From assembly GCA_958295665.1 (NCBI GenBank), contig OY282558.1, positions 310,406,092 to 310,470,091 on the forward strand: 64,000 bases of DNA. The letters are read 5' to 3'. The stretch's first letter is position 1, and each line of letters opens with the position of its first letter. The DNA comes from Tipula vernalis. Lineage: Eukaryota; Arthropoda; Insecta; Diptera; Tipulidae. Below the pieces are notes generated by a model. That model was given only the letters and a program-made list of their open reading frames with translations. It searched no databases and was not told the origin of the DNA. The translations under genes and the position numbers were made by a program. Positions 1 through 64,000 of the stretch are shown in pieces.

Positions 1-1968
1 AACTGTTATGGGTCATTTTTGTACATTTACAGCCTTTTGTTTAAAGGAAATAACGTCGATTGCCTCTTTGTTGGTATTTGGTAGATGTACACTTTATGAC
101 TTTATTGATGGATTCCGAACTATCTGTAATACCTTATACTTTTTACTTACTGGTAAGATTGAAAAGAAAATTTATCCCAATCGGGAGTATAGAATACGAA
201 ATAATGTGCAAAAACAATTACAAATCCTAAATAAAACACAATTACGTTATTTATTAATATTATTTAATAATTAGTTTATTATAGTCCATTAATTAATTAT
301 TCGGAAAAAATATTTTATTCTTCACTCCAGTAAGCATTTGTTGTGGATTGGTGCCTTAACTTTCAAAGTCATAAAGAATACAACATGTCAAAGTATCATA
401 TTATCCATAATGTTTATGCAACAATTCTCATGGGGATTAAAGGGCTTACGTACTTTAAATATTATTAGTATAAAAGTCTTAAAAAAATGTTTTAAAATTA
501 TTTAATTTATGTGTAACAGGAATCTTTTGAACCATTTGTTTAAAATTAATCAAAGTAAAATACAAATTTCCATTTTTTTTATGCAAACTACTCATACATA
601 TATTTACATATATTTTGTACACCCTAAATTATTTGGTAAACTAAATATGCATTAAAACCAAAAAGATGGCTTCCGATGATACCAGATACCGCACTCAACC
701 TCATATTACATAAAATAGAATTTTCTTATATGCTTTATACATAGATACATACCGAAAAAAAGAATAATAGTAACAATAATAAAGCAGCCAATAACATAAA
801 AATGTCACAAAAAATTTATTACAAAAATCCTTACATTTTTAGTGCTATCCGAGTAACAAAAAAAAAAAAAAGAAAAAAGCTAAATATAAAAAGAAATCTG
901 TTTCTTATCTTTCCAACCATTTTGAATAAAAAAAAAAAAAAAAAAATGTAACATAAAAACTTTATTCCATATTTTATGTTATTTGACATTTTTTTTTTTT
1001 GTTATTAGGTTTTGTTGTAATATATCCAAACTGAATGTTCCTTGACTTCTTCAAAAAAATGTAGGAGCAACTAATAGTCGTGTATTCGAGTTTACATAGG
1101 AAGCGCCAATTTGAAATCTTTCTGAATTTAGAAATGTATTGGCTTTATCCATTCTTGTTGTGGTCTGTGGCTTGGGGTGATTTTGTATAAAGTTTAATGA
1201 AATTTCGTCACCTGAAACAACAATAAAATTAATTATGTGATTATGCTAAAATGTATTTTTAGGCTTAGGATTTTTAATCAAAAATATGTAACAAAAATTG
1301 TGAAATATATGATTAAAATGACAACTGCGTGGTCAAATTTTGAAAAGAAAACCAAAACTAAAATTTATCATAAGAGGTTTTCAATTCTCTCATTAAAAAT
1401 AAAAATTTAAGATTTTGGATGTAAAGTTGGACAAACTAGTCCATAAATGGTTCTGTATCTCCAAATACTTAACAATTTGGACTAGTAAACGGTTCACCTC
1501 TAAAGAACACCGCAATGGTTGAGGAGACAGTACGTTCAATGTATGCTTGTTTGATCCATTTAAATTTCGAAGAATTCCTTTACATACATTTTCCAAATTT
1601 TCGACTAATCATTTATGTAAATATCTCACTGGACGAGAATTATTTCATTTTGATAAAAGTACATATGTATGTATAATCCAAGAGCTGGTAAATGTTTTGT
1701 TAAAATAGTTTTATACCGGCCTAAAATTTTTGAAAATATTGTTATTTGCGTTAGGCAGTTTAAAGTGAAGTATATCGTTTAAATTTTTTTAAACATGTAT
1801 AGTATATTAGTATATTACATACTATCATATGAAAAAAAAATTTAATCGATGATGATCCAGATGTCTCTTCGATCACAAATACATATTAGGTACAAAACTT
1901 TGTTTGGCCTACTTTTCTCTATCACTTTACTTTATTATAGGCAAATATACAAAACGTTTATGTATTTT
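1..1968. other. AT-rich region without recognisable gene
   Basis: I see no recognisable gene here. An 88-codon frame at 8-274 (+) and a 67-codon frame at 1393-1596 (-) have no motif that I recognise; either could be chance or a worn exon. Long A or T runs occur near 860, 930 and 990, as is common in AT-rich insect intergenic DNA or at old retroposon tails. Confidence 0.5.
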
Positions 1969-1973
1969 TTATA

Positions 1974-2611
1974 CGATAATGCAGTAACCTATGCTTTCGA
2001 TGATGACTTTTGAATTTAAATTATATAGGAAAAGGATGCTTTGCACAAATCGTGTTGCAATTAGCCATTTGTCAAATTCAATTATTGGGCAGCGCTGCTG
2101 TATACCGTAGGATAGGAAACCGTAGGTATTCGATTTAATTTTTAGACACATATTGCGATGTTTGAATCGAAGAAACTATATATGTAATAAGTGGAATCAG
2201 AAACACGAATTTGATTAAAATAGTGAGGTTATGTTTCGAAGTTTTCTGTATTTTTTAATTTTAAACTGACAACTGAAAGAAACAAATCAACATCAGTAAT
2301 AACAGTATTTTGCGTTACTTTTTCATCGAACAAGTTGGTCTTCGACAACCGGCACACCCACATTTAATTACCACACGATTTATGAAAATTCAAATGTTTC
2401 AATTATATTGTGAACGTTGCAGTTATTAGTTTTGTTGATCCGTACAACTTTGTTATTTTTGAGGTTGCTAATTATTTATAAATATTACAGGACTATTGTA
2501 TCGTAGAAAAATAGCGTGCGTAACTCGTGTGAAACGTGTAATTGCAATACTCAAGTGATTACAGACCACTAAATTTCACTTTCGTATTGCAATAACTCGT
2601 TTTCTTCACTT
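1974..2611 (+). repeat. Dispersed repeat, copy A
   Basis: Several blocks of this stretch recur in the same order but inverted at 57181-57445. Shared blocks include the one around 'GCAGTAACCTATGCTTTCG' (near 1980), the one around 'TTTTGTTGATCCGTACAA' (near 2430), 'TATTACAGGACTAT' (near 2483) and 'TTTTCTTCACTTG' at the end. Copy A carries roughly 300 bp more than copy B, mainly between 2070 and 2375, so one copy has gained or lost an internal segment. No coding capacity is visible. It is probably a non-autonomous transposon family; the termini are not resolved. Confidence 0.65.
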
Positions 2612-2699
2612 GATTCCAACCTCTTAAAGGTTAGAAAGTGAGTGATTTCCATAGATACTCTTCAAGGGTCAGTAATAGTAATGAAAGCATTACTAACCC

Positions 2700-2720
2700 G
2701 GGGAGGGGGTAGGGGGGGGG
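2700..2720 (+). other. G-run tract (possible G-quadruplex)
   Basis: Runs of four, five and nine consecutive G separated by A and TA stand out in otherwise AT-rich DNA. The nine-G run can supply two G-tracts, so the canonical four-tract G-quadruplex requirement is met on the plus strand. Nothing nearby identifies it as a promoter. Confidence 0.45.
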
Positions 2721-2876
2721 TCGCTACTATCGATTTGTCAATTATGAAGCGGCTACTAAGTGTTAATATTTTGTCAAAATAAACGATAGTATTATAGAGA
2801 TAGGTTTTTATTTATTTACGTTATGATGTTGCTTGTTTTATTAAATGCCTCTGATTATGAATAAAATAGTATACAA

Positions 2877-2990
2877 CCTCGGCGAAAAAAAACATTCCCA
2901 TCTCGAGAACTAGTTCACCTGGAGGCTACGCCTCTCGGTAAATTAAAGTTCTCTCGACAGGAATGGAATACTTTCCGCCTCGGTATATAA
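2877..2990. repeat. Foldback hairpin element
   Basis: The outer arms are imperfect inverted repeats: the segment around 'CATTCCCATCTCGAGAACT' (2893-2911) pairs with the segment around 'AGTTCTCTCGACAGGAATG' near 2948-2966. At the centre lies a perfect short hairpin, GAGGC-TAC-GCCTC (2932-2944). The GC-rich centre and nested arms look like a small palindromic MITE. No target-site duplication was resolved. Confidence 0.55.
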
Positions 2991-3928
2991 TCTAATATTA
3001 TTGTATGTTATTTATTATACGTACGATGCTACCATAAATCTATTTATTATTTTAAAATTCTGAAGCTCATTGGGACTGAAATTGTTTAAAATATACACAA
3101 AACCAAATTTTTTAATGCATTTTTAGCGCAAAGATTATTGGAAAATTTTAAAAAATATATCCAGAAAGTTTGATTAAAATAGATTTAATTAGAAATTAAG
3201 TAATGAAGTGTTATTTGTATTGTTTGTGTTTTTTATTAGAAATCTAGTTTTTTGAAATTTTCTTTTTAAGTAACGCGACCTCGAACTATTCTGCATGTAA
3301 TATAGTAAAAGTACGAGTTGTGGTTGAATTATCACACCTTTTAAAAATTTGGTTTAAAGAGACACTCCATCTGTGATAGTTTCATAAAAAAATCTTAACT
3401 GTATTGACTAATGAAAACACGTCAAAAGCGATGGGCCTACATTTTCTGTACCATTTTGGTTTTCTGGTATAGCAAAAATAAAAATTCAGGAGCTAAGCCT
3501 GCATTTATTCACGAACAATTACATTTAACTGGTGCAACAGATAAAAACTAGTCAAGTTTGGGTAAAAGCACTGTAGCATTTTCTGAAAGAGATTGAACAC
3601 TACTGAGACTGAGCTTCTGTAGTTTCAATGGTTGAAAAATTATTCCGAATCTTTGGAAAACTTAGATATCTCTTTCCCATAATAAATTAGAGTATAGGAC
3701 GTTAAGCCTTGCGGTTCTAAAAATATTTAAATTCAAAAATAACTAAAGCACAGCTTTTAACCCACAATGTAAATATTAAGTTAATATAATTTAAGCTTTT
3801 TAAACAGTGAATTTTTTCATAATTAATCATTTCATTTTGAATAATTCTAAGCGTTGCACGTATAATAAAACATCAATTCACTAAAATTGAAAAAATAAGG
3901 TGGTTGGAACGCTCGGAATGAATAAACG
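2991..3928. other. AT-rich region, no gene seen
   Basis: No recognisable gene or repeat is seen, up to the satellite flank. A 35-codon frame at 3918-4025 (+) is unusually GC-rich and codon-like for this region (it begins MNKRKYSKRAYRLYF), but it is too short to call. It ends where the satellite starts. Confidence 0.4.
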
Positions 3929-5363
3929 AAAATACTCTAAGCGTGCGTATCGCCTTTACTTTCGTGAGCTTGCAGCAAAAGAGATGGAACTGTTGCTTGA
4001 CTCATATCACTTCAGGCTACATTAACACATTTAGTGATATTTACAAAATACTTTTGTGAATTTAACAAAATTTCATTAGGAGCGAAGAAACATGAAAGTT
4101 AATCATTTTCATAAGCATTTCTAAAAAATAATTCAGATGGAAAGTCTTTTGTGAAATTCACAAAATTCTTTAGTGATATTTACAAAATATTTTTGTGAAT
4201 TTAACAAAATTTCATTAGGAGCGAAGAAATGTATAACTAAACCATTTTATAGATATTTCTCAAAAATAATTGAAATCGATAAATTCTTTTGTAAAATTCA
4301 TAAAATTAATTAGTGAATTTACAAAATATTTTTGTGAGTTTAACAAAATTTCATTAGGAGCGAAGAAATGTATAACTAAACCATTTTATAGATATTTCTC
4401 AAAAATAATTGAAATCGATAAATTCTTTTTTGAAATTCACAAAATTCTTTTATTGATATTTACAAAATAGTTTTGTGAATTTAACAAAATTTCATTAGGA
4501 GCGAAGAAATGTATAACTAAACCATTTTATAGATATTTCTCAAAAATAATTGAAATCGATAAATTCTTTTGTGAAATTCACAAAATACTTTTGTGATATT
4601 CACAAAATATTTTTGTGAGTTTAACAAAACTTCATTAGGGGCGAATAAAATACTCTAAGCGTGCGTATCGCCTTTACTTTCGTGAGCTTGCAGCAAAAGA
4701 GATGGAACTGTTGCTTGACTCATATCACTTCAGGCTACATTAACACATTTAGTGATATTTACAAAATACTTTTGTGAATTTAACAAAATTTCATTAGGAG
4801 CGAAGAAACATGAAAGTTAATCATTTTCATAAGCATTTCTAAAAAATAATTCAGATGGAAAGTCTTTTGTGAAATTCACAAAATTCTTTAGTGATATTTA
4901 CAAAATATTTTTGTGAATTTAACAAAATTTCATTAGGAGCGAAGAAATGTATAACTAAACCATTTTATAGATATTTCTCAAAAATAATTGAAATCGATAA
5001 ATTCTTTTGTAAAATTCATAAAATTAATTAGTGAATTTACAAAATATTTTTGTGAGTTTAACAAAATTTCATTAGGAGCGAAGAAATGTATAACTAAACC
5101 ATTTTATAGATATTTCTCAAAAATAATTGAAATCGATAAATTCTTTTTTGAAATTCACAAAATTCTTTTATTGATATTTACAAAATAGTTTTGTGAATTT
5201 AACAAAATTTCATTAGGAGCGAAGAAATGTATAACTAAACCATTTTATAGATATTTCTCAAAAATAATTGAAATCGATAAATTCTTTTGTGAAATTCACA
5301 AAATACTTTTGTGATATTTACAAAATATTTTTGTGAGTTTAACAAAACTTCATTAGGGGCGAA
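3929..5363 (+). repeat. 718-bp tandem duplication spanning the left satellite edge
   Basis: The sequence at 3929-4645 is repeated almost exactly at 4647-5363, an offset of 718 bp. Each copy includes about 100 bp of non-satellite flank (from 'TACTCTAAGCGTGCG' at 3933 and 4651) plus about 620 bp of edge satellite. One base differs near 4610/5328 (TATTCACA against TATTTACA). The join at 4643-4650 lies where 'GCGAA' of the satellite meets 'AAAATACTC' of the flank, a short shared A-rich stretch. This is consistent with duplication by unequal or microhomology-mediated exchange. Confidence 0.9.
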
Positions 5364-7249
5364 GAAATGTATAACTAAACCATTTTATAGATATTTCTCA
5401 AAAATAATTGAAATCGATAAATTCTTTTGTGAAATTCACAAAATTCTTTAGTGATATTTACAAAATACTTTTGTGAAGTTAACAAAATTTCATTAAGAGC
5501 GAAGAAATGTATAACTAAACCATTTTATAAATATTTCTCAAAAATAATTGAAATCGATAAATTCTTTTGTGAAATTTACAAAATTCTTTAGTGATATTTA
5601 CAAAATACTTTTGTGAATTTAACAAAATTTCATTAAGAGCGAAGAAATGTATAACTAAACCATTTTATAAATATTTCTCAAAAATAATTGAAATCGATAA
5701 ATTCTTTTGTGAAATTCACAAAATTCTTTAGTGATATTTACAAAATACTTTTGAGAAGTTAACAAAATTTCATTAGGAGCGAAGAAATGTATAACTAAAC
5801 CATTTTATAAATATTTCTCAAAAATAATTGAAATCGATAAATTCTTTTGTGAAATTTACAAAATACTTTAGTGATATTTACAAAATAGTTTTGTGAATTT
5901 AACAAAATTTCATTAGGAGCAAAGAAATGTATAACTAAACCATTTTATAGATATTTCTCAAAAATAATTGAAATCGATAAATTCTTTTGTAAAATTCATA
6001 AAATTCTTTAGTGATATTTACAAAATATTTTTGTGAGTTTAACAAAATTTCATTAGGAGCGAAGAAATGTATAACTAAACCATTTTATAGATATTTCTCA
6101 AAAATAATTGAAATCGATAAATTCTTTATGTGTTGTTTTTATAAATTCTTTTGTAAAATTCACAAAATTCTTTAGTGATATTTACAAAATACTTTTGAGA
6201 AGTTAACAAAATTTCATTAGGAGAGAAGAAATGTATAACTAAACCATTTTATAAATATTTCTCAAAAATAATTGAAATCGATAAATTCTTTTGTGAAATT
6301 CACAAAATTCTTTAGTGATATTTACAAAATACTTTTGTGAATTTAACAAAATTTCATTAGGAGCGAAGAAATGTATAACTAAACCATTTTATAGATATTT
6401 CTCAAAAATAACTTAAATCGATAAATTCTTTTGTGAAATTCACAAAATTCTTTAGTGATATTTACAAAATACTTTTGTGAGTTTAACAAAATTTCATTAG
6501 GAGCGAAAAAATGTATAACTAAACCATTTTATAAATATTTTTCAAAAATAATTCAAATCGGTAAATTCTTTTGTGAAATTCACAAAATTCTTTAGTGATA
6601 TTTACAAAATTTCATTAGGAGCAAAGAAATGTATAACTAAACCATTTTATAAATATTTCTCAAAAATAATTGAAATCGATAAATTCTTTTGTGAAATTCA
6701 CAAAATTCTTTAGTGATATTTACAAAATACTTTTGAGAATTTAACAAAATTTCATTAGAAGCGAAGAAATGTATAACTAAACCATTTTATAAATATTTCT
6801 CAAAAATAACTTAAATCGATAAATTCTTTTGTGAAATTCACAAAATTCTTTAGTGATATTTACAAAATACTTTTGTGAATTTAACAAAATTTCATTAGGA
6901 GCGAAGAAATGTATAACTAAACCATTTTATAAATATTTCTCAAAAATAATTGAAATCGATAAATTCTTTTGTGAAATTTACAAAATACTTTAGTGATATT
7001 TACAAAATAGTTTTGTGAATTTAACAAAATTTCATTAGGAGCAAAGAAATGTATAACTAAACCATTTTATAGATATTTCTCAAAAATAATTGAAATCGAT
7101 AAATTCTTTTGTAAAATTCATAAAATTCTTTAGTGATATTTACAAAATATTTTTGTGAGTTTAACAAAATTTCATTAGGAGCGAAGAAATGTATAACTAA
7201 ACCATTTTATAGATATTTCTCAAAAATAATTGAAATCGATAAATTCTTT

Positions 7250-10200
7250 ATGTGTTGGTTTTATAAATTCTTTTGTAAAATTCACAAAATTCTTTAGTGA
7301 TATTTACAAAATACTTTTGAGAAGTTAACAAAATTTCATTAGGAGAGAAGAAATGTATAACTAAACCATTTTATAAATATTTCTCAAAAATAATTGAAAT
7401 CGATAAATTCTTTTGTGAAATTCACAAAATTCTTTAGTGATATTTACAAAATACTTTTGTGAATTTAACAAAATTTCATTAGGAGCGAAGAAATGTATAA
7501 CTAAACCATTTTATAGATATTTCTCAAAAATAACTTAAATCGATAAATTCTTTTGTGAAATTCACAAAATTCTTTAGTGATATTTACAAAATACTTTTGT
7601 GAGTTTAACAAAATTTCATTAGGAGCGAAAAAATGTATAACTAAACCATTTTATAAATATTTTTCAAAAATAATTCAAATCGGTAAATTCTTTTGTGAAA
7701 TTCACAAAATTCTTTAGTGATATTTACAAAATTTCATTAGGAGCAAAGAAATGTATAACTAAACCATTTTATAAATATTTCTCAAAAATAATTGAAATCG
7801 ATAAATTCTTTTGTGAAATTCACAAAATTCTTTAGTGATATTTACAAAATACTTTTGAGAATTTAACAAAATTTCATTAGAAGCGAAGAAATGTATAACT
7901 AAACCATTTTATAAATATTTCTCAAAAATAACTTAAATCGATAAATTCTTTTGTGAAATTCACAAAATTCTTTAGTGATATTTACAAAATACTTTTGTGA
8001 GTTTAACAAAATTTCATTAGGAGCGAAGAAATGTATAACTAAACCATTTTATAAATATTTCTCAAAAATAATTGAAATCGGTAAATTTTTTGTGAAATTC
8101 ACAAAATTCTTTAGTGATATTTACAAAATTTCATTAGGAGCAAAGAAATGTATAACTAAACCATTTTATAAATATTTCTCAAAAATAATTGAAATCGATA
8201 AATTCTTTTGTGAAATTCACAAAATTCTTTAGTGATATTTACAAAATACTTTTGTGAATTTAACAAAATTTCATTAGGAGCGAAGAAATGTATAACTAAA
8301 CCATTTTATAAATATTTCTCAAAAATAACTTAAATCGATAAATTCTTTTGTGAAATTCACAAAATTCTTTAGTGATATTTACAAAATACTTTTGTGAATT
8401 TAACAAAATTTCATTAGGAGCGAAGAAATGTATAACTAAACCATTTTATAAATATTTCTCAAAAATAATTGAAATCGATAAATTCTTTTGTGAAATTTAC
8501 AAAATACTTTAGTGATATTTACAAAATAGTTTTGTGAATTTAACAAAATTTCATTAGGAGCAAAGAAATGTATAACTAAACCATTTTATAGATATTTCTC
8601 AAAAATAATTGAAATCGATAAATTCTTTTGTAAAATTCATAAAATTCTTTAGTGATATTTACAAAATATTTTTGTGAGTTTAACAAAATTTCATTAGGAG
8701 CGAAGAAATGTATAACTAAACCATTTTATAGATATTTCTCAAAAATAATTGAAATCGATAAATTCTTTATGTGTTGTTTTTATAAATTCTTTTGTAAAAT
8801 TCACAAAATTCTTTAGTGATATTTACAAAATACTTTTGAGAAGTTAACAAAATTTCATTAGGAGAGAAGAAATGTATAACTAAACCATTTTATAAATATT
8901 TCTCAAAAATAATTGAAATCGATAAATTCTTTTGTGAAATTCACAAAATTCTTTAGTGATATTTACAAAATACTTTTGTGAATTTAACAAAATTTCATTA
9001 GGAGCGAAGAAATGTATAACTAAACCATTTTATAGATATTTCTCAAAAATAACTTAAATCGATAAATTCTTTTGTGAAATTCACAAAATTCTTTAGTGAT
9101 ATTTACAAAATACTTTTGTGAGTTTAACAAAATTTCATTAGGAGCGAAAAAATGTATAACTAAACCATTTTATAAATATTTTTCAAAAATAATTCAAATC
9201 GGTAAATTCTTTTGTGAAATTCACAAAATTCTTTAGTGATATTTACAAAATTTCATTAGGAGCAAAGAAATGTATAACTAAACCATTTTATAAATATTTC
9301 TCAAAAATAATTGAAATCGATAAATTCTTTTGTGAAATTCACAAAATTCTTTAGTGATATTTACAAAATACTTTTGAGAATTTAACAAAATTTCATTAGA
9401 AGCGAAGAAATGTATAACTAAACCATTTTATAAATATTTCTCAAAAATAACTTAAATCGATAAATTCTTTTGTGAAATTCACAAAATTCTTTAGTGATAT
9501 TTACAAAATACTTTTGTGAATTTAACAAAATTTCATTAGGAGCGAAGAAATGTATAACTAAACCATTTTATAAATATTTCTCAAAAATAATTGAAATCGA
9601 TAAATTCTTTTGTGAAATTTACAAAATACTTTAGTGATATTTACAAAATAGTTTTGTGAATTTAACAAAATTTCATTAGGAGCAAAGAAATGTATAACTA
9701 AACCATTTTATAGATATTTCTCAAAAATAATTGAAATCGATAAATTCTTTTGTAAAATTCATAAAATTCTTTAGTGATATTTACAAAATATTTTTGTGAG
9801 TTTAACAAAATTTCATTAGGAGCGAAGAAATGTATAACTAAACCATTTTATAGATATTTCTCAAAAATAATTGAAATCGATAAATTCTTTATGTGTTGTT
9901 TTTATAAATTCTTTTGTAAAATTCACAAAATTCTTTAGTGATATTTACAAAATACTTTTGAGAAGTTAACAAAATTTCATTAGGAGAGAAGAAATGTATA
10001 ACTAAACCATTTTATAAATATTTCTCAAAAATAATTGAAATCGATAAATTCTTTTGTGAAATTCACAAAATTCTTTAGTGATATTTACAAAATACTTTTG
10101 TGAATTTAACAAAATTTCATTAGGAGCGAAGAAATGTATAACTAAACCATTTTATAGATATTTCTCAAAAATAACTTAAATCGATAAATTCTTTTGTGAA

Positions 10201-13200
10201 ATTCACAAAATTCTTTAGTGATATTTACAAAATACTTTTGTGAGTTTAACAAAATTTCATTAGGAGCGAAAAAATGTATAACTAAACCATTTTATAAATA
10301 TTTTTCAAAAATAATTCAAATCGGTAAATTCTTTTGTGAAATTCACAAAATTCTTTAGTGATATTTACAAAATTTCATTAGGAGCAAAGAAATGTATAAC
10401 TAAACCATTTTATAAATATTTCTCAAAAATAATTGAAATCGATAAATTCTTTTGTGAAATTCACAAAATTCTTTAGTGATATTTACAAAATACTTTTGAG
10501 AATTTAACAAAATTTCATTAGAAGCGAAGAAATGTATAACTAAACCATTTTATAAATATTTCTCAAAAATAACTTAAATCGATAAATTCTTTTGTGAAAT
10601 TCACAAAATTCTTTAGTGATATTTACAAAATACTTTTGTGAATTTAACAAAATTTCATTAGGAGCGAAGAAATGTATAACTAAACCATTTTATAAATATT
10701 TCTCAAAAATAATTGAAATCGATAAATTCTTTTGTGAAATTTACAAAATACTTTAGTGATATTTACAAAATAGTTTTGTGAATTTAACAAAATTTCATTA
10801 GGAGCAAAGAAATGTATAACTAAACCATTTTATAGATATTTCTCAAAAATAATTGAAATCGATAAATTCTTTTGTAAAATTCATAAAATTCTTTAGTGAT
10901 ATTTACAAAATATTTTTGTGAGTTTAACAAAATTTCATTAGGAGCGAAGAAATGTATAACTAAACCATTTTATAGATATTTCTCAAAAATAATTGAAATC
11001 GATAAATTCTTTATGTGTTGTTTTTATAAATTCTTTTGTAAAATTCACAAAATTCTTTAGTGATATTTACAAAATACTTTTGAGAAGTTAACAAAATTTC
11101 ATTAGGAGAGAAGAAATGTATAACTAAACCATTTTATAAATATTTCTCAAAAATAATTGAAATCGATAAATTCTTTTGTGAAATTCACAAAATTCTTTAG
11201 TGATATTTACAAAATACTTTTGTGAATTTAACAAAATTTCATTAGGAGCGAAGAAATGTATAACTAAACCATTTTATAGATATTTCTCAAAAATAACTTA
11301 AATCGATAAATTCTTTTGTGAAATTCACAAAATTCTTTAGTGATATTTACAAAATACTTTTGTGAGTTTAACAAAATTTCATTAGGAGCGAAAAAATGTA
11401 TAACTAAACCATTTTATAAATATTTTTCAAAAATAATTCAAATCGGTAAATTCTTTTGTGAAATTCACAAAATTCTTTAGTGATATTTACAAAATTTCAT
11501 TAGGAGCAAAGAAATGTATAACTAAACCATTTTATAAATATTTCTCAAAAATAATTGAAATCGATAAATTCTTTTGTGAAATTTACAAAATACTTTAGTG
11601 ATATTTACAAAATAGTTTTGTGAATTTAACAAAATTTCATTAGGAGCAAAGAAATGTATAACTAAACCATTTTATAGATATTTCTCAAAAATAATTGAAA
11701 TCGATAAATTCTTTTGTAAAATTCATAAAATTCTTTAGTGATATTTACAAAATATTTTTGTGAGTTTAACAAAATTTCATTAGGAGCGAAGAAATGTATA
11801 ACTAAACCATTTTATAGATATTTCTCAAAAATAATTGAAATCGATAAATTCTTTATGTGTTGTTTTTATAAATTCTTTTGTAAAATTCACAAAATTCTTT
11901 AGTGATATTTACAAAATACTTTTGAGAAGTTAACAAAATTTCATTAGGAGAGAAGAAATGTATAACTAAACCATTTTATAAATATTTCTCAAAAATAATT
12001 GAAATCGATAAATTCTTTTGTGAAATTCACAAAATTCTTTAGTGATATTTACAAAATACTTTTGTGAATTTAACAAAATTTCATTAGGAGCGAAGAAATG
12101 TATAACTAAACCATTTTATAGATATTTCTCAAAAATAACTTAAATCGATAAATTCTTTTGTGAAATTCACAAAATTCTTTAGTGATATTTACAAAATACT
12201 TTTGTGAGTTTAACAAAATTTCATTAGGAGCGAAAAAATGTATAACTAAACCATTTTATAAATATTTTTCAAAAATAATTCAAATCGGTAAATTCTTTTG
12301 TGAAATTCACAAAATTCTTTAGTGATATTTACAAAATTTCATTAGGAGCAAAGAAATGTATAACTAAACCATTTTATAAATATTTCTCAAAAATAATTGA
12401 AATCGATAAATTCTTTTGTGAAATTCACAAAATTCTTTAGTGATATTTACAAAATACTTTTGAGAATTTAACAAAATTTCATTAGAAGCGAAGAAATGTA
12501 TAACTAAACCATTTTATAAATATTTCTCAAAAATAACTTAAATCGATAAATTCTTTTGTGAAATTCACAAAATTCTTTAGTGATATTTACAAAATACTTT
12601 TGTGAATTTAACAAAATTTCATTAGGAGCGAAGAAATGTATAACTAAACCATTTTATAAATATTTCTCAAAAATAATTGAAATCGATAAATTCTTTTGTG
12701 AAATTTACAAAATACTTTAGTGATATTTACAAAATAGTTTTGTGAATTTAACAAAATTTCATTAGGAGCAAAGAAATGTATAACTAAACCATTTTATAGA
12801 TATTTCTCAAAAATAATTGAAATCGATAAATTCTTTTGTAAAATTCATAAAATTCTTTAGTGATATTTACAAAATATTTTTGTGAGTTTAACAAAATTTC
12901 ATTAGGAGCGAAGAAATGTATAACTAAACCATTTTATAGATATTTCTCAAAAATAATTGAAATCGATAAATTCTTTATGTGTTGTTTTTATAAATTCTTT
13001 TGTAAAATTCACAAAATTCTTTAGTGATATTTACAAAATACTTTTGAGAAGTTAACAAAATTTCATTAGGAGAGAAGAAATGTATAACTAAACCATTTTA
13101 TAAATATTTCTCAAAAATAATTGAAATCGATAAATTCTTTTGTGAAATTCACAAAATTCTTTAGTGATATTTACAAAATACTTTTGTGAATTTAACAAAA

Positions 13201-15664
13201 TTTCATTAGGAGCGAAGAAATGTATAACTAAACCATTTTATAGATATTTCTCAAAAATAACTTAAATCGATAAATTCTTTTGTGAAATTCACAAAATTCT
13301 TTAGTGATATTTACAAAATACTTTTGTGAGTTTAACAAAATTTCATTAGGAGCGAAAAAATGTATAACTAAACCATTTTATAAATATTTTTCAAAAATAA
13401 TTCAAATCGGTAAATTCTTTTGTGAAATTCACAAAATTCTTTAGTGATATTTACAAAATTTCATTAGGAGCAAAGAAATGTATAACTAAACCATTTTATA
13501 AATATTTCTCAAAAATAATTGAAATCGATAAATTCTTTTGTGAAATTTACAAAATACTTTAGTGATATTTACAAAATAGTTTTGTGAATTTAACAAAATT
13601 TCATTAGGAGCAAAGAAATGTATAACTAAACCATTTTATAGATATTTCTCAAAAATAATTGAAATCGATAAATTCTTTTGTAAAATTCATAAAATTCTTT
13701 AGTGATATTTACAAAATATTTTTGTGAGTTTAACAAAATTTCATTAGGAGCGAAGAAATGTATAACTAAACCATTTTATAGATATTTCTCAAAAATAATT
13801 GAAATCGATAAATTCTTTATGTGTTGTTTTTATAAATTCTTTTGTAAAATTCACAAAATTCTTTAGTGATATTTACAAAATACTTTTGAGAAGTTAACAA
13901 AATTTCATTAGGAGAGAAGAAATGTATAACTAAACCATTTTATAAATATTTCTCAAAAATAATTGAAATCGATAAATTCTTTTGTGAAATTCACAAAATT
14001 CTTTAGTGATATTTACAAAATACTTTTGTGAATTTAACAAAATTTCATTAGGAGCGAAGAAATGTATAACTAAACCATTTTATAGATATTTCTCAAAAAT
14101 AACTTAAATCGATAAATTCTTTTGTGAAATTCACAAAATTCTTTAGTGATATTTACAAAATACTTTTGTGAATTTAACAAAATTTCATTAGGAGCGAAGA
14201 AATGTATAACTAAACCATTTTATAAATATTTCTCAAAAATAATTGAAATCGATAAATTCTTTTGTGAAATTTACAAAATACTTTAGTGATATTTACAAAA
14301 TAGTTTTGTGAATTTAACAAAATTTCATTAGGAGCAAAGAAATGTATAACTAAACCATTTTATAGATATTTCTCAAAAATAATTGAAATCGATAAATTCT
14401 TTTGTAAAATTCATAAAATTCTTTAGTGATATTTACAAAATATTTTTGTGAGTTTAACAAAATTTCATTAGGAGCGAAGAAATGTATAACTAAACCATTT
14501 TATAGATATTTCTCAAAAATAATTGAAATCGATAAATTCTTTATGTGTTGTTTTTATAAATTCTTTTGTAAAATTCACAAAATTCTTTAGTGATATTTAC
14601 AAAATACTTTTGAGAAGTTAACAAAATTTCATTAGGAGAGAAGAAATGTATAACTAAACCATTTTATAAATATTTCTCAAAAATAATTGAAATCGATAAA
14701 TTCTTTTGTGAAATTCACAAAATTCTTTAGTGATATTTACAAAATACTTTTGTGAATTTAACAAAATTTCATTAGGAGCGAAGAAATGTATAACTAAACC
14801 ATTTTATAGATATTTCTCAAAAATAACTTAAATCGATAAATTCTTTTGTGAAATTCACAAAATTCTTTAGTGATATTTACAAAATACTTTTGTGAGTTTA
14901 ACAAAATTTCATTAGGAGCGAAAAAATGTATAACTAAACCATTTTATAAATATTTTTCAAAAATAATTCAAATCGGTAAATTCTTTTGTGAAATTCACAA
15001 AATTCTTTAGTGATATTTACAAAATTTCATTAGGAGCAAAGAAATGTATAACTAAACCATTTTATAAATATTTCTCAAAAATAATTGAAATCGATAAATT
15101 CTTTTGTGAAATTCACAAAATTCTTTAGTGATATTTACAAAATACTTTTGAGAATTTAACAAAATTTCATTAGAAGCGAAGAAATGTATAACTAAACCAT
15201 TTTATAAATATTTCTCAAAAATAACTTAAATCGATAAATTCTTTTGTGAAATTCACAAAATTCTTTAGTGATATTTACAAAATACTTTTGTGAATTTAAC
15301 AAAATTTCATTAGGAGCGAAGAAATGTATAACTAAACCATTTTATAAATATTTCTCAAAAATAATTGAAATCGATAAATTCTTTTGTGAAATTTACAAAA
15401 TACTTTAGTGATATTTACAAAATAGTTTTGTGAATTTAACAAAATTTCATTAGGAGCAAAGAAATGTATAACTAAACCATTTTATAGATATTTCTCAAAA
15501 ATAATTGAAATCGATAAATTCTTTTGTAAAATTCATAAAATTCTTTAGTGATATTTACAAAATATTTTTGTGAGTTTAACAAAATTTCATTAGGAGCGAA
15601 GAAATGTATAACTAAACCATTTTATAGATATTTCTCAAAAATAATTGAAATCGATAAATTCTTT
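7250..15664 (+). repeat. 8415-bp super-repeat, copy 1 (60 monomers)
   Basis: Starts at a 164-bp marker monomer and contains blocks of 1519, 1122, 1122, 842, 1122, 842, 724 and 1122 bp. Using 140-, 118- and 164-bp units these are 11, 8, 8, 6, 8, 6, 5 and 8 monomers, 60 in all. The 1519-bp block equals 164 + 2x118 + 8x140 minus one base, lost in its 'GGTAAATTTTTTGTG' monomer. A private base, G at 7258, is T at 15673 and 24088. Confidence 0.95.
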
Positions 15665-18600
15665 ATGTGTTGTTTTTATAAATTCTTTTGTAAAATTCAC
15701 AAAATTCTTTAGTGATATTTACAAAATACTTTTGAGAAGTTAACAAAATTTCATTAGGAGAGAAGAAATGTATAACTAAACCATTTTATAAATATTTTTC
15801 AAAAATAATTGAAATCGATAAATTCTTTTGTGAAATTCACAAAATTCTTTAGTGATATTTACAAAATACTTTTGTGAATTTAACAAAATTTCATTAGGAG
15901 CGAAGAAATGTATAACTAAACCATTTTATAGATATTTCTCAAAAATAACTTAAATCGATAAATTCTTTTGTGAAATTCACAAAATTCTTTAGTGATATTT
16001 ACAAAATACTTTTGTGAGTTTAACAAAATTTCATTAGGAGCGAAAAAATGTATAACTAAACCATTTTATAAATATTTTTCAAAAATAATTCAAATCGGTA
16101 AATTCTTTTGTGAAATTCACAAAATTCTTTAGTGATATTTACAAAATTTCATTAGGAGCAAAGAAATGTATAACTAAACCATTTTATAAATATTTCTCAA
16201 AAATAATTGAAATCGATAAATTCTTTTGTGAAATTCACAAAATTCTTTAGTGATATTTACAAAATACTTTTGAGAATTTAACAAAATTTCATTAGAAGCG
16301 AAGAAATGTATAACTAAACCATTTTATAAATATTTCTCAAAAATAACTTAAATCGATAAATTCTTTTGTGAAATTCACAAAATTCTTTAGTGATATTTAC
16401 AAAATACTTTTGTGAGTTTAACAAAATTTCATTAGGAGCGAAGAAATGTATAACTAAACCATTTTATAAATATTTCTCAAAAATAATTGAAATCGGTAAA
16501 TTTTTTGTGAAATTCACAAAATTCTTTAGTGATATTTACAAAATTTCATTAGGAGCAAAGAAATGTATAACTAAACCATTTTATAAATATTTCTCAAAAA
16601 TAATTGAAATCGATAAATTCTTTTGTGAAATTCACAAAATTCTTTAGTGATATTTACAAAATACTTTTGTGAATTTAACAAAATTTCATTAGGAGCGAAG
16701 AAATGTATAACTAAACCATTTTATAAATATTTCTCAAAAATAACTTAAATCGATAAATTCTTTTGTGAAATTCACAAAATTCTTTAGTGATATTTACAAA
16801 ATACTTTTGTGAATTTAACAAAATTTCATTAGGAGCGAAGAAATGTATAACTAAACCATTTTATAAATATTTCTCAAAAATAATTGAAATCGATAAATTC
16901 TTTTGTGAAATTTACAAAATACTTTAGTGATATTTACAAAATAGTTTTGTGAATTTAACAAAATTTCATTAGGAGCAAAGAAATGTATAACTAAACCATT
17001 TTATAGATATTTCTCAAAAATAATTGAAATCGATAAATTCTTTTGTAAAATTCATAAAATTCTTTAGTGATATTTACAAAATATTTTTGTGAGTTTAACA
17101 AAATTTCATTAGGAGCGAAGAAATGTATAACTAAACCATTTTATAGATATTTCTCAAAAATAATTGAAATCGATAAATTCTTTATGTGTTGTTTTTATAA
17201 ATTCTTTTGTAAAATTCACAAAATTCTTTAGTGATATTTACAAAATACTTTTGAGAAGTTAACAAAATTTCATTAGGAGAGAAGAAATGTATAACTAAAC
17301 CATTTTATAAATATTTCTCAAAAATAATTGAAATCGATAAATTCTTTTGTGAAATTCACAAAATTCTTTAGTGATATTTACAAAATACTTTTGTGAATTT
17401 AACAAAATTTCATTAGGAGCGAAGAAATGTATAACTAAACCATTTTATAGATATTTCTCAAAAATAACTTAAATCGATAAATTCTTTTGTGAAATTCACA
17501 AAATTCTTTAGTGATATTTACAAAATACTTTTGTGAGTTTAACAAAATTTCATTAGGAGCGAAAAAATGTATAACTAAACCATTTTATAAATATTTTTCA
17601 AAAATAATTCAAATCGGTAAATTCTTTTGTGAAATTCACAAAATTCTTTAGTGATATTTACAAAATTTCATTAGGAGCAAAGAAATGTATAACTAAACCA
17701 TTTTATAAATATTTCTCAAAAATAATTGAAATCGATAAATTCTTTTGTGAAATTCACAAAATTCTTTAGTGATATTTACAAAATACTTTTGAGAATTTAA
17801 CAAAATTTCATTAGAAGCGAAGAAATGTATAACTAAACCATTTTATAAATATTTCTCAAAAATAACTTAAATCGATAAATTCTTTTGTGAAATTCACAAA
17901 ATTCTTTAGTGATATTTACAAAATACTTTTGTGAATTTAACAAAATTTCATTAGGAGCGAAGAAATGTATAACTAAACCATTTTATAAATATTTCTCAAA
18001 AATAATTGAAATCGATAAATTCTTTTGTGAAATTTACAAAATACTTTAGTGATATTTACAAAATAGTTTTGTGAATTTAACAAAATTTCATTAGGAGCAA
18101 AGAAATGTATAACTAAACCATTTTATAGATATTTCTCAAAAATAATTGAAATCGATAAATTCTTTTGTAAAATTCATAAAATTCTTTAGTGATATTTACA
18201 AAATATTTTTGTGAGTTTAACAAAATTTCATTAGGAGCGAAGAAATGTATAACTAAACCATTTTATAGATATTTCTCAAAAATAATTGAAATCGATAAAT
18301 TCTTTATGTGTTGTTTTTATAAATTCTTTTGTAAAATTCACAAAATTCTTTAGTGATATTTACAAAATACTTTTGAGAAGTTAACAAAATTTCATTAGGA
18401 GAGAAGAAATGTATAACTAAACCATTTTATAAATATTTCTCAAAAATAATTGAAATCGATAAATTCTTTTGTGAAATTCACAAAATTCTTTAGTGATATT
18501 TACAAAATACTTTTGTGAATTTAACAAAATTTCATTAGGAGCGAAGAAATGTATAACTAAACCATTTTATAGATATTTCTCAAAAATAACTTAAATCGAT

Positions 18601-21600
18601 AAATTCTTTTGTGAAATTCACAAAATTCTTTAGTGATATTTACAAAATACTTTTGTGAGTTTAACAAAATTTCATTAGGAGCGAAAAAATGTATAACTAA
18701 ACCATTTTATAAATATTTTTCAAAAATAATTCAAATCGGTAAATTCTTTTGTGAAATTCACAAAATTCTTTAGTGATATTTACAAAATTTCATTAGGAGC
18801 AAAGAAATGTATAACTAAACCATTTTATAAATATTTCTCAAAAATAATTGAAATCGATAAATTCTTTTGTGAAATTCACAAAATTCTTTAGTGATATTTA
18901 CAAAATACTTTTGAGAATTTAACAAAATTTCATTAGAAGCGAAGAAATGTATAACTAAACCATTTTATAAATATTTCTCAAAAATAACTTAAATCGATAA
19001 ATTCTTTTGTGAAATTCACAAAATTCTTTAGTGATATTTACAAAATACTTTTGTGAATTTAACAAAATTTCATTAGGAGCGAAGAAATGTATAACTAAAC
19101 CATTTTATAAATATTTCTCAAAAATAATTGAAATCGATAAATTCTTTTGTGAAATTTACAAAATACTTTAGTGATATTTACAAAATAGTTTTGTGAATTT
19201 AACAAAATTTCATTAGGAGCAAAGAAATGTATAACTAAACCATTTTATAGATATTTCTCAAAAATAATTGAAATCGATAAATTCTTTTGTAAAATTCATA
19301 AAATTCTTTAGTGATATTTACAAAATATTTTTGTGAGTTTAACAAAATTTCATTAGGAGCGAAGAAATGTATAACTAAACCATTTTATAGATATTTCTCA
19401 AAAATAATTGAAATCGATAAATTCTTTATGTGTTGTTTTTATAAATTCTTTTGTAAAATTCACAAAATTCTTTAGTGATATTTACAAAATACTTTTGAGA
19501 AGTTAACAAAATTTCATTAGGAGAGAAGAAATGTATAACTAAACCATTTTATAAATATTTCTCAAAAATAATTGAAATCGATAAATTCTTTTGTGAAATT
19601 CACAAAATTCTTTAGTGATATTTACAAAATACTTTTGTGAATTTAACAAAATTTCATTAGGAGCGAAGAAATGTATAACTAAACCATTTTATAGATATTT
19701 CTCAAAAATAACTTAAATCGATAAATTCTTTTGTGAAATTCACAAAATTCTTTAGTGATATTTACAAAATACTTTTGTGAGTTTAACAAAATTTCATTAG
19801 GAGCGAAAAAATGTATAACTAAACCATTTTATAAATATTTTTCAAAAATAATTCAAATCGGTAAATTCTTTTGTGAAATTCACAAAATTCTTTAGTGATA
19901 TTTACAAAATTTCATTAGGAGCAAAGAAATGTATAACTAAACCATTTTATAAATATTTCTCAAAAATAATTGAAATCGATAAATTCTTTTGTGAAATTTA
20001 CAAAATACTTTAGTGATATTTACAAAATAGTTTTGTGAATTTAACAAAATTTCATTAGGAGCAAAGAAATGTATAACTAAACCATTTTATAGATATTTCT
20101 CAAAAATAATTGAAATCGATAAATTCTTTTGTAAAATTCATAAAATTCTTTAGTGATATTTACAAAATATTTTTGTGAGTTTAACAAAATTTCATTAGGA
20201 GCGAAGAAATGTATAACTAAACCATTTTATAGATATTTCTCAAAAATAATTGAAATCGATAAATTCTTTATGTGTTGTTTTTATAAATTCTTTTGTAAAA
20301 TTCACAAAATTCTTTAGTGATATTTACAAAATACTTTTGAGAAGTTAACAAAATTTCATTAGGAGAGAAGAAATGTATAACTAAACCATTTTATAAATAT
20401 TTCTCAAAAATAATTGAAATCGATAAATTCTTTTGTGAAATTCACAAAATTCTTTAGTGATATTTACAAAATACTTTTGTGAATTTAACAAAATTTCATT
20501 AGGAGCGAAGAAATGTATAACTAAACCATTTTATAGATATTTCTCAAAAATAACTTAAATCGATAAATTCTTTTGTGAAATTCACAAAATTCTTTAGTGA
20601 TATTTACAAAATACTTTTGTGAGTTTAACAAAATTTCATTAGGAGCGAAAAAATGTATAACTAAACCATTTTATAAATATTTTTCAAAAATAATTCAAAT
20701 CGGTAAATTCTTTTGTGAAATTCACAAAATTCTTTAGTGATATTTACAAAATTTCATTAGGAGCAAAGAAATGTATAACTAAACCATTTTATAAATATTT
20801 CTCAAAAATAATTGAAATCGATAAATTCTTTTGTGAAATTCACAAAATTCTTTAGTGATATTTACAAAATACTTTTGAGAATTTAACAAAATTTCATTAG
20901 AAGCGAAGAAATGTATAACTAAACCATTTTATAAATATTTCTCAAAAATAACTTAAATCGATAAATTCTTTTGTGAAATTCACAAAATTCTTTAGTGATA
21001 TTTACAAAATACTTTTGTGAATTTAACAAAATTTCATTAGGAGCGAAGAAATGTATAACTAAACCATTTTATAAATATTTCTCAAAAATAATTGAAATCG
21101 ATAAATTCTTTTGTGAAATTTACAAAATACTTTAGTGATATTTACAAAATAGTTTTGTGAATTTAACAAAATTTCATTAGGAGCAAAGAAATGTATAACT
21201 AAACCATTTTATAGATATTTCTCAAAAATAATTGAAATCGATAAATTCTTTTGTAAAATTCATAAAATTCTTTAGTGATATTTACAAAATATTTTTGTGA
21301 GTTTAACAAAATTTCATTAGGAGCGAAGAAATGTATAACTAAACCATTTTATAGATATTTCTCAAAAATAATTGAAATCGATAAATTCTTTATGTGTTGT
21401 TTTTATAAATTCTTTTGTAAAATTCACAAAATTCTTTAGTGATATTTACAAAATACTTTTGAGAAGTTAACAAAATTTCATTAGGAGAGAAGAAATGTAT
21501 AACTAAACCATTTTATAAATATTTCTCAAAAATAATTGAAATCGATAAATTCTTTTGTGAAATTCACAAAATTCTTTAGTGATATTTACAAAATACTTTT

Positions 21601-24079
21601 GTGAATTTAACAAAATTTCATTAGGAGCGAAGAAATGTATAACTAAACCATTTTATAGATATTTCTCAAAAATAACTTAAATCGATAAATTCTTTTGTGA
21701 AATTCACAAAATTCTTTAGTGATATTTACAAAATACTTTTGTGAGTTTAACAAAATTTCATTAGGAGCGAAAAAATGTATAACTAAACCATTTTATAAAT
21801 ATTTTTCAAAAATAATTCAAATCGGTAAATTCTTTTGTGAAATTCACAAAATTCTTTAGTGATATTTACAAAATTTCATTAGGAGCAAAGAAATGTATAA
21901 CTAAACCATTTTATAAATATTTCTCAAAAATAATTGAAATCGATAAATTCTTTTGTGAAATTTACAAAATACTTTAGTGATATTTACAAAATAGTTTTGT
22001 GAATTTAACAAAATTTCATTAGGAGCAAAGAAATGTATAACTAAACCATTTTATAGATATTTCTCAAAAATAATTGAAATCGATAAATTCTTTTGTAAAA
22101 TTCATAAAATTCTTTAGTGATATTTACAAAATATTTTTGTGAGTTTAACAAAATTTCATTAGGAGCGAAGAAATGTATAACTAAACCATTTTATAGATAT
22201 TTCTCAAAAATAATTGAAATCGATAAATTCTTTATGTGTTGTTTTTATAAATTCTTTTGTAAAATTCACAAAATTCTTTAGTGATATTTACAAAATACTT
22301 TTGAGAAGTTAACAAAATTTCATTAGGAGAGAAGAAATGTATAACTAAACCATTTTATAAATATTTCTCAAAAATAATTGAAATCGATAAATTCTTTTGT
22401 GAAATTCACAAAATTCTTTAGTGATATTTACAAAATACTTTTGTGAATTTAACAAAATTTCATTAGGAGCGAAGAAATGTATAACTAAACCATTTTATAG
22501 ATATTTCTCAAAAATAACTTAAATCGATAAATTCTTTTGTGAAATTCACAAAATTCTTTAGTGATATTTACAAAATACTTTTGTGAATTTAACAAAATTT
22601 CATTAGGAGCGAAGAAATGTATAACTAAACCATTTTATAAATATTTCTCAAAAATAATTGAAATCGATAAATTCTTTTGTGAAATTTACAAAATACTTTA
22701 GTGATATTTACAAAATAGTTTTGTGAATTTAACAAAATTTCATTAGGAGCAAAGAAATGTATAACTAAACCATTTTATAGATATTTCTCAAAAATAATTG
22801 AAATCGATAAATTCTTTTGTAAAATTCATAAAATTCTTTAGTGATATTTACAAAATATTTTTGTGAGTTTAACAAAATTTCATTAGGAGCGAAGAAATGT
22901 ATAACTAAACCATTTTATAGATATTTCTCAAAAATAATTGAAATCGATAAATTCTTTATGTGTTGTTTTTATAAATTCTTTTGTAAAATTCACAAAATTC
23001 TTTAGTGATATTTACAAAATACTTTTGAGAAGTTAACAAAATTTCATTAGGAGAGAAGAAATGTATAACTAAACCATTTTATAAATATTTCTCAAAAATA
23101 ATTGAAATCGATAAATTCTTTTGTGAAATTCACAAAATTCTTTAGTGATATTTACAAAATACTTTTGTGAATTTAACAAAATTTCATTAGGAGCGAAGAA
23201 ATGTATAACTAAACCATTTTATAGATATTTCTCAAAAATAACTTAAATCGATAAATTCTTTTGTGAAATTCACAAAATTCTTTAGTGATATTTACAAAAT
23301 ACTTTTGTGAGTTTAACAAAATTTCATTAGGAGCGAAAAAATGTATAACTAAACCATTTTATAAATATTTTTCAAAAATAATTCAAATCGGTAAATTCTT
23401 TTGTGAAATTCACAAAATTCTTTAGTGATATTTACAAAATTTCATTAGGAGCAAAGAAATGTATAACTAAACCATTTTATAAATATTTCTCAAAAATAAT
23501 TGAAATCGATAAATTCTTTTGTGAAATTCACAAAATTCTTTAGTGATATTTACAAAATACTTTTGAGAATTTAACAAAATTTCATTAGAAGCGAAGAAAT
23601 GTATAACTAAACCATTTTATAAATATTTCTCAAAAATAACTTAAATCGATAAATTCTTTTGTGAAATTCACAAAATTCTTTAGTGATATTTACAAAATAC
23701 TTTTGTGAATTTAACAAAATTTCATTAGGAGCGAAGAAATGTATAACTAAACCATTTTATAAATATTTCTCAAAAATAATTGAAATCGATAAATTCTTTT
23801 GTGAAATTTACAAAATACTTTAGTGATATTTACAAAATAGTTTTGTGAATTTAACAAAATTTCATTAGGAGCAAAGAAATGTATAACTAAACCATTTTAT
23901 AGATATTTCTCAAAAATAATTGAAATCGATAAATTCTTTTGTAAAATTCATAAAATTCTTTAGTGATATTTACAAAATATTTTTGTGAGTTTAACAAAAT
24001 TTCATTAGGAGCGAAGAAATGTATAACTAAACCATTTTATAGATATTTCTCAAAAATAATTGAAATCGATAAATTCTTT
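15665..24079 (+). repeat. 8415-bp super-repeat, copy 2 (60 monomers)
   Basis: Same block order and exactly the same length as copy 1. A private T at 15798 (in 'AATATTTTTC') is C at the equivalent positions 7383 and 24213. This shows that the copies are distinct sequences and not one stretch printed twice. Confidence 0.95.
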
Positions 24080-27000
24080 ATGTGTTGTTTTTATAAATTC
24101 TTTTGTAAAATTCACAAAATTCTTTAGTGATATTTACAAAATACTTTTGAGAAGTTAACAAAATTTCATTAGGAGAGAAGAAATGTATAACTAAACCATT
24201 TTATAAATATTTCTCAAAAATAATTGAAATCGATAAATTCTTTTGTGAAATTCACAAAATTCTTTAGTGATATTTACAAAATACTTTTGTGAATTTAACA
24301 AAATTTCATTAGGAGCGAAGAAATGTATAACTAAACCATTTTATAGATATTTCTCAAAAATAACTTAAATCGATAAATTCTTTTGTGAAATTCACAAAAT
24401 TCTTTAGTGATATTTACAAAATACTTTTGTGAGTTTAACAAAATTTCATTAGGAGCGAAAAAATGTATAACTAAACCATTTTATAAATATTTTTCAAAAA
24501 TAATTCAAATCGGTAAATTCTTTTGTGAAATTCACAAAATTCTTTAGTGATATTTACAAAATTTCATTAGGAGCAAAGAAATGTATAACTAAACCATTTT
24601 ATAAATATTTCTCAAAAATAATTGAAATCGATAAATTCTTTTGTGAAATTCACAAAATTCTTTAGTGATATTTACAAAATACTTTTGAGAATTTAACAAA
24701 ATTTCATTAGAAGCGAAGAAATGTATAACTAAACCATTTTATAAATATTTCTCAAAAATAACTTAAATCGATAAATTCTTTTGTGAAATTCACAAAATTC
24801 TTTAGTGATATTTACAAAATACTTTTGTGAGTTTAACAAAATTTCATTAGGAGCGAAGAAATGTATAACTAAACCATTTTATAAATATTTCTCAAAAATA
24901 ATTGAAATCGGTAAATTTTTTGTGAAATTCACAAAATTCTTTAGTGATATTTACAAAATTTCATTAGGAGCAAAGAAATGTATAACTAAACCATTTTATA
25001 AATATTTCTCAAAAATAATTGAAATCGATAAATTCTTTTGTGAAATTCACAAAATTCTTTAGTGATATTTACAAAATACTTTTGTGAATTTAACAAAATT
25101 TCATTAGGAGCGAAGAAATGTATAACTAAACCATTTTATAAATATTTCTCAAAAATAACTTAAATCGATAAATTCTTTTGTGAAATTCACAAAATTCTTT
25201 AGTGATATTTACAAAATACTTTTGTGAATTTAACAAAATTTCATTAGGAGCGAAGAAATGTATAACTAAACCATTTTATAAATATTTCTCAAAAATAATT
25301 GAAATCGATAAATTCTTTTGTGAAATTTACAAAATACTTTAGTGATATTTACAAAATAGTTTTGTGAATTTAACAAAATTTCATTAGGAGCAAAGAAATG
25401 TATAACTAAACCATTTTATAGATATTTCTCAAAAATAATTGAAATCGATAAATTCTTTTGTAAAATTCATAAAATTCTTTAGTGATATTTACAAAATATT
25501 TTTGTGAGTTTAACAAAATTTCATTAGGAGCGAAGAAATGTATAACTAAACCATTTTATAGATATTTCTCAAAAATAATTGAAATCGATAAATTCTTTAT
25601 GTGTTGTTTTTATAAATTCTTTTGTAAAATTCACAAAATTCTTTAGTGATATTTACAAAATACTTTTGAGAAGTTAACAAAATTTCATTAGGAGAGAAGA
25701 AATGTATAACTAAACCATTTTATAAATATTTCTCAAAAATAATTGAAATCGATAAATTCTTTTGTGAAATTCACAAAATTCTTTAGTGATATTTACAAAA
25801 TACTTTTGTGAATTTAACAAAATTTCATTAGGAGCGAAGAAATGTATAACTAAACCATTTTATAGATATTTCTCAAAAATAACTTAAATCGATAAATTCT
25901 TTTGTGAAATTCACAAAATTCTTTAGTGATATTTACAAAATACTTTTGTGAGTTTAACAAAATTTCATTAGGAGCGAAAAAATGTATAACTAAACCATTT
26001 TATAAATATTTTTCAAAAATAATTCAAATCGGTAAATTCTTTTGTGAAATTCACAAAATTCTTTAGTGATATTTACAAAATTTCATTAGGAGCAAAGAAA
26101 TGTATAACTAAACCATTTTATAAATATTTCTCAAAAATAATTGAAATCGATAAATTCTTTTGTGAAATTCACAAAATTCTTTAGTGATATTTACAAAATA
26201 CTTTTGAGAATTTAACAAAATTTCATTAGAAGCGAAGAAATGTATAACTAAACCATTTTATAAATATTTCTCAAAAATAACTTAAATCGATAAATTCTTT
26301 TGTGAAATTCACAAAATTCTTTAGTGATATTTACAAAATACTTTTGTGAATTTAACAAAATTTCATTAGGAGCGAAGAAATGTATAACTAAACCATTTTA
26401 TAAATATTTCTCAAAAATAATTGAAATCGATAAATTCTTTTGTGAAATTTACAAAATACTTTAGTGATATTTACAAAATAGTTTTGTGAATTTAACAAAA
26501 TTTCATTAGGAGCAAAGAAATGTATAACTAAACCATTTTATAGATATTTCTCAAAAATAATTGAAATCGATAAATTCTTTTGTAAAATTCATAAAATTCT
26601 TTAGTGATATTTACAAAATATTTTTGTGAGTTTAACAAAATTTCATTAGGAGCGAAGAAATGTATAACTAAACCATTTTATAGATATTTCTCAAAAATAA
26701 TTGAAATCGATAAATTCTTTATGTGTTGTTTTTATAAATTATTTTGTAAAATTCACAAAATTCTTTAGTGATATTTACAAAATACTTTTGAGAAGTTAAC
26801 AAAATTTCATTAGGAGAGAAGAAATGTATAACTAAACCATTTTATAAATATTTCTCAAAAATAATTGAAATCGATAAATTCTTTTGTGAAATTCACAAAA
26901 TTCTTTAGTGATATTTACAAAATACTTTTGTGAATTTAACAAAATTTCATTAGGAGCGAAGAAATGTATAACTAAACCATTTTATAGATATTTCTCAAAA

Positions 27001-28412
27001 ATAACTTAAATCGATAAATTCTTTTGTGAAATTCACAAAATTCTTTAGTGATATTTACAAAATACTTTTGTGAGTTTAACAAAATTTCATTAGGAGCGAA
27101 AAAATGTATAACTAAACCATTTTATAAATATTTTTCAAAAATAATTCAAATCGGTAAATTCTTTTGTGAAATTCACAAAATTCTTTAGTGATATTTACAA
27201 AATTTCATTAGGAGCAAAGAAATGTATAACTAAACCATTTTATAAATATTTCTCAAAAATAATTGAAATCGATAAATTCTTTTGTGAAATTCACAAAATT
27301 CTTTAGTGATATTTACAAAATACTTTTGAGAATTTAACAAAATTTCATTAGAAGCGAAGAAATGTATAACTAAACCATTTTATAAATATTTCTCAAAAAT
27401 AACTTAAATCGATAAATTCTTTTGTGAAATTCACAAAATTCTTTAGTGATATTTACAAAATACTTTTGTGAATTTAACAAAATTTCATTAGGAGCGAAGA
27501 AATGTATAACTAAACCATTTTATAAATATTTCTCAAAAATAATTGAAATCGATAAATTCTTTTGTGAAATTTACAAAATACTTTAGTGATATTTACAAAA
27601 TAGTTTTGTGAATTTAACAAAATTTCATTAGGAGCAAAGAAATGTATAACTAAACCATTTTATAGATATTTCTCAAAAATAATTGAAATCGATAAATTCT
27701 TTTGTAAAATTCATAAAATTCTTTAGTGATATTTACAAAATATTTTTGTGAGTTTAACAAAATTTCATTAGGAGCGAAGAAATGTATAACTAAACCATTT
27801 TATAGATATTTCTCAAAAATAATTGAAATCGATAAATTCTTTATGTGTTGTTTTTATAAATTCTTTTGTAAAATTCACAAAATTCTTTAGTGATATTTAC
27901 AAAATACTTTTGAGAAGTTAACAAAATTTCATTAGGAGAGAAGAAATGTATAACTAAACCATTTTATAAATATTTCTCAAAAATAATTGAAATCGATAAA
28001 TTCTTTTGTGAAATTCACAAAATTCTTTAGTGATATTTACAAAATACTTTTGTGAATTTAACAAAATTTCATTAGGAGCGAAGAAATGTATAACTAAACC
28101 ATTTTATAGATATTTCTCAAAAATAACTTAAATCGATAAATTCTTTTGTGAAATTCACAAAATTCTTTAGTGATATTTACAAAATACTTTTGTGAGTTTA
28201 ACAAAATTTCATTAGGAGCGAAAAAATGTATAACTAAACCATTTTATAAATATTTTTCAAAAATAATTCAAATCGGTAAATTCTTTTGTGAAATTCACAA
28301 AATTCTTTAGTGATATTTACAAAATTTCATTAGGAGCAAAGAAATGTATAACTAAACCATTTTATAAATATTTCTCAAAAATAATTGAAATCGATAAATT
28401 CTTTTGTGAAAT
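24080..28412 (+). repeat. 8415-bp super-repeat, copy 3 (partial)
   Basis: Follows the same block order (1519, 1122, 1122) as far as the marker at 27843. The next block starts normally, then near 28412 switches to the 1519-type arrangement where an 842-bp block was expected. A private A at 26741 is C at 9911 and 18326. Confidence 0.93.
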
Positions 28413-31400
28413 TCACAAAATTCTTTAGTGATATTTACAAAATACTTTTGAGAATTTAACAAAATTTCATTAGAAGCGAAGAAATGTATAACTAAACCAT
28501 TTTATAAATATTTCTCAAAAATAACTTAAATCGATAAATTCTTTTGTGAAATTCACAAAATTCTTTAGTGATATTTACAAAATACTTTTGTGAGTTTAAC
28601 AAAATTTCATTAGGAGCGAAGAAATGTATAACTAAACCATTTTATAAATATTTCTCAAAAATAATTGAAATCGGTAAATTTTTTGTGAAATTCACAAAAT
28701 TCTTTAGTGATATTTACAAAATTTCATTAGGAGCAAAGAAATGTATAACTAAACCATTTTATAAATATTTCTCAAAAATAATTGAAATCGATAAATTCTT
28801 TTGTGAAATTCACAAAATTCTTTAGTGATATTTACAAAATACTTTTGTGAATTTAACAAAATTTCATTAGGAGCGAAGAAATGTATAACTAAACCATTTT
28901 ATAAATATTTCTCAAAAATAACTTAAATCGATAAATTCTTTTGTGAAATTCACAAAATTCTTTAGTGATATTTACAAAATACTTTTGTGAGTTTAACAAA
29001 ATTTCATTAGGAGCGAAGAAATGTATAACTAAACCATTTTATAAATATTTCTCAAAAATAATTGAAATCGATAAATTCTTTTTTGAAATTCACAAAATTT
29101 TTTTATTGATATTTACAAAATACTTTTGTGAATTTAACAAAATTTCATTAGGAGCGAAGAAATGTATAACTAAACCATTTTATAGATATTTCTCAAAAAT
29201 AATTGAAATCGATAAATTCTTTTGTAAAATTCATAAAATTCTTTAGTGATATTTACAAAATACTTTTGAGAAGTTAAAAAAATTTCATTAGGAGCGAAGA
29301 AATGTATAACTAAACCATTTTATAAATATTTCTCAAAAATAATTGAAATCGACAAATTCTTTCGTGAAATTTACAAAATTCTTTAGTGATATTTTCAAAA
29401 TACATTTGTGAATTTAACAAAATTTCATTAGGAGCGAAGAAATGTTTAACTAAACCATTTTATAAAAATTTCTCAAAAATAATTGAAATCGATAAATTCT
29501 TTTGTGAAATTCACAAAATTCTTTAGTGATATTTACAAAATACTTTTGTGAATTTAACAAAATTTCATTAGGAGCGAAGAAATGTATAACTAAACCATTT
29601 TATAAATATTTCTCAAAAATAATTGAAATCGATAAATTCTTTTGTGAAATTTACAAAATACTTTAGTGATATTTACAAAATAGTTTTGTGAATTTAACAA
29701 AATTTCATTAGGAGCAAAGAAATGTATAACTAAACCATTTTATAGATATTTCTCAAAAATAATTGAAATCGATAAATTCTTTTGTAAAATTCATAAAATT
29801 CTTTAGTGATATTTACAAAATATTTTTGTGAGTTTAACAAAATTTCATTAGGAGCGAAGAAATGTATAACTAAACCATTTTATAGATATTTCTCAAAAAT
29901 AATTGAAATCGATAAATTCTTTATGTGTTGTTTTTATAAATTCTTTTGTAAAATTCACAAAATTCTTTAGTGATATTTACAAAATACTTTTGAGAAGTTA
30001 ACAAAATTTCATTAGGAGAGAAGAAATGTATAACTAAACCATTTTATAAATATTTCTCAAAAATAATTGAAATCGATAAATTCTTTTGTGAAATTCACAA
30101 AATTCTTTAGTGATATTTACAAAATACTTTTGTGAATTTAACAAAATTTCATTAGGAGCGAAGAAATGTATAACTAAACCATTTTATAGATATTTCTCAA
30201 AAATAACTTAAATCGATAAATTCTTTTGTGAAATTCACAAAATTCTTTAGTGATATTTACAAAATACTTTTGTGAGTTTAACAAAATTTCATTAGGAGCG
30301 AAAAAATGTATAACTAAACCATTTTATAAATATTTTTCAAAAATAATTCAAATCGGTAAATTCTTTTGTGAAATTCACAAAATTCTTTAGTGATATTTAC
30401 AAAATTTCATTAGGAGCAAAGAAATGTATAACTAAACCATTTTATAAATATTTCTCAAAAATAATTGAAATCGATAAATTCTTTTGTGAAATTCACAAAA
30501 TTCTTTAGTGATATTTACAAAATACTTTTGAGAATTTAACAAAATTTCATTAGAAGCGAAGAAATGTATAACTAAACCATTTTATAAATATTTCTCAAAA
30601 ATAACTTAAATCGATAAATTCTTTTGTGAAATTCACAAAATTCTTTAGTGATATTTACAAAATACTTTTGTGAGTTTAACAAAATTTCATTAGGAGCGAA
30701 GAAATGTATAACTAAACCATTTTATAAATATTTCTCAAAAATAATTGAAATCGGTAAATTTTTTGTGAAATTCACAAAATTCTTTAGTGATATTTACAAA
30801 ATTTCATTAGGAGCAAAGAAATGTATAACTAAACCATTTTATAAATATTTCTCAAAAATAATTGAAATCGATAAATTCTTTTGTGAAATTCACAAAATTC
30901 TTTAGTGATATTTACAAAATACTTTTGTGAATTTAACAAAATTTCATTAGGAGCGAAGAAATGTATAACTAAACCATTTTATAAATATTTCTCAAAAATA
31001 ACTTAAATCGATAAATTCTTTTGTGAAATTCACAAAATTCTTTAGTGATATTTACAAAATACTTTTGTGAATTTAACAAAATTTCATTAGGAGCGAAGAA
31101 ATGTATAACTAAACCATTTTATAAATATTTCTCAAAAATAATTGAAATCGATAAATTCTTTTGTGAAATTTACAAAATACTTTAGTGATATTTACAAAAT
31201 AGTTTTGTGAATTTAACAAAATTTCATTAGGAGCAAAGAAATGTATAACTAAACCATTTTATAGATATTTCTCAAAAATAATTGAAATCGATAAATTCTT
31301 TTGTAAAATTCATAAAATTCTTTAGTGATATTTACAAAATATTTTTGTGAGTTTAACAAAATTTCATTAGGAGCGAAGAAATGTATAACTAAACCATTTT

Positions 31401-32990
31401 ATAGATATTTCTCAAAAATAATTGAAATCGATAAATTCTTTATGTGTTGTTTTTATAAATTCTTTTGTAAAATTCACAAAATTCTTTAGTGATATTTACA
31501 AAATACTTTTGAGAAGTTAACAAAATTTCATTAGGAGAGAAGAAATGTATAACTAAACCATTTTATAAATATTTCTCAAAAATAATTGAAATCGATAAAT
31601 TCTTTTGTGAAATTCACAAAATTCTTTAGTGATATTTACAAAATACTTTTGTGAATTTAACAAAATTTCATTAGGAGCGAAGAAATGTATAACTAAACCA
31701 TTTTATAGATATTTCTCAAAAATAACTTAAATCGATAAATTCTTTTGTGAAATTCACAAAATTCTTTAGTGATATTTACAAAATACTTTTGTGAGTTTAA
31801 CAAAATTTCATTAGGAGCGAAAAAATGTATAACTAAACCATTTTATAAATATTTTTCAAAAATAATTCAAATCGGTAAATTCTTTTGTGAAATTCACAAA
31901 ATTCTTTAGTGATATTTACAAAATTTCATTAGGAGCAAAGAAATGTATAACTAAACCATTTTATAAATATTTCTCAAAAATAATTGAAATCGATAAATTC
32001 TTTTGTGAAATTCACAAAATTCTTTAGTGATATTTACAAAATACTTTTGAGAATTTAACAAAATTTCATTAGAAGCGAAGAAATGTATAACTAAACCATT
32101 TTATAAATATTTCTCAAAAATAACTTAAATCGATAAATTCTTTTGTGAAATTCACAAAATTCTTTAGTGATATTTACAAAATACTTTTGTGAGTTTAACA
32201 AAATTTCATTAGGAGCGAAGAAATGTATAACTAAACCATTTTATAAATATTTCTCAAAAATAATTGAAATCGGTAAATTTTTTGTGAAATTCACAAAATT
32301 CTTTAGTGATATTTACAAAATTTCATTAGGAGCAAAGAAATGTATAACTAAACCATTTTATAAATATTTCTCAAAAATAATTGAAATCGATAAATTCTTT
32401 TGTGAAATTCACAAAATTCTTTAGTGATATTTACAAAATACTTTTGTGAATTTAACAAAATTTCATTAGGAGCGAAGAAATGTATAACTAAACCATTTTA
32501 TAAATATTTCTCAAAAATAACTTAAATCGATAAATTCTTTTGTGAAATTCACAAAATTCTTTAGTGATATTTACAAAATACTTTTGTGAGTTTAACAAAA
32601 TTTCATTAGGAGCGAAGAAATGTATAACTAAACCATTTTATAAATATTTCTCAAAAATAATTGAAATCGGTAAATTCTTTTGTCAAATTCACAAAATTCT
32701 TTAGTGATATTTACAAAATTTCATTATGAGCAAAGAAATGTATAACTAAACCATTTTATAAATATTTCTCAAAAATAATTGAAATCGGTAAATTCTTTTG
32801 TGAAATTCACAAAATTCTTTAGTGATATTTACAAAATTTCATTAGGAGCAAAGAAATGTATAACTAAACCATTTTATAAATATTTCTCAAAAATAATTGA
32901 AATCGATAAATTCTTTTGTGAAATTCACAAAATTCTTTAGTGATATTTACAAAATACTTTTGTGAATTTAACAAAATTTCATTAGGAGCG
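28413..32990 (+). repeat. Reorganised higher-order blocks distal to the super-repeat
   Basis: Marker monomers at 27843, 29923 and 31442 give blocks of 2080 and 1519 bp, then an incomplete 1519-type block. The 2080-bp block equals a 1519-bp block plus 561 bp, about four extra monomers. Some of those extras are diverged (near 29080-29110 and 29340-29480) and one resembles the left-edge monomers ('TTTTATTGATATTTAC'). This part uses the same building blocks in a different order and is not covered by the 8415-bp period. Confidence 0.85.
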
Positions 32991-33816
32991 AAGAAATGTA
33001 TAACTAAACCATTTTATAAATATTTCTCAGAAATAATTGAAATCGATAAATTCTTTTGTGAAATTCACAAAATTCTTTAGTGATATTTACAAAATACTTT
33101 TGTGAGTTTAACAAAATTTCATTAGGAGCGAAGAAATGTATAACTAAACCATTTTATAAATATTTTTCAGAAATAATTGAAATCGATAAATTCTTTTGTG
33201 AAATTCACAAAATTCTTTAGTGATATTTACAAAATACTTTTGTGAGTTTAACAAAATTTCATTAGGAGCGAAGAAATGTATAACTAAACCATTTTATAAA
33301 TATTTCTCAGAAATAATTGAAATCGATAAATTCTTTTGTGAAATTCACAAAATTCTTTAGTGATATTTACAAAATACTTTTGTGAGTTTAACAAAATTTC
33401 ATTAGGAGCGAAGAAATGTATAACTAAACCATTTTATAAATATTTCTCAGAAATAATTGAAATCGATAAATTCTTTTGTGAAATTCACAAAATTCTTTAG
33501 TGATATTTACAAAATACTTTTGTGAGTTTAACAAAATTTCATTAGGAGCGAAGAAATGTATAACTAAACCATTTTATAAATATTTTTCAAAAATAATTGA
33601 AATCGATAAATTCTTTTGTGAAATTCACAAAATTCTTTAGTGATATTTACAAAGTACTTGAAACACGTTAATGAAGAAACACGTAAGTTAATCAATTTCA
33701 TAAACATTTCTCAATCATAACTGAAATCATTAAATCTTTAGTGATTTTTACAAAATACTTTTGTGAATTTAACAAAATTTCATTAGGAGCGAAGAAATGT
33801 ATAACTAAAGCCATTT
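32991..33816 (+). repeat. Right edge of the satellite array
   Basis: Simple 140-bp monomers without the 118- or 164-bp variants. Four in succession share the private variant 'CAGAAATAATTG' (near 33028, 33168, 33308 and 33448), indicating local recent amplification. The array then breaks down near 33650 into a strongly diverged monomer (about 33665-33750, with 'GTAAGTTAATCAATTTCATAA') and one partial unit ending near 33816. Confidence 0.85.
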
Positions 33817-34642
33817 CATTCACTTTTCTAGGACACCATCTAGGCTATTTAAAATCGATTGCATTTATTTTGCTTTTGCAATTGCTACTTTTATGATTCT
33901 TAACAAAAATAAATAATTTTTTGCTGCTAACCAACTTTTGTTGGTTCGCAAGTTATTTTTTTAATTTGCTTGTTTTTTTCTTGCAAAAAGTATTTCGGTT
34001 ATTTGTTGTAATCGTTACAATCGGTTTATTGGACATAATACTTAACGACGGCGCGATTTTGGAATCTCTTGCTATCTGAATGAGTGTATCGGAATTGCAA
34101 ATATGCATAGAAAAATAATTAAAAATAGTAGCTGTTTTTGATCAGTTATAATGTTACAACTACATTACTGTAAACGGCATATTCTATTATCGTGGTAATT
34201 CGATGATAAAATCAAAGAGTAAAAGAATGTCAGTTGTACAACAGTAGTTGATTGCTATGATTTAGACAATCTTTGATTTCATTTCTTAAGGTTTGATCAC
34301 TTTCGTTTTGACCATTATCGAATTGAAGGGCAATTAAAATTCGAAATCTGGCACTGATTAAAATCTAATGTTTAATTCTATTGACCCAAAAAAACGGATC
34401 TAGATAAAAAATACTGTAGAGTTTAGCATTTTTTGATCTAGGTTCCGTTTTTGCGAGTAAATAGAATACGACATAAGTAATAATACTGATCCGGATAAGA
34501 TCAAACTGTACATTGAAAACTGCAACAAAATTTTTACAAATTTTTGTTTTTGGATCAAATATTTGATCCGGGTAGTAGTTTTTATTACTTGTCATTCCAT
34601 GAAACGTGATCTGATCCAGATCAGATGAAACGTCAAGAAATG
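33817..34642. other. Non-coding stretch with several inverted repeats
   Basis: No gene is seen. A small perfect hairpin lies at 33929-33946 (AACCAAC-TTTT-GTTGGTT). Imperfect inverted arms flank about 34376-34470 ('ATTCTATTGACCC' against 'GCGAGTAAATAGAAT'; 'ACGGATCTAGAT' against 'ATCTAGGTTCCGT'). A perfect 18-bp palindrome, GGATCAAATATTTGATCC, is at 34552-34569. The latter two could belong to one small foldback element of about 250 bp. Confidence 0.5.
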
Positions 34643-35032
34643 TTGAAACACAATTTTTTATTTTATTTTTATAATTTACGTATTATATTCTTTAATTTGT
34701 CGATGTATTTAAAATAATAAATAAATAACACATTAAAAAATTTTTTTTTACATTATGAAAATACACACAAAATTGTTATAGTTTTAACTTTCATTAATGT
34801 GACAATGATTTATTTAATTTCTTGGAATACCGGTTTCGGACGTTCGTCCTTTTTCAGTTCCTAATTGACTATTAACTTAATGTCTAAATGTTCACGCGTT
34901 TTTATATGCGATCGTTACCGTTGGAGTTTTATTTTATCTATAGTGTAAAATCATATCATATACCTTGTTCGTTACAGTATTTGTTTTGTCATTCAGTAGT
35001 AGATTATTATGCCTTTGTCTGTATATTTGAAA
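34643..35032 (-). repeat. Left inverted copy of the Penelope-like 3' end
   Basis: Reverse complement of 36497-36885, from 'TTGAAACACAA' at the outer edge to 'GTATATTTGAA' at the inner edge. It contains the 3' part of the coding frame and a hammerhead-like motif at 34824-34861. Compared with the right copy I see single-base differences, including the one in the ribozyme core at 34852. Confidence 0.9.
34824..34861 (-). ncRNA. Hammerhead-ribozyme-like motif, core-mutated
   Basis: On the minus strand the order is stem I GGAA, core CTGAAAA, stem II GGAC-GAAC-GTCC, GAAA, then ACCGGT-A and the stem I partner TTCC. The hammerhead core consensus is CUGANGA, so the conserved G8 is A here (plus-strand position 34852). 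G8 is essential in known hammerheads, so this copy is expected to be inactive. Its sister at 36667-36704 keeps the G. Confidence 0.6.
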
Positions 35033-36427
35033 TTCTTCCAATCTGTCCAGCATGTCGCCTTTTCCCATACGATGCATTATATGTAAATTTGTGTTGATAT
35101 CCGTGAATGTATGGTTCTCATTGTGTAGGTGTTGAGCATAATTTGATTTAAAAACTGTTTTGTTGTGTGTATGAATTAATTCCTGTGTATGTTCTTTAAA
35201 TCTTTTTGTAAATGTTCTCCCGGTTTGCCCGATGTAAAATTTGGGGCAATTATTACAAGTCAATTTGTACACACCACTGTCAACTTTTATATTTTGTTTG
35301 TCTTTTAATTTATTTTGCATTTTATGACTGGTTTTGTGTGCTATGGTGTATTTAAATTTTTTAAATACTTTTCTTACTGTATTACTTGTGTTTTTATGGT
35401 ATTCTAATGTTATATATTTGGTGTTTTCATCATCATTGCTGTACATGGTTGATAAATGCTGTGTTTTTATTTTATTTACGATTTTTTTGTTGAGTTTGTG
35501 TATCATATTTTCATTAAATCCATTCTGTTTGGCTATATGTGTAATTGTGTTGAGTTCATCATCGTAATCTTGGCTAGTCATTGGAATTTTGTTAAGTCTA
35601 TTTATCATATGAATATATGCGGCGTATTTATGTTGTGGTGTGTGATTGGAACTGTTGTGAATGGTGTGATCCGTTTGTGTAATTTTCCGGTATATTTTGA
35701 AGATGTGTTCTTGGTTTATGTTTTTGATAGTTAAATCGAGGAAATTAATTGATTTTTCAGTTTCTACTTCAAGTGTAAAATTGATGTTTTTATGTATACT
35801 GTTGATATATTTATGTAGATTTTCAAGCTGTCTGTTTGTGCCTCTAAACAAAATTAAAATGTCATCTACGTATCGATGCCAATATATAATATTGCTTTTG
35901 TATTTGTTTTTATCCTCAAATATATGCGTGTTTTCAAAGTAATTTAAATAAATGTTTGACAACGTGCCTGACAGCGGACTGCCCATTGGTAGTCCATCTT
36001 TTTGTACATAAAATCTATTCTCGTGTTGAAAGTAGTTTTGTTGAGTTATGAATTTTAATAAATTAATTACGTCTGATATTAAGCTCACTTCTATATGGTT
36101 TCGATTTAGCACGTTCTGTGTTATGTTTATAGTTTCATCGACCGGTATGTTGGTGTACATATTTGACACATCGAACGAAGCAAATTTTGCGCCAAGTGGG
36201 ATGTTGACAGATCTTATTTTGTCTACAAGTTCTAAGTTGTTCTTTACAGATGAATCGTTGTTTAAAACTATGTTTTTTGATAGCCAATTATTCAAGAATT
36301 TTGCAATTTTATAAGTTGGTGCAGTAGTATAATTTATTAATGGACGAATAGGTATATTGTTTTTGTGTATTTTTGGCAAACCCGTTATTGTTGGAGCTAT
36401 TGGTTTTATCATTTTGTTAAAAAACAT
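34934..36427 (-). CDS. Penelope-like reverse transcriptase / GIY-YIG endonuclease
   Basis: The 497-residue frame is intact and is the longest in the window. RT motifs in order: 'GLPKIHKNNIPIRPLI' (residues 16-31), 'SFDVSNMYTNIP' (84-95, catalytic D86), 'GLPMGSPLSG' (145-154) and 'RYVDDILIL' (185-193, catalytic D188 and D189). The GIY-YIG endonuclease starts near residue 385 with GVY, then 'FYIGQTGR' (397-404) and 'KRFKEH' (408-413). Penelope-family proteins reverse-transcribe their own RNA and nick the target through this C-terminal nuclease. The usual protein is several hundred residues longer at the N terminus. Here the open frame continues without a Met to about 36489 and ends at the inverted-copy junction, so the element is 5'-truncated. 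The first Met is therefore only nominal. Confidence 0.93.
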   Translation of the reverse strand: MFFNKMIKPIAPTITGLPKIHKNNIPIRPLINYTTAPTYKIAKFLNNWLSKNIVLNNDSSVKNNLELVDKIRSVNIPLGAKFASFDVSNMYTNIPVDETINITQNVLNRNHIEVSLISDVINLLKFITQQNYFQHENRFYVQKDGLPMGSPLSGTLSNIYLNYFENTHIFEDKNKYKSNIIYWHRYVDDILILFRGTNRQLENLHKYINSIHKNINFTLEVETEKSINFLDLTIKNINQEHIFKIYRKITQTDHTIHNSSNHTPQHKYAAYIHMINRLNKIPMTSQDYDDELNTITHIAKQNGFNENMIHKLNKKIVNKIKTQHLSTMYSNDDENTKYITLEYHKNTSNTVRKVFKKFKYTIAHKTSHKMQNKLKDKQNIKVDSGVYKLTCNNCPKFYIGQTGRTFTKRFKEHTQELIHTHNKTVFKSNYAQHLHNENHTFTDINTNLHIMHRMGKGDMLDRLEEFQIYRQRHNNLLLNDKTNTVTNKVYDMILHYR

Positions 36428-36496
36428 TTGTGGTTTAGTGAGAATACTGGATGATTTGTTGATAATCTTGTTTATTGTTTTTAAATATCATTATCA

Positions 36497-36885
36497 TTCA
36501 AATATACAGACAAAGGCATAATAATCTACTACTGAATGACAAAACAAACACTGTAACGAACAAGGTATATGATATGATTTTACACTATAGATAAAATAAA
36601 ACTCCAACGGTAACGATCGCATATAAAAATGCGTGAACATTTAGACATTAAGTTAATAGTCAATTAGGAACTGAAGAAGGACGAACGTCCGAAACCGGTA
36701 TTCCAAGAAATTAAATAAATCATTGTCACATTAATGAAAGTTAAAACTATAACAATTTTGTGTGTATTTTCATAATGTAAAAAAAAATTTTTTAATGTGT
36801 TATTTATTTATTATTTTAAATACATCGACAAATTAAAGAATATAATACGTAAATTATAAAAATAAAATAAAAAATTGTGTTTCAA
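36497..36885 (+). repeat. Right inverted copy of the Penelope-like 3' end
   Basis: Begins within the coding sequence ('ATACAGACAAAGGC' encodes the same residues as the C terminus of the main frame, read on the plus strand) and runs through the 3' untranslated region to 36885. It lies just upstream of the main reading frame and points away from it. Its hammerhead-like motif at 36667-36704 has an intact core. Confidence 0.9.
36667..36704 (+). ncRNA. Minimal hammerhead ribozyme (candidate)
   Basis: Order on the plus strand: stem I GGAA (36667-36670), core CTGAAGA (36671-36677), one extra A, stem II GGAC-GAAC-GTCC (36679-36690), GAAA (36691-36694), CCGGTA, and the stem I partner TTCC (36701-36704). 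The predicted cleavage is after A36700. Helix III is only ACC/GGT with no loop, and ACCGGT is self-complementary, so activity would probably need two copies pairing as a dimer. Short-helix-III hammerheads are documented in Penelope-like elements. Activity is untested here and the extra A before stem II is a caveat. Confidence 0.65.
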
Positions 36886-39800
36886 TATTAATTGTGATAA
36901 AAGCCACAGAAATATAATGGAATTGTACCATTTATACAGCAGTCAAGAAATCACTAGTAATAATTATTTAGCCGGGATACAATGAAATTTAATTAACAGA
37001 TGGGTTTTGGGTAAACAGAATTCATTCGTTATTTTAAAATTTAGAATTCAAACTGTGATTATAAAGGTAAAGTGCCACTTTCCTTTTGAAAACCTTAACC
37101 GAAAACCGTCGGTTATCGGATTTAATTTAATAAACTTATTTATACACAAAATTTTAATAAATTGTTCTATGCATTGTTCCAAATAATCCTTTTAATTGAT
37201 AAAGCCAAATTGATATGGCTTCAATTGACTCTCACTTTAAAAAACGAATTTCTTATAATTAAGGAATCAGTGCAATAAAAGAATGTTTGGAAAATCTTTT
37301 CAATGCATTTTGCATTATCACACTTTTGCACAATGAACCGATTCGCAAATTTTAGTGTACGGCTCTATGATTATCACTCTGTTAATTAAATATAAGCTCG
37401 TAATACACATTTGTGATAAATGAATTTTAGAATTAGAGCTTCCGGGTTAACTGACTTTATATTTTTTCACCTATACATTTTTTTCTAGAATTTAAAATAT
37501 TCGAAACCCTATCCGAAAACCGCGGATTTTGAAATTAACAAATCGGAAACCGCGGTTTCTCAAAACCGGATTATTTGACACTAATCACATCAGTTCTTAA
37601 ATGTTTCTATACTAATTTCATCTCAAATAGGATAGTCTATTATCAAAGTTTCCTATACATTTAGGGGCAACGTTGAAAGAATTAGTTCGATCTATTATTT
37701 TGTAAAACTTTTAATAAGGATAAGCAGAAATCTTGTCTCACACGACTATTGGGTTGTTCATTACAGATATGATAATTGTCAGTTGGGCAATTGACATTAT
37801 ATTATTCATTAATGTTAAAACTCAAAGTTCAACTTACTAAGAACAACAACTGTACATACTGTCTACTAAATACTAGATTCTGGCAGTGGATTGCCATATC
37901 GATATATAGATTATCAAATTAAATTTTTATTTCGCATCTGAATGACATTAACCATAATTTCCGTTATTTGTAAATAAAAAGTTTCAAAATTGAAATTTCA
38001 CATTTTCACATTTATCGTATTTATAAATTTAAAATTATTAAATAATATTAGCGTATCGTATTTTGCCATATTCAACTTCCGTCGGCATTAAACTGTATGG
38101 GAAGCTTTAGCTGATTATGGTAATGACACAACTCTTAATTGTGAAACATAAAGTAAATCTTATGAGAGGTGGGAGTCTGTTTACAAATGCTTTGTTGACA
38201 TTGCTTCTTTTGTTAAATTTTCACGAAAATATTAACAGCCCTATTATGGTTCTCACCTCACCGAAAAATTTCATGCAATTCTAGTCACATTTCCATAGTA
38301 TTTCTTGGTGAGGTGAGAACCATAATAGGGGTATAAGATGAAAAGGCAAGTTATTGTGGGTAATTAAAATCTTTGTATTAGGAATTCAGGTTTTAATTAA
38401 ATTTAGTTTAATCTGATTTCATCATTCTATCCAGAATTTCCTGAATTTTATCTTGTTAATCAACTTTTTAAAGGTTTCTTACAGGTTCTAATTAATGATA
38501 TGGAAAACTGGCCCAAAAACAATTTTTTCCTAACATTTTTAACATTGTAAGCTAAATAGTCCATTTGTATAGCAAAAATTCAATTATGAAGGCGACTTCA
38601 TGAATATAAAGAATTTACCGACGGGCGAAGTTGTTGTCCTAAATTTATTCACATACTTTTATGCACACTTTCACTTTTAGCACGTTAAGAGTCCACAAAT
38701 TTATAAATATAATTTATTTGATTGTTCATAATTTGCATGCAACACTTTATCAGACAATACACTTTTGTATATAAACACTGCTTAGCTAATTCGTTTAAAC
38801 ATGCTTGGATAACGTATTATGTACAGTAATACACCTTGCATCTTGCCACTATGAATTTTATCTTAAAACTAAACGTCGAGGATACATTTACTTTTTATTT
38901 TTAATATCATAAGTATTTGTTTGAGTTCCGATTTTTTTTTAGAAACCAAAAGATACCAAATTATTCTATAGTTTAGATTTTTAAGAACAAATAATAAAAC
39001 CTTAACACGATAAGCATAAAGGTTTCTCTTTAAATTTTATTTATTAGTTTATGAAATTCACACATCAATAAATAAATAAACTTTGTTTAAAACCGAAATA
39101 AGACAAAAAAAAAGTATGTGATGTTTTGAGAATTATAATTTAAAAAAAAAAAAAAAAAAAATATAATTTGTCATTATTGTTTTTTGTACGTGTGAGCTTT
39201 AATTTGTGTATATTGACTCATTAGGTTAATGAATTGAATTTAGTTTGTGGCGGCTAGCTGTTAAAAATGGATTTTTTCTTTGAAATCATAAACAAAAAAA
39301 AAAAAAATGATAATTTATGTAATTAAAATTAAAAGTATAATAAATTAATATTTATCACATTTTGTTTGCTTTTGCTATATATGTATGTGTTATGGACAAT
39401 AAAATTAGGTCTGGAAAACATTTTTATTCATTTATAGCTGTCTTGAATACGAAAGGATATTCGATCGAAAAGATTCAATTTCAATTCAGTTTCACTTTTA
39501 CATCGCATAGTACCTATAAATATTTATGACCTCAAACACTATGTTTAGGTAAAATATTTATGAGCCGTTTATACCATGAAATTATTTATGCACAGACTAA
39601 AAACAAACAACATCAATTGGTTAAGAATTTATGGTTTACACGCAAGACTTAAGAAAATCAACATAGTAATATTTTCTTGACTGCAATGTGCGGTCAAACA
39701 ATCAGGTTTTGCATAATAAATAAATGCTTCTGTTTTGTATTTATTGCCCTAAAACCCTTTTTTTGTTTGTTACTGTTGTATTTTATTACGCAAATAGTGT

Positions 39801-40449
39801 CTTATGATAAATAAAACAAGATTCGTTTCCTTAAAATGTGTGTCCAAAATAAAAGAAAAAATAGAGCAGCTAAATACAATAAGTTTCACTTTTAAGAATT
39901 ATGTTAGACACAATATTTAGGTTTTATGACATGTTATAAAATCGGGATTTGCTTCGTGGAACTACTTTATATGTACATACCTAGCTTGTAAAAATATTAT
40001 AACAAATTTCCATATTTATATTTGACCAGATATATTCTTATATATAACTGACCGTAGAGACAGACCGCATTTTGTAGTATCAAATCGGGATTTTTGTACC
40101 ACTTTCGATGGTATTTAAAATCCAGAGACAGAGAAATTCATTTGAAATGAACTGGGATCCATTGTCATTAAGGATAATCTCCTGTATGCCATATTTTTTA
40201 TTTATTTTTATTTTTTATCATGTTATGATGTTATTATGTTATTTAACATGTAAAATACTGTTTTGGTATTCTGGTCAAATAAAATTTTATCATGTTACGC
40301 TATTTTCAATTTTATTTTGATGTTAAATAAAAGTCAAAAATTAGGTGCTTTCATGAAATTTTATTGATCCAAATATAATTAAAAGTGTCATAAATTAAAT
40401 TAAAATTAAAAATTCATTTGTTTTTTAAATTGTCGAATATCGAATTATA
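36886..40449. other. AT-rich region without recognisable gene
   Basis: No reading frame with a recognisable motif is seen; the 70-codon frame at 40108-40320 is low-complexity and hydrophobic. Repeats that are visible: a pair of related segments with 'CCGAAAACCG' at about 37096 and 37514, a 14-bp palindrome GAAACCGCGGTTTC at 37546-37559 that may belong to a roughly 500-bp inverted-end element, and a perfect hairpin at 38239-38330. An 18-base A run lies near 39142. Confidence 0.5.
38239..38330. repeat. Short element with perfect 24-bp terminal inverted repeats
   Basis: The 24 bases at 38239-38262 (starting CCCTATTATGGTTCTC) are exactly complementary to 38307-38330 (ending ACCATAATAGGG). They enclose 44 bp. 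Perfect arms in otherwise decayed DNA suggest a recent tiny MITE or a hairpin-forming element. No target-site duplication was identified with confidence. Confidence 0.75.
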
Positions 40450-41484
40450 TTGCTGCACGGTATAACAGAGCGCAAGGCGAAAGACGAGCTCTTGAACACT
40501 CGAACTTGCACACTCTTCGCGATGCAAGTAACCCTTATCAACTTCCACTATTCCGATTTAAACAATTATTTATATTAAACAAACAAACAGTATACATTGC
40601 CTAATAATAAAACTTGAACCAATGTCCCGACGAACAAGCTAATGATTTAGCTTAAAACTACTTTGTGCTCTCTATTTCTATATGGTCATGGATCTTACCA
40701 GGTTGCAACAGGAAGTTGTCACATAATAGCATTGGCACAGTTAAGTGTATCCCGATTTGTCAAACAAGTGACTAATTTAATCGTTACAAATTTACTAGAG
40801 GACGTTATAAAATTTTCTCAGGATGTGTTCGGTCAAGCCGAAACTAGAGAAGGATTTTCTATAGTAAATTTAGAACGCCAGCAGTTCTTGATGCGATAAA
40901 TGGATGCCACGTTGGCATTCCGAGAAATCGGAAAGAGTACCATAGTGTGAATGTTTTAGTATGTTGCGATTCAAATATGCGAATTAACTATGCAACTTTA
41001 GTATATGACTCGGCCATTTGGATGACGTCTCAAATAAGAAAATATTTTGTCGATAATTTTTCAACAATTGCAAATCAAGGCAATGGTCTATAATGTATTT
41101 CTGGGTTTTCATTAGAACCTTGGTTGATTACTTCATACCACAATCCGGATAATGGAACTAAACAATTTAATTATAACGGGCGGATTATTAGAGCGAGAAA
41201 CATAATTGAAAAATGTTTTGGAGTTGTAAAATCTCGATTCCGATGCCTACTCTGCATAGAACTATCCAACCATAGCGTGTACGATTATTTATGCTGTATT
41301 TGTATTACATAACTTATGTTTAGACAGTGAAATGGAAGATGATGTAAGTTTGAAAGGATACCGATTTGGTCGAAAACGATGAATTAAATATTGATCAAGA
41401 AAAGCAAATTCAGATAACATATCTTGGTATAATCAGGGACGCAGATTTCGGGACTCATATCTCAATAAATATTTTAATAATTGA
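40450..41484 (+). pseudogene. PIF/Harbinger transposase remnant
   Basis: Pieces of a Harbinger-type DDE transposase are found in order across three plus-strand frames. They are an N-terminal 'TLRDASNPYQLP' (about 40507-40542), the helix-turn-helix-like 'FYGHGSYQVATGS' and 'SVSRFVKQVT' (40663-40780), 'AINGCHVGIPRNRKEYHSVN' (near 40880-40950), 'SLEPWLITSYHNPD' (near 41110-41150), 'IIEKCFGVVKSRFRCL' (near 41200-41250) and a C-terminal 'NQGRRFRDSYLNKYF' with stop at 41482-41484. The first catalytic Asp is replaced by Asn (AINGCHV against the usual AIDGTH-type motif) and the second Asp region is also altered (CISGFS for GDSGFS). With the frameshifts, this makes it inactive. The Glu of the IEKCFG motif remains. 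Confidence 0.85.
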
Positions 41485-41663
41485 TTTTCTTATAGTTCAA
41501 TAAATAATCAGATTAATGTTTTAAAATATCACGAGTTCAGACTAATTCAGTTACCTATATCTATGAAATCAAATTGATTAAACAAACCTACACTTCAATT
41601 ATCGCAGTCGTATCCTTTATCATGCGAAATAATTGTCAAGCTTCTTTAAATCCTAGACGGCTG

Positions 41664-42080
41664 TTAATTATTTAAAATTATTGCCTTAGCGGCATTGCGT
41701 ATTGCGAAAGCAATTTTTTGCATCGCATTAGCAATTTTATCGAAGCCTTCCCGTTGTACTTCGATACGGTTCTCCTCCAGTTTCAAACGCTTTTCCTGCA
41801 GCTCCAAATACCGTTGTTCGAAATTATCTGTAAATCGTATGTTCAAATTCCAAAAAGAGGACAAAATGGCCACCTTATTTAAATGATTAACTTACCATTT
41901 TGACGTCGTCTTTTTTAGGCCTTTGGTTTGGCGGAAACCCTTCAAACTTAGGAGTAGGTTGAGAGCGATGATGGCCAGTTGTACTTGTCGAAGTACCAAC
42001 AAATTTAGCTTCAGTAATTAGTGCCCCGTCAAAAGCAACAGCTCTCCAAGATCGGTGTGAAGTTTCTGATAAAATTTATC
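41664..42080 (-). pseudogene. Harbinger accessory (Myb/SANT-associated) protein remnant
   Basis: On the minus strand, facing the transposase, is a C-terminal coiled coil rich in Glu, Gln and Arg ('ELQEKRLKLEENRIEVQREG', inside 41664-41873). Just upstream is a basic and proline-rich stretch ('PTPKFEGFPPNQRPKKDDVK', about 41905-41965). Between them is a candidate GT-AG intron of 68 nt (41828-41895; GTAAGT at the donor, TTTACAG at the acceptor). Harbinger elements typically encode a second, Myb/SANT-like DNA-binding protein in this position. The DNA-binding domain itself is not recognisable, and the exon phases differ by one base, so the gene is broken or I have one boundary wrong. Confidence 0.55.
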
Positions 42081-42126
42081 AAAGAGAATATAGAAGAAAG
42101 TGTACAAATTTGATAATAAATATAAG

Positions 42127-42548
42127 CAACACAAAAATTTAAGTTGCAACTGGAAATCTTAAATAAAATCAATTGACAAGTTAAAATTGTCAAAATTCAC
42201 ACGTTTTTTTTTGGCGTAAATGTTGTTTAATTAATTTTGTCAGGGTGATCCTAGAGTTTTCCGACATGTCACATCAACAAGCTCTGAAGTGCCAAGATAG
42301 TCAAAATTCATAGTGTTGTCAGTTCATGGAGTTCCCCACTAGCCATTAATTTGACATTATCACATAGATAGCTTATATTATAAGCTATTTAAGGCATATG
42401 ATGTAATATGTCGGAAAACTCTAGGATCACCCTTACAAAATTAATTGAACAACCTTTTCGCCAAAGAAACGTGTGAATTTTGACAATTTTAACTTGTCAA
42501 TTGATTTTATTTAAGATTTCTAAGTGCAATTTAAATTCTTGTGTTGTT
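42127..42548. repeat. Foldback (palindromic MITE) with about 145-bp arms
   Basis: The arms at about 42127-42271 and 42402-42548 are inverted copies of each other along their whole length. Examples are 'AGGGTGATCCTAGAGTTTTC' (42243) against its complement at 42414-42433, and 'CAATTGACAAGTTAAAATTG' (42171) against its complement near 42486-42505. The outer ends match too (CAACACAA at 42127 and TTGTGTTG near 42541). A loop of about 130 bp contains smaller palindromes. The element sits exactly between the Harbinger and LINE remnants. There is no coding capacity. Confidence 0.85.
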
Positions 42549-42599
42549 TTTTTATTTTATTATTATCCACGTAATATACATTAAAAAGATAGTAAATTT

Positions 42600-43527
42600 A
42601 CGCTGTACCATCCAGGGGCTCCAAATTTGACTGCAGTATTCCAAACAACTACGCACTAAGCTTTTAAATAACGTAATAACAAACGAAAGTCTTTAGCATG
42701 CCTAAAAATAAACCCAAGTAGTTTATGTGCTTTTACACAGACAGTTGCGCTATATAGAGATCAAATTTGATTTTATAATCAAATATAACAGCCAGATCAG
42801 AGATTTTGGTAACCATAACTAAAACGATATCATTAATGTTGAATGGAAAATCTATGTGGTTAACTTTGCGCGTATATGAAATCGCAACACATTTATTGAT
42901 ATTAAGTCTTAATTTATGAAAATAAAATAATTTATGAATCTTATTTTATTTAACGAATTTTTTATGAATCATATTTTATTTAACACTGAAAGATTTTGTA
43001 AATCAGACTGAAGTCTGGAACAGTCAGCAGCGTCATTGACATTGGTGAAAATATTTAGATCGTCAGCGTAAAGTAAGTATCGTGTAGAGAAAACGGTTGG
43101 CAAATCGTTGATAAAAGTTAGAAATAAAAGGGAGCCAAGAGTGGAATCCTGAGGACACCCAGACTTAGCTACAATGGTCTGTGACAAAAATCCATTGAAT
43201 TTCACTCGTAGTTTCCGTCCCGATATCAGCACATTTCCTAATTAAAATATAGTGGGATACTGTGTCAAACGCTACTTGTCCACCCTTATCAACGTTAGTA
43301 AAAATATAGTTAGACATATCAATTAAATTGGTCGAAGTAGAACGATTAGGAAAAAAACCATGTTGCGAAGTGTTAATTAAATGCTTAACATCATTAAAGA
43401 CGATGCAATATACAATTTTATCAACAATTTTCCTGAAACTGTTTAATATAGATATAGGTCTGTAATTAATTACATTACTAGCATCAAATTTCTTATATAT
43501 TGGTACTAAGTAAACTTTCTTCCAATG
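42600..43527 (-). pseudogene. LINE ORF2 reverse transcriptase portion
   Basis: Read on the minus strand: 'HWKKVYLVPIYKK' (near 43523), 'NYRPISILNSFRKIVDKIVY', 'SQHGFFPNRSTSTNLI', 'AFDTVSHYILIRK' (RT motif A, near 43260), 'SGCPQDSTLGSLLFLTFIND' (motif B, usual GVPQGS) and 'YLLYADDLNIF' (motif C with the catalytic DD, near 43063-43095). The thumb/C-terminal region follows as 'INKCVAISYTRK' (near 42880) and 'DLAVIFDYKIKFDL'. Two or more frameshifts separate these pieces. The sequence stops near 42600, short of the normal 3' end. Confidence 0.85.
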
Positions 43528-43528
43528 A

Positions 43529-44418
43529 GAATCCCATTTCTAACGCACATGTCAAGTAGCCATATTCCAGAACTATATCCAAATTTCATTTTAGTATCCC
43601 ATTTTAAATGCACAAGAAGAATTTCATCATAATCGTTTGAGAAATAGGCAAGATCCATCATACTTGGCCATATTCCAGAACTTCATCCAAAAATGATTTT
43701 AGAATCCCATTTCCAATGCACAAGCGTTCCAATGCAAGGCAAGTCCCATAAAATGGAAGAGTAGAATCCCATTTCCAACGCATATGTCAAATTTCACAAT
43801 AATCGGTTGAGAAATAGGCAAGTTCCATTATACTTGGCCATATTCCAGAATTTCATGCAAAAATCATTTTAGAATCCCATTTTCAACCGCTCACTCCACT
43901 TCCAACTCAATCCTCAAACCAGCATATATAAAAAATTGGTTAACAGCTCACTATATCTTAACCCAACCTCAACTCAACTCCAACTCAACTTGAACTCAAC
44001 CCGCAAATTGACCCCTAACTTAACCTTCAACTCAACCCCAAACTCAATACCCAACTCAATATTCAAACCAACATATATAAAAAATTGGTAAATATTTCTA
44101 TAACCTGGTATTTTGGGTCAATTCGTATGGCAGGTACTCGACCCTCTTGACGCACAGGTTCCAAAAGCTTTTTAAATTTCGACCTTGACCATCGAAACAG
44201 ATTGACAAAAAAAATTCTAAATCGAACAAGCCTTTCTCGAGATACCATGGGTACAGACATACAAACATTCAGACATCCAGACAGACTGACGGAATTTTTT
44301 TTTGTGCTTTTTTAGACTCAGGGACTTTCAAAACGTCGAGAAAAGTGATTTTAGACCAACCAAATTTTTGATCACTTTTGACAGGATTTCAATACGTGCG
44401 GGTCTTTTTAGACCGAAG
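43529..44418. mobile_element. 890-bp repeat-rich insertion inside the LINE
   Basis: It separates the LINE linker from the RT; LINE-like coding resumes precisely on both sides. The first half contains three or four imperfect copies of a unit with 'GAATCCCATTTCCAA', 'GCCATATTCCAGAACTTCAT' and 'GAGAAATAGGCAAG'. The middle is a degenerate CAACTCAACC-type simple repeat (about 43900-44060) bordered by two copies of 'CATATATAAAAAATTGGT'. The far end has a hairpin GGTCT-TTTT-AGACC (44401-44414). A related segment, inverted, lies at 63735-63870. The 65-codon frame at 44063-44260 (-) has no recognisable domain. Confidence 0.65.
43900..44060 (+). repeat. Degenerate CAACTCAACC-type simple repeat
   Basis: Repeated 'AACTCAA' and 'CAACCCCAAACTCAA' variants with a period of about 6-12 bases. 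It lies between direct repeats of 'CATATATAAAAAATTGGT' near 43924 and 44073. It is probably an internal minisatellite of the inserted element. Confidence 0.7.
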
Positions 44419-44429
44419 TAATTAAATAA

Positions 44430-45545
44430 TAATGTTAAAGGTTTGGTTAGCTGAGATTTCAGTTTAGAAATGAAATAATTGGATAAATTATCAGAGCCAG
44501 CACCTTTTTTGGTATCAAGTGAATATATTACTGTTAAACATCTTCTTCGGAAACTAAATCTAAAGATTCACCATTAACATGAAAATTTGATGAGTCATCG
44601 AAAGACTCATTAACCTAAATGGACTCGAAATGATCAGCAAATAAATTACAAATATCGTTTGCCTCAGTAACTTCAATTGCACGTAGTTTCATGCATGATG
44701 GGTAAACAGATCTAGTAGTAAGTGACTGAGTGTAGCTCAAAGATTAACTTGGGGTTCTGTTTAATATGACATACAACATGTGTATTTCGAATAGTTTGAA
44801 GAACACTTGCGGATTTCATATTTAACACGGTTACGCAAATTAGAAAAAATCGCAAATTGGAATATTGAAATTTACTCTTTTAGACGAAATAATTTATCAA
44901 TTTATTTGAGTACCCACTTGGAAATTTTAAATGAAAACCAGAGCGATTGTCAGGTTTCATAAACCCGTACAGAATTTTATAAAATTTGTCAATGGGTTGC
45001 TCGACATTAAGATTTTTAAACGTACAATTCCAATCAAGTGACTCAAGTTCGCGCAATAGTGCGCAATGGTCAAGTAATTTCAAATTGGGTGAATTTAGCT
45101 GTTTGTATCGCAAGCATTTAAATAAACATTTTTCAACTCGTAATAAGAGTGGCGGATGGTAAAGATCGACTTTAGTTAGCGGATATAAACTCCGAACAAC
45201 CATAATTGTTTTAACATCTAGATTAGGCAAGACAAGGGCAAGTACTCTATTAAGAGAATTATTAACATGATTATGCGCAGATTCTAATATTAAATTAGAA
45301 AGCTTGTTATCAAACTTTTCATAGTGTTCAAATTTAATACTATTCGGAGGAATAATAGTGCCACCACCATCGACTTTGTCAGTAATAATAAGGTGCGTGT
45401 CTTGGCGAACTATATAGTAACGTTCATTGATAAATTCATTGTTGTTGACAGAATCATTGAAGTTCAAATCACAATCCACTGAAAAATGTTAAGCCTTCGA
45501 TCGTATAGAGCTCAGATCGCCGTCCACGGCAGTTCTGGTAGTAGA
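44430..45545 (-). pseudogene. LINE ORF2 endonuclease and linker portion
   Basis: Starts on the minus strand with 'MGIYYQNCRGRRSELYTIEG' (near 45550-45490), matching the first motif of APE-type LINE endonucleases. A 199-codon open frame follows (44880-45479), with 'YYIVRQDTH', 'GGGTIIPPNSIKF' and 'DLYHPPLLLRVEKCL' as weak equivalents of later endonuclease motifs. 'SGYSNKLINYF' matches the linker after the endonuclease. A further frame gives 'EANDICNLFADHFES' (near 44650), the linker preceding RT. The expected SDHHP-type catalytic motif has degenerated to LYHPP. The open 199-codon frame is unusual for such an old element but still lacks key residues. Confidence 0.7.
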
Positions 45546-45918
45546 TGCCCATTATTAGTAATTAAACAAAATGTAATCTAATTTTATAAATGTTTGAACT
45601 TATTTAAGTCAGTCATTGAGGTAATCACAAACAATTTACTTCCTTCATCCTTTTTTGCAAAAATATTCCCATTACTAACCCTAACAAAATTGAAATTAAG
45701 CGGATCGGTTTCAAACATTTTTTAGCCTCCTGAAGTAACACACGTTTAATTTTAGGTAGGTAATCCATAAGTGTACGTAAAATACTTTTATTTTGTATAG
45801 AAAGTAGCCGGAACTACTGATTCAAAGTTTGGTTGCTTGATTCAATAACGATTACCTTTGCTGAGGATTTAGATTTCTCACGATATACAACGTTGAGATT
45901 TTTTACATCGAAATTGAA

Positions 45919-46475
45919 TCAAATAGCTTGACAGATGGTTTGCAAAACATTGTTCAAATTTTCGCTGTTAGTATACGGTACAGCATAAATTAATGACCTC
46001 GATGAATTTAAGCGACGTTCAAAATAATTACAGTTGTTGGTAACCGACAGGACTACATTATGTATGGCTGCATTTTCAACTTTAAGTTCATTAATAGTAG
46101 CGACATTCAGTTGGATCAAAGCCTCCAAATCAGCCAGTTTGTCACATTTTTTGGGATATTATCCAAAATAGCATCTTGTGTAACAATTTGATTTTCCAAA
46201 GGTTTAATCATATTGAAATGATTGTGATGTAAATCATTAATTTCGCGTTTAATATCAGACCATACATTATTAATTAGGTTATAATCATCTGAGCTTGTTG
46301 AAGATTGAGTTGTGCTACAATCGGTACATAAGAATTTTGCTTTATCACTATCAATGTCACTAATTCTAAGTTTGAGCAATTTATCACAGTTAGGATGGTA
46401 AAAGCATAAACACACTTCACAGAGATAAACCTTGGAAGAGATGATTTGTTTCGTACATTTCTTACAGTTCACCAT
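45919..46475 (-). pseudogene. LINE ORF1 with PHD-like zinc finger
   Basis: I start it at the Met at 46475 ('MVNCKKCTKQ'); an earlier in-frame Met lies at 46490. Residues 4-50 show a C4HC3-type arrangement: C-x2-C, C-x2-C ('YLCEVCLCFYHPNCDK'), H-x2-C and a final 'FLCTDC'. This fits a PHD finger as found in ORF1 proteins of some Jockey/CR1-group LINEs. A Ser/Thr-rich stretch and a probable coiled coil follow. After a frameshift near 46120 the frame at 45919-46128 continues with 'ALIQLNVATINELKVENAAI' (coiled coil), 'SRSLIYAVPYTNSENLNNVL' and 'QTICQAI', typical of the RRM-like part. ORF1 proteins bind the element's RNA. Confidence 0.75.
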
Positions 46476-46500
46476 TCTTAACAACAACAATTTGGCAACC

Positions 46501-47188
46501 TTTTAATACAATAATCCAGAATTTAAATATACTAATTAATCATGCCACAAAACACTCAATCACCACAATAAACTTGTGTATACATAATGTGAACTTTATT
46601 TGTTTGTTTATAACACTAGTAGCACTCATCCTCACAATAGATTTAGAATAAGTTCAATACAATGTGTAGTGTAACACTACTTCATTATGGTCCCATAATT
46701 ATAAAAAATTAACAAAAAATACAGCCTCCCTCCAAAATTGTATTGGTCGCAGGAAAGTTTAAAAAAAAAAAAAAATAAGCTTAAGAAACATACTTTTTAC
46801 TATCGTGTGGCCTTTTACAAAAATTCAAATCGCTGAACAGGAATATAATCTCACTTTTGGCTAAAATCTTGGCAGTTTATTTTTAACCTCCAAAAACTTC
46901 TCAAAAAAGAAGTTTTAGTAGTTTGCGATCGTTGAAGGCTTCGCAAAGTCTGGAATGAGTCTATTCGCATATTTTTTCATCGCTAAACTCCAATTAAAGT
47001 TTACATAGAGTAAAATAATCAAAATTAATCGATATAAATGATTAGATCTCATCTTAATGTATCTCTATTTGGCAAATGTGAATGTAGAACACTTTATATG
47101 TGCATCTTACATCGCTTAAACTGTGACCTACTTTTAGCTTTACCCAGAAACAACGACGTAGAAGTAGTAGACTTTTGTTTCCTTTGGA
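46501..47188. other. No gene seen
   Basis: AT-rich sequence between the LINE 5' end and the minisatellite, with A runs near 46760. No recognisable coding or RNA gene. Confidence 0.5.
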
Positions 47189-47441
47189 GTGCTTGCTTAC
47201 AATGAGACTCCTTGCCTTTCACTTTTCGGCGTGCTTGATTTAAATGAGTCCCATTGCCTCTCACTTTCCAGAGTGCTAGAGTTATGTGAGTCTTCTAGCC
47301 TCTCACTTTTCGGGTGGTTTGGTTTATGTGAGTCCACCATGATTCTCACTTTTCGGGGCGCTTGCTATAAGTGAGCCTACTTGCCTTTCACTTTTCTGGG
47401 TGCTTGATTTAAGTGAGTCGCCGAGCCTCTCACTTCTTAAA
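47189..47441 (+). repeat. 42-bp minisatellite, six units
   Basis: Units starting near 47189, 47231, 47273, 47314, 47358 and 47400 share 'GTGCTTGATTTAAGTGAGTC' followed by a spacer and 'GCCTCTCACTTTTC'. The period is 41-44 bases, mostly 42 (14 codons), so the plus-strand frame 47189-47374 is itself a 14-residue repeat ('SLFGVLDLNESHCL', 'SLSRVLELCESSSL'). Units have diverged by several substitutions. No start context or partner gene is seen, so translation is doubtful. Confidence 0.85.
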
Positions 47442-47652
47442 TATTAATTTTAAAGCCTTCAGCGGCATTAGAATATCTTTTAATCAACAGTTCTTTCTCT
47501 TTTGTGACTTGAAAACAGTTCTGGTACTGGTTTCGCTGACTCCACCCTATTATTGAGTCTCCTTTTCATCTTGTCGTGCTCTGTTTTACTAAAATAAAAA
47601 CATTTTAATAACTTGAAATATTTTTGTGCCCACTTGAAAAGAGAATTACGTG

Positions 47653-49263
47653 TTAACAAAGCGTCTTTTGATTTTGCTGTAAAACTAGCTCTATATGTTT
47701 CTCTCTAGAAAACTGTTGTATTCCATCGTAACAACTTTTTCCATGAGCAGTACCACAGAAGCACCACTCTGCTTCTATACCAAAATCTTCTGGAAAATCA
47801 AACATGAACATAACTTTTGCTTCATTCAGATTATTTTTCTTATCAGCGCTAAAATTAGTTGGTTGCTTAGCGATGAATGAGTGTGGTTTCCGAGTTTTTA
47901 ATTTATTACTTAATCTATCGACAAAATCGGTGTTATTCTGCACGTCTGGCAGTTATCGTACAAGGGCTGTACTACTTGAGAGTAATCTTCTCTTTCCAGT
48001 GAATCTAGCAACATAGAACCGAGCACGTCAAAGCAGGGACAATCATCGCACTCATCAAGGTGACACTTTGGACTTGGATTACTGCACGTGGCTTGTTCCA
48101 AACATTCTTTATATCCAAATATCTGATATTTGAGTTTTGGGTTAGTTGTTTGATATTTAATGCATCTCACATGAGCTTGCTATTTTGAGGAATATAGAAC
48201 GTATTATAATCATTTTAGTTGTTTTAGGAAACTATCGACAAGCATATTGCAGTTTTTACATTTTTCTTCATAGCAGTCCCACGTCAAATTTTCACAGGAT
48301 AATTTTTTTAACAGCTCTCTCCTATTCTTAATAACAGGATCATGAAGTAAAATTTTTGTAACAACGGGACATAACAAATTGTTGTTTTGATGGATTATAC
48401 ACATACTCATTCCTTATGTGTTCCGGCCTTTCCAGCAAATATTTACATTCATTTGGTCACAGCTCTGCAAATTTAATAAATCCAATCTTTCGAGTTGGAT
48501 TTTTTTTTTTCCGAAAAATCCTGATATATTTCAGATAAACTGCACAGAACAAGTAGTTTTTGCTTTTGAATCCGCTCTCCATTAGCATCACGAACACTTA
48601 TGCAATCATTTGTTCCAGGAAGCTGTCGGCTGATATCCATACTTCGGTAGAATTCCTCAACTAAGGTAATTATTTCTGAAGAAATTCCCGATTTCTTTTT
48701 TCTTGATTTGGGTTGTTGAGAATTACCCCTTGGTCATCAAAATCTACATGATTTTCATTGATCTGTGTTATTAAGGAAACCGGAACGCTCAGAACATTTT
48801 CACAAGTAAGTTTTACAGTTTTCTCCAGTTGCTTATGGATATAAGCTGGTTCTGGGAGCCTGTGCTTCTTGAGAGGTGACCCACCTAATTGAACACATGA
48901 TTCATCAGAGAAACTATCTTGATACGCTGTTTGAAGAAATTCTTGTGGCGGTAGTATGGCGAGTATTATACGATCGTGTTGAATATTGTGATGCTACTGG
49001 CTTTGGTATAAAACTACAACTTCATTTAAACTGTACAATATTATGCTGCATTTGTTACAAATTTTTTCATTTGTTACTTCACGATTTAAGAATTTTTGAG
49101 CTTGTTTAACTAATTTTGCGCTAACGGCTCTAGAATTGTTTTTCAAATTTTTGTGATTTTCTAATATATAAAGGGTTACAACATTGTGGATGAACCATTT
49201 TGTATTTTGACCTCGATATTTCACTGAAACACTTAGAACTTTCAATAAAAAATTTACGACCAA
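47653..49263 (-). pseudogene. Decayed gene of an uncharacterised transposase-like metazoan family (Cys-rich)
   Basis: Read from about 49263 to 47653 on the minus strand over several frames. Pieces in order: 'AVSAKLVKQAQKFLNREV' with 'ICNKCSIILYS' (zinc-ribbon-like, 48994-49200), 'YRSMDISRQLPGTNDCISVR' (near 48640-48600), 'QKLLVLCSLSEIYQDF', 'IGFIKFAEL' (near 48470), 'CIIHQNNNLLC' (near 48390), 'DCYEEKCKNCNMLVDSF' (48225-48280), 'CHLDECDDCP' (near 48050) and 'CGTAHGKSCYDGI' (near 47745). I recall this motif order from many uncharacterised arthropod and cnidarian proteins that appear transposon-derived. The molecular function is not known to me. At least three frameshifts make it non-functional. 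Confidence 0.6.
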
Positions 49264-52006
49264 ATACTTTATATTTCGCTTTTAACTTTTAAATAAAGAT
49301 CCTAAAAATTTGTACACCTATTTATATGGCGGTTGCCAATAATTTTCCTTATTTAAGGTAGTGAAGAATAATGCAAAAGTAATAAAACAAAATGAAACTA
49401 CTTGAAAATGGAGGGGCACATCAAAATTATTTAGGTAACAACATTGATGAATCATGCCTAATATACCAAAAAAGTATAGGAACCAGAAGTAAAACATGCA
49501 CGTACATGACGCCATTTTAGTCCTAAAATGAGATATCTGATCACCAAATTAAATAATATCTATTATTTTGTACTAAAGGGGAAAGAATTAAAATGGGCCT
49601 GATTTGGAAGGTAAGGAATCTACATATATTGATGTTCTGTGCATATTGCTGTACATAAAAACTGAAACAATCCATAAATTTCAGATCTGCAGCCCTCTGA
49701 TAGTCAAACTTTATATCAAAGTTTGCACTATTTTTAATCACTTGTCTATTGTATGACAATCATTAGGAAAATTCCCATTAACTGTAGATATTTATTTATT
49801 ATTCCCAACAAATATAATTATTTTTTATATAAAAACACGTTTTTTCAAGTTTGTAGCTCTCTGCTGGGTAAGCTAGGAGAAAAAAAATTTCAGTTTTACA
49901 CTTTTCTGTAAGGCTGTTGAATGCTATTTTGAACTGTTAAATGCTATTTTGAGTATATTAAGATTTTCGGGGCAGTGCCATCTATCGTCAAAATATAAAC
50001 TTAGGTCTATCTGATTGTAACATCTAAGATAACGGAACTTTGCTAAATTAAATTACGTACTAATTTAGGCTGAACTAACGCCCTTTCTAAAATGGTATGA
50101 CCTATAACCGAAAATATAACACTTTACATGGAACCAAAAATTAGAATTGAAAAATTGTCAAAACTAAAATATCGAATAAAGGGACAACCAACATCGAATA
50201 ACGGGACAATCGAAGGTTAAAAAAAAATAAAAGAATATGCATCCGTTATTTTGAATGAGGAACACGATATCTTACGCCCCCCCCCCTTTCCTAACCAAAC
50301 GTTACCTTTTAGTGCCAAAACCACCTGGTTAACATTTTTTAAAATTCATTATTATTTACCGTTGGTATTTTCCATTTAAAGTATGCTTTTTATCTTAAAT
50401 CATATGTGCTGTAATTCGTTTCTATAAATAGCCCAGTAATCCAATATAGTTAGATTCTCATTATGGAGAATGTTTCTTAAGGAACAGATAGAATATTGCA
50501 TTCATTGAAAATCACAAACAGCTCCAGTGGCTATCTAGTAGCTATCCCGCATGCTAAATTCTCCACTCGCATTTAGAGATAAGAAATATTGTAACATTGT
50601 GATAAATCACTTTTTTCTGTTGATTTTACGAAAATATGTTTCATGTCTGGAGAACAGGCGTGGGATTTTGTAGAAATGGCGAGAAGAAAGTTTATCTCTC
50701 TTTTTAAAATAATGAGTTTTTACTACATTTCATTCGGTCTAGGTCGCTTTTTCTATTGCGATCTCAGTCAATTATATTATGTATTAGAGCTATGTCCTTT
50801 TCCCCGCTTCTACCACGTACCTTCTTTGGTGAGAGACACAGACGAATGATAGTTGAAATAGAATATCATTTTGTTTTAGCTAGTTGATATCGCATTAACA
50901 AAATATAATTGTACTAAGCGAAATAGTGTTCATATTCAGTTTAGGTAAAAGAGACACAAACTCGCTTCTCGCTTTTTGTCCAAAATCCCAGTCCAGAAGT
51001 TCTAAGCGCAAAATAATTGAATTGGAAAAAGGCAATTTCGGAAAGGTAATGCTCGAAAAAAACTTTTAAAATGGCATTAGTTAGGTAAATGTTTTGGCCT
51101 GTAGAGTATCAAAAAATAAATAACGTCAAGGTTCAATATCTCCAACATACTATATAAACGTAAGGATCAACGACTAGTTTGGCTAATAAATAGATGGTCC
51201 AAATCATCAAATTTTCTATAAAAATTTATTTTTATAGAAATTTCTATTTTTTGGGTCTTACACGACTTTTAGTAAGAAAACGGGAAAAGCTGAAAAGCTC
51301 CTAGTTTTTAATAATTAACACTCTGCAGTCGTTGAATTTGGTGTTCTGTTTTAGAGGAAACCATTATAGTGAAATATTTTTGGGAAGAAGATTTTTATGG
51401 AAATATATTCATCCCAATTTAATGATTCGGTTATGACCAGTAGACACAATAACTCACTCATCTTTGTTAAAACTGATGATATTGCATGCAGCATACAGAC
51501 AACAACTTTGAATGTGTAAATGGTTAAAATTAGATGAAAGATCAAAAGTTCTTAAACTCTGCATTTAATTGGGGGCGGATTCACTTATCCAATTATGTAC
51601 TCGCTTATTCATCATCACGCTTTTTAAAACATCAGCGAACACCTAGACTCGTGTAGATTGACTCAAATCATCAAACCCAACTTTGATTATGACTGTTTCC
51701 ATGACAACTAATAATAAAGTTTCCATGGAAACTAATAAACATAAAAATAATTAATAAATCAGTTAAATCGACTTTTCAATTAAATCGCTTAATCAAAAAT
51801 ATAAAAGGCACGTAATTTAAACTGTTAGTTCAACTCATACAACTATGAATAAATTTGTAAACGTAATTCTGTTAACTCGAAGCTCTTGTTGTAATACTGT
51901 TGTGTTTGTCATATTATATGAAGTACAATTACATGATGAGCGTTATAATTTACAAAATATATGAAAATGATTTATTTACGCACAAATTAAAATTTTGGAT
52001 TTCAGA
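49264..52006. other. No recognisable gene
   Basis: Several frames of 60-70 codons are present (for example 50643-50849 plus, 49541-49759 minus) without domains or motifs that I recognise. Small features are a C-run near 50278-50287, a duplicated 'ATCGAATAACGGGACAA'-type motif near 50170-50210, and a hairpin with 12-bp arms at 51213-51240 (TTTCTATAAAAA / TTTTTATAGAAA). Confidence 0.45.
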
Positions 52007-53792
52007 ATGGAATCAAATCAAAATATTTTAGTTGAATTAAATGATTGTCCAATACTTATTCGTGCCAAAAATTTAGAAGAAAAAAACTACCAACTATTAA
52101 AGATATTCTTCATTATTATGGATACAAAAGGCATAATAAAAATATTCAATGTAATTTCTAACCATCCAAGAAGGACATCATAAAAGTAATTTTTATTAAG
52201 TTAAAATCAGAGTCTATAATTGACTTTAAAGATAAAATTAATAGTGTTCTTTCTAAAAAGTATCGAGTTTCTAGAGATAAGTTTAAGTTTTTGCAAGACC
52301 AAAGGACAGACAGAATTCGATCTATAGAAGATATTGCAATATTTCACCCTTGTTCGGATTCTGAAGAAGATTTACCCCCTCCAAAAAAGCAATGTTTGTA
52401 CAATTTAAACGATGAAATGGACTTGGAATCGAACACTGAAACAGAGATTGACAGCTAACCTGATCATTACCAAACAAGGATGGCACTGAAAAATTTTGCT
52501 AGAGCGTGTAATAGGCACAAAATTTCCGATAGAGCAGCTGCTGACCTTGCTTCTTGTGTCTTGGCAGACTTGAAGAAATCTTTTAATTTAAATTTGCATG
52601 ATGAGTCATTGGTTATTGATAGACACAAGGTTCGAAGAGAACGACAGAAGAGTAAAACTCGTTTACCGAATCTAACATGTGGTGTCTTTATGTTGATGGA
52701 AAAAAAGCAAAACAATGAGCAATTTTAAATATCAAATACATATCATCGAAAAATTGTAAATTAGGAGCATATTTGTTTAATTAAAGAATTAGGATCCCAC
52801 TATATCAGCCATGTGTCGCCTCAATCAAATGATGCTTTAACATTTTCTAATGCCATTTTGAAATAAAAGCTCCTCCCGCTAATAAGCTAGCGATAGGTTC
52901 TGACGGAACAAATGTAAATACTGGTTGTAACGGAGGAATTATAACCTTCATTGAAAATCGTTTGGGAAGGCCATTATAGTGGTTTCTTTGTTTACTACAT
53001 TTCAACGAGCTTCCATTAAGACATCTCATTAAAAAATTATATGCGGATGTGCAGCGGACCTCACCATCTTTTGCGCAACCATAAATAAACATCTTCAAAA
53101 CTGTGAGACACTTCCAGTAATAAAGGATTTTGAAAAGATTCAGATATATCTGCCTAACATTGATATACAATCTTTAAGTTTAGATCAAAAATTTCTTTGG
53201 GAAATGGCGCAGGCTGTTTTTACCGGAAACTGTAGTACACAATTGTCAGCAATGAAACCTGGAAATATGTCACTCTCTCGGTAACGGTGGCTTAACACGG
53301 CAGCTCGATTATTAAGACTGTGGATGTCAACTCGTAAACCAACTAATAACTTGAGAGACATTGTCATTTTTATTATGAAAGTTTATTACCCAACTTGGTT
53401 CAGAATTAAGCAGTCTGATAAGTTTATTGATGGTCCAAAACACATTTATTCAATTATTGAAAAATCCTGATACCTGCGAGAAGATTTGCGCAAAGTAGTA
53501 GATGATACAATACAAAACAACGTCTTCTTTGCACATCCAGAAAAAAAATTCACATTCATGGGACAAAAATTGTACTGAACCACCTCTTACGGTCATGATG
53601 TCCGAAGCTGAAATTAGACAATTTGTAAACAAATCTATGCCAGAAAATGAAATTTTTAAGTTTCCGTGTCACACGCAAGCAGTAGAAAGATGCGTAAAAC
53701 TTGGTGAGATTTCGATTCAAGTTTGTAACAACCAATCAAGAACAGGCTATAAAAGACCTACATTTCTAAGCCGGGAAATGTTGGCACCTTAA
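52007..53792 (+). pseudogene. Decayed gene of an uncharacterised metazoan family (PCHTQAVERCVKL type)
   Basis: Pieces on the plus strand: an N-terminal part from the ATG at 52007 ('MESNQNILVELNDCPILIRA'), after a frameshift an acidic stretch with 'CSDSEEDLPPPKKQ' ending at 52459, then 'RHKISDRAAADLASCVLADL' and 'VIDRHKVRRERQK' (52480-52728), 'GSDGTNVNTGCNGGIITFIE' (near 52895), 'LLHFNELPLRHLIKK' (near 53000), 'SLDQKFLWEMAQAVFTGNCS' (near 53180), 'RWLNTAARLLRLWMSTRKP' (near 53280), 'IVIFIMKVYYPTWF', and 'FPCHTQAVERCVKLGEI' (near 53660), ending at 53792. I recall this order from a large set of uncharacterised animal proteins, likely transposon-related. About five frameshifts or stops break it. 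Function unknown. Confidence 0.7.
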
Positions 53793-56700
53793 GACTTATC
53801 CCTTGATGTAAAACTAATTTTTATTTACTGTGAGTTTTTGAGTTTTAATTTATTAAAGTAATAGCTAATATGCATTTTTTGTATATAGAGTTAAATATCC
53901 GCTGATTAGTTTTTTAATTTAGTTTTATCGTTTGGGTGATTTATCACTATCCTAGATTATTGAATTAAATTAATTGAACTAATTTAATTGCTTTATCTGT
54001 TTGTTATGACCGTAATTTCTGATAATAACTTTTCGAACGTTACTATACATGGGCTGAAACATTTAATGTTTTGACATATAGATGACGCTGTAATGAGTTA
54101 TCATTAATAAATTTCGAATGGATGAATTTCAAATTATCTATAACTGATACCAAAAATGATATGGATCTAACTTTGGGCGAGTCTAAACCATCCTATGAAA
54201 TGTTAGAAAATCGTTGGATGAAGTGTATTAAGTTAAATGGAGTTTGAATATTAAATAAAATCATTGCCAAAAAAAGTTGTGTTTTTTACCAATTCAAAAA
54301 AGATAGGTAAAAAATAAATAAATAAAACTAAATAGAAACACTTCAATTGGAAAATACCAACGCATACATATGAGCTGTTATTTTTGAAAGTGGTATAATA
54401 TGTCCATATTTTGTTGAAGCGAGATAATGAAAGAATAGAGAAAACATATTGCAAAAATATACGGGATTTTGAATTTTCTTATTTTTTGCACGAGTATTAG
54501 AGATGCATTTGTTTTTATTTTAGCTATAAATTTCTTATCGTTAGAAAGATTATAGTGTCATTTGTCTATTGTTATCATTAACTTAATTTTTTTGAAAAAT
54601 GGACTTATACCACTTTCAAAAAGGAACAGCTCATTATGGAAAACATCTTTTGTAAATTCCATTATCGTCCTAGTGGTTCCCTGTGTTAAAGGCCCCCCCC
54701 CCTTAAAAATTACGTGAATTAGTTTTTTTACATGTAACTTCTTGACTTCTAGTATTGAATCGTGCTTACCTTCAATTTGAAAATAAAACTACGTTTTGGA
54801 GAGAAAGTAATCAATTTGGAGGGCCCAATTCACCTTTATCTTTTCTTGGTATACAAAGTAAAAATAAACATTTACAAAGTAAATAATTTACAAATGGCAA
54901 AATTACTGAAATATTATACTTCAAAGCTCAGATACTGTTATTTTTGAGTTCTTTTCGATTTGTGATCTAAAAATCAAAAGGCCTGCAAAGCTTATGGGAT
55001 ATACTCTCGAACGACAAAATCCCAAAAATAAATATTGAAAAATAAAAAGTAAACAGTCCCATCGAAAAGGAAGATCCCTTTAAATTTTTGTTAACTACAA
55101 CATAAAAACAAAAGGGATCTACATAATTTTATGTCATCCTTGCGCGGAAAGGACCAATGCTAAGCGGTTTTGGAGAGTTCTCTATTTTAGTATGTGAATA
55201 ATTATTATAAATCAAATATTTTTAAAAATGCTCCAATCTCTATGAATTTTAGAATTTCAAAAATTTGTCAAAGTGGGGGTTTAGGGCAGCAGCCCCCATC
55301 CTCTACGGTATAAAACGGATTAAAGTAATATTTCAAAAATTTGTTATATTCAAAAAAACTTGATTTTTCTGGGATTTTTTATTTTGGATAACGATACCAA
55401 CCCAAAGCTTATACATTTAATGGCATAATATAGATATATGTATCTGTTTAGAAAATCAATTAATTTAATTGACTAAATTAAACAAACGTTCCTAATTTAA
55501 TAATATATAAACCATTAATTTCAATTTTGTACACGAAATTCAATATTCTGCTCAAGACTAAAATGTTAGGCATGATATACAAAACAAGTTTTTTTTTTTT
55601 TAACTTTTATATTTTCCATTTATTAAAGTGTTTTTTCATGTTTTTCCTAGAGAGATAAAAAATACAATTTTTTAACTCTAACATGCGCGTTCTAACAACC
55701 CACACTTCTCACCAATAAAATTTCAACATGTCATGTTCATTCGATTATATTATATCGAGCATGCGAAACCAATTGTCAAGGAATCTTTTATTGAAACGAC
55801 AGCAAAAATGTTATTTTTCATTCTGTATTTTTGTTAAAAAAAAAAAAAAAATAATTGGATAGCATTTAATGTCCATCCTGGATAAAATAAAATAACATAA
55901 CAAAAAAAAAGAAAAAAAAATATTTTTATTACAATAGAAATTGTAATAATAATAAAATGGTAAATGTGCTTACACGAGGGATGTAAAATTAAAAGAGGGT
56001 TACTTTTTGTTGTGCAAAACAATAGAAAAAATATAAAATGGAAGTTCTGACAAAAATCAGAAATTGCACAATGTGTAATTCTTGATGTTATGTACTCGTA
56101 ACATGTACCTACTCATAACTCTTATACATACCGTTATTGCTGCACCTGATATAAATCTAGGCAAAAATATTGCTAGGTACATGCAAATATAATTATGAAT
56201 CAGCAAAGATCTTGCTTATATCACACGCAGATCAGCGTAAAATTTATTCTAGATTTTATTTATTTTTATGATTATTTTTTATAATACTTAAATTGACCAA
56301 TTTTTTTCTTTAAGGATTAAATTTTATTACATTTCTATATGTGTACAATAGTGCGTGCTACGTAAGTTTTGTATCTGTATTTGATTTTTAAACACGTAAT
56401 AAAATTAAAATTTATGATTTTGTGATCCTCTTCCATACTCAGTGTATGCAATTCGGTTTTTCTGTTTTTAATTTATTTTCCGTATGTATGTACGTTGTTT
56501 GGGTTTAACAGGAATGTACATTACTCTTTAATAATATTGTACAATTGGATAATGGAAATATTTGAAATGATTTTAAGTACTTGCAATGTAGGTATCTTTG
56601 AAGTATAATTAATTTGTATCATTACATATTTCAAGTTACATTAGTTACGTTTTTGTTGCTCCGGATATTTTGGTTCAATAATCGAGGATAATTATATGCG

Positions 56701-57025
56701 GACACGCCCACTTAACAAATGTAGCTTTAATATATAAATGATTATTGAGCCACAATTTTATATAATTAAAATTTTTTAATGGTTTAGGGCTCTATACTGT
56801 TTTTATTTTTTAAATTAACTTGAGCTTTCAGACCCACTTCGACTCCATTTTCATAAGCGTTTTAACATTTTTTCATTACAATTTTTCTTTTTATAAACAA
56901 ATCAAAAACAAAACCATCAAAAAATTGAAACTTTTTCCGTACAAGTCAAAATACCTGTGTTTAGTGTAGAAAAGTTGTGGTGAATTTTGCGACAAAAGCT
57001 TTTAAAAAATATGAATAAAATTTGA
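53793..57025. other. AT-rich region without recognisable gene
   Basis: Apart from the foldback at 54367-54638 I see only low-complexity sequence. There are a C-run near 54693-54702, a small GC-rich hairpin near 55274-55300 (GGGGG against CCCCC), and long A or T runs near 55590, 55836 and 55905. Frames of 60-67 codons here have no recognisable motif. Confidence 0.45.
54367..54638. repeat. Foldback element
   Basis: The left arm from 54367 ('CATATGAGCTGT' then 'TTTTTGAAAGTGGTATAA') is complementary to the right arm ending at 54638 ('TTATACCACTTTCAAAAA' then 'ACAGCTCATTATG'). Weaker complementarity continues inward through 'AGATAATGAAAGAATAGA' against its counterpart near 54556-54578, giving arms of roughly 90 bp around a loop of about 90 bp. 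There is no coding capacity. This is a probable MITE. Confidence 0.7.
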
Positions 57026-57100
57026 AATCAGTTATTTAAAATATATTAATTATGTGTATGAATTGAATCAGTTATTTAAAATATATTAATTATATGTATA
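57026..57100 (+). repeat. 40-bp tandem duplication
   Basis: The segment beginning 'AATCAGTTATTTAAAATA' occurs at 57026 and again at 57066 with one or two base changes. Confidence 0.85.
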
Positions 57101-57180
57101 AGACAAACAACCAAATTTAGATAAATAAATAATAAGAATTACTCATTTTTTTGTTGTTCCAAAATTTTAACATTATATAA

Positions 57181-57445
57181 CAAGTGAAGAAAACGACGAA
57201 AGTGAAATTTGCAGCCTGAGCAATAGCGAGGACTGCAATCACTTCAGTATAGTCCTGTAATATTTATTAATAATTATTAACATAAAGAATAACAAACTTG
57301 TACGGATCAACAAAACTAATTACTGAAACGTTCACAATAGAATTGAATCGTGTGGCAATTGAGATATCGTTGTGCAATGAAATTGCAACACGCATAATTT
57401 AAATTCAAAAATCATCACCGAAAGCATAGGTTACTGCACTATCGT
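57181..57445 (-). repeat. Dispersed repeat, copy B
   Basis: Inverted relative of 1974-2611. Read on the minus strand it runs 'GCAGTAACCTATGCTTTCG' (near 57420-57440), 'TTTTGTTGATCCGTACAA' (near 57300-57320), 'TATTACAGGACTATACTG' (near 57250-57268) and 'GTTTTCTTCACTTG' (57181-57196). It lacks about 300 bp present in copy A. No coding capacity. Confidence 0.65.
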
Positions 57446-58479
57446 AGAAAAAGTTATTTGATAATTTATGTTTTTTAAATGTTGAGTGAGAGCACTATTT
57501 TGGTTCGATGAAGTTTCGATAAAACGTGATAACATTTTTAATCATTTCAAAATCTCTTTTATTTACAGATCGACAGTGATTTCGAAACGAAATATAATAA
57601 CAAATCGAACTGTTTGTTTGAAAAATGGAGTCATTTTACTCAAAATATTTTTAAGATTTTTAAAACAAACATAAAAGATGCGAATACCTTAGCCTTATTC
57701 ACGAACTTGAAACATCCAAAAATGAAAGTGGGTTTTCAATATAGATTAAGTCATAATAAAACAAAACAAAAATTTCTCAACTTTTATTTTTCAGATTTTG
57801 TCAACTTTTAAATTTTCGTAATTCTGGCACATCTTCTTCCACCAGTGGCATGGCACGAATTTTTTTTTTTTTTTAAAAATAAGAAAAGAAAGAAAACTGC
57901 TGGAAAAATTACCATATAGGAGTCAGTGGAATCGCTGGTAATTCATCTGAATTCCTTGTCCGAATTACAGGAAAAGATTGAGGCAGTTCAAAATTCCGCT
58001 TGGCAAAACAGAACCTGCATTCAGTCGCTGATCATATTTATTGGAGATATCGGTTCTCAGGAACCACAAATTTATTTGTATTTTGATAATTTTAAGTATA
58101 CTTTGCCACATTTTGTTTGATCTTTATCATCATGTTTTAAAACTTTCTAAGTTTTTAATTTAAAGTACCAATGTGGCTTTTTGTGCAAACATTTTTTTTT
58201 AACATAGACACCGAATACGATGAAGGAGTTTCTAGTATTTTATGTTTAATATCTTCTTTTAATCGGTGATTTATAATCCCCATTAAGTTTTTATTAAAGT
58301 TTACAGTTTACATAAAACATTTAAAATCTGTACAAGGGTTAACTGGAACAGATAACTAAATTTAGTAGTTTCAGAAAGCATTCCTTAAATTTTCATTTTG
58401 ATCAAAATAAAATTACAGAAAAATATTGCCAAATTTATTAGAATGTCAGGATCGAAGCCTACGTAGCTAACTCTTAATA
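57446..58479. other. Unassigned sequence upstream of a decayed transposase-like gene
   Basis: Frames at 57486-57674, 57614-57811 and 57926-58120 (+) have no recognisable motif. The last ('HLNSLSELQEKIEAVQNSAW', with no ATG at its start) has a short coiled-coil-like look and could be an N-terminal exon of the gene that follows; this is a guess. Confidence 0.35.
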
Positions 58480-59940
58480 CTTATGTCCAAGCAGATAACA
58501 ATTTAAGTATTGTTTCAAATATTCCTAACTTGTACCCAGAAAAAATCTATTTAGTAAATAATCTAAAGCACAAATGTACTTTATTAATACTGTATTCCAA
58601 AAGTTACATTTCTAGAAAAGATGCCAACTTTATACAAGAAAATATTAAATCTTTTACTGAGTCTTTGATGATTACCTTAAAGGAACTCATTATTCCACAT
58701 ATTTCAGATGAAATCGAACCAACAATTTTGTAATTACTCGCCCCTTTGGAAGTTTTGTTTGATGACATTAAGTCAGAATATAGGTTATTCAAAAAATTGA
58801 AAGATGATGAATTACTAGAAAACCCAATTGCATTTACTATTTTAATAGAGAACTAGTAAATTGGGCGAACCTACATTAGAAGGGAAGAATGTAACCGGTT
58901 ATTTCATGCCTTTAAAATTTCAAATGAAATCTTTGTATGAGAAAAATTGCTGCAAAGGACAATAGATAATACCAATGAGTTAATGGTGTTACATTTAAAT
59001 TTAAAGAATCTTATATCGGTATAGATAAAACTATTATTCCATTTAATATTTTTCTGGATGACTTTGAGATCATCAATCCTCTTGGTATAGTAATTCAGAG
59101 TATTCAGAATGTGGTAAATTTTATTCATTCCCAGCCATACCACAATACCTACAGTCAAAATTAGACAACATTTTTGCTGCTGGATTTATAAAAGGTAAGG
59201 ACACGAAATCCGCTGCTAGTAATTCGGCATTACACGAATTAATCACCCAAATAAAATATTTAGAAGAACATGGAGTTTATACATTAAATGTAATAACGAT
59301 AGTAGACTTGTTTATTTTGTTCTCGGTGTTGTTGAGGTGACTATTTTAAATTCCGATGGTTTTTGCCATGTATGCAAAATGAATAAGGAAGACACAGTAG
59401 TAGGGTTCCTATAATTGGCGTTAAATATAATTGTGCATTTAACGATATTCCATCATTTCACGTAATCGACAATTTCGTGTTCGATATTATGCACGACCTA
59501 TTTGAGGGAGTATGCATATACGATATTTGTCAGGTGATCCTTTATTATATTAAAAATAAAACATTTACTCTGGACACCCTAAATTATAGAAAGAAATGCT
59601 TCAATTATGATCAGATTGAAAGTGGAAATTTATCGGTACTTATCACCTTAAGTCGATTGAAAGCCGATAATTTAAAAATGTCTGCGAGGGAATGTATGAT
59701 AATTTTGTTCACTTTTTTCCACTGCTGATAGGCGATTTAATATCTGCAAATTGTCAGGTATGGCTTTTTGTATCATATTTGTTACGAATTATAGATATTA
59801 GTTTACTTGCTGTGAGTGATAACCCTGGATGACATTGAGAATTTAAAAAATAGTATAAAAATGCATAACCAACTATACATTGAAATATTCAGCCAGCTAC
59901 TTAAACCTAAACATCATGTCTTAGTTCACTACTAAGAAAA
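58480..59940 (+). pseudogene. Decayed transposase-like gene (DIMHDLFEGV / LKPKHH family)
   Basis: Conserved blocks in order on the plus strand: 'YISRKDANFIQENIKSFTES' (near 58600), 'EVLFDDIKSEYRLFKKLKDD' (near 58755), 'GYFMPLKFQMKSLYEK' (near 58900), 'IPFNIFLDDFEIINPLG' (near 59035), 'PAIPQYLQSKLDNIFAAGF' (near 59140), 'FCHVCKMNKEDT' (near 59365), 'FHVIDNFVFDIMHDLFEGV' (near 59460-59510), 'GNLSVLITLSRLKADNLKMS' (near 59630), 'LLIGDLIS' and finally 'QLYIEIFSQLLKPKHHVLVHY' in two parts near 59870-59930. This succession is familiar from abundant uncharacterised insect and cnidarian proteins that resemble TNP2/CACTA-type transposases; the assignment is from memory. The 83-codon frame 59477-59728 is the best-preserved part. 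Several frameshifts make it non-functional. Confidence 0.68.
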
Positions 59941-61129
59941 AAATTATATAAATAAAATTATAAATATAGAATAAGATAATGTAAATAATTTAATATTAAG
60001 ACTAAGAATAAGATATTGAATGTACTCGTATATCAATTATTTTATTTTTATTTTTTTGAATTAATTATTAAATACATTTTAAATCGAAAATCCCATGTTT
60101 ATATCAATATTAATGGCGTTTATTTCTCGTTTGCATTAAAATTTTAATATTTTCCAACAAAAATTAAAGTTTTCAAAATTAAAATCTACTTTGTAATTTA
60201 AATGGCACTTGAATGTTAAAATAAATGTATTATAGCTGTTTACAATAAAAATCTATTATTTTAAAACAAACGACATAAAGTTTTTGTTTTAAAAATTATT
60301 CATTTAGAACCAAAATAGTCAATTTTTCAAACAGAAATTTTAAATTTTTGGTACAAAATTTACATGATTGTTAAACTAAATAAATCATTTTTATATCTAT
60401 CGTTTGATTTTTTCTTTAGAAAACAAAGTTGCATTCAAATTCGATGCTGGTTCCCACAATTTTGAAATTTTAATTTTTGAACAGGTTTAGTTTCCTCAAA
60501 AAAATTTTATTATGTGGGGTAGTTTTCAGAAATCAGAGAATGTATTAGTACATACATACTTATAAGTATCATTATCATTGGAAACCTTAGTAAACCCTGC
60601 TTTTATTTATTGCAAAAAAATTAAATAGTCTGCACACATTTTCTTTAAACTTATAAAATTAAAAAAATTTTAATCGATACGACTAAGGAGACCAATACCT
60701 TAAGTCGTACTATCTATTAAAACTATTTTAAAAAATCTCCTAAATGCCAAAACTATTTTGAAAAAATATTTCGTAAAACTGCCAAAGGCAAACAAATCAT
60801 GAATATATAACTTATACTAAAAAAACCAAAATGTATTTAACTAGTGTTTTCTTACCAGTTCCACAGACCAGATGAAAATTACACTCAAACGGCTATAAAT
60901 GAATTTGTTTACCAGAAACATTCTAAATTTATTGAAACGCAGATGCTGTCTACTATAAGTACAGCCGAGCAGTATAACTATTTATTATCGATTTAAGCAC
61001 CGATACGACTTAGGCGACTTTCCCCTATGGAATTGATAAATAATTTTGCTTTCTATTTTCGGCCATAACTACAGAATTTCTAAGAACATTTTTTTGTTTT
61101 CAGATAGTAACATCTATTAATTTATCTAG
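59941..61129. other. AT-rich region without recognisable gene
   Basis: Low-complexity AT-rich sequence with frequent stops in all frames. I see no motif, hairpin or tandem repeat that stands out. Confidence 0.5.
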
Positions 61130-61432
61130 CATGCGCGGAGACTTGGAGTCTCCTCTCATGATTACTATAAAAGCTGCGAAGAATTAGAGGAAGGGGAAGC
61201 TGTACTCCATCTACTCTGCACTTGTCCCCGTTTAGCGTTAAGCAGATCGAAAATTTTAGGAGCTCCTCAGTGACCTGGCGGATCTCAATGTGATGGACGT
61301 CAGGTGTATTCAACGCTTCATTGCAAGGTCTGGATGGTTCAATGAGAAGAGCCGAGAAAATTGTATGTGAAATAGCTTTTTGTGCCTATGCTGGTCCCTT
61401 CGGCCATCCACCTTAACTTAACCTAACCTAAC
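61130..61432 (+). pseudogene. 3' end of an RNase-H-type LINE with CCTAA-type tail
   Basis: Plus-strand pieces read 'ARRLGVSSHDYYKSCEELEE' and 'AVLHLLCTCPRLALSRSKIL' and then, after a one-base frameshift near 61262, 'DLADLNVMDVRCIQRF' and 'RSGWFNEKSREN' with a stop near 61363. This CxxC...CTCP...SGWF arrangement is the usual C terminus of insect LINE ORF2 proteins of the I/LOA/Jockey assemblage. After a short 3' untranslated region the element ends in 'TTAACCTAACCTAACCTA' (near 61416-61433), the microsatellite-like tail such elements carry. Only about 300 bp remain, so it is a 5'-truncated insertion. Confidence 0.8.
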
Positions 61433-62580
61433 CTATCAGGATAACGATTTTTAGCTAAAATTTTTTTTAACAAAATAAAATTTTTATCATGGAATTTTGT
61501 ATCCGAAAGTTTTATAATTTTTTGAGTAAGAATTTTGATTGTGTTAATTTTGTAAGAAAAGGGGAGTCAAGAGTGAAAATTTAAGTATCTTCCAGACCAT
61601 ATATCTTTATGATACCAATTCATAGAAATTTTGCCATTAAGTTCATGTATCAAAAGAGTAGCCAAAAATGATTTTTTTTTATCAGGTTCTTTTTCTATTG
61701 TGAATTTAATTCTCGGTTCTATCGAATTGAAAACATCTAAAAAATCATCAACTTTGTCAACTGGGATAGCCGTTATAATATCTACGTAACGAAAGTAGAA
61801 TAACAGTTGAAAATTCAAAGAATTTAGTGCTAAATTTTCTACATATCCCATCAATAAAATTTGCCAAAATAGGACTAATAGGCCAGCCCATTGGTGTGCC
61901 AAATATTTATTTGTAAATTTTATTATTAAATGAGAGTTCTGAATTATTTTACTTTCGTTAATTTACATTCCTCCAATTGTTGCTTATAATATTAGTGACC
62001 CGTTTGCAAACAACATTCATAAATAATGACGATACGTCTAATGACAATAATAGGAAATTTTGAGGGGTTGTAATATTACTAATTTTTTGTTTGATATCTT
62101 CTGAATTGATTATAAAAGAACTGGTTTTTTCCTATATGTATTATGTTTTAAAATATTTCTCAAAAATGTTGATAAACCATATGTTGAACTATCTACTGAG
62201 CTTATAATTGGTCTGTATGATATGTTCGGTTTAAGAATTTTTGGTCATCCGTATAATTTAGGAATAACCGAGTTATAATTTGTTAGGTTCTTTTTTGTAT
62301 TTATATCAATATGTTCGGATTGATTAAATTTTTTTTCTATTGAATTGATTTTAGCTTGGATTGGTGTTGAATTATTTATGGGAATTTGAATGTAAGTATA
62401 ATATTATCATTAAAATATACTATTTATTTTATCTAAATAGTCATTTCTCAATGTCAGAACTGTCATATTTCTGTTAATGAACTAAAATTCCTGGATTATT
62501 TCTTAAAAATGTTTTTGCTTATTTAACATAGCCAAAAATGCGATTTTCGAAAGGTGATAACTTTTTGAATTTGCTCCATC
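61433..62580 (-). pseudogene. Second Penelope-like element remnant
   Basis: Read on the minus strand: 'NSSIPIQ'-type N-terminal linker (weak), 'NYNSVIPKLYG' and 'PKILKPNISYRPIISS' (RT start, near 62220-62280), 'LVILQPLKISYY' in broken frame, a block equivalent to 'GTPMGWPISPILANFI' (near 61850-61900), 'LFYFRYVDIITAIP' (near 61760-61800; catalytic YVDD reduced to YVD), 'IKFTIEKEPDKKKSFLATLL' and 'WYHKDIWSGRYLNFHS' (61567-61720). A further shifted part, 'IKLSDTKFHDKNF' and 'ILAKNRYP', reaches about 61440. No GIY-YIG part is visible beyond the LINE fragment. At least four frameshifts or stops, and clear divergence from the 34643-36885 element, mark it as a different and older family. Confidence 0.8.
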
Positions 62581-63734
62581 TTCATGATCTGGTATTATAT
62601 TTATGAAACGGTTTCGGATATCAATTTTATCTACATAATTTAAACCAAAAATCTCACTTTCAATACATAATATATAATTTACAAATATGGAACCGAATTA
62701 CATATAGTTGGCGGACAGAATTTATTGCCTAGTGTTCAATTTACTATTATAATTGTAGAAATTTCACAAACCTGCCACTAAGATTATGCATTTGATCTGT
62801 GACGGAGCCAGCTCTGTATTTAATTGTAATGAGTCTTAGACCAGTTAGCAACATTAAAATGCTAAAATATTAATTAGTTCCTAAAGAATGAAGGATGATG
62901 GATGATAGTTCGTTCCCTTTACAATGAAATTATAAATAAACTTTTAAGATACGTTTATAAATAAATAATACTTCCAAACTATGCATCATTGGATGTTTAA
63001 AGTTAATTGAAATCTGAGTTAGCTTTCTCAGGTATTTCTGAACTGAAAGCAAACTAATCAATTACTTTATTATGAAGTACCATTTAGTAACCAACTACTT
63101 CATTTCCTGTACAATCAAACCCAAATGTTAATTTATTTCAACATTAATTATTAATTTGAAATTCAACCCACTAGACACTCTAAAATTAAATAGAATTACT
63201 CGTCTAAATTTCCAACTAAATGGCAATCTAAATTAATCCCTACAATTTTAATAAACTTTAAAATAATAAATCTGAATAATATACAATTATAGAGCTCAGC
63301 ACATAAATATAAATAAAGGAGCATTAATTTTGTAGGCCTGCTCTGTAAATAAAGATAAATTACTTAAATTCAGAAACAATTCAGATATCCAGAACTAATA
63401 GAACACTCCCTGCAATTTGCAAACCATTTAATTAACAAATAACAATAGTTTTATAATAGAATAAAACAACAACATAATAGCGTTTTTTTAGTTGCTCCCT
63501 ATAGCTGCTTTTGAGAGCCGTCATATATAAAGTGACTCCCGAAGAGAGAACAAGAGCCAAGTATTTGTATTGTAAGTTTTACTATTACTAAATAATTGAA
63601 TTAAAAATGAAAGTTTGATGATAAATAAATTTAAGTATAGAAAAATGATGGCTCTCGATAGCGATCGCAAGCGAATAAAAAAACACAGCTATTATATTTA
63701 TTTTTTAATGGCTCCTAAAATCGGTATTTCTTAA
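62581..63734. other. AT-rich region without recognisable gene
   Basis: No gene is seen. A short inverted pair (GAGAGCC[G/A]TCAT near 63512-63524 and its complement near 63647-63658) suggests a small foldback of about 150 bp. Otherwise the sequence is low-complexity. Confidence 0.45.
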
Positions 63735-63870
63735 TGGATTTTAGTGAAATTTGACATTTGCTTTGGAAATGGTATTCTAAAATGATTTTTAGATAAATAA
63801 CTGGAATATAACTAGGACGGAACTTGGATATTTCTAGGTAATCTGAAATTGGTTCATTCGTGTACAGACT
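63735..63870 (+). repeat. Dispersed repeat related to the insertion at 43529-44418
   Basis: Shares, in the same order, 'GTGAAATTTGACAT', 'TTGGAAATGG', 'ATTCTAAAATGATTTTT', a 'CTGGAATAT' and 'GGAACTT' with the reverse complement of about 43680-43880. Substitutions and small gaps occur between the blocks, so the two are diverged members of one family. Confidence 0.6.
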
Positions 63871-64000
63871 CCAAATTATTTAGATGATCTCGCACCACAA
63901 ATTAAATGTCTGCAAATTTATTTTACTTATAATAATGTTTTTGTAAAACATAACAAAATTTAGCATAATTTAGTAGGAATTCAAAATAAAATAGTTTAAT

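Follow-up and report, generated by a model that had tools for sequence, protein, structure and literature searches.

How does a satellite come to carry a super-repeat of 60 monomers that is itself composed of several related blocks in a fixed order? The question is raised by an array within a 64,000-nucleotide stretch of Tipula vernalis DNA, the whole of which we refer to as the window. The original prediction placed the array at 5759-28412. These limits are correct for the 8415-bp period, but the satellite itself is larger (approximately 30 kb; Table 1), its rightmost divergent monomer carrying the end beyond the TRF limit. Non-satellite DNA bounds the array on either side within the window, and its GC content is 0.205, compared to 0.289 and 0.300 in the flanks. 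The intervals between anchors in the array (n = 212) are 140 bp long in 151 cases, corresponding to the monomer. The 22-bp sub-repeats predicted within the monomer are present, but they are confined to ~66 of the 140 bp (three units), which diverge from one another by 14-23 percent in the one stretch that was compared. No signal at 22 bp was seen in the remaining 74 bp, scored in a single stretch (10584-10723): the best match was 0.59, with a shuffle p of 0.66. The monomer types I-P are ~2-7 percent apart, while J is identical in 23/23 copies and N in 21/21.

The 8415-bp, 60-monomer period was borne out almost to the base. At lag 8415, 4 mismatches were found over the 14239 compared positions (5759-19997), and the bounds of the period, set by the next mismatches at this lag (5758 and 19999, the latter with its partner at 28414), fall nearly where they had been claimed. 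When the copies are stacked (8415 + 8415 + 5824 bp), 3 sites vary over 22654 bp, with one private substitution in each copy and none common to two. The identity between the units is ~99.97 percent; the period is right, and calling it exact was a slight overstatement. Autocorrelation within 5759-28412 was 1.0 (rounded) at 8415, 0.818 at 1122, 0.815 at 140 and 0.516 at 22, all four above the median of 0.332 over lags 1-11999. All nine marker positions that had been listed as recurring 8415 bp apart are correct, and the marker at 7250 holds the substitution of copy 1. From 6886, the blocks follow the claimed order of 1519-1122-1122-842-1122-842-724-1122, which sums to 8415 bp. This order recurs more than chance would allow: 12 consecutive blocks each match the block eight positions later, and 0/200000 shuffles of the sizes of all 23 blocks attained such a run, the best shuffled run being 11 (in 3 shuffles). 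Copy 1 contains 15 exact monomer variants, including the private K2, with J and L present 8 times each. The period extends over only 2.69 copies, hence there is no long array of super-repeats here, and copy 3 breaks it where an 11-mer replaces a 6-mer. The 5-mer was considered as a scar of the 8415-bp duplication, an idea that was dropped; the period stops at the 6-mer/11-mer difference instead.

Table 1. Features of the satellite array, in window coordinates.
Feature	Position	Strand	Remarks
Whole satellite array	~4030..33820	+	TRF row 4030-33659, monomer parse, GC and end sequence
Left-edge tandem duplication, period 718	3929..5363	+	3929-4645 matches 4647-5363, one mismatch
8415-bp unit, copy 1	5759..14173	+	blocks 8-11-8-8-6-8-6-5; private substitution 7258
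8415-bp unit, copy 2	14174..22588	+	private substitution 15798
8415-bp unit, copy 3, partial, 5824 bp	22589..28412	+	private substitution 26741
11-mer I J K L M N O M P O M, 1519 bp	6886..8404	+	further starts 15301, 23716, 27479, 29559, 31078
8-mer, 1122 bp, 11 copies in all	5764..6885	+	ends in M2; readable as 11-mer less P-O-M
6-mer, 842 bp, 4 identical copies	10649..11490	+	I2 follows each; readable as 8-mer less O-M
5-mer, 724 bp, 2 identical copies	13455..14178, also 21870-22593	+	ends in M5
Monomers Q R S T, between two 11-mers	28998..29558	+	single copy each; outside amplified blocks
Right edge: U, V, O, four W monomers, divergent 241-bp end interval	32597..33773	+	

The array comprises 23 blocks. 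No two of the 6 copies of the 11-mer differ by more than 2 mismatches, and the 5-, 6- and 8-mers appear to be shortened versions of it; they do not form an independent tier of their own. The lengths missing from the shorter blocks are those of whole monomers (397, 280 and 398 bp), and the blocks within a unit show no differences besides the recombinant sites and the three private substitutions. The monomers at 21/23 block ends or joints can be given a recombinant reading. M2, which closes all of the 8-mers, has 14A and 47A as in M3 and 134A as in M4, and is readable as the start of M3 joined to the end of M4. M5, at the close of both 5-mers, corresponds to M1 at 14 and 47 and to M2 or M4 at 134. 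The monomer I2, found after 4/4 6-mers, carries the base of O at 18 and the bases of I from 94 on. M4 (4 copies, before I) is the same as M6 save at 134, where its base matches that of T, a monomer that likewise precedes an I block. The M variants are distinguished by three sites only. Mosaic monomers at the joints are what unequal homologous exchange predicts; any single one of them could be imitated by point mutation or short gene conversion.

Directly observed in this array are the periods and the way they nest, the mosaic monomers, the near lack of substitutions and the older monomers at both edges. Taken together, these make it probable that we are dealing with a non-coding satellite array containing a higher-order repeat (HOR), made by homologous recombination between misaligned copies. 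In the history that we propose, the 140-bp monomer, with its three 22-bp units, would have diversified, and a single run of 11 monomers would have been tandemly duplicated. Exchange between look-alike monomers, by unequal crossing-over or template-switching repair, would have shortened some of the 11-mers to 8-, 6- and 5-mers, and the eight-block stretch would itself have been repeated, recently, up to 2.69 copies. Both the direction from the 11-mer to the shorter blocks and the order of these events are what we infer from the array. As the 8415-bp unit contains the blocks, its amplification must be later than their formation. The differences from block to block and from unit to unit are both near zero, and the two processes are therefore inseparable in time. 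The four structural levels would fall into about three distinguishable epochs, with the blocks and the 8415-bp unit both in the last. Thus, of the proposal that segmental amplification was repeated at growing scale, the amplification and the placement of the 8415-bp step after the blocks stand, but the divergence shows approximately three epochs and not four growing rounds. Some of the events were other than monomer-to-monomer exchange, because the 718-bp duplication at the left edge took in ~100 bp of non-satellite flank together with four monomers; the matching sequence at its joint is only short. A copy number of 2.69 calls for one or more additional changes at the ends, and the monomer before copy 1 is H, which the simplest history does not predict. 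Reasoning by hand did not lead to a unique minimal history of events. We propose no selected cellular role for the array, a by-product of repeat recombination being likeliest.

Instead of successive unequal crossovers, a single burst of rolling-circle or break-induced replication could have produced the 8415-bp copies. The star-like distribution of the private substitutions is compatible with a burst, and in a human cell line changes in alpha-satellite arrays have been linked to break-induced replication (PMC11034957). However, three sites are too few to tell a burst from two quick steps, and the mosaic joints are explained by crossover too; we regard a burst as possible, if doubtful. Unequal exchange was simulated from a 36-monomer ancestor with two 11-mers, the start and the weights being of our choosing, in 600 runs each without and with homology weighting, and any qualifying period was scored. 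A period of at least 40 monomers in at least 2.0 copies arose in 496/600 runs without weighting and in 502/600 with it, and in at least 2.5 copies in 48/600 and 83/600, respectively. Periods of at least 50 monomers in at least 2.68 copies were seen in only 19/600 and 32/600 runs, which places the observed array at the high end of the model. An earlier form of the simulation, scored by the best-copied period only, gave a period of at least 40 monomers in at least 2.5 copies in 12/150 and 22/150 runs, and in at least 2.0 copies in 64/150 and 66/150. The array also serves as a caution that a fixed order of repeat levels need not signal a special mechanism.

The direction of change could be the reverse, with the 8-mer older and the 11-mer derived from it by the gain of three monomers, the remaining history being unchanged. 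The three M sites by themselves can be read in this manner, as M3 (M2/M1) and M4 (M1/M2) are equally single switches, and at the left of the array H is followed by an 8-mer. P, however, differs from the edge monomer U by 1 mismatch and 1 gap, against 3 mismatches and 1 gap from N, and the right edge also has O2; P-O-M is thus no fresh copy of N-O-M. On the right, moreover, the older Q-T and U-W monomers adjoin 11-mers, not 8-mers. An older 8-mer is accordingly unlikely, and the 11-mer is retained as the probable source of the shorter blocks.

TE-like sequence adjoins the array, and a reverse transcriptase open reading frame lies beside it. At E 1e-20 or better, the 7994 candidates scored yielded at least 528 relatives of this reverse transcriptase; the top identity among the 120 matches listed is 66 percent, and these include the insects Schistocerca (3), Euphydryas (2), Parnassius (1) and Cacopsylla (1) at 38-42 percent identity. 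A search for protein relatives of a second open reading frame found none, and the Rfam and tRNA scans over the window were empty. Exact-pattern scans for the satellite in viral and prokaryote genome contigs returned 0 matches, as expected for eukaryote DNA. In the rest of the window, the best match to the monomer among the 30 rows listed is 23 bp long (E 0.001), and comparison of the array ends with the rest of the window gave 25 weak rows for the left and 55 for the right (best E 0.038 and 0.012). Between 2501-4030 and 33801-35300 there are no direct matches of at least 12 bp; the inverted matches of at least 13 bp are AT-rich, the longest being 16 bp. A putative transposon origin of the array is not supported.

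Could the 8415-bp period, or its copy number, be a product of assembly, from a looped layout of reads too short to cross the unit? Copies that are near-identical across 8.4 kb are consistent with such an artifact. Yet each copy has its private substitution, the third quits the period for an 11-mer, and both ends of the array pass into non-satellite sequence inside the window. Copying one unit in silico would give no private differences, though uncorrected read errors could, and we hold an assembly product to be quite improbable. That the array is a putative functional centromere or other chromosomal element, its order kept by selection, is highly improbable. In its favour, the monomer is near-nucleosomal and AT-rich, the organization is of higher order, and the array has 133 occurrences of a 19-bp perfect palindrome (odd centre) that is absent from the rest of the window. 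Against it, the array measures just 30 kb beside TE-like sequence, and its block lengths vary.

Recombination between misaligned copies is the preferred reading. The pattern is real and unusually legible, yet of a kind already described. The earlier view of the nesting as unusual was too strong, as cascading HORs, superHORs and local-nested HORs have been published in primates. Cascading HORs and superHORs of primate alpha satellite are units in which the same monomer types occur several times, such as a 58-mer of the orangutan Y in 67 copies and a 15-mer in 429 copies, with monomers of ~171 bp that are 20-40 percent apart (PMC11050224; PMC12428378). The present array resembles them in its long unit, close in monomer number to the orangutan 58-mer, and in the recurrence of monomer types within the unit. 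As in a HOR, the units are far more alike than the monomer types I-P (93-98 percent identical). The 60-mer is present in 2.69 copies, and the block level has 23 blocks. The array differs from the primate centromere arrays in its few copies, its closely related monomers and its 30-kb length. Judged by its length of 140 bp, the monomer is not alpha satellite. Many I-P pairs are 95-98 percent identical, so the published alpha-satellite rule (less than 5 percent divergence for the same type) would merge these types; the array appears to be built like a cascading HOR, and is not classed as one in the strict published sense.

In local-nested HORs, known from human centromeres 9, 13 and 18, part of a HOR is amplified inside the HOR, and the same outcome is possible from amplification or deletion according to the HiCAT authors (PMC10053651). 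The nesting here is similar, and the mosaic and edge monomers favour deletion. The mosaic monomers are also akin to the hybrids of CentromereArchitect, which join the start of one type to the end of another (PMC8336445); those are called among well separated monomers at a 1 percent divergence limit, whereas ours are read from one to three diagnostic sites. HOR organization outside primates is shared with beetle and other insect satellites, where HORs are usually dimeric in beetles and complex HORs are present in insects (PMC5615363); in the excerpts of that review and of PMC10218199, regular HORs are usually dimeric and a unit near 60 monomers is not met. A literature query aimed at insect satellites with 140-bp monomers and subrepeats of 22 bp listed 0 papers, and we make no claim that this satellite is unpublished. 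The nested HORs in the excerpts compared lie in large primate centromeres, while here a short array retains both edges, surviving 11-mers flanked by older monomers, and mosaics at the joints. We tentatively suggest that this 60-monomer nested HOR outside primates may preserve, on a small scale, a natural record of the beginnings of nested HORs, in which one sequence could almost suffice to order the steps from the 11-mer to the 8.4-kb super-repeat. For models of the origin of higher-order repeats, the array offers a compact test case.

The satellite occupies GC-poor DNA (GC 0.205 in the array versus 0.289 and 0.300 in the left and right flanks), and the 64-kb window contains no N. Monomers were delimited by cuts at a conserved anchor, 213 anchors giving 212 intervals, among which 36 sequences are distinct. 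The interval lengths were 140 bp (151 intervals), 164 bp (23), 118 bp (23), 117 bp (6), 139 bp (4), 141 bp (3), and 159 and 241 bp (one each), the last two including non-satellite or divergent DNA. The 118-bp monomers lack one 22-bp unit and the 164-bp monomers carry an additional 24 bp. In the one stretch tested (10584-10723), three 22-bp units, 77-86 percent mutually alike, cover 66 bp, and the 22-bp signal was absent from the other 74 bp. TRF 22-bp rows of about three units each recur in successive monomers among the matches listed. A perfect 19-bp palindrome, odd-centred (for example, 10590-10608), lies in the opening 22-bp unit of many monomer types, namely A, D, F, H, L, M, N, O, P, T, V, W and X; it occurs 133 times in the array versus 0 in the remaining window and is possibly a protein-binding or cruciform site.

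Monomer types I-P, 93-98 percent alike on monomer comparison, make up the 11-mer block I J K L M N O M P O M, and the 8-, 6- and 5-mers are shorter versions of this series. From 5764 the block sizes run 8-11-8-8-6-8-6-5 twice, followed by 8-11-8-8-11, the monomers Q R S T, two more 11-mers and the right edge. Shuffling the 23 block sizes 200000 times never produced a run to match the 12 blocks seen in the array. At lag 8415, 4 of 14239 positions were mismatched over 5759-19997. Stacking the copies of the unit (8415, 8415 and 5824 bp) shows three variable positions (7258, 15798 and 26741), each private to one copy, a load of three substitutions in 22654 bp (about 1.3 in 10000). The original prediction was of a four-level hierarchy ending in an exact 8415-bp, 60-monomer super-repeat; the lag-8415 comparison and the block parse bear out its coordinates, marker positions and block order, and the unit does contain 60 monomers at that period, but the three private substitutions mean that the repeat is not exact.

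Features of the window and monomer variants within blocks and at block joints
Feature	Coordinates	Bases at 14, 47, 134	Description
Satellite array	~4030-33820		TRF row 4030-33659; last divergent monomer extends slightly beyond
Left-edge tandem duplication	3929-5363		718 bp, one mismatch; includes ~100 bp of non-satellite flank
Probable Penelope-like element	34639-36889		517-aa open frame on minus strand (34934-36487), RVT_1 match; GIY-YIG domain accession or name in several relatives of the frame among the matches listed; 393-bp inverted copies on flanks, 99 percent identical; ~0.8 kb from right end of array
Perhaps a decayed non-LTR retrotransposon	43165-46502		Open frames on minus strand, one (43165-43539) with RVT_1 match; second zinc-finger-like by eye, no Pfam match
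Hairpin-like self-complementary stretches	42113-42560; 38239-38330		77 and 78 percent identity, respectively, to own reverse complement
Inverted pair, likely a dispersed repeat	2398-2496; 57249-57347		99 bp, 90 percent identical, one each side of array
M1		G G G	After L, in 21 blocks continuing to N
M2		A A A	End of 11 8-mers
M3		A A G	Before P, 6 copies
M4		G A A	End of 4 11-mers that precede another block
M5		G G A	End of 2 5-mers
M6		G A G	End of 2 11-mers that precede Q or U
I2			Directly after each of 4 6-mers

Blocks of the same size are 0-2 bases apart (8-mers, n=11; 11-mers, n=6; 6-mers, n=4; 5-mers, n=2). With the mosaic-defining sites set aside, no block-position substitution is shared between copies of the 8415-bp unit. 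Within the resolution that substitutions offer, block formation and the super-repeat are therefore assigned to a single recent epoch; older differences could have been wiped out by gene conversion. Monomer M exists as six variants, defined by positions 14, 47 and 134. M2 may be read as a switch from M3 to M4, M5 as one from M1 to M2 or M4, and M4 as M6 carrying the base of T at the last site; I2 would likewise be a switch from O to I between 18 and 94. Of the 23 block ends or joints, 21 carry such a mosaic-readable monomer (11 + 2 + 4 + 4), a tally that counts copies of one event repeatedly. Each mosaic has one to three diagnostic sites, and any single one is possibly explained by mutation or conversion instead.

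On the most economical reading, an 11-mer would have been duplicated at an M6/T joint, and unequal exchange would then have shortened 11-mers to 8-, 6- and 5-mers. The reverse order, an older 8-mer from which the 11-mer derives, is also allowed by the three M sites alone, as a single-switch parent listing permits M3 as M2/M1 and M4 as M1/M2; this slightly lowered our confidence in the unequal-exchange account as a whole, which is still high. We consider the reverse order improbable, since P is closer to U, an edge monomer from which 1 mismatch and 1 gap separate it, than to N, with 3 mismatches and 1 gap, O2 is present at the right edge too, and on the right side the older Q-T and U-W monomers are adjoined by 11-mers. 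On the left side, H is followed by an 8-mer. A simulation of unequal exchange started with a 36-monomer ancestor containing two 11-mers and enlarged it to 180 monomers in 600 runs per setting, with parameters of our choosing, unfitted. A period of at least 40 monomers in at least 2.0 copies arose in 496 unweighted and 502 homology-weighted runs, and in at least 2.5 copies in 48 and 83, respectively; at least 50 monomers in at least 2.68 copies arose in 19 and 32. Under this model the real array is a credible outcome, though one at the upper end.

An array homogenised in its interior, with divergent monomers outside, is the usual picture. Here, more divergent or low-copy monomers are present at both ends of the array, and those designated Q R S T separate the third-last 11-mer from the second-last. 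The left-edge duplication spans the array boundary and thereby brought a copy of non-satellite flank inside the array, with no more than short matching sequence at the joint. Because it took in this flank, at least one event was other than monomer-to-monomer exchange. That the 8415-bp period or its copy number is an assembly product is improbable, as the private substitution of each copy and the array ends visible within the window both speak against it.

Published accounts include a general description of HORs (PMC8122249), local-nested HORs (PMC10053651), hybrid monomers (PMC8336445), break-induced replication linked to array change (PMC11034957), a review covering HORs of beetles and insects (PMC5615363) and dimeric HORs in one beetle (PMC10218199); PMC13228423 has no decisive bearing on the case. 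In the orangutan, 44 monomer types make up a 58-mer present in 67 copies, and further long superHORs occur (PMC12428378). Cascading HORs, as defined in PMC11050224, repeat monomer types inside one HOR copy. The alpha-satellite rule, by which monomers less than 5 percent apart are one type, would merge many of the monomers described here, so the array is not a cascading HOR in the strict published sense. Short of that definition, it is an HOR with a cascading-HOR-like build.
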